Shown here: positions 1 through 64,000 of the stretch, in pieces | Layout: each line of letters opens with the position of its first letter | How positions within the stretch are numbered: the first letter of the stretch is position 1 | Assembly: GCA_963922205.1 (NCBI GenBank) | Contig: CAWUHX010000014.1 | Coordinates: forward strand, 1,684,889-1,748,888 | Source of the DNA: Romanomermis culicivorax | Taxonomy: Eukaryota; Nematoda; Enoplea; Mermithida; Mermithidae | DNA: 64,000 bases | Direction of reading: 5' to 3' | Translations under genes and position numbers: made by a program | Notes under the pieces: generated by a model | Told to the model about the DNA's origin: nothing | The model's input: only the letters and a program-made list of their open reading frames with translations | Database searches by the model: none

Positions 1-201
1 CCTCGCACCCGACCGGAGTCTATTTTTTAATTCTATGGATGGTGGAATGCACTGTTTTCTTCCAAATTGTGCTTGTTTTGGAAAACGCATTCGGAAAGGG
101 GGAAAATGTTAGGGATTTGATATGAAAAAACAATGTTGGTGCATTTTATGAAGTGAACATGTGACATAGGCCAAGCTATTGGGGAATTAAAGTGATCTGT
201 A

Positions 202-391
202 CGGTAAAGTGGGGTGACTTTGATCAGAGTATGGCATATGATAACTATTTGAGATCAGCAGGTCATTTCTGCTGTGTAGACAACACAGCAAAAAATGTCT
301 ACACAGCAAAAATGACCTGCTGATCTCAAATAGTTATCAATTGCCATACTCTGATCAAAGTCGCCCCTGGTCAAAGTCACCTCACTTTACG
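202..391. repeat. Fold-back MITE-like palindrome
   Basis: Two arms of about 80-95 bases (202-281 and 296-391) are near-perfect reverse complements around a 14-base spacer. The right arm has a short insertion containing a second copy of the GACTTTGA-type motif. The unit starts and ends near GTAAAGTG/CACTTTAC. It has no coding capacity. This is the structure of a fold-back or MITE element; no target-site duplication was established. Related GGTCAA/CCCCACTTTACC words recur near 2465, 3730 and 3940. Confidence 0.7.
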
Positions 392-792
392 TTACTTTCT
401 ACATAGCTGCGCACCTATTTTTATTCCAGGAATCTGACTGGAAGCCCACCCCCTCTGACTGGAAGCACAAAAAAGTCACTGGGCGTCATGGGATAAGTAC
501 AACCCTTGCCATATATGATTTTACCCCTCAAGGTCTCCGACCTTGGAGATGTCTCGAGTCTGAACTGCAGTCTGTATAGTCAAGCGGCTATTACTAAATT
601 AGAGGTATGGCTTTACATGATTTTTTTTTCTGCCGGCCTTTTCCCCAATTGGGAAAACGGATCGGAAACTTTTTTTCCCGGTTTCCCAAAGCCGTTTTTC
701 GCTTAAAATGCTCATAGACACTTTATTATAGCGTTTTTGAGCTTTTTAAAACATTCTGATGTTTTTAGAGCCGTTAGTTCACTAATAAAGCG
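392..792. other. Intergenic, no gene seen
   Basis: AT-rich sequence with short open frames only. I see no recognisable protein, RNA gene or regulatory signal. Confidence 0.5.
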
Positions 793-1268
793 CTGGAAAA
801 TTTTATAGGTATTATTGACATTCTGCGACGCCGGAAAATCAATTTTCCGAAAATTTATTCTACGAATTAGATTCGATTTTTCTGTTCATAAATCGTAATT
901 TCTAGAAATTTATCATTTGAAAAAAATTTAAAACCAGTAATTTATTCGTAACCTTTCATAAATTTGGCCGAAAGGCAATGAGTCAGAAGCGTAGAAATTT
1001 TCCAAAAACACTTCCATGAAGCTTTTGAATTCTATTTACGTTAAGAAAGGAACAATCACTTCAAAAAGTTTAGAAAGTTGACCTTTTTTTGAAAAATGTA
1101 TCAAGGAAACGGATCTTCAAAACATAATATTGAAGATTGCCAATTAAAACATGAAATAATACGTTTAAGATGGTGAAAACTTTTATGGAATTAAATTGTA
1201 AGTAAAGATAGACACGCTAAAAGCCGCGCCTGAGCTATGCAATAGGAATAATAGTGATTATTAAACAT
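793..1268. repeat. Left arm of a long inverted repeat pair
   Basis: This stretch is an imperfect reverse complement of 6437-6942. Shared landmarks in order are a GACATTCTG block, AATTTTCCGAA, CGTAATTTCTAGAA, CCATGAAGCTTTTGAATT, GAAGATTxxCAATTAAAACATGA and AAAGCCxxGCCTGAGCT. The arms are diverged by many substitutions and indels, so the pair is old. It could be the ends of a decayed DNA transposon of about 6 kb or two independent copies of one dispersed repeat. Confidence 0.6.
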
Positions 1269-2869
1269 ACCCGTATTCAGGATTTTTAAAAAAGGGGGGA
1301 TTTTTAAATTTTTTTTAGAATTTACTGATTAAAAAGAAAATCATTTTTGCAGTAAAAATGATTCATTTTCAGTTAGTTTATGTGTGCTTGGATTAGTGGC
1401 TAAATTCTATGTTTGACGAAAAGTATGTAAATATAATAATTTAATTTGGGAACTGTGATGTCTAAGTACAATGATATTGCGAAGATTTTATCTTAAAAAA
1501 TTCAGGGGGGGAATTCCCTCCTTCTCCTTCTAAATACGGGACTGTTATTGAAGTGGGAAAAATTTTGAGATACAGACATTTTTAAATGCAACAAATAGCA
1601 TCTTTTCTGTATATGATCCCCAAAATTTTCTTCCCCAAATACGAAGGCGCCCAAAAATTTTTTTCTTCTCCGATTTTCCCCCAAAAACCACGATTTGGGA
1701 AAAACAGTTACATGCGTTTGACGGATACAGACAGATAGTATTCCAACCAGGTTTTTTTCCATTTTTCTCGAAAGGCCAATTGGGCTTCTAGGGTCAAAGG
1801 GGTAACAAGCCTTCTTCTAGGGTTCAACAAGCCAAAACTAAAAAATTTGTAAACAATTGTGGGAGTATAAAAACGATGCTTTTTTCAACAAATTTATTCA
1901 AAAACATTCTTTAGAATCACAGTAGAAGCTCACATAACAAATCAAACATTTTAAATACATTTTCAATCAAACAAATATTAGATCAGTCATTACTCAAATC
2001 AATCATCAGGGTTATTTTTGCAAAAGCCAGGCAGCAATGTGCAACTCGGGGAAAAAACTTGGCTGCACTTGCACAGATACATTTTTAGTTGCCCTTCGCT
2101 TACATAGTTTCATCAGAAAAAACATTATAAGTTACTTCTCTTGTATTTCATTCACTTTGTGTCAGTTCCAGACTTTTAAAACTGAATTTCCTGAGTTCTG
2201 GAGGAAAAATCAAAAGGCTAGCGAAAGTAACTTGTTCGGCGCCTGGCGCCGAAAAATATTCTGAGGTCTCCAAAACTTGGGAAAATTAATTTTTTTTTTA
2301 AGCACACCCATTGGTAGGTAACATTGGTCAACACATTAATTTTTTTTGTTAATTAATTTTGAACGATTGATATTTTTATTTTCATTCATATTGATATTTT
2401 CATGTACCTCCTTAACATGCTGTATCTGAATAACCCAATATTTTTCATGTCAGGCACTTTTTTAGGTCAATTGGTCAAAGTTAACCACCATAGGGACTGC
2501 CTGAAGTAGATGTACGAAAACATTTTTGCTGTTGATGGTACTCATCATTTTAAGCTAAAATTTTGTGACAGCAAAAGTCGATGGTTAGGGTACCTCATAT
2601 CAGAGGTCCCCAAGGTCGAAAATTTAGGTAGGGGTAAAATCATGAATTTTAAGGGTAGTACTTAAAATATGCCGTGACCTTTTTTTTTTGCTCCCAGCTT
2701 TTTCGCAGAGGAGGGGGGGAGTTGCAGTACTCTAACCACATACAACTTACAAAAATGAATAAGGCCCCTACTTTATGTTTTTTACAGTCAAAAAACATTT
2801 ACTATTTCAACTCCCTTCTCCAGCTCCCAAACTTCAATGCACTAATTATATGTACAGAATAGTCAAACT
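1269..2869. other. Intergenic, no gene seen
   Basis: AT-rich DNA with homopolymer runs. One perfect palindrome stands out: TTCGGCGCC at 2235-2243, one base, then GGCGCCGAA at 2245-2253. It resembles the GGCGC hairpins found near 6430-7692. Open frames are short and have no recognisable domain. Confidence 0.5.
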
Positions 2870-3064
2870 TTGAAGATTGTCAAGCCAACTGATTCCTGCA
2901 CATTTCAAGAATTGGACACAACATACTTTTGGAAACATTATTTGAACCAGCATCTGCAGCAGTATGGGCTTATTCCATCCCTGCTAAGGCTTGGAACAGT
3001 GCTTCCAATTGAAAGTCCTGATGCTGAATGCGGCTTTAGTATTATTAATACCATTACATTATGA
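2870..3064 (+). pseudogene. Possible hAT transposase C-terminal fragment
   Basis: The 64-aa frame ends with a pattern like the hAT family dimerisation region: FWKHY, then PSLLRLGTVLPIESPDAECG, then FS and an N-I-T tail. The family usually has a leucine-rich stretch followed by an (E/C)-G-F-S-x-x-N-x-I core. No start, upstream transposase or downstream continuation is visible, so this is at most a decayed fragment. The match is by eye and could be chance. Confidence 0.35.
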
Positions 3065-5002
3065 ACTACGAGTTTGAAACCAAGTATCACTCCTGATCCA
3101 CGTCAACAGACCTCACATGTCTCAATTCATAGCAGGAAAGTATGGCACAGCTTGGGTAGTCATATGCGCACAGAAGACCCAACGCAGAAGCGGGGGAAAA
3201 GGAAAGGAGAGCATGAAGAGGAAGAATTTTAAGAACATAATGTTTTTCTTCCCAAGAGGCGATTTTTTGATAAATCACATATACATAAGTCATTATTTCA
3301 TCTCCCAATTCTATATAATGATTTCCTACAAGTAGTATATATTAATGTGCTGATATCCTTTCCTAAAAATCGCTATATGGCACAGAAGTTGCATACTTTC
3401 CCATTATGATTTGCTCAGTAAATGTGTCAAAAAGAGCAGTGAGTAATTCCTCACAATCACACATTGTGCAATTTTTCTCGAATTACTATAACCTACTGGG
3501 GAGAGGATGAGGTCTACCAAAATTTTTTTGCTATAGTGAGCTGTTTTTATGGGGGTAGTAAATGAATTTCCAAATCTAAGACGGGGGGTAATACCCCCCA
3601 TACCCCCCCCATGGGTGCTCTGCCTCATATCCCAAATTTGTTTTGTTACGTTCTATCTGTGGAGAGATATAACGATTCTATTTGTTGGAAAAGTAACTTG
3701 AACAGAAATTATAATGGCGACCAAATTTGACCACCATGGTGGGTAACATTGGTCAAAAAGTGAGCTCTTTTCAACGATCAATAGTAAGTTAAATCTGCAT
3801 GCTACTTATGAAATGATGTGTTCAATCGATTTGTCTGACATTTTCGACATATGAGTTCCATGAAACATTATTACGAATTCCCCATGTATAACAAGTTATA
3901 TGTTGGAGAAGTCGAATTGACTCGATTTTGACCGAAGTTACCCCACTTTACCTCAATTTAGAAAAATCTAGGTATTCGTCAAATAAGTGAAAAAACAAAC
4001 ATGCTAATGTTTAAAAGCTATAAGCAAGCGTACAGGGTTGGCAAAAACCAAACTTTTGAAATTTCGAGTTTTTGGTTTTTTCAATGGCTTTTTTGGTTTT
4101 TCTATGGTTTTTTAGTGGTTTTTTCAGGTTTAATTTTTTTAAAATGTTTGGTACATCAAAATAACTATGTAAAAAATGCTGGAAGCTCCCCCTATCATCT
4201 TAGATTAGTCAGGGAGCCTCAAAATGGCAGCTAGAAGTATTTATCTTATCAGAAGTGTCATTACTTTATGCTACAGGGAAATCGCTATTATAGCAATAAA
4301 AATACAGTAATAACGGGCACACAAGAAAGAAACGATGAGTGGGAGAACGTAAGAGAATTAAAAATTGAACAGAGCATGCGATATGTAAAGAGGAAATTCA
4401 AGAAAAAAGAGGAAAAAAGACAAGTAAAGGGAAATATGCAATAACGTCATGTACATAACGTAATCAAAACTCACAAGAAATAAAAAAAAAATTTTATCAA
4501 TGTATCACATATAGAAATATGCATAGGAAAGCTGAAATGACACAACTTTTAACTTTACCGGTTTTGATAAGAGGGGTTAAAATTGATAGATTATTTATTA
4601 CACACAAACTGCAGTTGAAAGTCACACGTAGACATTTCAGATGTTTCCAAATTATTGCTTTTCAAACGTGTCTGCGAGCTATAACTACAGCAACCGGCTC
4701 TTATTGTACATACTAGTCTCGCTTGCACAATGGATACGTAGCCTCGATTGAATTATACATTATTTTGTGTACGATTTTTTTCTACTTAGTAGCGACTCTT
4801 CGTTAACCTAAAGTACGCAGTCATTGCATTGAAAATATTGAATATATGGGGTTCAATCAAGCCTAACAGATCTCAATAAAATTTTACTATTGTTGTCTCC
4901 TTTATACTTTAAAATTTCGAGCTAATAAAATTGAAAATCTTACTGTAACAATAAATTCGGAATATTAAACTCAATCATACTTTATAAAATTTTGATGATG
5001 AT
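3065..5002. other. Intergenic, low-complexity patches
   Basis: No gene is seen. At 4060-4130 there is a degenerate TGGTTTTT tandem tract; a reverse-complement echo lies at 5528-5545. At 3582-3612 there is a short C/G-run patch. Confidence 0.5.
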
Positions 5003-5034
5003 ATGGATCAATGGATGTCATCCATACCTGTACT

Positions 5035-5260
5035 TGGGGAGAGGTTGGGGGGGAGACCCCCCCCCCCCAACTCGGCCAACCCTGTACCCAAAATCATTTA
5101 CCCCCCCCAAGCACCCCCCCCCCCAGTTTGGAAAAAATTAAAAAAAATTTTCAAAAAAGTGTATGTTTTTTGGCCTTTTTTGGGAAAAATTTCGACTTTT
5201 TTCCTACCCACCCCCAAAATTTCGGATTTACCCCCCCCCCCCCCCAACTGGTCGGAGGTC
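5035..5260. repeat. Poly-C/poly-G low-complexity tract
   Basis: Several runs of 8 to 15 C lie between short unique words, with a G run at the left. The proline-rich frames overlapping this stretch are products of the C runs, not genes. The opposite strand is G-rich and could form G-quadruplexes. Confidence 0.7.
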
Positions 5261-5724
5261 TTACAGGTATTATGTCATCCCATATGGTATGAATAATATC
5301 AAACTGGGCTCATGTACTAAATGTGTGCTTGCATGATGGATAATATAGAATATCGACTGATTTATATACATCTTTCGTGAACAAAATATATCATGAAATA
5401 CGACTTTTTTCTACCTTTTATTGAAGTCAGTTCAACTAAATTAATTGTTTTGTTGATTTAGATAGACACGTATGCATGTCTAGATGATCGACTATTGTGG
5501 AAAAGCAGTTTTCCAGTGATTTCAGAAAAAACCAAAAAAACCAGGTATTACCAACTGTTTTTTTTCGGTACTTTTCTGTTATACCCCCCGGACATATATT
5601 TCAATACCCCCGGCACCAATTTATACTACCGCAATTAATTGGACTTTTTCTAGTGTTTTAACACTTGAGAAAGCTAACCAGCACATTTTCAAAGCGCGGA
5701 ATGGCCCCTACAGAAAAATCCTAC

Positions 5725-5805
5725 CGACATCAAGAATCGAACCTGGTCCACCAGCCTATGGACTTAATGCGTGTACCACTACACAATTTCGCCAGAAAGC
5801 ATCAA
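5725..5805 (-). pseudogene. tRNA-derived (SINE-like) fragment
   Basis: Read on the minus strand there is a box A-like GTGTAGTGGTACACGC followed, about 35 bases on, by a box B-like GGTTCGATTCTTG. This is the internal Pol III promoter layout of a tRNA. The acceptor ends do not pair well and the anticodon/variable region has the wrong spacing, so it is not a functional tRNA. A tRNA-derived SINE or tRNA pseudogene fits best. Confidence 0.45.
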
Positions 5806-5878
5806 CACTACATTCCTTCAAGTAAGACCCTTGATAATATTTAAACTAACAACTTCATTTGGAAGAGCCTCAACAGCG

Positions 5879-5897
5879 CTGCGCCCTACGGGCGCAG
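5879..5897. repeat. Perfect GC hairpin
   Basis: CTGCGCCC at 5879-5886, loop TAC, GGGCGCAG at 5890-5897: an 8-bp perfect stem in otherwise AT-rich DNA, directly before the telomere-like repeats. Confidence 0.6.
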
Positions 5898-5906
5898 CTG
5901 CTGTAC

Positions 5907-5924
5907 CCTAAGCCTAAGCCTAAG
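5907..5924. repeat. Interstitial telomere-type repeat
   Basis: Three uninterrupted CCTAAG units, which is the nematode telomere repeat TTAGGC on the complementary strand. The short length points to an interstitial scar rather than a chromosome end. Confidence 0.6.
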
Positions 5925-6429
5925 GAGAATTTTAAAGGAAAAATAAATTATTAAAATACTAAACTCAAATTAAATTATCAAATTTATTATTAAAAATACT
6001 AAACTCAAATTAGATTTACAAATTCGTTGACTTTCGACAATAAAGGGTAATATTTCCAACATGGTCAGAAAATTCGCATAGGTGGCGGTAGTATAATACA
6101 CAAAAAAGCTGAAAAAGTAAAGATTGGATCATTTTCAACGCAGCGATACATAAATTCGGCCATATACGAATTCAGCATTTCTCTGGTACTTCAAAATTTA
6201 AAAAAAAAATATGTGCTTCTCTGGTACTTCAAAATTGAAAAAAATATGTGCGGGGGGGTATAACAGAAAAGTACCTTTTTTTCCACATTTGCACTATAAT
6301 GTGGAAAAAAATCTGGAATGTGTAAAAAATTTTTGAGGTCTTTCCACAAATGTGGAAGAAAAATTTGGGGTTTTCATATTGAAAATATGCATTTTGGTGC
6401 ATTATAGGAGGTCCAAATCTCGAAATTTT
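5925..6429. other. Intergenic, no gene seen
   Basis: AT-rich. It contains a local near-duplication of about 35 bases (CTCTGGTACTTCAAAATT repeated at about 6181 and 6217) and a direct repeat of a ACTAAACTCAAATTA word at about 5959 and 6000. No coding signal. Confidence 0.45.
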
Positions 6430-6946
6430 CCGGCGCTTCGCGCCGGTTATAACCTTAATAATCGTCATTATTCATTAAGTAGCTCAGGCTTGGCTTTTAT
6501 CATGTCTACCTTCATTTATCACTTAATCTATAATAGTTTTCATCATCTTAAACGTAGTATCTCATGTTTTAATTGATAATCTTCAACATTTTATCATAAT
6601 ATTTAATGAGGATTCGCATTTTTTCTTTTTGAGAAAAATCAATACGTCAAGTCAAGTCCCTATGCTTTATGATGCGATTATTTCTTTGCTAACAAAAAGT
6701 CAATTCAAAAGCTTCATGGAAATATCTTTCGGGAATTTATACTCTTCTTATTCATATATTTTCGACCAAGTTCATGAGAGTTTACAAATAAATTACAGAT
6801 TTTAAAAATTTTCAATTAAAATTCTAGAAATTACGACGCTTGAACACATAATTGGAATCTAATTCTTGAAATAAATGTTCGGAAAATTACTTTTCCAGCA
6901 TCCCAGAATGTCAATATACCCAAAAAATTTTCCGGCGCTTCGCGCC
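6430..6946. repeat. Hairpin-bounded repeat / right inverted arm
   Basis: This unit is bounded at both ends by the same hairpin word. CCGGCGC-TTC-GCGCCGG lies at 6430-6446 and a GGCGC-TTC-GCGCC form at 6934-6946, each preceded by an AAATTTT run. The interior (6437-6942) is the inverted partner of 793-1268. No coding capacity. The terminal hairpins suggest a non-autonomous mobile element whose class cannot be assigned from sequence alone. Confidence 0.55.
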
Positions 6947-7159
6947 AAAGATTACCATCCTTTTTGGGCTTTCGCTTGTCATTATAGAGGACTTGACCAT
7001 TGATATCTTGTGCAATTCAAGTCAATTATGCTCTTGGATAGTTTGCTAGAAAATTTGTTCAATAATGCTTGTAGGTTAGGCTTTTAAGTCGAACATTTCA
7101 ATTTTTTCTTCAATTTTAATGAATTAACTTCTCTAACAACACCGGAAGCCACCGTTTCT

Positions 7160-7700
7160 TTTTCCTCAAATGGGGTCTTTTGAGGAAAAAAAATTCGAAA
7201 TGAGGAAAAAAATTTTGGGTATGGTTCTCATTGAGGAAAAAATTTTGGGGAATTCCAAACCGAAAAGATGCGTTTTGGTGGACTTAAAAGGGTCAAAATC
7301 TCAAAATTTTCCGGCGCTTCGCGCCGGTCACGGGTACAATCTTGATTATTTTCTATCAGGCGCGGCCATTAGCATATCTACTTCGACTTACTAATTAATG
7401 CTCAACAGTTTCTATCTATCAAGTTAGCTCGTTTCATTTTCTAATCGTTAACAGTCAATTATGTCGCCCAATATTGAGATTTTTCATCAATTTTCTCAAT
7501 TTTTTCTCTCGATGTTTGGAATTTTTTAAACGTCTGCGACCTGAACTTTTTGCGTTTATTGAAGATAGAAATTGAAGGCATCATTCTAGACTGCGATTTT
7601 AGAACTTCTGTTTATGAATATCTGTTGGAGAGATTTATTTTCCAGTGTTTTAGAATATAAAAAACTGAAAAATTTTCCCGGCGCTTCGCGCCAGAATGGG
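7160..7700. repeat. Dispersed hairpin-bounded repeat, copy 1
   Basis: The stretch contains hairpins at 7311-7327 and 7680-7692. It is similar in the same orientation to 45870-46275. Shared words in order are CCGAAAAGATGC, TCAAAATCTCAAAATTT, TTATTTTCT, TTAGCATATCTACT, CATCATTCTAGACTG and TTTTAGAATATAAAAA. Its first 150 bases also resemble the inner end of the 6430 unit. It is a multi-copy non-coding family. Confidence 0.6.
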
Positions 7701-8504
7701 AAACAAATTATACTTCATAAGTCGGATTTTAATTTATTTCCCAACGTTGTGGAGGTTCAATTCACAACGTTGTAGAAAGTGAAAATCCAAAAAATTTTCC
7801 GACGCGGAACCAAGAACTAAATAAAATTAGATGATTCTGATGAGAGCCATAGAAATGTTAATAGCAGATAAATTCCTGTGAGAACTCTATCGTTATTCGT
7901 TAACATGCTTCACCCGCTCCTGTAGAACACCAATATATTCTTCATGAGCTCATTTTGGCTAATATAACTAGAATTTTCTCAATTTTTTTCTAATTTTTGC
8001 AGGTTTCTGACTTCAAATACAACAAAATGCATGGGTATGCTCCTAAAATGCATAAAAAAGCATCCGTAGCCACATTATAAGCGTTTTTAAAAATGTGGAA
8101 AATTTTTGGAAAATGAGGAAAAAAATTTTGAGTCCGGTTCTCATGTGGAAAAAATCTTCGAGGAAAAAAAAAACGGTGCCGGAAGCTTGAAGTTGAAAAG
8201 CTCAAAAACAGTGCGATAAAGCGTCTATGAGCATTTTTTAGCAAAAAAAAACGAGGATTTTAAAAAAAATTTGACCCTTTTCCACATTTGTGGAAAAAAG
8301 TTCGTGGAAAAAAAAACAGTGGGTATTACTGCAGCTGGTGCACACTACCCTATAACGTTATAATTATGAATGTATATACAGTATATTTGTCAGATTGTCG
8401 ACTACAGTAGCAAAACAGATCAACTTGCTTATTAAGTTCCAAAATAGCTACAAGAAGCTAAAAATCCGTCAAACGGCAGGGACACCAGCTTGGGAGGCTT
8501 GGGC
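7701..8504. other. Intergenic, no gene seen
   Basis: AT-rich, with repeated GTGGAAAAA words between 8090 and 8310. No protein or RNA gene recognised. Confidence 0.45.
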
Positions 8505-8521
8505 ACGACCACACGACCCAA

Positions 8522-8850
8522 GGGAGGTCAAGGGGTAAGGCGCCGCACAATTTCTTGCAAATTGCTCTGTTTCTTGGGATCTTTTCAACAATTTGATTAA
8601 AATATTGACTACTAAAATGAGCGTTAAGTGCGGCACGTTGTGACGCGCCAGGCCACATGCCCCGCGGGAGGTCAAGGGGGTAAGGCACCGCACATATTCT
8701 TGCAAATTGCGCTGTTTCTTAGAATCTTTTTAACAATTTGATTAAAATATTGACTATTAAAATGAGCGTTAATGGCGACACATTGTGAAGGGCCAGGCCA
8801 CATGCCCCGTGCGAGGTAAAAGAGGTAAGACGCCACACATATTCTTGCAA
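8522..8850. repeat. 145-bp tandem repeat, about 2.2 copies
   Basis: Units begin at 8522, 8666 and 8811 with a (G)GAGGTCAAGGGGTAAGGC-type word. They continue through a shared TTCTTGCAAATTG, CAATTTGATTAAAATATTGACTA, AAAATGAGCGTTAA and GCCACATGCCCCG series. Units are diverged by point changes. The open frames on the minus strand here follow the repeat and are not supported as genes. Confidence 0.75.
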
Positions 8851-8854
8851 AATT

Positions 8855-9268
8855 TTTATTTTTTATGTTTTTTTCTTATAATTTCTTGTTTTTTTTGGTT
8901 TTTTACATTTGTTTTTTTTCTTCTTATTTTTTCGTGTTTTTCTTAGTTAATTTTTTAGTTAATTGTATTTTTTATTTCTCGGTTTATGTGTTTTCTTCCA
9001 AATTCTTCTATTCTTTTTGCTAGCTGTCTGTTTTTACTCATTTTTTCTTTTTCTTTTTTTGTTTTTTTGTTGAGCTTTGATTTTTAGTTTTAATAATCGC
9101 GATTTCTGTGTTTGTATTTCTTAAATATTTTTTTCCTTTTTGTTGTTTCTTCACTTTTACTTATTTTTAGTTTTTTTTTTCTTTTTTTATCTGTTTTTTC
9201 TCCAGGTTTTTTATTGAATGTTTAGTTATTTTTTGTTCATTCATTTTAATTCATCTTTTTTCAGTTTA
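8855..9268. repeat. T-rich low-complexity tract
   Basis: About 400 bases dominated by T with TTTTTC/TTTTTG words. It ends at the left edge of retrotransposon copy A. No gene seen. Confidence 0.65.
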
Positions 9269-9518
9269 TGAATTCCGTTCTGTTCGGAATGCGGGCTCCC
9301 GTTTCGAACACGGCTGTAAGTTATTTGCGAATGTCGTCCAGCACGGAACCTCCTGTATAGTCCATCTCACTATGCAGAGATCGCAATCGCTCCTGGCGAG
9401 TGAGGCCCGTTGCGTAACTGCGCGACCCCTTTGCGTAACTGGGTTTGTAAATTAGTTTTGTCCCTATTTATTGCTCCCTTTTAAGTTCATTTTCAGTTGA
9501 CCCCATCCTTTCTACCTT

Positions 9519-9848
9519 ATGCCACTTTATGCGCTACTCCTGGTGAGTAGGATCTTGCCGGCTACGAGTCCGCCTCGCCCCAAGGTTTGTAAACTAGTAC
9601 AGCGGTCGAACTTCCAGGAAAAATCCCTCCTGAGCGGGTTTATCCGTCACCTTATTTCTCGGCAGGAAAAACCGCCTCTCCTCTTCTTTCTACATGATCT
9701 TCTGTCCTCTTCACCTATTCTAACTGCCGGGTCCAGGCCCCAAACTCTACATTCTGGTCGGGATCGATTCCCCATATCTCAGGCCAAGCCTCTGTCCATC
9801 ACGGGCGACCAGATAAATTCCCTTCTGCGTCACCCTGATGTACTCTGA
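9519..9848 (+). other. Leader open frame, probably not a gene (copy A)
   Basis: A 109-codon open frame lies about 300 bases upstream of gag and is present in copy B at 26287-26616. Between copies it differs at four residues (F/S, S/P, T/I, T/I), so I see no sign of protein-level constraint. Its start lies just downstream of a TTTTCAG splice-acceptor-like site (9493-9499). It may be an upstream ORF or chance. Confidence 0.3.
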
Positions 9849-10151
9849 TCTTACATCTTATAATCCTATTCCATTCTAGCTCCCTTTCCGTGGTCGCTAG
9901 TCTTAAGCTAAGTCAATTTACGTCTTAAACGCCGTCGCACACGCGTTTTTCCGAATTCACGCGCTCTTTCGCCGCGAATTCAAAAGTAGTACTCACTTTC
10001 ATTTTACACAATAGAGACACCCCGTCGTTCCTGCCGTCTCAGTACCCAGCCTGTACAGACCAGTGAGCCGCTCTCTATTCAATTTGACTTAATTGCTTCA
10101 CGGGCAAGGACGTCTGTTCTAACCACCTTACGGGAAAACGAACCCTCGGAC

Positions 10152-13100
10152 ATGAAGTCGGAAACTGATCTCCCTTCACAGATCGAGAACAAAGTCCAGG
10201 CAGCATTTGAGAATGCTCTTGGACCCCTCAACCAAAAGTTAGAGGCCATGAATGGTCGGAGGCACCCTCCCGTGTCCAGCTTTATGGCCCCTCCCACCTT
10301 CTCCGGTGCTTTTGGTGAGTCTATCACCGATTTTATGTCGCATCTTACTCGTTTCTTTACACTCCAGGGTGTAAGCGAAACGGATCATGCGTATAAAATC
10401 GCCTTTCTGGAGTCATGCCTCACGGGTCCTGCTCTCGCCTCCTACCGGGACTTTAGCAGCAGCACTCCAATACCTACCCGCTACGAAGAGTTTACGGCTT
10501 TTCTACGGAGAGATTTTCCGGTAGGGCGCGACTCTGATCTGCATCAGCAGCTGATCCAAGATCGACTGCAGAAGCCGACAGAGTCCGCGATAGTCTACCT
10601 TGAGCACCTCAAGAGACTATCCAGGGTAGCGTATCCAGATCTCGCGACGGATGTCCGAGATTCTATCATCAAACCTATCTTTCTGCGGGGACTGAAGCCG
10701 GTCCTCCGAGATAGTATCAAGTTTAGGGAGTTCACGACTCTTGAAGAGACACTCAAGGCAGCCTGTTACGCAGAATCCCAAATCTTTCGGGACGAGATCC
10801 GGTACACTGCTCCATCTAACGCCGTTTTCTCTTCAGAACCTAAACACGCCGGATATAATCCCGATATGCCTAACAGAAGCGCAAACGGTCGTCAGAGCAA
10901 CGCTCCAACGTCGTCATCCTCCGCCGATGAGGTTCGCCGCTTGAAACAGGAAATGGCCAGGCTCACGGCCCACGTAGTGAAGCTCACGGCCCAGCAACGT
11001 GCACCCGCGCCAATCCAACAGACGCCGCCTCCACAGCCGTCGACACCAAATCAGTCCGCCGGGCGACGCTCGTCGGGAGCACACCTTCAAACGTGCTCCT
11101 TCCACGGACTGTGTACACATAGCGACGCCGACTGCCGGGCCCAGCGTCCCACCGGTGCCGCCCCCGATAACAACGCCGCTAACGGTGGTCGCTGTTATTT
11201 TTGCCGTACACGTGCCCACCCCACGGACCGATGTGATAGGCCATGCCCTCATTGTCGTCAAGTGCGAGTGCACCGATCAACTGCCTGTCCGCAGCGCAAT
11301 CCGGCAAACACGGGTGAGAATGTCTACCAAGATACTGGTTATTCTTCCCAGGGGACAAATGTGTATCATCAAAGAAATGGTTATCACCCTCCCAACGGGA
11401 CAGGAAACCATTATCGGCAGCCCATACGCCGCAACAACGCCGTTGGGGCTACCGATGGCCCTCCCCATCCAGATCCTCTTGACCTGGATGATGAGGCACT
11501 TGCTGAACACCTGACAGATTCTTCACAACAGTGTTATCCTGTCTGCGTAATCAGTATTGAATTTTCAGTGGTCCAAGCAGCCCAGGTACCCGTACCGATG
11601 AACGTATCGGACATACCGCTGCCACCACCACCACCAAAGTATGCGATGCCGGTCACTCTGGACCCCTCGACGACACCGCAGTTTGTTGGCCACGCTAACA
11701 TCCTCGCATCGTATCGCATTCCTAAACTCAAGACTGCCGAGCCAGCTCCAGCCGCAAATACGACGTCTTCGGCGCCACCGGCCCGCATCGTCCCTCCAGG
11801 ACCACCGCCTTCGATCCCCACGGATTCGGCTACGGAAGTCCTCGACCAGATCGAGCCCATGAATTTGTCAGGTATACTACCTTCTTCTTCAGGTGATCCT
11901 AGAGTAGGAACCAGGAATCTCTCCCAGTCCACGACTCTATTGATTTCTTGTTCACAGCGCCATCGCCCGTCCAAGACGCGATGTTGGCCATCTGGTCAGT
12001 CGACCTGGCCAAGAAATACCCGCATTTGCCGTGGACTCTCCTCAACGAGCCATCAAATGTCGAAGCGCTCACGGCCGCCGAGGTCGTGCTTGCAGCACCC
12101 GTCTCGATGCGCCTATTACGACCCGACGTCGCCCGCCGGGCACTCGAGTTCATTGCCAATGGGACTATCACCATCTCGCCCGTCGAGAAGTTCTTATTGG
12201 ACGGGGAGCCATCCTCGCCTTCAGTCGACGCCGTCCGCCGAGCAGTCGAACAGGCCAGTCGGATCCTCCTGCCTGCTGCCGCCGCTACATCACCGGCAGC
12301 AGCACCACCTGTTGCCGCGACATCGCCAACTAAGATGGACATTACTGCTTCCTCGCCCCCGGCCAAGGAACCCGCAAATGATCCTACACCGCCGGCAACA
12401 GCCCAGACCACATCGCCGGCACCAGCCCAAACGACATCTCCGACCGCCGCGACCAAGTCGCCCGTCGTCGAACCCATGGCCGTCGACGAGACCTTACGTC
12501 CAGTTAATGAGGATGTCAGCATTGTCGAAACATCACCGTTCCCAACGGCAGTCAACCCACGGTCGCCGAAAGTCGGTACCCTTCGGGAGATCCTCCCCAG
12601 CGGTGAATTGGTCCTCGATTTCCCCGACCAGGAACCAATCTCGTCCGACAGCGACGAAGAAGAAATCTGACACTGCCCCTCAGGCCAGATTTGTGAAATT
12701 GAGTGAACACTTACAAATTACGTTTGTACAGTTGTTTTTGACAATAAAATTGACCTTGGTAGCATCACTGTTTCTAGGGGTGAGTTTGTCAGCACCGGCG
12801 GCTCAGTATCAATTTTGCGGTCTCTCAAGAAGCGGACATCCACTTGAGTTACCCCAGCGTGTAGAGTGTAAACCACCGCAATCTTCATGGAGCCCGCGGC
12901 GCATGAATGTTACGGTGTATGTCCCTAGCTCAGACCCGATTACAACCACAGCGTGGAAATGCACATTGCGCTCCCGCAAAGTCTGCACCAACACTGGTTT
13001 CTTCGGCTCTAGGGGCATCACTGCAGACGTCATCACCACTCAGCACTTAGCGCCTGCGGCATGCACGCTAGCACATCGCACTAAAATGTTTGGTTCACAA

Positions 13101-16100
13101 AAACTTGTCGGCAATCGCCCTGGCTTTTATAGCACAAACCAAACATTGGAAGTGATGTACGAATGGTGCTGCAGCGACGTCTGCAAGACAGTGACTAACC
13201 TCTTCATCGAGGAGGGACAAGTCGCTTCGTGGGACGGCACTACGGCCCTAAGCACCTTAGGCGATGTAGGTGGATGCAGTCCCACTGCAGGCCAGTGCAC
13301 TACCCTAGACGGGGTCATTGTCTGGCCTGCACAAAACTTCACGGCGCGGTGTCATTATCACCCCAAGGGAAATTACACTGCGTCCATGTCAGGGAACCAC
13401 GTCATCATCGATGATCTGCAGGTTGCCCTCAAGATCCCGGGAAACTCCCGTGTCTTCCAACTGTGCCCAGAACTACGTTCCACCACAGTCCGGACGGATC
13501 AGGGTCTTCTCCTTCGCATCCACGGGAGATACAATTTGACCCAAAACATGTTCAGAGTGGCAACGGACAGCCGTCCCGATCCTGTCAATGCCAAGCTGAA
13601 CTATCTGGCTCAGCAGATCAAGGAGTCGGAAATTAACGGTTTCCGGTTCACGTGGCTTGAGCTTTGCTCTCACGCTCAACGCTATCTTGATCTGACTTGG
13701 CAGTTGCTTCGCTTCGACCCTACCCTGGGTGCCCGGGCATTCCTCCAGAGGAATGACCTGACGGCGGAATTCACAGGCGATGCGCTGACAATATGGCCGT
13801 GTCAGAAGGTCAACGCCACCTACGTTTACCATTCGTACCGAGTGGGGAACGTTTGCTACAAGTACTTACCTGTGCAGGTTGGCGGCACCATCTACTTCGC
13901 CACCCCCGGTGGTCCGGATCTCATTAAATCAAGCCCAATTGTGCCGTGTCATCACCACTTTACGGGGATTTTCCGAAATCGCTCGGGCTGGTTTACTGAG
14001 TCTGGCGCGGTCCATGTGAGCCACATCCCACTGGAACTCTTCTGGAAGCAGCGCTTCAACATCACTCACTTTGAGGCACCGGCGCTCTTCCATGACCAGT
14101 TGGCGATGACCCCTTCAAACTTTGCCTTCTTTAAACAGTACGTTTACAAGACTGAGCAAATTGAAGCGGTACTCAACCGGCTGGTGAACTTTACCGCTGG
14201 TCTATCCCTGCAACCAGACGCCATCTACCAGGCCTTTGCAGGGGTAGGAACCGACATCAAGGCCTCTCTGGAAGGTGTCGGTTTGGCAGCAAACCATGTT
14301 ATTACGGGTCAAGAGCACACCCTCGCCCAGGGCTTGCATGCTGTCCTGAGCGGGCCGGTCCAGTTGATCTTTAACATCCTAATTACCCTGACAGTGCTGA
14401 TCGGTGCCGGATACCTTGCCTATCTTGGTGTATCTTATTATCTCAGCTACCGTCTGCGGAGCAAACAGGTCAGGTTTGTTAGCCGTTTCTCCCCGTTGGG
14501 TCTTTACCGCAAAGTCCAACGCTGGGTCGGTTTTCACTACGTGCAAAACGATGTACCCTCCCAGCTTGACCGAATCACACCGTGCTTTGTCGTGCTGCTG
14601 GACACCAAGGAAACTCCTGCTTTCCTTGACACGGGTTGCCCACGTACTATCATTAGCCAACGCCTTCATAAGGCCTTGGCTAAAGAAAGTCCGAAGGCGG
14701 TCATGGCGTTCCAGCAACACCACGACTTTAACCCATTGATGAGCATCAATGGTAAAGCCGTTCATACCATCCTTTCGGGACCATATGAAATCATGTTGCC
14801 CGGAAACCGCCAGCCGAACACACGGATCGATGTACATCTCCATGTGTGCAAGACTACGTCTCCCTTCTGGGCACCTGTTGACCTCATACTCGGACTGGAC
14901 TTCTTAGAACAGTTCAAGAACATTATGTTTGACTACCAACGTAATGTTTGTCGGCTGGACGCGGTAGAATTACCCCTCCTGCTGACCACGCCGGAGATTG
15001 ACCAGATCGACCCCTGGTGGGAGAACACCCGTGCTCTCTCGCGAAACTCACACAGGTCGGGATCACGATCGCGGTCCAGGGCTTCGTCCATCTCTCGGCC
15101 ACACTCACGGGCCTCCTCAGTTGCCTCATCACGTGGGTCAACTAGGGGATCTCGGGCCTCTTCTAGACGGGCAAGTCGTCATCTGTCGACCTTGCACGGG
15201 TCAGGTTGCCCTCGACCTCCGCCTGGAACCTCTCCAGTAACGCTAGAGAAGGGCCGATACCGTGAGCCAAGTGATTCAGATGCTCCGACATCACCCGTGC
15301 CAAACGCGCCTCCGCTATCGGACACCGAGGTTGAATCACTAGGAGCTACTCAGAGTCCGAAGGATCACTCAGACCACATACTAACAGTACAGGATGAGTC
15401 CACCCTTCTGAATGACCCGGAACCCTCCGTCGGATACGCTCTAGTAGGCCTCCTACGTCGTACGGGACTGCCGATTCCAAAGCGGTCCGGTAAGACCAAA
15501 CATGTTAGTGGTGCCACCACACCTGATTCCGGTCATGTGGTCACGGCTTTTTACCCAAATGATATTCGGACACCCCATATCAAAGTTCTCCTCAACAACT
15601 GGGTAGAAGCCAAGGCACTGGTCGACACAGGAGCTGTTTTCTCACTCTTGGACCACAAGTTAGCGGCCCAGCTGCCCAACTTGTCACTATCACCAACCAG
15701 GGCACGCCCTATCGCAGCCAACGGGTCCCCGATCCCACTGCTAGGAGCAGCCTACATCACAGTTACAGTGGCTGATGTCTCTGAACGGATCCAGGTCCAA
15801 ATACAGGAGAACTGTTCAGCTGAACTGGTCCTAGGAACCAACTTCCTCGGCCGGTTCAATTGTGTCAGTTTGAACTGGGAGAAATCTTTCCTCCAGTTCA
15901 AAGAGAGTAGAATCCCCTGTGACGGTCTCATCCACAGCCCACCTTCTGCCCGCGGCGCTTTGCCCCTGAAGGACTTGGTGATTCTAGAGCCTCGCTCACT
16001 GACACGATTCACTGTCCCTGTCCCACCAATCTATACGAACGTGCCTGAGGTGGCCTTCTTTCCGAAGCACCTCACCGGGTCTCAACGACACGTATATTTT

Positions 16101-19100
16101 GCTGGAAGCGTCAGTACCGTGACCAACGGTCACATACCGCTTCAGGTAGTCAACCCGAGTACTCATTCCGTGGTTCTCTACCCACACACGACCATCGGTC
16201 ATGTGCAAATGCATTGTGAGCCCTCACGGGAATCACCGGTCGACTCAGACACCGTCCTCGATCGTCAGTGGGTCGAGGCCAATGCTGTAATCTCACCGGA
16301 CATCTCCCCTCGGGACCGGGCAGCCTTACTCGACCTGCTGGTTGCATACACCGACCTTTATGCTCTTGATGAAAAGGACACAGGTTCCACTGATCTCGTC
16401 CAGCACGAAATCAGCACGGGTGATGCCCGCCCAGTCCGCCGTTTTCCTTACCGGTCCTCACCTAAGGAAAAGGATCTCATCATGCAGGAGGTCAAGGCGC
16501 TCCAGGAGAAAGGTATTATTCGGCCCAGCACGTCTCCGTGGGCTACTAATACTGTCCTGGTGCGCAAGAAAAACGGTTCTCACCGTATGTGTGTTGACTT
16601 TCGTGGTCTTAACGAGGTCACGAAAAAGGATGTCTACCCTCTCCCACGGATAGATGACATCCTCGACACACTCAAGGGTATGAAGTATTTCACTACCCTT
16701 GACCAGGCTAACGCTTATTGGTCAATCCCGATTGCCGAGGCCGATAAGGAAAAGACGGCTTTTAATACGCCTATTGGATTATTCGAATTCAATTATTTGC
16801 CTTTCGGTTTATGCAACGCGCCAGGGACATTTCAACGCCTTATGGACCTCCTCCTTACTGGAATCCAATGGCGCACGGTTCTGACTTATCTCGACGACAT
16901 TTTGGTGTTCGGGAACTCTCACACCCAAATGCTTGAGCGCCTGGCAGATGTGTTCGCCCGTCTTCGCCGGGGTGGAATGAAGCTCAGACTGAGCAAGTGC
17001 AAATTTTCGCACTCGGAGGTAGAGTACCTAGGCTATCGCATCTCACAGAGCGGCCTAGAACCTGACCAAGCCAAGCTGGCCGCCGTCCAAAACCTACCCA
17101 TTCCACAAAACGCCAAAGACATCAAGTCCTTCCTAGGCCTCGTGTCTTACTACAGGCGTTTCATCCCTGGTTGTGCCCGGCTCAGCGAGCCACTAACCAA
17201 GCTCTTACGGAAGGAAACTACTTTCCAGTGGTCAAAACCTCAGCAGGAGGCGTTCGATGAACTCCGCCGCCTGCTGACCAACCCTCCTATCCTGCGCCAT
17301 CCGGACTTTTCGAAATCCTTTATCCTTCAAACTGATGCGAGTATTTCAGGGATAGGAGCGGTTCTTAGCCAGTTAGACGAAAATGGATACGACCATCCTG
17401 TCGCGTACGCCAGCCGAGGGTTAACAGCGGCCGAGAAGAACTACTCCATTACAGAACTGGAGACTCTCGCTGTTGTCCATTTCGTCAAGCACTTTCGACC
17501 ATACCTCTTCCAGCACGAGGTGGTCGTTCAGACTAACCATACCGCGGTCAAAGCAGTGTTGGAGAAGCCTAACCCCTCTGCTCGGATCGCTCGGTGGGGA
17601 CTCGCGCTCGCCGAATTCAAACTGACAATTCGGCCGCGAAAAGGTCAGTCTAATGGTAATGCTGACGCATTATCACGCCTGCCGGATCCTAACTCCCTCA
17701 CCGGTCAGAGTATTGATGATACTCCCCTTTACAGACCTGAGGGGCACGTTATGATGATCACCGATGGTGCGCAGCACCTGGCGAGATCAAGGACCTTGAC
17801 CGATGGTGTGCAGCACCTGGCGCGTTCAAGTAATTCAGCACCGATCACTGTTGGCGCGGAGCGCCCGGTACGATCAGAGTCTTATGCCGAGATATCCGTC
17901 GGTGCGCAGCACCCCGACCTTTTCGCTGCTCAGCTGGAGGATCCGGAATTAGCCGACATCATTCGCTCTCTTAAGCCTCTGGGCGACCAGAATGATGTGC
18001 GAGGCTACCATCTGTTGGATAACGTCCTTCAGAAATGGACAGGCGAGTCCAATAAGATCGTCATACCCAGATCCATGGTTACTACCATTATCCGGGCCCA
18101 TCACGATGACATCTTAGCTGGACATTTCGGTGCTAAACGTACTGCGCGGCTCATTGCTCGCAGATACCACTGGCCCTCCCTCAGTCGGGATGTCAAGTCC
18201 TTCTGTCAGCGGTGTGATCTTTGCCAACGGAATAAGCCCGCTCGACAGAAAACCACTGCGACCCTGAAACCTATCACCATCACGGGACCGTTTCACCGGG
18301 TAGGTGTCGACTGCATGGGACCAATGACCACTAGCGAAGCTGGCAACCGTTTCATCGTAGTCTTTATCGACTACTTTACGAAATGGGTCGAGGCTTTCGC
18401 CACTCCGGACATTACTGCGAACACCATAGCCCGGCTGTTTGTAACGCAAATTGTCTGCCGGCACGGGGCACCGCAGATCCTTCAGTCAGATCGTGGCACT
18501 GATTTCACATCAAAACTGATGACTGAAATCACTGCGATCTGCGCGACGAAGAAAATCCACTCTACTGCCTATCACCCGATGACCAACGGCGAAGTGGAAA
18601 GAGCTAATCAGACGCTAGCCACACGGCTACGTATGTATGTTCATCAAGGACATACTGATTGGGATGAACACCTACCATACGCTGTGTTTGCCGTCAATAT
18701 CAGCATGAATGAGTCAACAGGGTACTCGCCCTTTGAACTCATGTACGGTCGCACACCCATGCTCCCTGTTGACGCCGCGCTCTCATTCAACCCTCCGGCC
18801 CATATCATTAATGTTTCCTCATATGATATGGAGGTCAAACGTCATTTCACGAATGCGTTAACCTTAATCCAGAGTCGGATTGAGAAAGCACAGGAAGCCT
18901 ATGCACGGTCGTACGACCGGAGGGCACATGATGTCTCGTACAAAGTAGGGGACCAGGTGCTCAAACTGCGCACCTCCAGCAAACGTGGACTCACTCCTAA
19001 ATTGCTGCCCATCTACGATGGACCCTACCTTGTAACAAGTGTGGCATATCCCAATGTCACACTTCGTCTCGAGATGGATCAGGAAGACACTGTACATGTC

Positions 19101-19268
19101 AACCAGCTTCGACTTTACGTGTCCCCTGAACAACCAAGTGAAGCAGAGGATACACCTCCCACTTCACAGGCAACGGATTCGGCACCCTTATTGTATCCAT
19201 CAATAAGCCGGGACTTTACACCGAATCTGATTGACCCACATCTTGATGCAGAGGTCCCCGACCCGTAA
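10152..19268 (+). CDS. Gag-Env-PR-PR-RT-RH-IN polyprotein, copy A
   Basis: A single 3038-aa frame. In order it holds a Gag capsid-like region (about 48-220), a short coiled coil (about 258-283), a CX2HX4HX4C cluster (315-328) and two CCHC knuckles (from 348 and from 366). Residues about 610-840 are an Arg/Pro/Ser-rich segment overprinted by another frame. An Env-like segment follows, with signal/anchor at about 857-880, a Cys-rich ectodomain with N-glycosylation sequons, and a transmembrane helix at about 1406-1432. Retropepsin 1 has DTG at 1493-1495 and retropepsin 2 has DTG at 1825-1827. RT has YLDD at 2246-2249. RNase H and an integrase with HHCC and DDE residues complete it. One RNase H aspartate is changed: TDH reads TNH at residue 2462. 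Stop is TAA. Ty3/gypsy type by RT-RH-IN order; the Env position is atypical. Confidence 0.92.
11981..12670 (+). CDS. Overprinted accessory ORF, copy A
   Basis: A 229-aa frame starts with ATG at 11981 and ends at TGA 12668-12670, in the +2 phase relative to the polyprotein. The N-terminal half is globular-looking ([18 protein letters not shown] and onward), the middle is Ala/Pro/Thr-rich, and the C-terminus is acidic (SDSDEEEI). A splice acceptor-like TTTCTTGTTCACAG ends at 11957, 23 bases before the ATG. Compared with copy B, almost all single-base differences fall on third positions of this frame and are silent. Those same bases are second positions in the long frame. I do not recognise a family. 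A possible role is a regulatory or structural accessory protein made from spliced RNA; this is inference. Confidence 0.7.
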
Positions 19269-19787
19269 CTCAGGATGCACTCTCTTCATTGTCCCCGCTT
19301 ACGGACGAGGACGTCCTTTTTCGAAGGACCGCCGTGCCCCTCACGAAGTATCCACTCTTGTCCATGCTGGATCTTAGTGGATAGAAGAGAGCGTTCAGCA
19401 ACCTAAGCGTCACGCCTTAGGCGCATCCTCACGCGATAGCCTACACCTCTCAGGGTGCATCCTCTGCGATAGCCCGACAATCTGTACCTCACTGGGCGCA
19501 TCCTCTGCGATAGCCTACATCTTGCCCTGAAAATTTTTTCTTTTCTGTGTTCCAGACCTTCGCACAGGATATTCAATGTCGGCAACTCCACGCATCAACA
19601 ACCTCCGGTCACCATACCACCGAACGAATTACGATCAAAGAAGGCCTCATCCACCGACAACCCAACGGACCTATTCGACCACTCTCGCCGTCACACCTTG
19701 GAATGACCTACGACCACGGACACGCCGCATAAAACCTCACTACTGACCACTGCAAGGACGAGGACGCCCTTTTTCGAAGGACCGCCG
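19269..19787 (+). other. 3' untranslated region of copy A with tandem repeats
   Basis: Between pol and the LTR there are three 34-41-bp repeats with a GCATCCTC..GCGATAGCC core (19420-19529). A sequence of about 38 bases, GGACGAGGACG(T/C)CC, TTTTTCGAAGGACCGCCGTG, occurs first at about 19303 and again directly against the LTR start at about 19757. The second copy is where a polypurine tract would be expected; it is only partly purine-rich. Confidence 0.65.
19576..19746 (+). CDS. Small conserved basic ORF after pol, copy A
   Basis: A 56-aa frame with many Arg, Pro and Thr residues starts 20 bases after a strong 3' splice signal (TTTTTTCTTTTCTGTGTTCCAG, AG at 19554-19555). It ends with TGA before the LTR. 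The nucleotide sequence is unchanged in copy B. With the LTR splice donor this could be the last exon of a spliced transcript. No family is recognised. Its small size and the overall near identity of the copies mean conservation alone does not prove coding. Confidence 0.4.
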   Translation: MSATPRINNLRSPYHRTNYDQRRPHPPTTQRTYSTTLAVTPWNDLRPRTRRIKPHY

Positions 19788-21237
19788 TGTCACGTGCCGC
19801 TCAATTCTCCAACGTCACGTGATCCCGATCATGCCGACATTTTGTTATTTTTCATGTTTTGTTTATTACCCGATCATGCTTTTGTTTATTTCATTTTTAC
19901 ACATGCATTTTTACGTTCGTTTTTATATTTTTATGCATTTCTATGTTTCGTTTTGTTGTATTTTTATTTCTTTACAAACGCGGGCTACAGTAGGCCCTTT
20001 AGCTAAAAACTTCCGCCAGTCGTGCTCCACGAGCACATGGCTATTTTTGGTGCGCTCACGCACCTCTTATCATCAAAAATTAGCGTCGTTTTTGTTACGC
20101 AAAACGACTAGCTAAGAAGTTTTAGCTAAAGACGTTCATATGCTTAGCATAGGCACTGCAGCCGGCCTCAGTGCTAAACGCATGTGAATGAAAAAATGTC
20201 TATGTGCTCATAGGCATCTTCTGCATCGCGTCTAGCTGCAGAAGTTAGCTCGAGCGCCGAGAACTCCGCCCAAGCTGCAGCTGTAGCCAAACATGTCCTT
20301 AAAAGGACATGTTTCTTTAGTTTTTCGCTCATTCTTGGGTTCACCAAGCTTTTCGTCCAGTTGTCACTTCGCGTCCGCCGCCCTTCTTAATTTACATATT
20401 TTTATATACTCGACTGCGTCCGCCGCCTATTATCCTAAATAAATTTGCATATTTTTGCGTTACTTACTGCGTCCGCCGCTCACCGCCTACCGTACCCCGC
20501 TGCCCATCAGTGCCAGGTGTCCGACCGCCCCGGTTCGTGAATTAAACGTTGGAGTTTCGCCTCCCGCTCACTCCCGCTCCCTCCCGCTCGCCGCCGCTCG
20601 CCGCCTAGGACGTTTGAGGATCGTACCCCTCGCTCCCAGTGCCAGAAGACCGAAAGCATCCAGGGACCCGCCGCCCGTTGCGTCGTAATCGCTTGAGAAA
20701 CAGGACTAGGTGAGTCTTCTCAGGGGATTATTGTTATTTGTGGGTTATTTGTTGGGAAATCCTTCCTGAGTTGGTTTCCCAAGGTTTCCACAGATAAGTA
20801 GGGCCTCCACCTCTCAGGTTCGGGCTAAAAGGGGCTGTCTGGTTCATAATCGGGTCCCATAATTTAGGTCATTTTACGGGTGACCCTGTCCCCACTCTCA
20901 CTGAGTAGGACTCGGGGATTGTCGCACCTAGCCTGGCAGCGTTGTCCATTACCCTACAGCAAGACCCCAAGGACAACTCCAGAGAACCAACTATAGACCT
21001 CTCTATAGCCACCAATTGCCAGGTTAGGCCCCCAACGCCATTTAGGGAATCCTGGGGAAAACGCCAGTATCCATCAGGAGTCACAGCCTATTACTCACTG
21101 TAATAGGATCAATCTGATATGGTTCACCATCAATGTGACGTCTAAAACACGGTATCACCTGATGAGATACCCAAACCTCCCCAGCTCTTCCAAATCCACA
21201 TGTCATACACGTGACATGGATGGCGCAATATGTGACA
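19788..21237 (+). repeat. 3' LTR of copy A
   Basis: Starts TGTCACGTG and ends TGTGACA. It is 1450 bp against 1462 bp for the copy B LTRs. Most of it matches them closely, but about 20345-20475 is clearly diverged and has small indels. It carries the hairpin run, an AATAAA site and the CTAG|GTGAGT donor. Confidence 0.9.
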
Positions 21238-21774
21238 CGTCAAAGAATTCTCCGTTTTCCTCGCAGGATTTTACCAAAATATTCAGAAAATTTCTGAATT
21301 CGAAAAATTTTTGTACGTAACCTGAAATTTTTTAGATTGTTTTTATACCATGCAGTAGTCTCAGCCGTTTCATGAGAAATATAAATTTTTGCATTGTGTT
21401 TAAAAGATTTCCGAGAATTTGTTAACTAAATTTCAAATTTAGAAAAAAAAATTCCGTATGTTCAGACTACAATTTCGTGATAACTTTTCAAAAAACAACT
21501 TGTTCTCTGTAAATTTAACTTTTTGATGGTCTTTTTTTCGTAGGATAAATCTTGAAAATGAGCCTTTTCCTTGAAATAGATAAAAAATTTATTCCAAAAT
21601 ACGTCATTTTTCCATGGGAAAATCGATTTTTCCCAAAAGCCTGTCCTATTATTAGAATTTTGATCATTGTTCTGTAAAATGACTAACTGACTAATAAAAT
21701 AATTTTCTGTGCCTGGTGGCATGATCGCCAATATGCAAATCCATAAACTGTAAGAATTGTAAAAATGTACATAG
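21238..21774. other. Host spacer between the two retrotransposon copies
   Basis: 537 bases of AT-rich DNA with no similarity to the element. No gene is seen. Its last four bases, ATAG, are duplicated after copy B. Confidence 0.6.
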
Positions 21775-22006
21775 TGTCACGTGCCGCTCAATTCTCCAAC
21801 GTCACGTGATCCCGATCATGCCGACATTTCGTTATTTTTCATGTTTTGTTTATTACCCGATCATGCTTTTGTTTATTTCATTTTTACACATGCATTTTAC
21901 GTTCGTTTTTATATTTTTATGCATTTCTATGTTTCGTTTTGTTGTATTTTTATTTCTTTACAAACGCGGGCTACAGTAGGCCCTTTAGCTAAAAACTTCC
22001 GCCAGT

Positions 22007-22335
22007 CGTGCTCCACGAGCACATGGCTATTTTTGGTGCGCTCACGCACCTCTTATCATCAAAAATTAGCGTCGTTTTTGTTACGCAAAACGACTAGCTA
22101 AGAAGTTTTAGCTAAAGACGTTCATATGCTTAGCATAGGCACTGCAACCGGCCTCAGTGCTAAACGCATGTGAATGAAAAAATGTCTATGTGCTCATAGG
22201 CATCTTCTGCATCGCGTCTAGCTGCAGAAGTTAGCTTGAGCGCCGAAAAACTCCGCCCAAGCTGCAGCTGTAGCCAAACATGTCCTTAAAAGGACATGTT
22301 TCTTTAGTTTTTCGCTCATTCTTGGGTTCACCAAG
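22007..22335 (+). ncRNA. Run of perfect stem-loops in the LTR
   Basis: Successive perfect stems lie at 22008-22022 (GTGCTC/GAGCAC), 22035-22050 (GGTGCG/CGCACC), 22071-22094 (GTCGTTTT/AAAACGAC), 22095-22114 (TAGCTAA/TTAGCTA), 22204-22230 (CTTCTGC/GCAGAAG), 22233-22263 (AGCTTG/CAAGCT), 22276-22301 (12-bp AAACATGTCCTT/AAGGACATGTTT) and 22321-22335 (CTTGG/CCAAG). All are repeated in the 3' LTR, and mostly in copy A. This looks like a structured RNA element in the transcript, function unknown. Confidence 0.6.
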
Positions 22336-22704
22336 CTTTCGTCCAGTTGTCACTCCGCGTCCGCCGCCTCCTCGTCAAATTTGCATAATTTTATTATATA
22401 CCTGTGCGTCCGCCGCCTTACTATCAATAAATTTGCATAAATTTACCCGTGTTCACTGCGTCCGCCGCTTACCGTTTACAGTACCCCGCTGCCCATCAGT
22501 GCCAGGTGTCCGACCGCCCCGGTTCGTGAATTAAACGTTGGAGTTTCGCCTCCCGCTCGCTCCCGATCCCTCCCGCTCGCCGCCGCTCGCCACCGCTCGC
22601 CGCCTAGGACGTTTGAGGATCGCATCCCCCGCTCCCAGTGCCAGAAGACCGAAAGCATCCAGGGACTTGCCGCCCGTTGCGTCGTAATCGCTTGAGAAAC
22701 AGGA

Positions 22705-22714
22705 CTAGGTGAGT
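22705..22714 (+). promoter_or_regulatory. Candidate 5' splice site in LTR
   Basis: CTAG|GTGAGT fits the eukaryotic donor consensus closely and is conserved in all three LTRs. With acceptors at 26264, 28725 and 36347 it would allow spliced subgenomic RNAs. This is inferred from sequence only. Confidence 0.5.
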
Positions 22715-23236
22715 CTTCTCAGGGGATTGTTGTTATTTGTGGGTTATTTGTTGGGAAATCCTTCCTAAGTCGGTTTCCCAAGGTTTCCACAGATAAGTAG
22801 GGCCTCCACCTCTCAGGTTCGGGCTAAAAGGGGCTGTCTGGTTCATAATCGGGTCCCATAATTTAGGTCATTTTACGGGTGACCCTGTCCCCACTCTCAC
22901 TGAGTAGGACTCGGGGATTGTCGCACCTAGCCTGGCAGCGTTGTCCATTACCCTACAGCAAGACCCCAAGGACAACCCAAGAGAACCAGCTATAGACCTC
23001 TCTATAGCCACTAATCGCCAGGTTAGGCCCCCAACGCCATTTAGGGAATCCTGGGGAAAATGCCAGTATCCATCAGGAGTCACAGCCTATTACTCACTGT
23101 AATAGGATCAATCTGATATGGTTCACCATCAATGTGACGTCTAAAACACGGTATCACCTGATGAGATACCCAAACCTCCCCAGCTCTCCCAAATCCACAT
23201 GCCATACACGTGACATGGATGGCGCAATATGTGACA

Positions 23237-23248
23237 TGGCGAGGCTGG
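23237..23248 (+). promoter_or_regulatory. Primer-binding-site-like sequence
   Basis: TGGCGAGGCTGG abuts the 5' LTR with no gap and begins with TGG, as expected for pairing with a tRNA 3' CCA end. The matching tRNA cannot be named without a tRNA set for this genome. Confidence 0.65.
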
Positions 23249-23257
23249 AAAATCGAC

Positions 23258-23745
23258 CTTAAGTCTGGCACTCGCCCTTAAGTGTAAAACTTTACCCTTG
23301 GGTCGGATCTACCCCCAGGTCGGGTCAACTCCCATTTTAAGTCGGACAAGCCCCCTTAAAATTGGACACTAGCCATCCAATAAGTCGGCGACCCCCCCCA
23401 AATTCGGGTTTACTGCCTAATGGGTCGGGAATGCCCCTTATTTCGGATTACCGCTACTGTAGGTCGGATACCCCCACCTCACGTCGCGTGTTATTACTGT
23501 AGTCGGAAATTTTTTTTCCCGTGCCACCGAGAGTTATTACTGTAGGTCGGGAATTTACCCCTGAACATCAACTTTAATTACTGTAAGACGGGATTTGCCC
23601 TTACGAGTGATCTAAATGTGATCTATATGTGTAAATAACTATCTCATGCGTGTGTATTATCCCCTATGAGCAATAAATCCCCTCTGAGTCGAGTTATTTA
23701 TCCCCAGAGTCGCGTTATTTGTCCCAGAGTTGAGTTATATATCGA
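23258..23745 (+). repeat. Degenerate GTCGG/CCCC tandem repeats in leader
   Basis: About a dozen loosely spaced units with a GGTCGG-(A/T)-rich-CCCC pattern run to about 23600. They are followed by three roughly 22-bp GAGTCGAGTTATTT-like units (about 23685-23745). No coding function apparent. Confidence 0.55.
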
Positions 23746-23861
23746 GTATCTGTATTTCTCCTCTGATTATTTCTGTACATTCTGCCTACTTAAATCGGTG
23801 TTGTAAATTCCCTTATCTGTTTTCTTTTCCCTCATCCCCCCCCCTTCCTCTAATCCTGGGT

Positions 23862-23937
23862 GGTATACTGTAGCCCTCCGGGTGGGTGCCATTACAGTAC
23901 GCCTGTGCCCATTCCCGTACTGTAACTACAGTATACC
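23862..23937 (+). repeat. Nested inverted repeats in leader
   Basis: The outer arms GGTATACTGTAG (23862-23873) and CTACAGTATACC (23926-23937) are perfect. The inner arms TTACAGTAC (23892-23900) and GTACTGTAA (23917-23925) are also perfect. Together they could form a stable RNA stem or cruciform; position in the leader would suit a packaging or dimerisation signal, which is inference. Confidence 0.6.
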
Positions 23938-24245
23938 CATACGCGGGTACTGGTATCACAGCTGTAGGGGTTTACGGCCTCTCCTGACTGTTGGTGGTCC
24001 TTGACCCCATGATACAGTACACCCTCCCCGTATGATTCTGGACGTCATACGTGGCTGCGATTTGTTAATTGTGTACAGTCTTTTTGTATGTCGGCGGAAA
24101 CTGTCGGAATTGCTCACTTTTCCGGCCCCAAAAACAATTTTACACCGACTGTTTACACCTTTAACACGCGTATGCCCAAATCCCGTATTCCCCGTCTTCG
24201 GTTATTTTCCTTTCCCTTTTCCTTTCTCGGTCAGCTGAGCGGTGT

Positions 24246-24246
<1 letters not shown>

Positions 24247-24296
<50 letters not shown>
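24247..24296 (+). repeat. Uninterrupted 50-A tract
   Basis: Fifty consecutive A within the leader of copy B, encoded inside the element far from any 3' end. Copy A lacks the region. It might be an assembly-sensitive microsatellite. Confidence 0.8.
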
Positions 24297-24300
<4 letters not shown>

Positions 24301-24442
24301 GTCTGTTTTTCGGATGCCACCGCTACAGTATGACACCCTTACGTAAGTTCGTCTATCTTCTCATTTCTACTTACCGTAAGGTCTGTTTCTTCTACTTTCC
24401 GGTTGTTGCATCTAGACCATAGACTTTACGGGTCATGTTCTT

Positions 24443-25142
24443 TGACGTCAGCAACAACAACGTTACGGGTTGTTGTTGTTGTGTGGTTCAGCCTCACGGA
24501 TGCAACCACTAACGTCTGCAACAGCCGCTTCACTTGCTGTTGCTTTAAGGGGTGGGTAGCCCTCCGGGTTCTACCCGTGACGTCAGCAACCGGCACTACG
24601 TGTTGTTGTTCAAGTTAACACTCCAGCAGTAATGACTTCTGACGTCTGCAACAGGTGAAGCCAATGTTGTTGTAACAGGTTCGGCTGGTTCCCTGCACCC
24701 CATCTGTGACGTCAGCAATGGTGACGCACCGTGTCACTATTCGAAGATGTGCAGGTCTTACGGGTGCCACATCTGACGTCTGCAACAACTGCATCTCATG
24801 TCATTGGTCTAAGGTATCAGACCCTCGGTCCCACCTTTTTGACGTCAGCAACGGCACCATCACGTGTTGCTGTATACCGATAGCTGGCTTCAGGGCCCTA
24901 TTGCTGACGTCAGCAATGACAATGTATCATGCTCTCGCAGCAGGAATTGAGGTTACATGATCCTATTTCTGACGTCTGCAACGGTAACATTACGTGCTAC
25001 TGCAGGGGTTTGCTGGCCTTAGGCACTCACCCCTGGCGTCTGCAACTGCGACGTGATACTTGAATACTCTTATCCCAGGCACCTGCAGTCAGCACCAAGG
25101 TTATGTGTTGGTCCATACCCCCTACCTTCTGACGTCCGCACC
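24443..25142 (+). repeat. 66-bp periodic array of TGACGTC(A/T)GCAAC
   Basis: Core starts at 24443, 24510, 24578, 24640, 24707, 24774, 24840, 24905, 24970, 25034, 25084 and 25130. Spacing is mostly 62-68 bases and then shrinks. A further core lies at 25469. Many cores contain TGACGTCA, the palindromic CRE/ATF-type bZIP site; others read TGACGTCT. The intervening sequence is degenerate, so the core is what has been kept. An enhancer or protein/RNA-binding array is plausible. Confidence 0.75.
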
Positions 25143-26250
25143 AGGTTACTGTCGGCCCTATGAGTATTCCACTTGAGTTGTAGGTGGTCGCTGGCGCATG
25201 GTCCTATCACCTACCTCTCTTGTTCAAGGGTTGTGTGTGTCTGGGGGCTGATGCCTGGGAAACATCAGTCCACATACATACACCACCTGAGATGCTCACT
25301 AGCCTACGTACTGATCAGGTTGTCCGCCCGGGTAGCGGCACTGTTGATCAGTATGTGGCTGTTTTCAAGCTTTAACTGCAGGTTTGAACGAGTTACACTC
25401 GGCCTCAGCTGGGTTGGTTGTCTGACTCGAGCAGATAGCAGGCATTTGCAGTCGGTACTGCCTGTGTCTGACGTCTGCAAGGGTTCGGCAATCTTCTTGT
25501 AAATTTCTTATCTAAGTTCACTCATTTTCTTTCATCTCATCGAGCTGTCATACATAGATCTTCTTTAGTGTCCCCGCCGTAGTGGTTCCTAAGGGACCGC
25601 GGCACAGCCTCCGGTTGGGCCTAGAGTGTATAGGACCCCCTGTCATATTTCTTTCACTTGAACGCCTTCGTTAACTGGCTTAACCATGCCCGCGCTAGAG
25701 TCGCCACTGACCCAGAGTCCGCCTCCGCGGTCCACCCTTTACTAGTCATGTAAGTAATAGGCACCGTTGAGTCCGCCTCAGCGAAGGTATTGAGTACGCC
25801 TCGATACATACTTTACACTCATATTCAATCAGGGACACCTTGTACCCGTGATCCCTTAGATGTTTTCGGGTGCGCCCTCAAAACATCCAGAGTATTTCAT
25901 TTTTAACTGACTGAGTGTGTCAGAATAGCACCCTTGGTACCCGTGCTCCTTCCCTCTTCTACTGTGTGACCTGCGAACCTCACTTCATCTCAGTGATCGG
26001 CAAACCCGGCCACCAGCTGTGTATAATCCTCCTGGAGAGTGTCCGTTCTGTTCGGAATGCGGGCTCCCGTTTCGGACACGGCTGTAAGTTACTTGCGAAT
26101 GTCGTCCAGCACGGAACCTCCTGTATAGTCCATCTCACTATGCAGAGATCGCAATCGCTCCTGGCGAGTGAGGCCCGTTGCGTAACTGCGCGACCCCTTT
26201 GCGTAACTGGGTTTGTAAATTAGTTTTGTCCCTATTTATTGCTCCCTTTT

Positions 26251-26264
26251 AAGTTCACTTTCAG
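26251..26264 (+). promoter_or_regulatory. Candidate leader 3' splice site
   Basis: ACTTTCAG in copy B and ATTTTCAG in copy A (AG at 9498-9499) match the nematode TTTTCAG acceptor. Splicing from the LTR donor would remove about 3.55 kb of leader, including the 66-bp array. Confidence 0.4.
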
Positions 26265-26286
26265 TTGACCCCATCCTTTCTACCTT

Positions 26287-26616
26287 ATGCCACTTTATGC
26301 GCTACTCCTGGTGAGTAGGATCTTGCCGGCTACGAGTCCGCCTCGCCCCAAGGTTTGTAAACTAGTACAGCGGTCGAACTTCCAGGAAAAATCCCTCCTG
26401 AGCGGGTTTATCCGTCACCTTATTTCTCGGCAGGAAAAACCGCCTCTTCTCTCCTTTCTACATGATCTTCTGCCCTCTTCACCTATTCTAATTGCCGGGT
26501 CCAGGCCCCAAATTCTACATTCTGGTCGGGATCGATTCCCCATATCTCAGGCCAAGCCTCTGTCCATCACGGGCGACCAGATAAATTCCCTTCTGCGTCA
26601 CCCTGATGTACTCTGA
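26287..26616 (+). other. Leader open frame, probably not a gene (copy B)
   Basis: Counterpart of 9519-9848. A 109-codon frame whose only amino-acid differences from copy A are four replacements, giving no support for constraint. Confidence 0.3.
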
Positions 26617-26919
26617 TCTTACATCTTATAATCCTATTCCATTCTAGCTCCCTTTCCGTGGTCGCTAGTCTTAAGCTAAGTCAACTTACGTCCTAAACGC
26701 CGTCGCACACGCGTTTTTCCGAATTCACGCGCTCTTTCGCCGCGAATTCAAAAGTAGTACTCACTTTCATCTTACACAATAGAGACACCCCGTCGTTCCT
26801 GCCGTCTCAGTACCCAGCCTGTACAGACCAGTGAGCCGCTCTCTATTCAATTTGACTTAATTGCTTCACGGGCAAGGACGTCTGTTCTAACCACCTTACG
26901 GGAAAACGAACCCTCGGAC

Positions 26920-29900
26920 ATGAAGTCGGAAACTGATCTCCCTTCACAGATCGAGAACAAGGTCCAGGCAGCATTTGAGAATGCTCTTCGACCCCTCAAC
27001 CAAAAGTTAGAGGCCATAAATGGTCGGAGGCACCCTCCCGTGTCCAGCTTTATGGCCCCTCCCACCTTCTCCGGTGCTTTTGGTGAGTCTATCACCGATT
27101 TTATGTCGCATCTTACCCGTTTCTTTACACTCCAGAGTGTAAGCGAAACGGATCATGCGTATAAAATCGCCTTTCTGGAGTCATGCCTCACGGGTCCTGC
27201 TCTCGCCTCCTACCGGGACTTTAGCAGCAGCACTCCAATACCTACCCGCTACGAAGAGTTTACGGCTTTTCTACGGAGAGATTTTCCGGTAGGGCGCGAC
27301 TCTGATCTACATCAGCAGCTGATCCAAGATCGACTGCAGAAGCCGACGGAGTCCGCGATAGTCTACCTTGAGCACCTCAAGAGACTATCCAGGGTAGCGT
27401 ATCCAGATCTCGCGACGGATGTCCGAGATTCCATCATCAAACCTATCTTTCTGCGGGGACTGAAGCCGGTCCTCCGAGATAGTATCAAGTTTAGGGAGTT
27501 CACGACTCTTGAAGAGACACTCAAGGCAGCCTGTTACGCAGAATCCCAAATCTTTCGGGACGAGATCCGGTACACTGCTCCATCTAACGCCGTTTTCTCT
27601 TCAGAACCTAAACACGCCGGATATAATCCCGATATGCCCAACAGAAGCGCAAACGGTCGTCAGAGCAACGCTCCAACGTCGTCATCCTCCGCCGATGAGG
27701 TTCGCCGCTTGAAACAGGAAATGGCCAGGCTCACGGCCCACGTAGTGAAGCTCACGGCCCAGCAACGTGCACCCGCGCCAATCCAACAGACGCCGCCTCC
27801 ACAGCCGTCGACACCCAATCAGTCCGCCGGGCGACGCTCGTCGGGAGCACACCTTCAAACGTGCTCCTTCCACGGACTGTGTACACATAGCGACGCCGAT
27901 TGCCGGGCCCAGCGTCCCACCGGTGCCGCTCCCGGTAACAACGCCGCTAACGGTGGTCGCTGTTATTTTTGCCGTACACGTGCCCACCCCACGGACCGAT
28001 GTGATAGGCCATGCCCTCATTGTCGTCAAGTGCGAGTGCACCGATCAACTGCCTGTCCGCAGCGCAATCCGGCAAACACGGGTGAGAATGTCTACCAAGA
28101 TACTGGTTATTCTTCCCAGGGGACAAATGTGTATCATCAAAGAAATGGTTACCACCCTCCCAACGGGACAGGAAACCACTATCGGCAGCCCATACGCCGC
28201 AACAACGCCGTTGGGGCTACCGATAGCCCTCCTCATCCAGATCCTCTTGACCTGGATGATGAGGCACTTGCTGAACACCTGACAGATTCTTCACAACAGT
28301 GTTATCCTGTCTGCGTAATCAGTATTGAATTTTCAGTGGTCCAAGCAGCCCAGGTACCCGTACCGATGAACGTATCGGACATACCGCTGCCACCACCACC
28401 ACCAAAGTATGCGATGCCGGTCACTCTGGACCCCTCGACGACACCGCAGTTTGTTGGCCACGCTAACATCCTCGCATCGTATCGCATTCCTAAGCTCAAG
28501 ACTGCCGAGCCAGCTCCAGCCGCGAATACGACGTCTTCGGCGCCACCGGCCCGCATCGTCCCTCCAGGACCACCGCCTTCGATCCCCACGGATTCGGCTA
28601 CGGAAGTCCTCGACCAGGTCGAGCCCATGAATTTGTCAGGTATACTACCTTCTTCTTCAGGTGATCCTAGAGTAGGAACCAGGAATCTATCTCAGTCCAC
28701 GACTCTATTGATTTCTCGTTCACAGCGCCATCGCCCGTCCAAGACGCGATGTTGGCCATCTGGTCAGTCGACCTGGCCAAGAAATACCCGCATTTGCCGT
28801 GGACTCTCCTCAACGAGCCATCAAATGTCGAAGCGCTCACGGCCGCCGACGTCGTGCTTGCAGCACCCGTCTCGATGCGCCTATTACGACCCGACGTCGC
28901 CCGCCGGGCACTCGAGTTCATTGCCAATGGAACTATCACCATCTCGCCCGTCGAGAAGTTCTTATTGGACGGGGAGCCATCCTCGCCTTCGGTCGATGCC
29001 GTCCGCCGAGCAGTCGAACAGGCCAGTCGGATTCTCCTGCCTGCTGCCGCCGCCACACCACCGGCAGCAGCGCAACCCGTTGCCGCGACATCGCCAACGA
29101 AAATGGATATCACTGCTTCCTCGCCCCCGGCCAAGGAACTCGCAAATGATCCCACACCGCCGGCACCAGCCCAACATACATCGTCGGCAACAGCCCACGT
29201 CAATTCGCCGGCACCAGCCCGCACGACATCTCCGACCGCTGCGACCAGGTCGCCCGTCGTCGAACCCATGGCCGTCGACGAGACCTTACGTCCAGTTAAT
29301 GAGGATGTCAGCATTGTCGAAACATCACCGTTCCCAACGGCAGTCAACCCACGGTCGCCGAAAGTCGGTACCCTTCGGGAAATCCTCCCCAGCGGTGAAT
29401 TGGTCCTCGATTTCCCCGACCAGGAACCAATCTCGTCCGACAGCGACGAAGAAGAAATCTGACACTGCCCCTCAGGCCAGATTTGTGAAATTGAGTGAAC
29501 ACTTACAAATTACGTTTGTACAGTTGTTTTTGACAATAAAATTGACCTTGGTAGCATCACTGTTTCTAGGGGTGAGTTTGTCAGCACCGGCGGCTCAGTA
29601 TCAATTTTGCGGTCTCTCAAGAAGCGGACATCCACTTGAGTTACCCCAGCGTGTAGAGTGTAAACCACCGCAATCTTCATGGAGCCCGCGGCGCATGAAT
29701 GTTACGGTGTATGTCCCTAGCTCAGACCCGATTACAACCACAGCGTGGAAATGCACATTGCGCTCCCGCAAAGTCTGCACCAACACTGGTTTCTTCGGCT
29801 CTAGGGGCATCACTGCAGACGTCATCACCGCTCAGCACTTAGCGCCTGCGGCATGCACGCTAGCACATCGCACTAAAATGTTTGGTTCACAAAAACTTGT

Positions 29901-32900
29901 CGGCATTCGCCCTGGCTTTTATAGCACAAACCAAACATTGGAAGTGATGTACGCATGGTGCTGCAGCGACGTCTGCAAGACAGTGACTAACCTCTTCATC
30001 GAGGAGGGACAAGTCGCTTCGTGGGACGGCACTACGGCCCTGAGTACCTTAGGCGATGTAGGTGGATGCAGTCCCACTGCAGGCCAGTGCACTACTCTAG
30101 ACGGGGTCATTGTCTGGCCTGCACAAAACTTCACGGCGCGGTGTCATTATCACCCCAAGGGAAATTACACTGCGTCCATGTCAGGGAACCACGTCATCAT
30201 CGATGATCTGCAGGTTGCCCTCAAGATCCCGGGAAACTCCCGTGTCTTCCAACTGTGCCCAGAACTACGTTCCACCACAGTCCGGACGGATCAGGGTCTT
30301 CTCCTTCGCATCCACGGGAGATACAATTTGACCCAAAACATGTTCAGAGTGGCAACGGACAGCCGTCCCGATCCTGTCAATGCCAAGCTGAACTATCTGG
30401 CTCAGCAGATCAAGGAGTCGGAAATTAACGGTTTCCGGTTCACGTGGCTTGAGCTTTGCTCTCACGCTCAACGCTATCTTGATCTGACTTGGCAGTTGCT
30501 TCGCTTCGACCCTACCCTGGGTGCCCGGGCATTCCTCCAAAGGAATGACCTGACGGCGGAATTCACAGGCGATGCACTGACAATATGGCCGTGTCAGAAG
30601 GTCCACGCAACCTACGTTTACCATTCGTACCGGGTGGGGAACGTTTGCTACAAGTACTTACCTGTACAGGTTGGCGGCACCATCTATTTCGCCACCCCCG
30701 GTGGTCCGGATCTCATTAAATCTAGCCCAATTGTGCCGTGTCATCACCACTTTACAGGGATTTTCCGAAATCGCTCGGGCTGGTTTACTGAGTCTGGCGC
30801 GGTCCATGTGAGCCACATCCCACTGGAACTCTTCTGGAAGCAGCGCTTCAACATCACTCACTTTGAGGCACCGGCGCTCTTCCATGACCAGTTGGCGATG
30901 ACCCCTTCAAACTTTGCCTTCTTTAAACAGTACGTTTACAAGACTGAGCAAATTGAAGCGGTACTCAACCGGCTGGTAAACTTTACCGCTGGTCTATCCC
31001 TGCAACCAGACGCCATCTACCAGGCCTTTGCAGGGGTAGGAACCGACATCAAGGCCTCTCTGGAAGGTGTCGGTTTGGCAGCAAACCATGTTATTACGGG
31101 TCAAGAGCACACCCTCGCCCAGGGCTTGCATGCTGTCCTGAGCGGGCCGGTCCAGTTGATCTTTAACATCCTAATTACCCTGACAGTGCTGATCGGTGCA
31201 GGATACCTTGCCTATCTTGGTGTATCTTATTATCTCAGCTACCGTCTGCGGAGCAAACAGGTCAGGTTTGTTAGCCGTTTCTCCCCGTTGGGTCTTTACC
31301 GCAAAGTCCAACGCTGGGTCGGTTTTCACTACGTGCAAAACGATGTGCCCTCCCAGCTTGACCGGATCACACCGTGCTTCGTCGTGCTGCTGGACACCAA
31401 GGAAACTCCTGCTTTCCTTGATACGGGTTGCCCACGCACTATCATTAGCCAACGCCTTCATAAAGCCTTGGCTAAAGAAAGTCCGAAGGCGGTCATGGCG
31501 TTCCAGCAACATCACGACTTTAACCCATTGATGAGCATCAATGGTAAAGCCGTTCATACCATCCTTTCGGGACCATATGAAATCATGTTGCCCGGAAACC
31601 GCCAGCCGAACACACGGATCGATGTACATCTCCATGTGTGCAAGACTACGTCTCCCTTCTGGGCACCTGTTGACCTCATACTCGGACTGGACTTCTTAGA
31701 ACAGTTCAAGAACATTATGTTTGACTACCAACGTAATGTTTGTCGGCTGGACGCGGTAGAATTACCCCTCCTGCTGACCACGCCGGAGATTGACCAGATC
31801 GACCCCTGGTGGGAGAACACTCGTGCTCTCTCGCGAAACTCACACAGGTCGGGATCACGATCGCGGTCCAGGGCTTCGTCCATCTCTCGGCCACACTCAC
31901 GGGCCTCCTCAGTTGCTTCATCACGTGGGTCAGCTAGGGGATCCTGGGCCTCTTCTAGACGGGCAAGTCGTCATCTGTCGACCTTGCACGGGTCAGGTTG
32001 CCCTCGACCTCCGCCTGGAACCTCTCCAGTTACGCTTGAGAAGGGCCGATACCGCGAGCCAAGTGATTCAGATGCTCCGACATCACCCGTGCCAAACGCG
32101 CCTCCGCTATCGGACACCGAGGTTGAATCACTAGGAGCTACTCAGAGTCCGAAGGATCACTCAGACCACATACTAACGGTACAGGATGAGTCCACCCTTC
32201 TGAATGACCCGGAACCCTCCGTCGGATACGCTCTAGTAGGCCTCCTACGTCGTACGGGACTGCCGATTCCAAAGCGGTCCGGTAAGACCAAACATGTCAG
32301 TGGTGCCACCACACCTGATTCCGGTCATGTGGTCACGGCTTTTTACCCAAATGATATTCGGACACCTCATATCAAAGTTCTCCTCAACAACTGGGTAGAA
32401 GCGAAGGCACTGGTCGACACAGCAGCTGTTTTCTCACTCTTGGACCACAAGTTAGCGGCCCAGCTGCCCAACTTGTCACTATCACCAACCAGGGCACGCC
32501 CTATCGCAGCCAACGGGTCCCCGATCCCACTGCTAGGAGCAGCCTACATCACAGTTACAGTGGCTGATGTCTCTGAACGGATTCAGGTCCAGATACAGGA
32601 GAACTGTTCAGCTGAACTGGTCCTAGGAACCAACTTCCTCGGCCGGTTCAATTGTGTCAGTTTGAACTGGGAGAAATCTTTCCTCCAGTTCAAAGAGAGT
32701 AGAATCCCCTGTGACGGTCTCATCCACAGCCCACCTTCTGCCCGCGGCGCTTTGCCCCTGAAGGACTTGGTGATTCTAGAGCCTCGCTCACTGACACGAT
32801 TCACTGTCCCTGTCCCACCAATCTATACGAACGTGCCTGAGGTGGCCTTCTTTCCGAAGCACCTCACCGGGTCTCAACGACACGTATATTTTGCTGGAAG

Positions 32901-35900
32901 CGTCAGTACCGTGACCAACGGTCACATACCGCTTCAGGTAGTCAACCCGAGTACTCATTCCGTGGTTCTCTACCCACACACGACCATCGGTCATGTGCAA
33001 ATGCATAGTGAGCCCTCACGGGAATCACCGGTCGACTCAGACACCGTCCTCGATCGTCAGTGGGTCGAGGCCAATGCTGTAATCTCACCGGACATCTCCC
33101 CTCGGGACCGGGCAGCCTTACTCGACCTGCTGGTTGCATACACCGACCTTTATGCTCTTGATGAAAAGGACACAGGTTCCACTGATCTCGTCCAGCACGA
33201 AATCAGCACGGGTGATGCCCGCCCAGTCCGCCGTTTTCCTTACCGGTCCTCACCTAAGGAAAAGGATCTCATCATGCAGGAGGTCAAGGCGCTCCAGGAG
33301 AAAGGTATTATTCGGCCCAGCACGTCTCCGTGGGCTACTAATACTGTCCTGGTGCGCAAGAAAAACGGTTCTCACCGTATGTGTGTTGACTTTCGTGGTC
33401 TTAACGAGGTCACGAAAAAGGATGTCTACCCTCTCCCACGGATAGATGACATCCTCGACACACTCAAGGGTATGAAGTATTTCACTACCCTTGACCAGGC
33501 TAACGCTTATTGGTCAATCCCGATTGCCGAGGCCGATAAGGAAAAGACGGCTTTTAATACGCCTATTGGACTATTCGAATTCAATTATTTGCCTTTCGGT
33601 TTATGCAACGCGCCAGGGACATTTCAACGCCTTATGGACCTCCTCCTTACTGGAATCCAATGGCGCACAGTTCTGACTTATCTCGACGACATTTTGGTGT
33701 TCGGGAACTCTCACACCCAAATGCTTGAGCGCCTGGCAGATGTGTTCGCCCGTCTTCGCCAGGGTGGAATGAAGCTCAGACTGAGCAAGTGCAAATTTTC
33801 GCACTCAGAGGTAGAGTACCTAGGCTATCGCATCTCACAGAGCGGCCTAGAACCTGACCAAGCCAAGCTGGCCGCCGTCCAAAACCTACCCATTCCACAA
33901 AACGCCAAAGACATCAAGTCCTTCCTAGGCCTCGTGTCTTACTACAGGCGTTTCATCCCTGGTTGTGCCCGGCTCAGCGAGCCACTCACCAAGCTCTTAC
34001 GGAAGGAAACTACTTTCCAGTGGTCAAAACCTCAGCAGGAGGCGTTCGATGAACTCCGCCGCCTGCTGACCAACCCTCCTATCCTGCGCCACCCGGACTT
34101 TTCGAAATCCTTTATCCTTCAAACTGATGCGAGTATTTCGGGGATAGGAGCGGTTCTTAGCCAGTTAGACGAAAATGGATACGACCATCCTGTCGCGTAC
34201 GCCAGCCGAGGGTTAACAGCGGCCGAGAAAAACTACTCCATTACAGAACTGGAGACTCTCGCTGTTGTCCATTTCGTCAAGCACTTTCGACCATACCTCT
34301 TCCAGCACGAGGTGGTCGTTCAGACTGACCATACCGCGGTCAAAGCAGTGTTGGAGAAGCCTAACCCCTCTGCTCGGATCGCTCAGTGGGGACTCGCGCT
34401 CGCCGAATTCAAACTGACAATCCGGCCGCGAAAAGGTCAGTCTAATGGTAATGCTGACGCATTATCACGCCTGCCGGATCCTAACTCCCTCACCGGTCAG
34501 AGTATTGATGATACTCCCCTTTACAGACCTGAGGGGCACGTTATGATGATCACCGATGGTGCGCAGCACCTGGCGAGATCAAGGACCTTGACCGATGGTG
34601 TGCAGCACCTGGCGCGTTCAAGTAATTCAGCACCGATCACTGTTGGCGCGGAGCGCCCGGTACGATCAGAGTCTTATGCCGAGATATCCGTCGGTGCGCA
34701 GCACCCCGACCTTTTCGCTGCTCAGCTGGAGGATCCGGAATTAGCCGACATCATTCGCTCTCTTAAGCCTCTGGGCGACCAGAATGATGTGCGAGGCTAC
34801 CATCTGTTGGATAACGTCCTTCAGAAATGGACAGGCGAGTCCAATAAGATCGTCATACCCAGATCCATGGTTACTACCATTATCCGGGCCCATCACGATG
34901 ACATCTTAGCTGGACATTTCGGTGCTAAACGTACTGCGCGGCTCATTGCTCGCAGATACCACTGGCCCTCCCTCAGTCGGGATGTCAAGTCCTTCTGTCA
35001 GCGGTGTGATCTTTGCCAACGGAATAAGCCCGCTCGACAGAAAACCACTGCGACCCTGAAACCTATCACCATCACGGGACCGTTTCACCGGGTAGGTGTC
35101 GACTGCATGGGACCAATGACCACTAGCGAAGCTGGCAACCATTTCATCGTAGTCTTTATCGACTACTTTACGAAATGGGTCGAGGCTTTCGCTACTCCGG
35201 ACATCACTGCGAACACCATAGCCCGGCTGTTTGTAACGCAAATTGTCTGCCGGCACGGGGCACCGCAGATCCTTCAGTCAGATCGTGGCACTGATTTCAC
35301 ATCAAAACTGATGACTGAAATCACTGCGATCTGCGCAACGAAGAAAATCCACTCTACCGCCTATCACCCGATGACCAACGGCGAAGTGGAAAGAGCTAAT
35401 CAGACGCTAGCCACACGGCTACGTATGTATGTTCATCAAGGACATACTGATTGGGATGAACACCTACCATACGCTGTGTTTGCCGTCAATATCAGCATGA
35501 ATGAGTCAACAGGGTACTCGCCCTTTGAACTCATGTACGGTCGCACACCCATGCTCCCTGTTGACGCCGCGCTCTCATTCAACCCTCCGGCCCATATCAT
35601 TAATGTTTCCTCATATGATATGGAGGTCAAACGTCATTTCACGAATGCGTTAACCTTAATCCAGAGTCGGATTGAGAAAGCACAGGAAGCCTATGCACGG
35701 TCGTACGACCGGAGGGCACATGATGTCTCGTACAAAGTAGGGGATCAGGTGCTCAAACTGCGCACCTCCAGCAAACGTGGACTCACTCCTAAATTGCTGC
35801 CCATCTACGATGGACCCTACCTTGTAACAAGTGTGGCATATCCCAATGTCACACTTCGTCTCGAGATGGATCAGGAAGACACTGTACATGTCAACCAGCT

Positions 35901-36060
35901 TCGACTTTACGTGTCCCCTGAACAACCAAGTGAAGCAGAGGATACACCTCCCACTTCACAGGCAACGGATTCGGCACCCTTATTGTATCCATCAATAAGC
36001 CGGGACTTTACACCGAATCTGATTGACCCACATCTTGATGCAGAGGTCCCCGACCCGTAA
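26920..36060 (+). CDS. Gag-Env-PR-PR-RT-RH-IN polyprotein, copy B
   Basis: 3046 aa, uninterrupted, with the same domain order as copy A and 8 extra residues in the overprinted zone. Gag has capsid, coiled coil and three Zn clusters. The Env-like part spans about 29512-31262. Retropepsin 1 has DTG from 31420 (D1501) and an ILGLDFL-type second motif. A Ser/Arg-rich linker lies at 31832-31982. Retropepsin 2 reads DTA (GCA at 32422) where copy A has DTG. RT YLDD is at 33679-33690. RNase H TDH is intact (D2470), as is the integrase HHCC/DDE set. A linker between RNase H and integrase holds four short repeats. As one translation product it would be a membrane polyprotein with Gag and Pol cytosolic and Env luminal. 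Confidence 0.93.
28749..29462 (+). CDS. Overprinted accessory ORF, copy B
   Basis: 237 aa, same +2 phase, same ATG context and same acidic tail as in copy A. It is 24 bases longer in the Ala/Pro/Thr repeat. Excluding that repeat, I count about 15 third-position differences from copy A in this frame (14 silent, one E/D) and about 5 at first or second positions (for example S/P, P/Q, P/L, K/R). The third-position differences are all second positions of the long frame. The long frame is still open in both copies. No family recognised. Confidence 0.7.
29512..31262 (+). other. Env-like glycoprotein segment of copy B polyprotein
   Basis: A hydrophobic stretch ending in SLSAPAAQ resembles a signal peptide with a cleavage site. 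The next roughly 520 residues have many cysteines, Trp-Cys-Cys and N-x-S/T sequons. A hydrophobic C-terminal helix ([20 protein letters not shown]) and a basic tail follow. This is the layout of a class I membrane glycoprotein such as retroviral or captured rhabdo/chuvirus-like Env. The exact fusion-protein class cannot be decided by eye. It sits upstream of protease rather than after integrase. No start codon lies just before the signal, so it is made from the polyprotein or by splicing. Confidence 0.75.
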
Positions 36061-36579
36061 CTCAGGATGCACTCTCTTCATTGTCCCCGCTTACGGACGA
36101 GGACGTCCTTTTTCGAAGGACCGCCGTGCCCCTCACGAAGTATCCACTCTTGTCCATGCTGGATCTTAGTGGATAGAAGAGAGCGTTCAGCAACCTAAGC
36201 GTCACGCCTTAGGCGCATCCTCACGCGATAGCCTACACCTCTCAGGGTGCATCCTCTGCGATAGCCCGACAATCTGTACCTCACTGGGTGCATCCTCTGC
36301 GATAGCCTACATCTTGCCCTGAAAATTTTTTCTTTTCTGTGTTCCAGACCTTCCCACAGGATATTCAATGTCGGCAACTCCACGCATCAACAACCTCCGG
36401 TCACCATACCACCGAACGAATTACGATCAAAGAAGGCCTCATCCACCGACAACCCAACGGACCTATTCGACCACTCTCGCCGTCACACCTTGGAATGACC
36501 TACGACCACGGACACGCCGCATAAAACCTCACTACTGACCACTGCAAGGACGAGGACGCCCTTTTTCGAAGGACCGCCG
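36061..36579 (+). other. 3' untranslated region of copy B
   Basis: Same contents as in copy A: three GCATCCTC..GCGATAGCC repeats (about 36212-36321), a splice acceptor ending at 36347, and the duplicated GGACGAGGACG..CGAAGGACCGCCGTG word at about 36096 and at the LTR edge (about 36549-36581). Confidence 0.65.
36368..36538 (+). CDS. Small conserved basic ORF after pol, copy B
   Basis: 56 aa, same sequence as in copy A, 20 bases after a pyrimidine-rich acceptor. It could be a spliced accessory peptide. Weak support beyond conservation and splice context. Confidence 0.4.
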   Translation: MSATPRINNLRSPYHRTNYDQRRPHPPTTQRTYSTTLAVTPWNDLRPRTRRIKPHY

Positions 36580-38041
36580 TGTCACGTGCCGCTCAATTCT
36601 CCAACGTCACGTGATCCCGATCATGCCGACATTTCGTTATTTTTCATGTTTTGTTTATTACCCGATCATGCTTTTGTTTATTTCATTTTTACACATGCAT
36701 TTTACGTTCGTTTTTATATTTTTATGCATTTCTATGTTTCGTTTTGTTGTATTTTTATTTCTTTACAAACGCGGGCTACAGTAGGCCCTTTAGCTAAAAA
36801 CTTCCGCCAGTCGTGCTCCACGAGCACATGGCTATTTTTGGTGCGCTCACGCACCTCTTATCATCAAAAATTAGCGTCGTTTTTGTTACGCAAAACGACT
36901 AGCTAAGAAGTTTTAGCTAAAGACGTTCATATGCTTAGCATAGGCACTGCAACCGGCCTCAGTGCTAAACGCATGTGAATGAAAAAATGTCTATGTGCTC
37001 ATAGGCATCTTCTGCATCGCGTCTAGCTGCAGAAGTTAGCTTGAGCGCCGAAAAACTCCGCCCAAGCTGCAGCTGTAGCCAAACATGTCCTTAAAAGGAC
37101 ATGTTTCTTTAGTTTTTCGCTCATTCTTGGGTTCACCAAGCTTTCGTCCAGTTGTCACTCCGCGTCCGCCGCCTCCTCGTCAAATTTGCATAATTTTATT
37201 ATATACCTGTGCGTCCGCCGCCTTACTATCAATAAATTTGCATAAATTTACCCGTGTTCACTGCGTCCGCCGCTTACCGTTTACAGTACCCCGCTGCCCA
37301 TCAGTGCCAGGTGTCCGACCGCCCCGGTTCGTGAATTAAACGTTGGAGTTTCGCCTCCCGCTCGCTCCCGATCCCTCCCGCTCGCCGCCGCTCGCCGCCG
37401 CTCGCCGCCTAGGACGTTTGAGGATCGCATCCCCCGCTCCCAGTGCCAGAAGACCGAAAGCATCCAGGGACTTGCCGCCCGTTGCGTCGTAATCGCTTGA
37501 GAAACAGGACTAGGTGAGTCTTCTCAGGGGATTGTTGTTATTTGTGGGTTATTTGTTGGGAAATCCTTCCTAAGTCGGTTTCCCAAGGTTTCCACAGATA
37601 AGTAGGGCCTCCACCTCTCAGGTTCGGGCTAAAAGGGGCTGTCTGGTTCATAATCGGGTCCCATAATTTAGGTCATTTTACGGGTGACCCTGTCCCCACT
37701 CTCACTGAGTAGGACTCGGGGATTGTCGCACCTAGCCTGGCAGCGTTGTCCATTACCCTACAGCAAGACCCCAAGGACAACCCAAGAGAACCAGCTATAG
37801 ACCTCTCTATAGCCACTAATCGCCAGGTTAGGCCCCCAACGCCATTTAGGGAATCCTGGGGAAAATGCCAGTATCCATCAGGAGTCACAGCCTATTACTC
37901 ACTGTAATAGGATCAATCTGATATGGTTCACCATCAATGTGACGTCTAAAACACGGTATCACCTGATGAGATACCCAAACCTCCCCAGCTCTCCCAAATC
38001 CACATGCCATACACGTGACATGGATGGCGCAATATGTGACA
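36580..38041 (+). repeat. 3' LTR of copy B
   Basis: 1462 bp, TGTCACGTG to TGTGACA, followed by the ATAG target duplication. One difference from the 5' LTR found (37397). Confidence 0.95.
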
Positions 38042-38045
38042 ATAG

Positions 38046-38774
38046 GTAAGTGATCAACAAATCAAAGTGGGCAAATTGAAAGTAACATACTGTATGACCT
38101 GAATTTTACTCATTGTTGTAAGGATATCTGACAGGTGCTGGAGATTCAAAAGTTCACAAAATCAAAACAAAACGGGATCATCGATCACTAATTGAAACCA
38201 AATACGAGTACATACAATTCATCAAATGATGGTCACCCATAGTAGCGACTGCATTATGTTGTGTTTTTGGGAACTGACCCACCATTACAATTGTACTGAT
38301 TGGAGCCGAAAAACTCAGAAGCTCAAAAGGGAAATTTGATCTTATGTCACTTCAGTTATTGAATATCTTAGGTTTTTAATATATGTCGCATGAAACATCT
38401 AGAATATCCAATAACTAATTCAGCACATACATACAAACATCAAATATTTCAGCTAGCTCAGTGTTTAAAAAATTGGTTCCTATCATTATATTTTTTGCCC
38501 AACAAAATTATGCAAATTTAGTGTAGGAATTAAATACTCGTTCATCTATTTGTTTACTTCCTCGCTTCATTATGTAGAAATGAGCTATAACTTGCAATAT
38601 AGAAGTGTAGGATTGTAGGACACACTTTGCTAAACCCATAATGTCCAGTGATTTACATTTGTAATAAACGTGCCAATACAAATTAATAATACATGTAATT
38701 GGCTAAAATTGTGAAACCAAAAAATTAATCATTTTACTTAATTTTCGAGCCAATAAATTTAACTTAAAGCTTGA
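38046..38774. other. Intergenic, no gene seen
   Basis: AT-rich host DNA between copy B and the hAT element. No recognisable feature. Confidence 0.5.
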
Positions 38775-39907
38775 TAGGGATGGGACGGGTAGCTGGATTC
38801 AATTCCGTCAAGATCTGCCTAAATTTTTAAATCCGGATCTGCTGAACCATTTTTTTGGATGTGGATCCGCCAAACCAAATTTTTTGGATCCACTCCTGGA
38901 TCTACTGCCGTCAAAGATTAAGATCCGGCAATAATAAGATGTTTATTCATTTCAGTTTGCATCAAGTTTCATAAAGATTAAGTCAAAAGTAGCTAAGTTA
39001 TACTTTACACACAAAAATTTTTCAACAGTATCACCCTCCAAATGATTTCTGGTAAGATAGTAACTTTGACCAGCACCACTGAACAATTGTTCAGAAAGAA
39101 CAGTCGTTGCCTGGTGCCAACAAAATTTTTTTTTTACTTATCGATGATAGGTTTGGGAGTGAACTTCGAGTTAGACGACACCAGGTCAATGGATTTCCTA
39201 CGGGCGAAATTCTTTTCATGTTCTTGATATATATTTCGATTTCTTGTCAATTCTACAAATAAATATATATTAACTACCAGACAGTACAAAAAAAAACTTT
39301 GTTTGCAATATGTATATCTTGTGGTTCAATGTGATCTTTTTCATCGTCATTGCTGTTAGCTTTTTTCTGGATAGCTGTTCACCACATCCATTGCACTTGG
39401 CTTTTTCTTCATCTTCTGGGGACACTGTGAAGTAATCATACACTCTGCTAGTCAATAAATTTGAATCCATAATTTCTGAAAAACCACAGTCATGATTATA
39501 TTTTTTTTCTTTCTGATGGAACAAACAGTAACTAAAACATGAATACAACTTAATGAATTAAAATAATCATGAGTTGTGAACTATTTTAATACCCAAACAC
39601 CTCAATAAGGGAACAAATACTATAAATAATTTATTGACACATAAAAAAGATTCATAGGATTTGATTTAGAATAAATAAATATAATAAATAATTATTATTG
39701 AGCATTTGAACATGCATATGCTATCATACAATATTGGAATCTGAATCAGGTCTGACCAAATCTATTATTCAGGATCTGGATCTCCATCCATTGAAGTAAT
39801 TTTTTCAGATCTGGATCTGAGATCCAGATCCGTTGGAGAAATTTTTTCAGATCTGGATTCGTATCTGGATCCAATATCATCAAAAAAGTTGATCCATCCC
39901 ATCCCTA
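38775..39907 (-). mobile_element. Deleted hAT-family DNA transposon
   Basis: Terminal inverted repeats TAGGGATGGGA (38775-38785) and TCCCATCCCTA (39897-39907) are of hAT type. They are flanked by AAGCTTGA (38767-38774) and AAGCTCGA (39908-39915), an 8-bp target duplication with one mismatch. Subterminal zones are full of GGATCTGGATCC-like words, typical of hAT transposase-binding regions. At 1133 bp it is too short for a full transposase. Confidence 0.8.
39270..39548 (-). pseudogene. BED-type zinc finger remnant of hAT transposase
   Basis: The 92-aa frame contains SRVYDYFTVSPEDEEKAKCN followed by GCGEQLSRKK and a downstream H. This is the aromatic/CX2C/H layout of a BED finger, the N-terminal DNA-binding domain of many hAT transposases. 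The catalytic region is absent from the element. Orientation is minus within the transposon. Confidence 0.6.
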
Positions 39908-39915
39908 AAGCTCGA

Positions 39916-40290
39916 GAACATTTTTGTTTCGAAAATATGAGATTGGAAAATCGGCACAACAAGCCAATGTGGTAAACACAGTGTGTTAAGGCCAAATCCT
40001 GGATATCTCTCCTGGCCATCAACTCCTACTAATTTTGTCTTCTTGCTCCGACACCACAGACTAAGAAGAAACACCAGTCTGTGACCCATACTAAAATTTT
40101 CATATATAACATGAGTTCTTGTTGCTATATTTCTGGGATCCTACACCCGCCCCTACTTGCTTTGAAAAAGTGCAAATAACCTGGGTTTCACTGATACATT
40201 GACAACAATATATGAGTATTTTAATGAGTTTGATGGCGAGGCCCACGCAACAAATACTGAACGAATATTCACAGATATCTCAGAAAATAC
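39916..40290. other. Intergenic, no gene seen
   Basis: Host DNA downstream of the receptor gene on the minus strand. No further feature. Confidence 0.45.
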
Positions 40291-41133
40291 TCACTTTTGT
40301 GGTACAACAATGTTTGACTGCATGATCTTCTTACACATAATGAACCCTTTCACTATCTTCCTTGTTGAAGCACTCATCGTCAGATAAGAAACGGGTGTTG
40401 ACAAGCCATAGAGCAAAACTGACGAATGAACCATAATACGACATTCAAAAATGCCCGGATTCGGCGACCAGCGTAACCCCAGAACAATGGACATGGCTCC
40501 GGCTGTTATCATACCTTGAATCAAAAGCCGCACTTCATTGCGATAAGCTCGTTCATTGCGGCGCACCAAAGAAGTTTTTGTTCGCTTGAACGAAACTATT
40601 CCAGCTACAGTATACAGTATAATCGTGGTAAGCAAACAAGCGGCGTGTATGACCCGATCTATCATTTCCCATTGGTTGCCCAATACCAGTTGGTAAACAA
40701 TGGCTATAGATGGTAGAACAAAACAAACCAGGATCAATAGCCCGCAAATTCTAGTTGTAAAAATTGCACCATAATACTGAAAATAGACGACAGCCACGAA
40801 CCGATTCAGAGCAATTACAGTATGCACCAAAAGCTCAGATACAACGGAAACATAGAAGAATGTGCAAATGATGATGTAAGCATTTTCTGGTAATGAAGAA
40901 GGATTCACATAGTCGTACATCAGGAACATGGAAACGAGTAGAATGGCGTAATCCTGGCAAGCCAAGACTTTCATAAACTGTAGATAAATGACTCCGAAAC
41001 TTTGGGTTTGATTCAAAATGGCCACCAAAACGATGGTATAAATGGTTAGTACCAAAGGATTGAGACTAATCAGAAAATAGCAAACCGCTTGTTCCAAAGT
41101 TGTAAGTACTATCGTGGTGTTATTAGGTAGCAT
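40291..41133 (-). CDS. Serpentine 7TM receptor, Srx-like
   Basis: 280 aa from the ATG at 41133-41131, or about 298 aa from an in-frame ATG at 41187. I prefer 41133 because the next residues (LPNNTT) give a glycosylatable N-terminus just before TM1. Hydrophobic segments fit seven helices. TM3 ends in ALNRFVAVVY, the nematode serpentine equivalent of DRY. The third loop is basic (KRTKTSLVRRNERAY). The frame is intronless. Nematode families of this kind are mainly chemosensory GPCRs at sensory cilia. It is clearly a different subfamily from the three other receptors here. A CTCTGTGCCAG just before the chosen start could be a splice acceptor for an upstream exon. Confidence 0.75.
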   Translation of the reverse strand: MLPNNTTIVLTTLEQAVCYFLISLNPLVLTIYTIVLVAILNQTQSFGVIYLQFMKVLACQDYAILLVSMFLMYDYVNPSSLPENAYIIICTFFYVSVVSELLVHTVIALNRFVAVVYFQYYGAIFTTRICGLLILVCFVLPSIAIVYQLVLGNQWEMIDRVIHAACLLTTIILYTVAGIVSFKRTKTSLVRRNERAYRNEVRLLIQGMITAGAMSIVLGLRWSPNPGIFECRIMVHSSVLLYGLSTPVSYLTMSASTRKIVKGFIMCKKIMQSNIVVPQK

Positions 41134-41193
41134 TCTGGCACAGAGAAGAATGAAAAATGAACCTTTCCTTATGTGTTTTATAGGCATCAACAA

Positions 41194-41730
41194 TCTCAGC
41201 TAAAAAAATAATTAACATGTCTCTGTATTGTGGGGCACAGCTTTGGCTCTGAAAGATATATAAGATATATAAGCATAGATTATGCATAATTAAGCATATC
41301 CGTGTCTGTCACCAGTATTTTCTGCCAGTGTGATTTTGAATGTCACTGATTACAAACTCAAAAAACTTGAGTGATCAACCAGCTGGGCATAAATGATTAC
41401 AGTGGTTTGAAAAAAAACTTGCAACCATCGTTACATAATTGTGTTTTCAGGCTTCGAAATGTGGGTCTTGAATTAAATCAGGCAGGAAACGTAGGAACCG
41501 GATCCACGTCGGTTTTTGCTGATTGGTGCATTTTCATTATGGTCATAATCAAAGCAAATCTATCAAGACTGAGACGTTCATATTTAAGATTGTGACCTGT
41601 TACCACAGACATCTGAATGCCCCAAAAAATTCATTGCTTTAAATAATGAATAAAAATCCTTTTACGTTGAACAATTTTATGTTTCTTATAAAAAAAAATT
41701 TATGCTAAGCATCCCGTTACATCGAATGCA
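41194..41730. other. Intergenic upstream of the Srx-like gene
   Basis: A GATATATAAGATATATAAG tract at about 41250-41270 reads as TATATATC on the minus strand and may hold a TATA-like promoter element for the receptor. Otherwise nothing seen. Confidence 0.35.
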
Positions 41731-41995
41731 CAACTAAGCCTAAGCCCGAGGTCAATTTAATCCTATGTCTGAACCTCAGTCTAAGCCTGTGTCTGTGAGC
41801 ATGAGACGTATGCCTAAGTATAAGCTCAAGTCTAACCCTGAGTGTGACTATAAGCCAAAGTCTTGTCTAAGCCTGAGGTCGAGCCAAAGCCTGAACCTGG
41901 GCCTAAGCCTAAGTATAAACCAATGTCCAAACCTAAGCTTAACCGTGAGTCTATGCTTAAGTCTCAGTCTAAGCCTTAGTGTGAGCCTAAAGAGT
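41731..41995. repeat. Degenerate telomere-type (GCCTAA)n tract
   Basis: About 260 bases made of 6-bp and 12-bp words GCCTAA, GTCTAA, ACCTAA, GTCTGA, GCCTGA in one orientation. It looks like a decayed array of the nematode telomere repeat. Confidence 0.7.
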
Positions 41996-44033
41996 CATTT
42001 ATACTCGCTTCTTCCTACGAAATGGGACGTAATGGAATGCAGTCCATATGGAATGTAACCAAACGAAAGGAAAATTTTTTTTCCATTTGGTTCCATCGAA
42101 GGTAACTGTCGGTCATTTTCTGTAAAATTTCAGTTGTCCTTTTCGACTTAAAGTTAATTTTTAGGCCAATTGTTTCAAGCTGTTGACGATCCATTCCGTC
42201 AGAAAAGGCAAGTAAAAAACGAACCACAAGCCAGGAATCCTTCACATGTTGCTTACCTGAAATTGGCATTCATTGTACCTTGGTTCTGATGCGAATTTAT
42301 TGACCACTTTTGAATTAGATTTGGTGCTGGAATGTGTGAGCCAAATTATTGAACCTTTGGTTTCCCAATTTCAGTAGAAACCAGACCAAAGTTAGAATTA
42401 ACCGGGATTTTTTACTTTATTTATACCAACTCAGACCTCACGAATGACAGGGCGAGACAGCTGGGAAAAAACAAAAACAAAATATGATAGTAAGAGATGA
42501 AAACATCCATCAACAATTATTCCGTGGAAAACTATTGACAAAACAGAAATTGACATGATGACCCTTTAAATGCTAAAACCTCTGCCAATCATAAAAAACA
42601 ATTACACAATACAGTGAGTGAGTTGAGCTGAACAACAACCATTGAGCAGTTACTGTCAGTGTTGACATTTTCCAACAAATCGACTCAAAATTTTTTACAA
42701 GATGCAAATTGAACTCAGTCAGGCTAGCATAAAAATTATTTTATATGATAGTGTAGCAACGCGTCCTGAATGTATATACTTGTCGCTGGCCTTATCCCAT
42801 TTGCAGTCTGAAAAGTGGAAAAGGTATTTCATATTCAATGTTACATATTTTATCAAAGTTCATCTCAAAATACAATGAAAATTAGTCATTTCTCAAAAAA
42901 ATATTGAATTGTTGAAATTTTGCCCAAAAGATTGTCGTACAGCTATCGAGAAGAAAATAAATTACCAGATTTTAAGAAAAGAAAACATAAAATTGGAATA
43001 TGATCCATGAACATAAAAACTTGAATAACAAGAGCAGATTGAATGACAGCCCCATTTTTAAGAATGTGATTAATATGCCAGAATTTAGCCTAGCCAACCT
43101 GGCGGACTATCCTTTGCTTAGTCTGCCATATGTCCCCAGTCTGTTCCAATATTTGGGCTTAGATTTAGCCCCTCTATTTGGCCGAAAAATTTCCCCTGGC
43201 TTTAGCAGTCATTTGGCCCACGATTTTAAATTTTTATTGGAAATAAATAATTTTTATTGGAAATAAATAACATAAATAAAATTTCAAAAGCCAATAAGGA
43301 ATTTGAATTGCTATCATTGCCCTTTCAAAAAAAGATAATCCAGCGTTGAAAAAATTTCTTGAAAAATATACAAAGGGTCATATTCCGACATTGCGAACTA
43401 CAGTAAAGCCCATTTACTATTCCACAATCAATAAAATAAATGCGATTATTTGATCACATTTAGTCGGTTTTATTTTAAACCAAACAACCAATCCTAACAA
43501 TGCTAACAATATTTTGAATATATTGGTGGGTTTTCTCTACATGATTACTCTGTGTCTATGTTGGTATTTATTATTCTTTCGTTTGTTTATCATCCGAATA
43601 AGATTCATCCTGGACTAAAATCAGAGATAAATTAGACGTCAGCAACACTAATAGTAATAGTAGCCCGGAGTCTGTAAAAGTTCAGGATTCAGGATCAGGA
43701 GCCCAACATGTGACTTTCTTCCCCAGGCAGGCAATTATCCGTTCAGAGCATAGTGCGGTGTACTCCAGGGAGTCCCGAATCCTGGTACAGATCTCATCAA
43801 GCTTGCATATCCCAGGGCGCGATGAGTAGTGAAACAGGGATGGTCTACCCATTTTGAGTAGCAGTTCGCCTCAAGAAGCAAAGGAAAACAATCGCTCAAG
43901 TAAATAACGAACAACAATGGTATGCGACCGTTTTTTGCAGATTGATTTCAGGACTGCGACTTGAAATAATCAAATATCGGTTTATGATGTTTGATCATCA
44001 GCTGCCTTGGATTTTTCAGCTTTTTTTGACTAC
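41996..44033. other. Intergenic with small repeats, no gene seen
   Basis: One exact 20-bp tandem duplication (TTTTTATTGGAAATAAATAA) lies at 43231-43250 and 43251-43270. Small open frames have no recognisable domains. Confidence 0.45.
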
Positions 44034-44093
44034 CTGAGGCTCATTCGAAATTGAGCGGACAAACAAACAAACAGATGCAAGGACTGGAAATGA

Positions 44094-44119
44094 GCAAGGT
44101 GGAGTAAAAACGTGACTTT
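44094..44119 (+). promoter_or_regulatory. Conserved upstream element of receptor paralog 1
   Basis: GCAAGGTGGAGTAAAAACGT followed by GACTTT is unchanged between the duplicates (58835-58860 on the other strand), while flanking upstream sequence has diverged. Position is about 130-155 bases before the start codon. Candidate regulatory site. Confidence 0.45.
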
Positions 44120-44248
44120 AGTGCTATTTATTTATTATTGTAAAGTTAATTAGAGAAACGAGAATTAGACCTTTGATATGATCACCTGACTCACTATTCA
44201 ATACCTATACCTGTGATATTCTCTTCAGTCACTCAGCTTTCCATAATG

Positions 44249-45190
44249 ATGAATGCCATGAATATTTCTATGATAGAGACAAATAGTACCCTTCAAACAA
44301 TACTGATAGAATTTTCTAAAGATAAAATTCGACGTCACCTATATAGTAGTATAATATTTGTAGTCACATCGATTCTAAATTTATTGGCATCAACGATCAT
44401 GTTAGCAACAATCGCCACTTGGAAACCTGTGCACCATAAGGGCATCGTTCAAATTTTCGCCCTTATGTTCAGTGAAGCCTTACTTTCCACTTTTTACATC
44501 AGTCTGAATGTTTACCATTTGTATAATTATATTACTGATGGACACGAATTCATGTCGGCCAAAGCTTGCTGGAATTTCATGGGCCCACAGGCTCTGGCAA
44601 TGGTGAGTCTTTCGCTCACATTTTTCATTGCCCTAAATAGGTTTCAGTCTGTTGTATACCCAATCTATTACAAGGTAAAAAGCCTCAACTATTTATTTGT
44701 CGAAATCATTGCTATTATAATAATAACATTGATCGCTTGGACAATGCATGAAATTTCCACTCCAAAAATTGATTATGTTACACTATGCGCATTTCGTAGT
44801 CTTAAATACACGTTCACGCCCATAATATATGCCAGTTTTGTATTGGTACAAATCACAGTGGTTTGTTTTTATTCGTATTTGATTCTCTACATTCGAAAAC
44901 CAACATTAGTTAGTAACAACATTTCAGCAATTAGTGTCGAGAAACAAAACAAATTGACCAGAGCTTTGGCCACAGCTGGACTAGCGCACGTTTCAACTAA
45001 TCTGATGCAGAGCTTGGTTTCATTGGTATTGGTCAGTCAAGATGGGAATTCCGTCTTTGAAATTGGTGTTTACCTGGGGCCATTTGCAGTTATGGAAGCT
45101 TTCATTGTGGTTCTTTTTATGTTTGCTACTTTGCAGGATTTCAGGAATGGCCTGAAAAACTTGGTTTCGAGGATAATATGCCTTAGTTGA
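44249..45190 (+). CDS. Intronless serpentine 7TM receptor, paralog 1
   Basis: 313 aa. The ATG at 44249 is chosen because it aligns with the start of the inverted paralog and gives the same length; another ATG lies one codon upstream. The N-terminus has NIS and NST sequons. Seven hydrophobic segments fall at about 32-55, 65-85, 105-130, 150-170, 190-215, 240-262 and 272-295. TM3 is followed by ALNRFQSVVYPIYY, a rhodopsin-like DRY substitute found in nematode serpentine receptors. Paired Cys before TM3 and in loop 2 (TLCAFRS) may form the usual disulfide. The tail is short and basic. Likely a sensory GPCR; ligand unknown. Confidence 0.8.
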   Translation: MNAMNISMIETNSTLQTILIEFSKDKIRRHLYSSIIFVVTSILNLLASTIMLATIATWKPVHHKGIVQIFALMFSEALLSTFYISLNVYHLYNYITDGHEFMSAKACWNFMGPQALAMVSLSLTFFIALNRFQSVVYPIYYKVKSLNYLFVEIIAIIIITLIAWTMHEISTPKIDYVTLCAFRSLKYTFTPIIYASFVLVQITVVCFYSYLILYIRKPTLVSNNISAISVEKQNKLTRALATAGLAHVSTNLMQSLVSLVLVSQDGNSVFEIGVYLGPFAVMEAFIVVLFMFATLQDFRNGLKNLVSRIICLS

Positions 45191-45869
45191 ATGATGCTAA
45201 AAATGGTTTTACTGTTTTAACTGAATAGAACATTTGACAGCGTACAGCCAACACTAGACTTGACAGCATTACCAGCCTTCATATTGGTCAGAAGTCCTTT
45301 GAATCAGAAATTTTAAATCGCTGATTTTGTCTTTGCTGATGTCAAGGTTTATTGTGATGAGTACACTCTCTATTTTATGAACAAATTATGTGCAAGTCAC
45401 TTAATTGCATCTCTAGATGCTAACTTCTTCTCAAGAAACTGTCAACAAAGTCTGCTGGCAGTACTGCCTTTAATAGATCAGCTCATGATAGCTATGCGTC
45501 ATGATTTCTTGCCATTTTCACATTTTTTGGTTCCCAACTCCAGTTTTTTCACATCTCTACTATTTCACAGTTTTTGCATTTTTTCAGTGGTTTTCACGTT
45601 CTTTACTTGACTCAGACACACTTTAGACAATATCGAAATTTCATAGTCCTCGTCACTTACAACAAATCATAGTAGTACTATTTTTCCGTGGTGTGCTGTG
45701 CTCAGAAATAAACTGTCATCTTTTCATTTCTCTTTAATATATGTTTGTTTTGATATTTCATTTTCGATATAGTTTTTTGCTGGAGACCACATTATCAATG
45801 AGCGACAATGCCCTCCACCGGACTCATGTTTCAAAAATAAAAATTATCAAGGTCATGGTTCAAAAGGCA

Positions 45870-46275
45870 TTCAAAACCGAAAAGATGCATTTTGGTGAAC
45901 TTTAGAAGGTCAAAATCTCAAAATTTCATAGGGTTGTTATTTTCTGTCAGGCGTGACCGTTAGCATATCTACTCACACTTACCTACTAATTAACCTCCAA
46001 TTCTTTCTATAAACGGTAATACCTCGTCTCATTTTGTACAGTCAGTATTTCGCCGAAAATTAAGATTTTTAGGGAATTCTCTCATTTTTTTTGCTCTCGG
46101 GGCTTGGAATTTTTCACACGTTTCCAACATCAACTTTTGAGTTTCTTAGCGATGAAGATAGAAGTCATCATTCTAGACTGTAATTTTAAAGATTCTATTC
46201 AGGGTGCAGTGAACTATTTTCCAGCATTTTAGAATATAAAAACTCGAAAATTTTTCTGGCGCATCGCACCGGAAT
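45870..46275. repeat. Dispersed repeat, copy 2
   Basis: Same family and orientation as 7160-7700. The terminal hairpin is degraded (CTGGCGCATCGCACC at about 46256-46270). Confidence 0.6.
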
Positions 46276-46411
46276 AATGAACAGATTACATTCCTTTAGT
46301 TTGATTTTAATTTATTTCTCAACAGTAGTTATACGGCCCTCTACAGGATAAGGGGGTACACAAAAGATACCCCCCTACAAAACATATACATCAGAGTTTG
46401 CCAACTTAACT

Positions 46412-46509
46412 GTGTGGGGCGATACAGGGTGTGTAGAAAGTATGGTTGACGATCTAATATGATCCGTATTCCATTAAATGTGCGGGGCGATACAGGGGTG
46501 TAGAAAGTA
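46412..46509. repeat. Direct repeat with 67-bp period
   Basis: GGGGCGATACAGGG(G)TGTGTAGAAAGTA occurs at 46412-46442 and 46478-46509. The second copy ends 20 bases before the solo LTR. Confidence 0.6.
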
Positions 46510-46529
46510 CGCCTGAAGCTTCAACATGT

Positions 46530-47413
46530 TGTAACATACCTGCTAACGCAGTACTGTAAATATATAGCATACTGTATGTGATAGACATTTATTAAATATT
46601 ATTTCATTTTCCTATTTTATCGTCTCAAGGGTGTCTGGGATTCACACCCAAACATTCCTATAAAATTACGTGAAGTACTTTATTTTGATCTGTTCACACC
46701 CCGGTAGCCCAATTAAGATGCCCCAATTAATTTGCACAAACGGCAGCTGGTCCCCTAGAACCTACACTAAACCACACATTCCACGGTTACCATAATCCCC
46801 TGTAAAAATGGTAAACAACACCTGCACACAGTAAAATAAGTAAAAGCCCCGCCAGACAGTAGTCTCAAGTGCAACAGTAGCGACGGCCCCACAAAACATG
46901 TGTATACAGAGAAACCGATACAGGAAGCATGCACAGAAGCACAACGGTGTGGCTAAGCCCTCCGCAGGAAGCAAGCAAGACACGAAAAGCACGCAGTACT
47001 AGAAAGGTGTTAAAGGGCATGACTAAATAAGCAAGAATGGTAAAGCAGGAAGCGACGATTGGTGGAAGAAGATGGACAGAAGCACGACCTCCCACAACGC
47101 CCAGGGAGTGGCCAAAATGTCGTATTTAAAGAGAAGCAAAGCATGATTTTATTATTGTTGTAATTCTCAGTTTTCGATCCCCGCGCCCCATTTATTTGCA
47201 AGCATTTTGCGAGCGAGCATCCTTTTATTTGGAAGCAGTTAAGCCGTTGTTGTAACGCCGCGTTCCGTTTGTTGTTGTCGACGTGTCAAAGCAGCCGTCG
47301 ATTATTATTATCCATGTATCGTCCCCGTATTCCCGTTCCCCCGCTCCATTGTAGCCGTTTCGACCGTTCGTAATTGGATAAAGTAAAGTGCTTCACAAAA
47401 TCTGGTCGTTACA
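46530..47413. mobile_element. Solo LTR
   Basis: 884 bp with TGTAAC/GTTACA ends and a 4-bp ATGT duplication at 46526-46529 and 47414-47417. The right end (AAAGTGCTTCACAAAATCTG then GTCGTTACA) resembles an LTR terminus. Minus-strand open frames over 46762-47201 have no recognisable domain. It is not the same LTR as the 16-kb element. Confidence 0.7.
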
Positions 47414-47820
47414 ATGTAAAATTTGACAATCGTTAGATCACTAGATTCTATGACCTCAGTTGTTTCTTAAAATTTTTCTAAGAATGCAAGGCAAATCGAC
47501 CACTATATTCAACAGCTATAGTATTGATTTTTTATTAAAATCTAATGGTTTTACAAAACTTTTGTAGAATTTTAAAGAGTAGAACAGTTAGATCGTTAGA
47601 TCTTAAATCTAGTGGTTTTAATGCAACTCTTATAATCTAACAATGTAATGGTTTTCAGCATTTTTTGGGACACAAATTTTTAAGTACTCGGGACACGTTT
47701 TTCAATGACCTACTATGCTTAAGCTTTGTTTTCGGGACACGATTTTTTACAAAATGCATGCAAAATCATGTCCCGAAACAGTGGAAATTGTCCGAAAAAA
47801 TCGTATATCAAAACAAAAGT
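47414..47820. other. Intergenic with one long hairpin
   Basis: TTTCGGGACACGATTTT (47730-47746) pairs with AAAATCATGTCCCGAAA (47762-47778) with one mismatch and a 15-base loop. Otherwise no gene or RNA recognised. Confidence 0.5.
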
Positions 47821-48387
47821 AATGAAAAGCAAAGAAAGAATATCAAAGATTGAACAGAAAAAAATAAAGGAACAAACAAGAAAACGAAAATAGGTAAAAA
47901 AAGAATCGAAAAAATATAGAAGAAACTAAACAAGAAATAAGGAAGAGAAAAGAGAACTACAATAAAGAAAAGTAGACGAAAAAGGGAACAAATAACAGAA
48001 AAAACAAATTCAGATAGAAGAACTTATGAATGACTCACAATCCTGCTTATGATATCCATGTTACACATTAAAATTCTGTGTTAATTCTCCAGGCTATTCA
48101 CGCCATCAGACTAATAAAGTTTGGCCCAATTATCGGGTATTGGGACGCCACACACATTTAGTATCAAGTGGAAAAAATAACTGGTCACCAATTCCTGGGA
48201 ACTACTGCTCAAACGCCTACATTGCTGACGGTACGCGTAAAAAAGGCTTATACTGACTTAGTACTTATGTCTTGTTTAGTTTCTTTTACATTTTTCTGAT
48301 TCTTTTTCTACCCATTTTAGTTTTCTCCTTTTTTCGTCTATATTTTTCTTCTGTTTATTCTTTCTTATTCTTTTTTTTTGCTTTTGA
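47821..48387. repeat. Purine/pyrimidine fold-back element
   Basis: An A/G-rich arm (47821-47942) is an imperfect reverse complement of a T/C-rich arm (48261-48387). They share a perfect AGAAACTAAACAAG core (47921-47934 with 48271-48284). The spacer is about 318 bases. Confidence 0.6.
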
Positions 48388-48740
48388 TACACTGCAAAGT
48401 TATTATTGAAGGGATGATAAAGAAAACGATAGATTCACTTATAGAATAATTGTTGTTTTTTGCAATACTCGTAATTCCTCTCCATAACTTTTGATAAAAA
48501 ACTGCTGCAAGAGAAGCCGGAAGAGGAAAAATATGTATGAAACCAGAAAGGAAAAGGAAAAAGGCAATGCGAAAAAAAGATAAAAAAGGAAAACAGAGGA
48601 GATAGGGCAAAGTGAAAATCGTCCTTTCATCTCTAGGCTTAACATAAAATATGGTTACCATTGGGGAAAACGACTGGAAATACATTACATAATATAGCAT
48701 TTAGTTGCTTTTAAATCTGAAATTTGGGTAAGATATAAGT
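48388..48740. other. Intergenic, no gene seen
   Basis: AT-rich with short frames only. Confidence 0.4.
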
Positions 48741-48870
48741 ACCAGGGGCAAATTACTCAGGGGTGAATTGTGTTGGGAGCGAACTTTCCGGGGGGCGAAC
48801 TGCAGTGGGGACGAATTACTGGGGGCGAATTGTGGGGAATGAATTGCTGGGCGAGAATTACCGGGGGAGG
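48741..48870. repeat. Degenerate GGGGCGAATT tandem repeat
   Basis: About eight units of 14-20 bases with a GGGG(C/T)GAATT(G/A) core. On the plus strand it is G-run rich. Confidence 0.65.
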
Positions 48871-51800
48871 CGGTGCTTACCACTTCTGAGCGAAGAATCC
48901 AACTGTAAAAGCTGCGTATAGACTTTGAGCGCGGAAAGTAATTCTTCGTATTATTCAACTTATAGGCATTTTAATGAAAAAGAGACTATGCCCGAATGGC
49001 CAAAGAAAGGGTAGATCAGAGACAGGTTAGGGTGGGCTAACTATCTCGTTCTTTAGCCCGCATGTTAGCCTTCAATTAGTCATAAAAGTTAACCCATCAT
49101 TGAGACCTATGTTTAGCTCACTAAGTGCCTCTTAACGTGCCCCAGAATTTAACTACTGTATAGTCCATCGAATTATCTATCGCCATTTAGTCCACCAACG
49201 GACCACTGCCCCGAAGATTGCACCGTCACTGTATTTGGGAAAGTCGGGATAGAAATAGTCCGCTAGCCAAGCAAAATATGTGTTCCCATGCTGGGTTGGA
49301 GTATTTTTCAGTTTTGACAGAATTTACTAGTGTGAACAATGGTGGACAGTGTATTTATGACGAGCTCCTCAGAGGCAGATGAGTAGTTGTCCCGCTAAAT
49401 AACATCAACAGATCAAGTTTTTGATGGCACTTTGGTGTAATTTTATCAGAATTGAATTTATTTGAAAAAGTTTGCTTCTCGTGTTGTTTTAAGCTTATGC
49501 ATCATACCCCCTCATACTCCTTCCTAGGGAGCAGCCTGTTCAGGTCAGGTCATATCGTCCTATATAAAAGTTTTCTCTCACTATAACTGTCTTTTTTGCA
49601 CTATCCACTTTTTATACATGCATGAGGATTGCCCGAAAATGTTTAGTTATTGATTTTTTTTAATGACTCTCATGGCTGACGTCAAATGGCTGCTCTGAAG
49701 ACACCATGGGCTTCAAAACTTGATTTGCGGGGGAATTTTATGCATTGGTAACATACGAGAAAAGCATTCGAGTTGAAAAAAAATTCATTGAGCTGCACTA
49801 TAATAAAAATACAATTTTTCTTAAGTTTAGTCAAAAAAGATTTATTAACATTACTGTGGGCTGAGCGGACATCAATTGAGCGAACTTCTAGTAGTATTTT
49901 AATTGCCCGTTTCTCTGATCTATGAATCAATATTGAAACCATATGATTCATATTTTATGCACTATCAAAGGGCAGTTTCAGGCATTTCAGCTTTGACATG
50001 CAGCTCAAGTTGTCTCCAACAGGGCCTGAAACTTTGCTCATAAATATCTCTCATTAGGGATTTGATCCCCTATCCTTTTTGTTTCGAACTTCCAACTAGA
50101 AAACATAACACAGAAATTAATGTGACGGTACACATTCGAGGCACCATGTGCAGATGTGTGTTTGTGCGTTCATTATCTATTTACGTGAACATTAGAGAAA
50201 ATAAGTGACTTATAATTCTGATAGCATCTTTATTGCTCTTTCAGGTGATGTATTAATTGACTCTCAAAACCCATAAGGTTCATGTTTTTAGAAGCATAAC
50301 TAAAATTTACTTGTTTTTTAACCTGGGGGCTCAAATAATGTTGCGTGGGTGAGTCTCCGTCTAGTCATAAATCCAGTCATTTTGAAAGCTCTACAATCTG
50401 TAAATATGACCCAGAATCTTAACAAGACAAATAACCACAGAAATCAACACACATGAATATATGCTGCTTGTTGTTCAATATGTTTGCATCACCGCTATGT
50501 GTACTGATATAACTATCGGATAAAAAACAGGCGAGTAACAATAGAGATAAGAAACGCATCCTCAAAGCTTGATATTACATATTTGTTTAAAACAAATAGT
50601 TATTCTTATGTGCAAGTGTATTATTAATTTAGCCAATCAATGGAAAAATCACTACATAATTCGGAAGACACCTAAGAATTGGGTGGCTCATGACGTTTAC
50701 ATTAATCCAGAACCTAATATAATGAAATTCAATAATCTTAACTTTAGTGCAGAAAAGAGCTATACTTTCTGAACACTGCTTGCAAACTGGAAGGTACATG
50801 CAAATGTTATGATTACAACTTTAACATGAACCTCATAACATTTTTATATGTATCTCATGTTCCTCCAGCATAACTTACATATGGCTCCCAGCACAAGTGG
50901 CAGTATTATCACTAAAGAATTCATTTGGCTCCTCTATTTGACTTGGTAGCAAATTGAGAAAATCTTTCGCTTTTTAATCTCTAATGTAAAACATACCAGG
51001 GCTTCCTTGCTTACAAAGATTGTTAAAAATTAGTATCATAAATGGGGTGAAATACAAGAATTCAACGAGTGACAAAAGGCAACAACAATTGACGACCGAA
51101 TCTATGCCATGGTAAATGCTGAAAATGGTTCACAAATGCACAGAGTTTGATAATCCTCTTGCGGATTGTGCTCAAAATTGACACAAATATTTGAATGAAA
51201 ATAAATTACAAAAGATTTTTGATTATAATGTATTGTAGGAGCATTGGCCAATCATAGGAGTTCTGTGACCTCCAATGTGGGTGCACAGATTGATGCTCCG
51301 TAATGTCATTTTATATTGTTTTTCTCTTGATTTTCCTCAATTACATCGCATAATGCATTGTGAAAACTTTGGTTCAACAATTTTGATTGACTTCTTCATG
51401 TTTTGTGCTCGCAATTTAAAGCATAGATCTACGAAGAAAAATAATACAAAAACTCATCTAATTTCCCATTTCCAATGCTGACTCATACCAAAGAAATTGT
51501 CCATCAAATCTCTGTGCAATACTTTAGTTCTCAATAGACCAGTATGTTATAAGAGAACCTAAGAATGTCAATTCACTTGCAATATGCAATAGACACGGTA
51601 AATGCAGGCTCATTTTATCTGTTATAGTGCTGAATCCACCCAGTGAAATAAGATGCCTGCATGTAATATTTAATTAATTTAATTTAATTTGATCAAAATA
51701 ATTTTTTGGTCTGAGGTGACCACTAACTTTTTCACATGTAGCATACATAACACATGCACCACCACATTTTTGTCCGTTACAGATAAAAATATCGAATTAT

Positions 51801-53162
51801 CCTCAGGGCACCTTGATAATAATTAAAATAATAATTATTTATTCATCGAGAAAAGTAAGGAGAAAAAATACAGTAAAACGCGTGAGTTTGCTAGTAAATA
51901 GCACACACTACACTCCTCAGACAAATTTTTTCATATCAATTCATTCAATTTTCCCGCAATGTTTCATATTTGAAGGCATGACTGCATTATCCAGCAAGAA
52001 ACTCTAAGGAGGTACAAAATTGTACTTTTCCTCATCCAACGATTTTTGATTCTTTAAAACCCGTTTTGTGAATATCCATTGAGCACCCTCTACCACTTTT
52101 ATATCATTAACCAGATATGGACACAAAGCCGCGCATCAATATTTTAGTACAGCTTGTACATAAATTTTAAAGGCCCAAATCATTAGATCCATACTCTGAC
52201 TTGAAACAATGCCGAATTAAACTTGCTTTCTACGTACTATTCTTGATGATATGATAAGAGTGTGCATGTGATGAATGTCCATCAGAAACAATGATTCCTA
52301 AACTTCTTATGATCTCTTCCTCGTCTCTGGAAGGACTCTTTTATTTGTAAAAAATGAGTGCAATGGAAGAAAGTCAAACACTGATGATTAATGAACAGAC
52401 GTGCTGGCTGTAGTTTTTTATTCATATACTAATATGCTAAGCTAGAATGCCAAAACCTGATGAATCGATGTGGGATGCAGCTCATATGGACTTAAAAGTC
52501 AGGTTCATAACTTTTTTCTTAAATTTATGCGCATACACCATTTTCCCATAGCCGGAAGGGCAGGCTTCACGAATTTATATTTTCATATAAGTGCCCACCT
52601 TATATCAGAGACACTTTTTGGGTGGTTTTGCCACCTAGTGGAGGCCATGTTCCACAGGCTAGCTTTTGCCTGACAAAACATGACTCGTTCGGCTATCTAA
52701 CTGATAAATGGAATAGAATAACTTCGTTATTTGCTGTGCCTTACCGGCAAGATGCCAACTGGGCCGAATGGATCATTGGAAGAAGCATTCCGCGCCTGCT
52801 ACCACTCTACACAATTTATCAACTCTGTAGAGATGGAAGGCTGTGTCTGCCTGAGCCAGTTCTTAGAAAAATCTAGGCAACACGTGAGATCTAACCTTGT
52901 TTTTGAGACTAGCAGTTACGGGCTAAAAACAAAAAGATCAAAGTGTTGTTCATAACTTAACACATAAGCAGGTCACGCCTATAGTCAGTGGATTGTAATA
53001 ACCTAATCTTGGATGTCTGCAGATGCAATGTCTGCAAATTACGTGATATGCTGTAACAGCTGTTGAAAATAATCATTTCCATAATAATATTTATTTGTCT
53101 TTGCTGAGTTAATGAGAAAATAACCAAATCGATTTCCATAAGATCACATGGCTCCTGTACGA
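48871..53162. other. Long gene-poor interval
   Basis: About 4.3 kb of AT-rich DNA. No frame shows a recognisable domain, and I found no RNA gene or structured repeat beyond short AT microsatellites (for example about 51805-51845). Confidence 0.45.
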
Positions 53163-53170
53163 TATATAAG
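53163..53170 (+). promoter_or_regulatory. TATA-box candidate for receptor paralog 2
   Basis: TATATAAG lies 49 bases before the ATG at 53219, a fitting place for a TATA box with a short 5' leader. Confidence 0.45.
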
Positions 53171-53218
53171 CCCTAATCTCTCCATTCGATTACGACCTAT
53201 CTAAAAAGTAATATAACC

Positions 53219-54166
53219 ATGAACGTTCTGAATTTTTCCACTATAGAAATGAATATCACGCTTGAAATGATGCTCATTCAAACTTCTAAAGATGAAATAA
53301 GACGTCACGTATATAATGCTATGGAATTTTTGATTACATCCGCGTTGAATTTACTGGCATCAACGACTATGTTACTTACAATCGCTACTTGGAAACCTGT
53401 GCAACACAAGGGCATTGTTCAAATTTTCGCCCTGATGTTGAATGAAGCTATCCTTTCCATCTATAACATCATTTTGCATTCGTACCATTTGTATAATTTT
53501 ATGACATCGGGAAACGAATTTATGTCAGCCGAAGCTTGCTGGAAGTTAGTTGGCTTACAAGTACTTGCAATAGTGAGCCTTTTGCTGACATATTTAATCG
53601 CCTTGAATAGGTTTCAGTCTGTCGTTTACCCCATGTACTACAAAACGAAAAGACTGAACTATATATTCGCTGAAATTGCCACAACTGTAGTAATTGCACT
53701 GATGACTTGGACAGTGCATCAGATTTCCACTCTTAAAAATGAGTATGTCACACTATGCGCATTTCGGAATCTTATATATGCTTTCACACCCTTTGAGTTT
53801 GGCTCATTTTTACTCGTCAACATATCAGTGGTTTGCATTTATTCTTATTTAATTGTCTACATTCGTAAGCCAGTATTGGCCACCAATAGCATTTCGGCGA
53901 TCAGTATGAATAATCAGAAAAAATTAACCAAGACACTTGCTATTGCCGGTCTAGTGCACGTTTCAACTAATTTGGCGCAGAATTTGGGTTCAGTGATATT
54001 GGTCATCATCAGTAAAGGTGAAAATTCCCTGTTTGAAATTGGAGTTTACCTGGCGCCGCTTGTATCTATGGAGGCATTAATAGTCGTCATTTTCATGTTT
54101 GCTAATTTACAAGATTTCAGGAATGGCCTGAAAAATATGATTTCAAAAGTGATATGTGTCAGCTGA
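53219..54166 (+). CDS. Intronless serpentine 7TM receptor, paralog 2
   Basis: 315 aa starting with MNVLNFSTIEMNITLEMMLI. Same architecture as paralogs 1 and 3: two N-glycosylation sequons, seven hydrophobic helices, ALNRFQSVVYPMYY after TM3, conserved TLCAFRN and ATNSISAIS loops and a short basic tail. It is the most diverged of the three in sequence and has a two-residue insertion before TM7 (SKGENS). It lacks the conserved upstream element of the other two but has its own TATA-like site. Likely sensory GPCR. Confidence 0.8.
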   Translation: MNVLNFSTIEMNITLEMMLIQTSKDEIRRHVYNAMEFLITSALNLLASTTMLLTIATWKPVQHKGIVQIFALMLNEAILSIYNIILHSYHLYNFMTSGNEFMSAEACWKLVGLQVLAIVSLLLTYLIALNRFQSVVYPMYYKTKRLNYIFAEIATTVVIALMTWTVHQISTLKNEYVTLCAFRNLIYAFTPFEFGSFLLVNISVVCIYSYLIVYIRKPVLATNSISAISMNNQKKLTKTLAIAGLVHVSTNLAQNLGSVILVIISKGENSLFEIGVYLAPLVSMEALIVVIFMFANLQDFRNGLKNMISKVICVS

Positions 54167-57100
54167 ATGTGTTATGTCATATGAAGAGGTTTTTGGCACC
54201 TAATATCGCATGTTATTTAAAAAATTTTTGCATTTTTCTCTGCACCTAATCTGCCAATTTTTTGCACCTAAAAATCCTGTCTCTTTTTGTAGTTTAGAAA
54301 TTGGGCTTTCTTGGGTGAGATAATCAATAAAATAGTAGAAACGATTGAGAGCCGGAAATTTGCTTTTTTGTTTGTTTTTGTTTTTTGAAGGTTTGTTTCT
54401 TTGTTTATTGTTTTTTTTTGTTTTTTGTTTTTAATTCAAAAAAAATTGGCAGTAATGAACAGTCCTGCACACTGGCAGAATTTCTATCCTCTGCATGTAT
54501 CAGCAGGTCTTTGCATTCTATCCATTTTCAGATGAGCCTCAGAAAGCAGAATAATCTCTAGGAATCTATTAGCAGACAACAAACACACATTGTGGGCCAA
54601 CATCTTTTGTCTCAATTTTTTTCGTGTAACTGCCACAGTCATCTTGAGAAAAAAATGGTGTTCAGGTTGTTCATTTTTTGCATGGACCTCGTTCAGCACT
54701 CTGAGACTTATACACTGTGGTTGTAAGTAGGTATAGCAAAAGATCGCAAGAACGAGGGAATGCAAATTAAAAAACGTATATGTTGAAAGACGAGTGAACA
54801 GTAAATGATAGAAAGATACAATGCTGACTTACAGATGAAAGCTATTGTATATTCAAAAGTTACTGGAAGTTTATTCAATTCACTGAAATTTTTTATGGTT
54901 GAGTATTAAGACCAAAGGGACAATTGAAACACTATAGTATGTTATGCTACTTTTCCTATAAGATTTGAAAGAAATTACTTTATAGTAAGCAATTCACTAA
55001 TGACTACTGTATTAACACTAGGCACAAAATCTAATTTCAGCTTTACATGGTAAATGTCTTATTGGGCTGTTTCTTGTTTCATTAAGTGTAGTATGTGATT
55101 TTCTTTAATTTGATGCTAGACTGATTCATTCATGTAAAAAAAAGCTTATTGATAGTCAAGGTTTGGATAAAATGGCAACTTTCTGGTAATTCTGATCTAG
55201 TAAAGTGGGAAATTCATCATGAGCAGAATGAGAAAACAAACCACCAGAAAACGTCCAAGTAAATAATTCATGCAGAGTAATGTACAGAAAAATTACTATT
55301 TTTCACAAAAGGAATTGTATGGTTTCATTTCAGTTGCAGTTAAATATGTTATTTGAAAGGAAATTGTTTGATTGTTGATGATCAAATATGTTCTATGATT
55401 GGATACATTATCAGGGGGACAGAAGTGAAGGGTTAGTTTGGAGGTGAAGTGTGAGGGACTGCAGAAAATTTGTACGAGAACTTTTTCTGATTAATTTTAT
55501 TGTAGGAATTGAGAAATATAAGTATAAATTGAATGTTTATTAGTCAAATTCTGCTTCATTTCTTTTAGAATATATCAGGCTTTGGTTGAATGATTCTTGG
55601 GCAGTGTGTGGCTAAACAGAAGAACGAAAACCATTGTGACTTAGCCGTCTTACAATGTTGATAATTTTTGCAGTTAACGGATAAAAGTTATGCTTGAAGT
55701 TTCATGTTACCAACTGGATCAAGACTTCTATTGGAGCCCTCTAAGTTGATATTGGGTTTGAAGTATAAGGATAAAAAGGGCAACATTGACATTGGAATCT
55801 TGGAATACCAATGGAAGAAGTACCCAGCAAAACACTTGTATTATTTAATCCTAGAGTATTTTCCACTCTCGAAAACAAAGTTATCTAGTCCTACCCATCC
55901 CTAAAGTAAGCAGATTTTTTATTTTCTAGTTGACAGGATTTTGACTTTTTGACCTTGAATACACAAAATTAGTCAAGCTTTGTGAAAATGTATTATTAAA
56001 TTTTTTCATGCAGATCAAACTTTTCATGTGAATCCAACTCTGTGTCCTACAACCCAAGTTGAGAGCCAGATGGTTTATAGAGTATAGATTGCATATACGT
56101 CAATAAAGTTGTACTACTTCTGTTTTTAGGATGTAGAATAATTTCTAACCATGCAGACTTTGAAGGTTTGCGTGATCTTGCCTGTCATGTGAAAATGCAG
56201 AAAAGTTATTGATGACAAAAAATAACCTGGGCAATGATGTTGAACCTGGGCATCAAAGAATGATAGAGAATGAAGATCCATTTGACAGATGTGCTCAATC
56301 AGTGTGGAGTAACACTGTCAAAGGAAGAAATTATATGGCTGGTAGAAAGTTGTTGTTTCTATCAATGAGTTAAATGCAAGCCCTTTATAAGCATCTTACA
56401 TTGACATCAAATGGTCCATGAGCCACAACAATGTTATGAGCTGAAAAAGTTTTACTGAAGGACGTTGAGATCAAATAATATTTTGATCCAGAAAATTCTA
56501 TCAGGTATTGGTAAATTTCAATTTTATATATACAAACTGTATTTTCGATCTTTTTTGTAGAAGTACAGTGGTAATCAAAAATGCATATCCACAATCAAAA
56601 ATCAATGGGATTAGTCTACTGATTCTGTAAAAGTGAACTTGAGCATCAATGTTTCTTGCAAAGCTATGTTAGAAATGATACCTTTTTCATGTCAAGACTT
56701 GAAAGTGATGCGATTAGCATATAAATGCATGTGATTTAGAGTGCATCATTATGTATTTCCTATTCCAAGGCTTCATAATTCACAGCGGAATACGAGCAAA
56801 GTTTTAATTTTACTTGTGTGCTTAATTTGCATTCAATAATAATGTGACCATTATAGGAGTCGGTAAAGTGTTTACTGCAAAAAAGAAATTTCTACTATTA
56901 TTCCATATGAATCAAAATTTGGGTATAAATAATTGAAACATAATTTGGCCAGATACATCTTGATTAATAGAAGACAAATTTTGTGATACAACTATCGAGC
57001 ATAGGCTGCCATATGGAGTATTCCTAGCTTCTGCAATAAATCGTTTGTCCGATTCATGATATATGGTCGCATACATTAAAAGTTAATGAAAAGGGTGGAA

Positions 57101-57331
57101 AATTTGTTTTTTGCAAGAATTTTCCAAATTGTCTGTGTTCGGATCAAACTGATACAATTTTCCATGTTTTGGTTGAATTTTTGCTTGCTGTGGTTATTTT
57201 TTCCAAATTTCTAGCCACAATGTCAATAAAGCATAATGGAATTAGACAAAAGACTCAAAGTGGGCTGAAGCTGTCAAGAATGCTCAACTGCTAAATTTGA
57301 GCTGCTCAACTCTACGTTGTACCAAAAAGTA
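54167..57331. other. Long intergenic interval
   Basis: Starts with a T/G-rich tract (about 54360-54440). An ACCCATCCCTA word at 55893-55903 is like the right end of the hAT element, but no left partner was found. The 66-aa frame ending there (55704-55904) is not recognisable. No gene seen. Confidence 0.45.
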
Positions 57332-57760
57332 CAACGTGAAAACCACCAAAAAAATCAAAAACAGTGAAATAGTAAGACTGTGGAAACAAACTGTAGTATA
57401 GGACCAAAAAACTATGAAAATATCAGAAAATCGTGGCTTCTGGTAAATTCGAGCTTGTTTATGAGCAAATAAAATATACCTGAGAGACTCTGTCGACAGT
57501 TTCTTGAGAACTAGCTTGCATTTAATGATGTAATTAAGTGACAACGTTTTTTAATGAAATGAAGAGTGTTCTCATTACAATAAACGTTGACGGCAGCAAA
57601 AGCCAAATTTAATTTTGTTTTTGACTTATACTGTCCGTAATACCTTACTGCTGTCTGCTTTTGACTTAAACTAATTTCCTGTTATGCTCTTGAGTTTATT
57701 ACTGGCTGTGTGCTTTATCCAATTCAAACAAAAAACCCATTTTCAGCATCATTACTTCAT

Positions 57761-58702
57761 TTAAGTAATGCAAGTTATCTTCGAAAGCACGTTTTTCAGG
57801 CCATTCCTGAAATCTTGCAAAGTAGCAAACATGAAAACAACAACAATGAAAGCTTCCATAACTGCAAATGGCCCCAGGTAAACACCGATTTCGAAGAGTG
57901 TTTTTCCATCTTGGCTGACCAAAATCAATGAAACCAAGCTCTGCATCAGATTAGTTGAAACGTGCGCTAGTCCAGCTGTGGCCAAAGCTCTGGTCAATTT
58001 GTTTTGTTTGTCGAAACTAATCGCTGAAATGTTGTTGCTGGCTAACGTTGGTTTACGGATGTAGAGAATTAAATACGAATAAAAACAAACTACTGTAATT
58101 TGCACCAATACGAAAGTGGCGTATATTATGGGTGTTATGGTATATATGAGACTGCGAAATGCGCACATTGTCACGTACTCGTTTTTCGGAGCAGAAATCT
58201 GTTGTCCTGTCCAAGTGATCAATCCAATGGATAAGGTGATAGCTATTTCAAAGAAAAAATAGTTCAAGCTCTTTGCCTTGTAGTAGATTGGATATACGAC
58301 AGACTGAAACCTATTCAATGCAATGAAAAATGTAAGTAAAAGACTGACAACAGCCAGAGCCTGTAAGCCAATGAAATTCCAGCAAGCTTTGGCCAACATG
58401 AATTCGTGCCCACCAATAATATAATTATACAAATGGTACATATTCAGACTGATGTAAAAAGTGGAAAGTAAGGCTTCACTGAACATCAAGGCGAAAATTT
58501 GAACGATGCCCTTATGGTGCACAGGTTTCCAAGTGGCGATTGTAGCTAGCATGGTTGTTGATGCCAGTAAATTTAGAATTGAGGTGACGACGAATATTAT
58601 ACTGCTGTAAAGGTGACGTCGGATTTCATCTTTAGAAAATTCTATCAACATTGTTCGAAGAGAACTATTCATTTCTATCATGGAAAAATTCATGGCATCC
58701 AT
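57761..58702 (-). CDS. Intronless serpentine 7TM receptor, paralog 3
   Basis: 313 aa starting MDAMNFSMIEMNSSLRTMLI, colinear without gaps with paralog 1. NFS and NSS sequons lie in the N-terminus. ALNRFQSVVYPIYY follows TM3, then an SNNISAIS loop and a basic C-terminal end. The frame is intact and differences from paralog 1 concentrate in TM4 and loop 2 (for example TGQQISAPKNE against TMHEISTPKID). Likely sensory GPCR; ligand unknown. Confidence 0.8.
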   Translation of the reverse strand: MDAMNFSMIEMNSSLRTMLIEFSKDEIRRHLYSSIIFVVTSILNLLASTTMLATIATWKPVHHKGIVQIFALMFSEALLSTFYISLNMYHLYNYIIGGHEFMLAKACWNFIGLQALAVVSLLLTFFIALNRFQSVVYPIYYKAKSLNYFFFEIAITLSIGLITWTGQQISAPKNEYVTMCAFRSLIYTITPIIYATFVLVQITVVCFYSYLILYIRKPTLASNNISAISFDKQNKLTRALATAGLAHVSTNLMQSLVSLILVSQDGKTLFEIGVYLGPFAVMEAFIVVVFMFATLQDFRNGLKNVLSKITCIT

Positions 58703-58834
58703 AATTAGGGATAGTTGAATGACTCCAGAGAAAATATTTCACATATATGTATGAAATAAATAGTCAAGTGATCATATCAGAAGTCAATTCTCTCATATTC
58801 CAATTAGCTTGGCAATAATGAATAAACAGAAAAG

Positions 58835-58860
58835 AAAGTCACGTTTTTACTCCACCTTGC
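58835..58860 (-). promoter_or_regulatory. Conserved upstream element of receptor paralog 3
   Basis: Reverse complement of 44094-44119; same candidate site at a similar distance (about 130-155 bases) from the start codon. Confidence 0.45.
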
Positions 58861-58920
58861 ACCTTTGCTGACCTGGCATCTGCTTGTTTACTCTTTAAAT
58901 CCATTCCAAATGAGCCTCAG

Positions 58921-59710
58921 CATGCGAAAAAATAAAAAAACTGTATGAGTTGATTATCAAATGTCATGAAACAATATTTAATTCTTTCGAGGTGCGGTGC
59001 TTAAGTCAATCAGCAAAAAATGGCCACATGCCCACGTTGTTTATTATTTATATTGGCATCTGCTTTTATCTCTTTCTCAAAGCGAACAGTCACTCAAACT
59101 AGTACATGATTCACTGCTTTATGAACACTCTGATATGTAAACTTGATTAGATCTGTATGAGGATTTATGACCTCCAGGGAAGAAGGCCACGTGCTGGGGA
59201 ATAAATCCTGAACTTTCATAGAGGCTCCAAGCTAGTACTACTATTAGTGATTCTGAAGTCTAATCTAACTTCAATTTCAATGTCAAATAAACTCTATATG
59301 AATGATGAACAAACGTAATAAAAATAAACGAAAACATAGATATGTAGTTGGGTACCATTAATCATTTTTGTAAATTTGTCAGTTTCACACAGTGATTCGC
59401 AAGATAATGTTGTTTGGTGTTCTAAGCTCCAAGAGCATACACAACATCCCAGATTGCACTAACTGAAACAGTTGTGATAAAATCTTTCTTGTGTTTTGTT
59501 GTGTTTTGGAGTAGTAGTGTTTTTTTGTCCTTGTGCTTCGCATTTGAAGTTTGTGAAGAAAGGAATCTATCTGGAAGGTTTTGCATAATTGTAAAATTTT
59601 TTCGCTTCTCCTGCGCAGGGTATTCTCATGTGAGAGATTTCCGAGTGAGCAAATTGCATCCTGAGCGATTCCCACGTGGGCGACTCCCAAGGGAATGATT
59701 CCCGAGTGTA
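58921..59710. other. Intergenic, no gene seen
   Basis: AT-rich. Between 59630 and 59700 there are repeated GAxTCCCxxGxG words close to the left end of the inverted-repeat element. Confidence 0.4.
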
Positions 59711-59920
59711 TCAGAGGGTCAATTCCTCTGACCTTTGGTCCTCTAATTACTATTCTTTTTATTTATAAAAGTTTTTTGTTGTTAAAGTGTGTTATATTAT
59801 TATTAAGTAAACAAACCTGCAAAACGGTTTGTGTCACAACATTTTTGGGCTAAAAATCATAAATGGATAGTGTGAAGTTTTGCATAGACGTTCTGCATTG
59901 ATGTTTGGCACGCCACGGTG
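59711..59920. repeat. Left terminal inverted repeat
   Basis: 210 bases. The outer end also folds on itself (CAGAGG...CCTCTG and GACC/GGTC). It contains GTAAACAAACC and AAAACGGTTTGTGTCAC, matched at the other end. Confidence 0.75.
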
Positions 59921-59943
59921 CAAATTATTATTGTTGTCGTTTC

Positions 59944-61020
59944 CTATTGTTTTGAATGGTGGTTGGAGGGAGAGAGAGAGAAACGCGTGTGCTGCTCACA
60001 TTGATTTCCAAAACCGGTTCCGACGTACACGAATGTAGGACCATATGTTGTCACTCGTTTCCCGACAGCTGTTACTACTGAATTTAAGATAGGGAATTTT
60101 GTCTTAGGCGTATTCAGTAGCCTCGACGCTGTATCTGTCCTCATAAAGCTAGATTGCGCTCCCGTATCGATTAGGTCTTTAAATTCTTCTCCGCGTATCC
60201 TAACGGGTATCAATAACGGTTGACATTTGCGAAAATTTTCCAAAAATAGGTGCTTGTTATCATTGGCGAGTCTAGGTTTCGTCTCTGAAGTAGAATTGAT
60301 AACGTTCCCCAAGCCTGACTCGTAATTCTCTATCAAAACTCCATCTAATGCTATAATTTCCGGCTTATCTTGTTTTTCAGCCTCTTGTGAATTTATAACA
60401 TTTACGGAATTATTCGGAGGGTTATTCACCGGTTGCGATGGTGTTACTGGTACAATATTTGGCGGTGGCTGCGGGACGCTATTCTGGCGGTAATAATGTG
60501 CCACATTTGGATTCTGTTCGACGTTATTATTGTGGTATGGCACTCGTTGGCCGAAATTCGCAAATCCTGCTCTTCCACGATTTACGAAGCCGCCACGATG
60601 GTCAAAATTTCGATTATAAAAGTTATTGCCACGATTCCACGACCTCCCCTGATCCGTCGGTTGAATCAATTCAGGGTGCAGGATAAAACAATTTTCAGAC
60701 GAATGGCTATTCGATTTATGGTATGAACAATATGGTCGACGGTACGGATTTCCCAAAATTCTATCAGGTAAATTACTATTATATGGTACACTATTAGGAT
60801 TATTATTGACTCCCCAACGATTAAGAGTTTGAGGACCCTGATTCCTAATTGCCTCATTAACCATTTTCATAATATCCTGTTGCGATAAAGGGGTCTGAAA
60901 TGCTGGTGGCGGCGGGAAAATTTGCTGAGGCCGTATAACCTGTTGTTGTTGACCAGTATTACTATCCTGCGGACGAAATTGTAAATTATTAAATCTTCTA
61001 TTTTCATAGACTCGATTCAA
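59944..61020 (-). CDS. Gag nucleocapsid plus truncated aspartic protease
   Basis: About 358 codons, Gln/Asn/Pro-rich at first, with a CX2HX4HX4C motif ([14 protein letters not shown]) like that in gypsy Gags. A retropepsin N-terminal half follows ([20 protein letters not shown]). The frame ends at TAG 59946-59944, 24 bases from the left TIR, without the second protease motif or any RT. There is no ATG at its left edge; it opens at TTG, overlapping the end of the upstream frame by 4 bases, so it is likely reached by a -1 shift or has been separated by an indel. Confidence 0.65.
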
Positions 61021-61673
61021 CCGATCGTCTTCGCCTCGCTAAATTCCTTCCAGGCCATCGTATCGGCTTTCAATTTGTTTACGAATTCCGCCAAAGAGGC
61101 AATATTTTTGAACTCGTGAAGCCGACCTTCCATTCGAGTTTGGACGTAAACTGGAGCCTTGTGAAAATACGTTTCGATGACAATTCGATTTCGTTCATTT
61201 TCGGTTTTTTCATAATTTAATAAATGAACATAAGTTTTTATTCGGTGTAAAAAATCCTTTGTGGTCTCCCCTTTTCGTTTTTTCATATCATGTAACTCCC
61301 TTCTGAGTGCAGGAGTGTCCATTTTGGGAGCAATCATTCTAATCACGCTTGCTTTCCCTTCCTCATAGCTACTATTCTTGTCCACGTATGTCGAAGTTTC
61401 GAAATCGCAGCACCCCCAGAGTGCCTCAATTCTTAGGTCTTCTGTATCTTCAGGCTTGAATGTGCCTTCCAAACAGGCGAAAAAATTGAGTATTTCTGCG
61501 GCCTCCATTTTATCTGATATTTCTTTATTCTTCATTCGACCCAAAATTATCTTGATTCTTTTCTCGGGATCTTCGCAATGCCGTCCATAATCTTGTTGGT
61601 TTCGAGGAATACTTCCAGATATAGGTTGTTCCATTCCGCGATTCCATGATGTCGTTGGTATTTCATCTTCCAT
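61017..61673 (-). CDS. Gag capsid-like ORF
   Basis: 218 aa from ATG. The fold-like pattern of retrotransposon Gag is seen: [20 protein letters not shown], then [12 protein letters not shown] and FVNKLKAD, a helical domain like Retrotrans_gag. In the same frame as the upstream 250-aa ORF, separated from it by one TGA and 17 sense codons. Ends TGA at 61019-61017, overlapping the next frame. Confidence 0.65.
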
Positions 61674-61724
61674 CCTTCGATGCTGTGCACCTTGCGCCTG
61701 TGCCTGGGCGAGGTGATTTTCAAA

Positions 61725-62477
61725 TCAATTTAATTTTCTTTCGAAACTTCTGTCTAAATGGTCTTTAACCGGTTCAGACTGAAGTATTTCCGTATTTTCA
61801 TAATTGGATATTCTTTCATCGGGTTTCTTATATGTTTTCTTCATCAATTCTCGCATTTGCTTTTCTACTTCTTTCATTATCTTTCTTGAGTTTTGCTGTT
61901 CTTGTTCCCGAAATTTTTCTTCCCATAACTTGCGTTCCGCTCTTTCTCGCATGAGTTGCTCCAATATTTCTTGTTCCCGTATCGCCGCCTTTGTTCTTTC
62001 CACGTTAACGGCATTCGTCGATTTATCCACGGCTCTTTGCATTGATTCCAGGATGGCTAAAGTGGCCACATCCTGCAAATTTCCTTTCCTCGGTCTCTCG
62101 GTTTCATTCCTCGGTTTTGTTTCGATACCAATTTTTGCGTCGATTTCCGGTATTGTAGGCGTATATTTCGAATTATGAAATGATACCACATTCGTTTTCG
62201 GAGTTACATTAATCTTTTCGAAGGATGATACTGAACCCGAGGACGTCTGTATCCCCTGATCCGCATAATCATATGTCTCTGCATCAATAGTCTGATCTTT
62301 ATTACTTCCATCGGGTAAATTTGCGAATTTCTTGGCTACCTGTTCAATCGTTGTTTCCATGTTCGCCATTCGTTCATCATGATCTTCTTTAGTTATTTCC
62401 GCTTGCGATAATGTCACCTTTGGTCGTCGTCCCGGTTGTTTTCGTACAGTTAACTTCGGTTTTGATACTTTCTTCAT
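61725..62477 (-). CDS. Gag N-terminal coiled-coil ORF
   Basis: 250 aa from ATG at 62477. The basic start ([20 protein letters not shown]) is followed by charged heptad-like stretches near the end ([20 protein letters not shown]), predicted coiled coil. It ends at a TGA, after which the frame continues open into the 218-aa Gag ORF, so the two are probably one protein interrupted by a stop. Confidence 0.55.
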
Positions 62478-63119
62478 TCTTTCCCTTTGTAGCTGTACAA
62501 GTCACCAATGTCGTATTAATGCTGCTCGTATACCCTCGGCTGCCTACCTGCGGTTCTTGGGAGATCCAATCCGGTATGGCCCCTGACGCTAACCCGGTAC
62601 TCGATATATTCCTACTGCAGTGAGCTTACACTTGATGCACGAGAACATTTATTGGTGAGCAAAACACAACAGGTAGTAGAATACAACGATGGATGTGAGT
62701 ACGAAACAAAAGTGCAGAGTGCCAAAAATACAAACGCTAACGCCTACAACCTCCCTAGTCGGCTGATCCTTCTTTTGTCCCTGAGCAACGAGCCACAGGG
62801 CCAATAGGATATCTCGGGCCACGGCCTAAGCTGAAACTCTACCAAAAATAAGTACACTAACTGAGACAACCACTCACTGGTTCCTCTCCTCAAAATGGAA
62901 CGTCGCAAACATCTCAGGCCGCGTCACTACTCAAATTCGTCCGTGACGCGAATCTCAAAACACAAATAAACGAAACGGCGATCCTTTCCTCTGTCACCAC
63001 CCCCAAAATAACAAGGCGCCCGAATGCTACGGTGCAGACGCCAATATCAAACGAAGGAGAGGCGATTCTCCAGACGAAAATATTACTCCCAATAATAATA
63101 ATAAGAATGAATAAAAAAA
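62478..63119 (-). other. 5' leader of the TIR-flanked gag unit
   Basis: 640 bases between the right TIR and the first frame. A splice donor-like CCGCAG|GTAGGC is present on the minus strand near 62550. No further frame recognised. Confidence 0.35.
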
Positions 63120-63330
63120 CACTGCAGCGCGTCTAACATTGACTTGCAAGTGATATGCAAAACATTTGCGCCAACCATTTATTTATTTTTGACCAAAAAT
63201 ATGAGTGACACAAACCGTTTTATCGGTTTGTTTACCTGGGAATAAATGAAAACACTTTAGCAATAAAGAAACTTTAGAAAATGAAATGATGTAATTAGAG
63301 GACCAAAGGTCAGAGGAATTGACCCTCTGA
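63120..63330. repeat. Right terminal inverted repeat
   Basis: 211 bases, reverse complement of the left TIR. Confidence 0.75.
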
Positions 63331-64000
63331 CAGAATATCACTAATTCCGGCGCAAAGTGCCAAAAAAACATTTAGATTTTGATATTCAACAACGCTGGCA
63401 CAAGAATTTTTTCAGCATTTATTTCGAGGATAAAAATTCTAATTTTTCAGCCATTCAATCGTTTTTCAGTCGGACAGAATGCAAAAACATATTGAAAACA
63501 TGCAGCCAAAATTCAAAAATCAGGCAATAAATGAAGAATTGGGATTCTTTAACAACTTCTGGTATTGTCCTTTGCTCGTGATGTTTTAATCATTTTTCAA
63601 GTGCAAATGCTCAGTTGCTAAAATTAAAACATTTTTAAAGACTGCAATACTGCAAGTGAATACAATCAGTTCTAGAAAAATTAATAGTTTGATATATTTT
63701 TATTTAGCAACATAAATTTGATTTGGTTTTGGTTAATTTTTTTTGCGTTATCATAATTTTTCATCATTGTGACACTCTTTTAAAAAAGGAGCTTTCACCG
63801 ACCAGGCTCGGGCCGAGAAGGGAACCTGGGCGGACAGGGCCGCGTCCTTGCGGCCCGTGCAGGTCCCTATACACACCCAATTACATATCCCCACATTATA
63901 TGGAAATTTAGCATGTTTGTCTATGATATTTGTTGGTAAACAATCCGTCATTTTTGTCACAATTTCGCATTCAACCCAAAAAATTTTAGGATTTCAAAAT
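63331..64000. other. Intergenic with a GC-rich patch
   Basis: No gene. At 63790-63870 a GC-rich patch holds a perfect 7-bp hairpin GGGCCGC (63837-63843) / GCGGCCC (63850-63856), out of character with the surrounding AT-rich DNA; it may be a short SINE-like insertion. Confidence 0.4.

What the first reader, a model, noticed from the sequence alone, without database searches (positions are those of the whole stretch)
26920..36060. Retrotransposon polyprotein with Env placed between Gag and protease
The frame shows Gag with Zn knuckles, then a signal/anchor, Cys-rich glycosylated ectodomain and C-terminal transmembrane helix, then protease, RT, RNase H and integrase. In retroviruses, errantiviruses and known env-bearing nematode LTR elements, env follows pol. 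An in-frame Env before Pol implies a membrane-threaded polyprotein, or spliced expression of Env-Pol, not described in the gypsy families I know. Present in both copies.
Basis: partly seen in the sequence, partly recalled or inferred. Interest (0 to 1): 0.9.

Follow-up and report, generated by a model that had tools for sequence, protein, structure and literature searches.

The report
Retroelement with envelope before its polymerase
A young, virus-like jumping gene, probably from a roundworm, carries a captured viral membrane-fusion protein in an unusual place, between its capsid gene and its enzymes, and distant relatives carry it in the same place.

Summary
26920-36060 is one open frame of 3046 codons in a complete LTR element (21775-38041; LTRs 1462 bp, 1 difference; TSD ATAG), in the order Gag, Env, protease, RT, RNase H, integrase. 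A 5'-truncated copy has the same frame (10152-19268). Residues ~869-1437 are a class III viral fusion glycoprotein (Pfam Monjiviricetes_fusion, 2e-14; fold matches to herpesvirus gB and negative-strand RNA virus glycoproteins). Pol is Ty3/gypsy-type. The order is a lineage trait: three database relatives (Env 35-40% identical) have Gag then Env in one ORF, and the two with pol read Gag-Env-PR-RT-RH-IN. Ten literature searches surfaced no description of it (listings; nine papers opened in part). Corrections: (1) in the 256 codons between Gag and Env (28699-29466) selection protects the +2 frame (15 of 23 changes synonymous, against 1 of 23 in the polyprotein frame), whose ORF stops about 60 nt before the Env signal, though both frames stay open; (2) there are two tandem protease-like domains. 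How Env is expressed (one polyprotein, splice-controlled frame switch, or spliced Env-Pol mRNA) is unresolved. Host genome and transcripts could not be examined; nematode origin rests on weak chemoreceptor matches.

The parts
21775..23236 (+). 5' LTR (TGTCACGT...GTGACA, 1462 bp); TSD ATAG at 21771-21774; PBS-like TGGCGAGGCTGGAAAATCGA follows
24443..25480 (+). array of TGACGTC(A/T)GCAA sites in the leader, ten on the + strand at 62-68 nt spacing from 24443 to 25045, one more at 25469
   Evidence: 12 of the window's 20 matches with up to 1 mismatch lie here; 0.58 expected in the whole window, 0 of 100 shuffles reach 20
26920..36060 (+). single open frame Gag-[dual-coded stretch]-Env-PR1-PR2-RT-RNase H-integrase, 3046 codons
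27088..27534 (+). Ty3-type capsid domain of Gag
   Evidence: PF19259, 9.8e-8
27862..28056 (+). three Cys/His (zinc-knuckle-like) motifs
28640..28695 (+). candidate 56-nt intron (CAG|GTATAC ... CTCAG) whose removal would move Gag into the +2 frame; not shown to be spliced
   Evidence: donor ranks 75 of 955, acceptor 53 of 810 by a recalled consensus; in copy A two bases near the acceptor differ, AG kept
28671..29462 (+). +2-frame ORF (first ATG 28749, 237 aa from there, TGA 29460-29462): Gag C-terminal domain or accessory protein; the constrained frame here
29524..29592 (+). internal signal/anchor of Env
29593..31125 (+). Env ectodomain, class III fusion glycoprotein (PF24664 best stretch 30376-30813)
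31126..31230 (+). Env C-terminal transmembrane segment
31340..31800 (+). PR1, retropepsin-like (DTG next to 31417, LILG at 31675), behind the Env membrane anchor; below Pfam cut-offs on its own
32340..32720 (+). PR2, retropepsin-like (DTA next to 32413, LVLG at 32617)
33352..33834 (+). reverse transcriptase (YLDD at 33679)
34021..34410 (+). RNase H
34855..35370 (+). integrase (H2C2 and rve core)
36580..38041 (+). 3' LTR, 1 difference in 1462 from the 5' LTR; TSD ATAG at 38042-38045
9274..21237 (+). second copy, 5'-truncated, same ORF (10152-19268), 98.3% identical to 26042-38041

Best explanation
A young, intact env-bearing Ty3/gypsy element whose lineage captured a class III fusion glycoprotein of the negative-strand RNA virus type (Monjiviricetes) and keeps it between Gag and protease, in the Gag and Pol frame. 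Most likely working: unspliced RNA is translated as Gag-linker-Env-PR-RT-RH-IN. The internal signal carries the Env ectodomain into the ER lumen and the C-terminal helix returns the chain to the cytosol, so that Gag and Pol lie on the same side. Signal peptidase and the element's protease(s), the first of which follows the membrane anchor, cut the chain. Gag alone, or Gag with a C-terminal domain, comes from RNA in which a frame switch (a 56-nt intron or another splice) moves ribosomes into the +2 frame, which ends just before Env. Shown: order, domain identities, conservation in relatives, selection on Env and on the +2 frame. Inferred: translation as one chain, topology, cleavage, the splice switch, fusion activity.
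For: Domains and order. Complete element with TSD and near-identical LTRs. Same order in relatives: P0009 Gag 106-250, Env 846-1407, PR 1529-1663, RT 1701-2087, RH 2094-2239, IN 2301-2732; P0010 Env 642-1194, PR 1337-1430, RT 1489-1887, RH, IN; P0008 Gag then Env. P0010's Gag: no match to the whole Gag piece at E 0.1, but its first 330 residues match the capsid piece (3e-7) and P0008's capsid (2e-24) in single comparisons, and it has a CCHC knuckle at 322. Of 3 relatives with Gag and Env, 3 have Env after Gag in one ORF; of 2 with pol, 2 have Env before PR. Of those two, P0009 is nearer in Env and in RT (Env 40 and 37%, RT 43 and 34%), as one old capture would give. In the window the nearest in-frame ATG before the Env signal is 73 codons upstream (29305); the nearest upstream Met is about 313 residues away in P0008 and about 53 in P0010 (signals placed by eye), so Env seems to need upstream coding sequence. 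Env under purifying selection (13 of 17 synonymous, p 2.6e-5); its 16 Cys are invariant in three sequences and 15 of 16 in six rows. Both frames held open over 28699-29466: chance of an open polyprotein frame given the +2-frame protein 0.012 (own codons shuffled) or 0.0002 (element codon usage); the converse 0.0034. Class III fold. Precedents: BARE1 splices a 104-nt CAG/GTAT intron to make a stop after Gag (PMC3735527, passages); Cer1 has a single polyprotein frame and a spliced protein with one exon in another frame than gag (PMC10309623).
Against: No RNA or protein evidence. In the overlap the polyprotein frame shows 22 nonsynonymous of 23 changes, so no constraint on its residues. The proposed intron's splice sites are mediocre (75th of 955 and 53rd of 810). 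The strongest acceptors (28336, 27604, 28660) and the LTR donor (22709) fit spliced subgenomic RNAs as well. P0008 has no pol behind Env, and P0009 has a Met just before its Env signal, so relatives may make Env in other ways. The +2 ORF has no clear counterpart in the relatives (weak matches only: P0008 Gag region 0.004, P0009 0.072). Whether the database proteins are raw ORFs or gene models is not stated. Env model mean pLDDT 54.7 and whole-chain TM about 0.26 to the best gB row; the long central helix lies in a low-confidence part.
Confidence: 0.68

Rival explanations
1. Env-Pol is made from a spliced subgenomic RNA: donor in the 5' LTR (22709) to an acceptor in late gag (28336), starting at ATG 28366 in the polyprotein frame; a second splice to 28660 gives the +2-frame protein from ATG 28749. 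No Gag-Env-Pol chain matters.
For: On the + strand of the element 28336 is the best-scoring of 810 AG sites and 28660 the third; 22709, tied with its 3' LTR twin, is the best of 955 GT sites. After 28336 the first ATG is in the polyprotein frame; after 28660 it is that of the +2 ORF. Acceptors 28336 and 28660 are identical in copy A. Retroviral env is normally spliced (PMC10309623, passage).
Against: Scores come from a consensus that I recalled, for a host that is not identified. A long R/S/P-rich stretch would still sit before the signal. It does not explain why Gag, too, is in the same open frame in three relatives.
Confidence: 0.3
2. The +2-frame ORF is a separate regulatory protein, like Cer1 CERV, rather than the Gag C-terminus, and the polyprotein frame stays open only because it is recent or by chance.
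For: Selection on the +2 frame; Cer1 parallel; acidic C-terminus, no Pfam match.
Against: Open polyprotein frame over 256 codons is unlikely by chance (0.012 and 0.0002), and relatives read through from Gag to Env.
Confidence: 0.25
3. The middle domain is a Gag or linker domain, not an envelope protein.
For: None found.
Against: PF24664 matches in the window (2.1e-14), P0007 (9.7e-14) and P0008 (1.2e-11), and precomputed for P0009 and P0010; signal, 8 sequons and TM; class III fold matches.
Confidence: 0.02
4. Env is a dead passenger, captured once and no longer used.
For: No functional data; P0007 ends without a clear anchor.
Against: Synonymous excess in Env between copies; 16 of 16 Cys invariant in three sequences and 15 of 16 in six rows, one of which is the window's own second copy.
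Confidence: 0.08

Closest known systems
Cer1 (C. elegans, Ty3/gypsy; PMC10309623: abstract, passages and two sections; PMC3315495: passages)
   Same: Ty3/gypsy type; single Gag-Pol frame without a stop between; a spliced product with an exon in another frame than gag
   Different: No known fusion glycoprotein; [quoted passage not shown]
Atlas virus and kin (Ancylostoma, Belpaoviridae; PMC9094657: abstract, introduction and passages)
   Same: Nematode element with captured viral fusogen inside one polyprotein of 2828 residues
   Different: BEL/Pao type; class II Gc-like Env; Env is the last domain (Gag-Pol-Env)
Tas (Ascaris; as told in PMC9094657, passages)
   Same: Nematode retroelement whose env has weak similarity to herpesvirus gB, a class III protein
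   Different: It stands among the belpaoviruses of that paper's RT tree; place of env not checked here
Anakin (mosquito BEL/Pao with chuvirus glycoprotein; PMC7642597, passages)
   Same: Glycoprotein of the chuvirus type captured by an LTR element
   Different: BEL/Pao; the group's 2023 follow-up found no clear evidence of capture by Gypsy or Copia elements (PMC10084718, passages)
Errantiviruses (gypsy of Drosophila; recalled)
   Same: Ty3/gypsy elements with an envelope gene
   Different: Env behind pol, usually from a spliced RNA, baculovirus-F type (recalled)
BARE1 (barley Copia; PMC3735527, passages)
   Same: Works like: small CAG/GTAT intron at the end of gag shifts the frame to a Gag-only product
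   Different: Plant Copia element, no Env mentioned in what I read, 104-nt intron

Membership tests
Ty3/gypsy (Metaviridae) | PR-RT-RNase H-IN order with Ty3-type RT | tested here: met
   (closest solved RT is Ty3, 4ol8, 6.7e-88)
Ty3/gypsy (Metaviridae) | Ty3-type capsid in Gag | tested here: met
   (PF19259, 32.1 bits against cut-off 29.1)
Ty3/gypsy (Metaviridae) | LTRs with TG..CA ends and 4-6 bp TSD | tested here: met
   (TSD ATAG); shared with most LTR elements, so weak
Ty3/gypsy (Metaviridae) | place in an RT tree with reference clades | not tested
   no reference set was at hand; only pairwise scores
Errantivirus-like gene order | env behind pol | tested here: not met
   stop at 36058-36060, then 519 nt to the 3' LTR, and no further ORF of 150 aa there
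Belpaoviridae (Atlas, Tas, Anakin) | BEL/Pao-type pol | tested here: not met
   pol matches are Ty3/gypsy-type Pfam families and Ty3 RT; none of the BEL-type families I recall is listed at E up to 1
Class III fusion glycoproteins (Monjiviricetes_fusion, PF24664) | profile match above cut-off | tested here: met
Class III fusion glycoproteins (Monjiviricetes_fusion, PF24664) | class III fold | tested here: met
   model of low mean confidence (54.7) and its long helix 304-347 lies in a low-confidence part, so supportive only
Class III fusion glycoproteins (Monjiviricetes_fusion, PF24664) | membrane fusion activity | not testable with these tools
   needs a bench test
Splice-switched Gag (BARE1-like working) | spliced RNA that ends after Gag | not testable with these tools
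   no RNA data; candidate sites only

The most novel reading that the evidence does not exclude
A retroelement lineage that makes its fusogen as an internal, membrane-threaded domain of a Gag-Env-Pol chain, much as flaviviruses place their envelope behind the capsid. Behind the anchor follows a duplicated protease (DTG and DTA copies that might pair in one chain), and a small intron inside a dual-coded stretch switches between Gag alone and Gag-Env-Pol.
Probability: 0.3. Interest if true: 0.92.

Novelty: new variant of a known kind. Interest (0 to 1): 0.8.

Why it matters
Envelope capture is how retrotransposons are thought to become retroviruses, and in the cases that I read about or recall env stands behind pol. 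A lineage with env ahead of protease would show another successful route. It also adds a Ty3/gypsy host for a chuvirus/bornavirus-type fusogen, where a 2023 survey found no clear capture by Gypsy (PMC10084718, passages). It makes a testable question of how such an element separates a secreted glycoprotein from cytosolic Gag and Pol. The dual-coded stretch is a natural experiment in overlapping genes.

Tried and rejected
Non-Env nature of residues 850-1440: rejected (profile, fold, relatives). Chance opening of the frame: rejected for the lineage because relatives share it. Canonical -1 slippery heptamer at the Gag frame change: none seen by eye in 28671-28760. First copy comparison covered only part of the copies because of its gap settings, and was replaced. 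PR2 was read in a wrong frame and redone. First Env model (pLDDT 38.7) was useless and replaced. Scans of viral contigs (41 pattern matches, 0 confirmed) and prokaryote contigs (29 and 0) with the Env alignment found no relative. PHROGs: no match for Env or the +2 ORF. Protein searches gave 1, 1 and 3 hits out of 7897, 7990 and 7988 scored candidates, 4 distinct proteins; P0007 (Env only) is left out of the order counts. The length windows would have admitted many Env-last polyproteins, but only candidates sharing exact words were scored. PDB sequence search with Env gave only weak matches to bacterial adhesins (best 0.019). A weak match of the +2 ORF to P0008 Gag (0.004) was not pursued. Other copies in the host genome could not be searched.

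Papers: ten searches surfaced no gag-env-pol order; only open-access text is held, and some lists were cut (20 of 137, 20 of 1548, 15 of 26, 12 of 17, 10 of 83). Opened in part (passages, some sections or the abstract): PMC7642597, PMC9094657, PMC10309623, PMC3315495, PMC12440569, PMC10084718, PMC3735527, PMC8556966, PMC6238403; none read whole. In the last two the phrase 'between gag and pol' stood only in a reference title. The other papers were seen as listings only.

Full report
WHAT IS THERE. One search lists one ORF of 3046 codons at 26920-36060 and a second of 3038 codons at 10152-19268. Self-comparison and the ends show a complete element at 21775-38041: LTRs of 1462 bp with a single difference, TG..CA ends and TSD ATAG on both sides. 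The other copy (9274-21237) lacks its 5' LTR and most of the leader, and is 98.3% identical to 26042-38041. The element is therefore young, and its frame is open in both copies.

DOMAINS. Pieces were scanned apart: Ty3_capsid at Gag residues 57-205; Monjiviricetes_fusion (PF24664, 2.1e-14) in 29467-31239; gag-asp_proteas, RVT_1, RNase H, H2C2 and rve behind it. The closest solved RT is Ty3 (4ol8, 6.7e-88). The RT motif is YLDD. The seven pieces tested hold only two hydrophobic regions, just before and at the end of the glycoprotein; 28640-28698 was not covered. Env has 16 Cys and 8 sequons.

ORDER IS CONSERVED. Three searches gave four relatives. By piecewise BLAST, P0009 (2797 aa) reads Gag 106-250, Env 846-1407, PR 1529-1663, RT 1701-2087, RH 2094-2239, IN 2301-2732. 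P0010 (2535 aa) reads Env 642-1194, PR 1337-1430, RT 1489-1887, RH, IN. Its Gag did not match the whole Gag piece at E 0.1, but its first 330 residues match the window's capsid piece (3e-7) and P0008's (2e-24) in single comparisons, and a CCHC knuckle lies at 322. P0008 (1186 aa) reads Gag then Env and ends after the Env tail. P0007 (536 aa) is Env alone. So 3 of 3 relatives with Gag and Env have them in this order in one ORF, and 2 of 2 with pol have Env before protease. Env identity to the window is 40 (P0009), 37 (P0010), 35 (P0008) and 36-38% (P0007). Of the two with pol, P0009 is nearer in Env, RT, RNase H and IN alike, as expected from one old capture. The organisms behind these proteins are not named.

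THE STRETCH BETWEEN GAG AND ENV. In 28699-29466 the polyprotein frame reads as an R/S/P-rich sequence, while the +2 frame has a protein-like ORF of 237 aa from ATG 28749 that ends in TGA at 29460-29462, about 60 nt before the Env signal. Twenty-three substitutions separate the copies there: 15 synonymous and 8 not in the +2 frame (p 2.5e-4), 1 synonymous and 22 not in the polyprotein frame. The gaps there sum to 24 nt, all in copy A, so both frames survive. The base composition by codon position fits the +2 frame. Yet the polyprotein frame is open more than expected: a fraction of 0.012 of 5000 shuffles of the +2 frame's own synonymous codons, and 0.0002 of 5000 draws from the element's codon usage, leave it open; the converse, an open +2 frame given the polyprotein frame, is 0.0034. 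Both frames therefore seem to be kept, one for its residues and one for being open. For comparison, Gag-N has 14 synonymous and 6 nonsynonymous changes, Env 13 and 4, Pol 32 and 8. The +2 ORF has only weak matches in the relatives (0.004 and 0.072).

HOW IT MAY BE EXPRESSED. A 56-nt stretch 28640-28695 (CAG|GTATAC..CTCAG) would, if spliced, lead from Gag into the +2 frame and so to a stop before Env; an 86-nt version to 28725 would do the same. The sites are mediocre by score. BARE1 does this with a 104-nt CAG/GTAT intron (PMC3735527, passages). Alternatively the LTR donor 22709 joins acceptor 28336 (first ATG 28366, polyprotein frame) or 28660 (first ATG 28749, +2 frame). The splice scores use a nematode consensus that I recalled. 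The leader of 3.7 kb holds many ATGs (48 counted from 22709), so some leader splicing or internal entry is likely. Cer1 offers a parallel: one polyprotein frame, and CERV from a spliced RNA with an exon in another frame than gag (PMC10309623). The nearest ATG in frame before the Env signal is 73 codons upstream (29305), so Env seems to need upstream coding sequence; P0009, in contrast, has a Met just before its signal.

TWO PROTEASES. PR1 (DTG, LILG) follows the Env anchor and PR2 (DTA, LVLG) precedes RT. Both align with the one PR seen in P0009 and P0010 (E 5.5e-5 to 1.1e-9 in single comparisons) and weakly with each other (3.7e-4 over 33 residues). PR1 is below Pfam's cut-off alone (0.0063) and PR2 just above it (30.3 against 28.2 bits). 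They may be a duplication; that they pair in one chain is speculation.

KNOWN RELATIVES. Atlas virus has Env as the last domain of one polyprotein and a class II fold (PMC9094657). Tas has a gB-like env in a BEL/Pao-group element (same paper). Anakin is a BEL/Pao element with a chuvirus glycoprotein (PMC7642597), and the follow-up found no clear capture by Gypsy (PMC10084718). Ten literature searches surfaced no gag-env-pol order. The finding is a new variant of env-bearing LTR elements.

LIMITS. Host genome not searchable. The nematode host rests on chemoreceptor-like ORFs below curated cut-offs. No RNA evidence.

Noticed in passing
window 24443-25480: Leader array of TGACGTC(A/T)GCAA, a CRE/ATF-like palindrome, ten sites at 62-68 nt spacing plus one at 25469; 12 of the window's 20 matches lie here, 0.58 expected in the whole window. 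It recalls the su(Hw) array in the Drosophila gypsy leader (recalled).
   Followed up: partly
window 31340-32720: Two tandem retropepsin-like domains (DTG and DTA), where the two relatives with pol show one.
   Followed up: partly
window 23237-26919: Very long leader (3.7 kb) with a run of 50 A at 24247-24296 and many upstream ATGs (48 counted from 22709).
   Followed up: no
window 59944-61673 (-): Fragment of another retroelement: Retrotrans_gag and aspartyl-protease matches, below curated cut-offs.
   Followed up: no
window 40291-58702: Chemoreceptor-like 7TM ORFs (7tm_1, Srx, Srbc matches in three of four ORFs tried, all below cut-off) with mutually similar stretches at 43901-45194, 53284-54147 and 57757-59050; they suggest a nematode host.
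   Followed up: no
P0009: Its precomputed Pfam list includes PF00076, recalled as RRM_1, an RNA-binding domain; its place in the protein was not determined.
   Followed up: no
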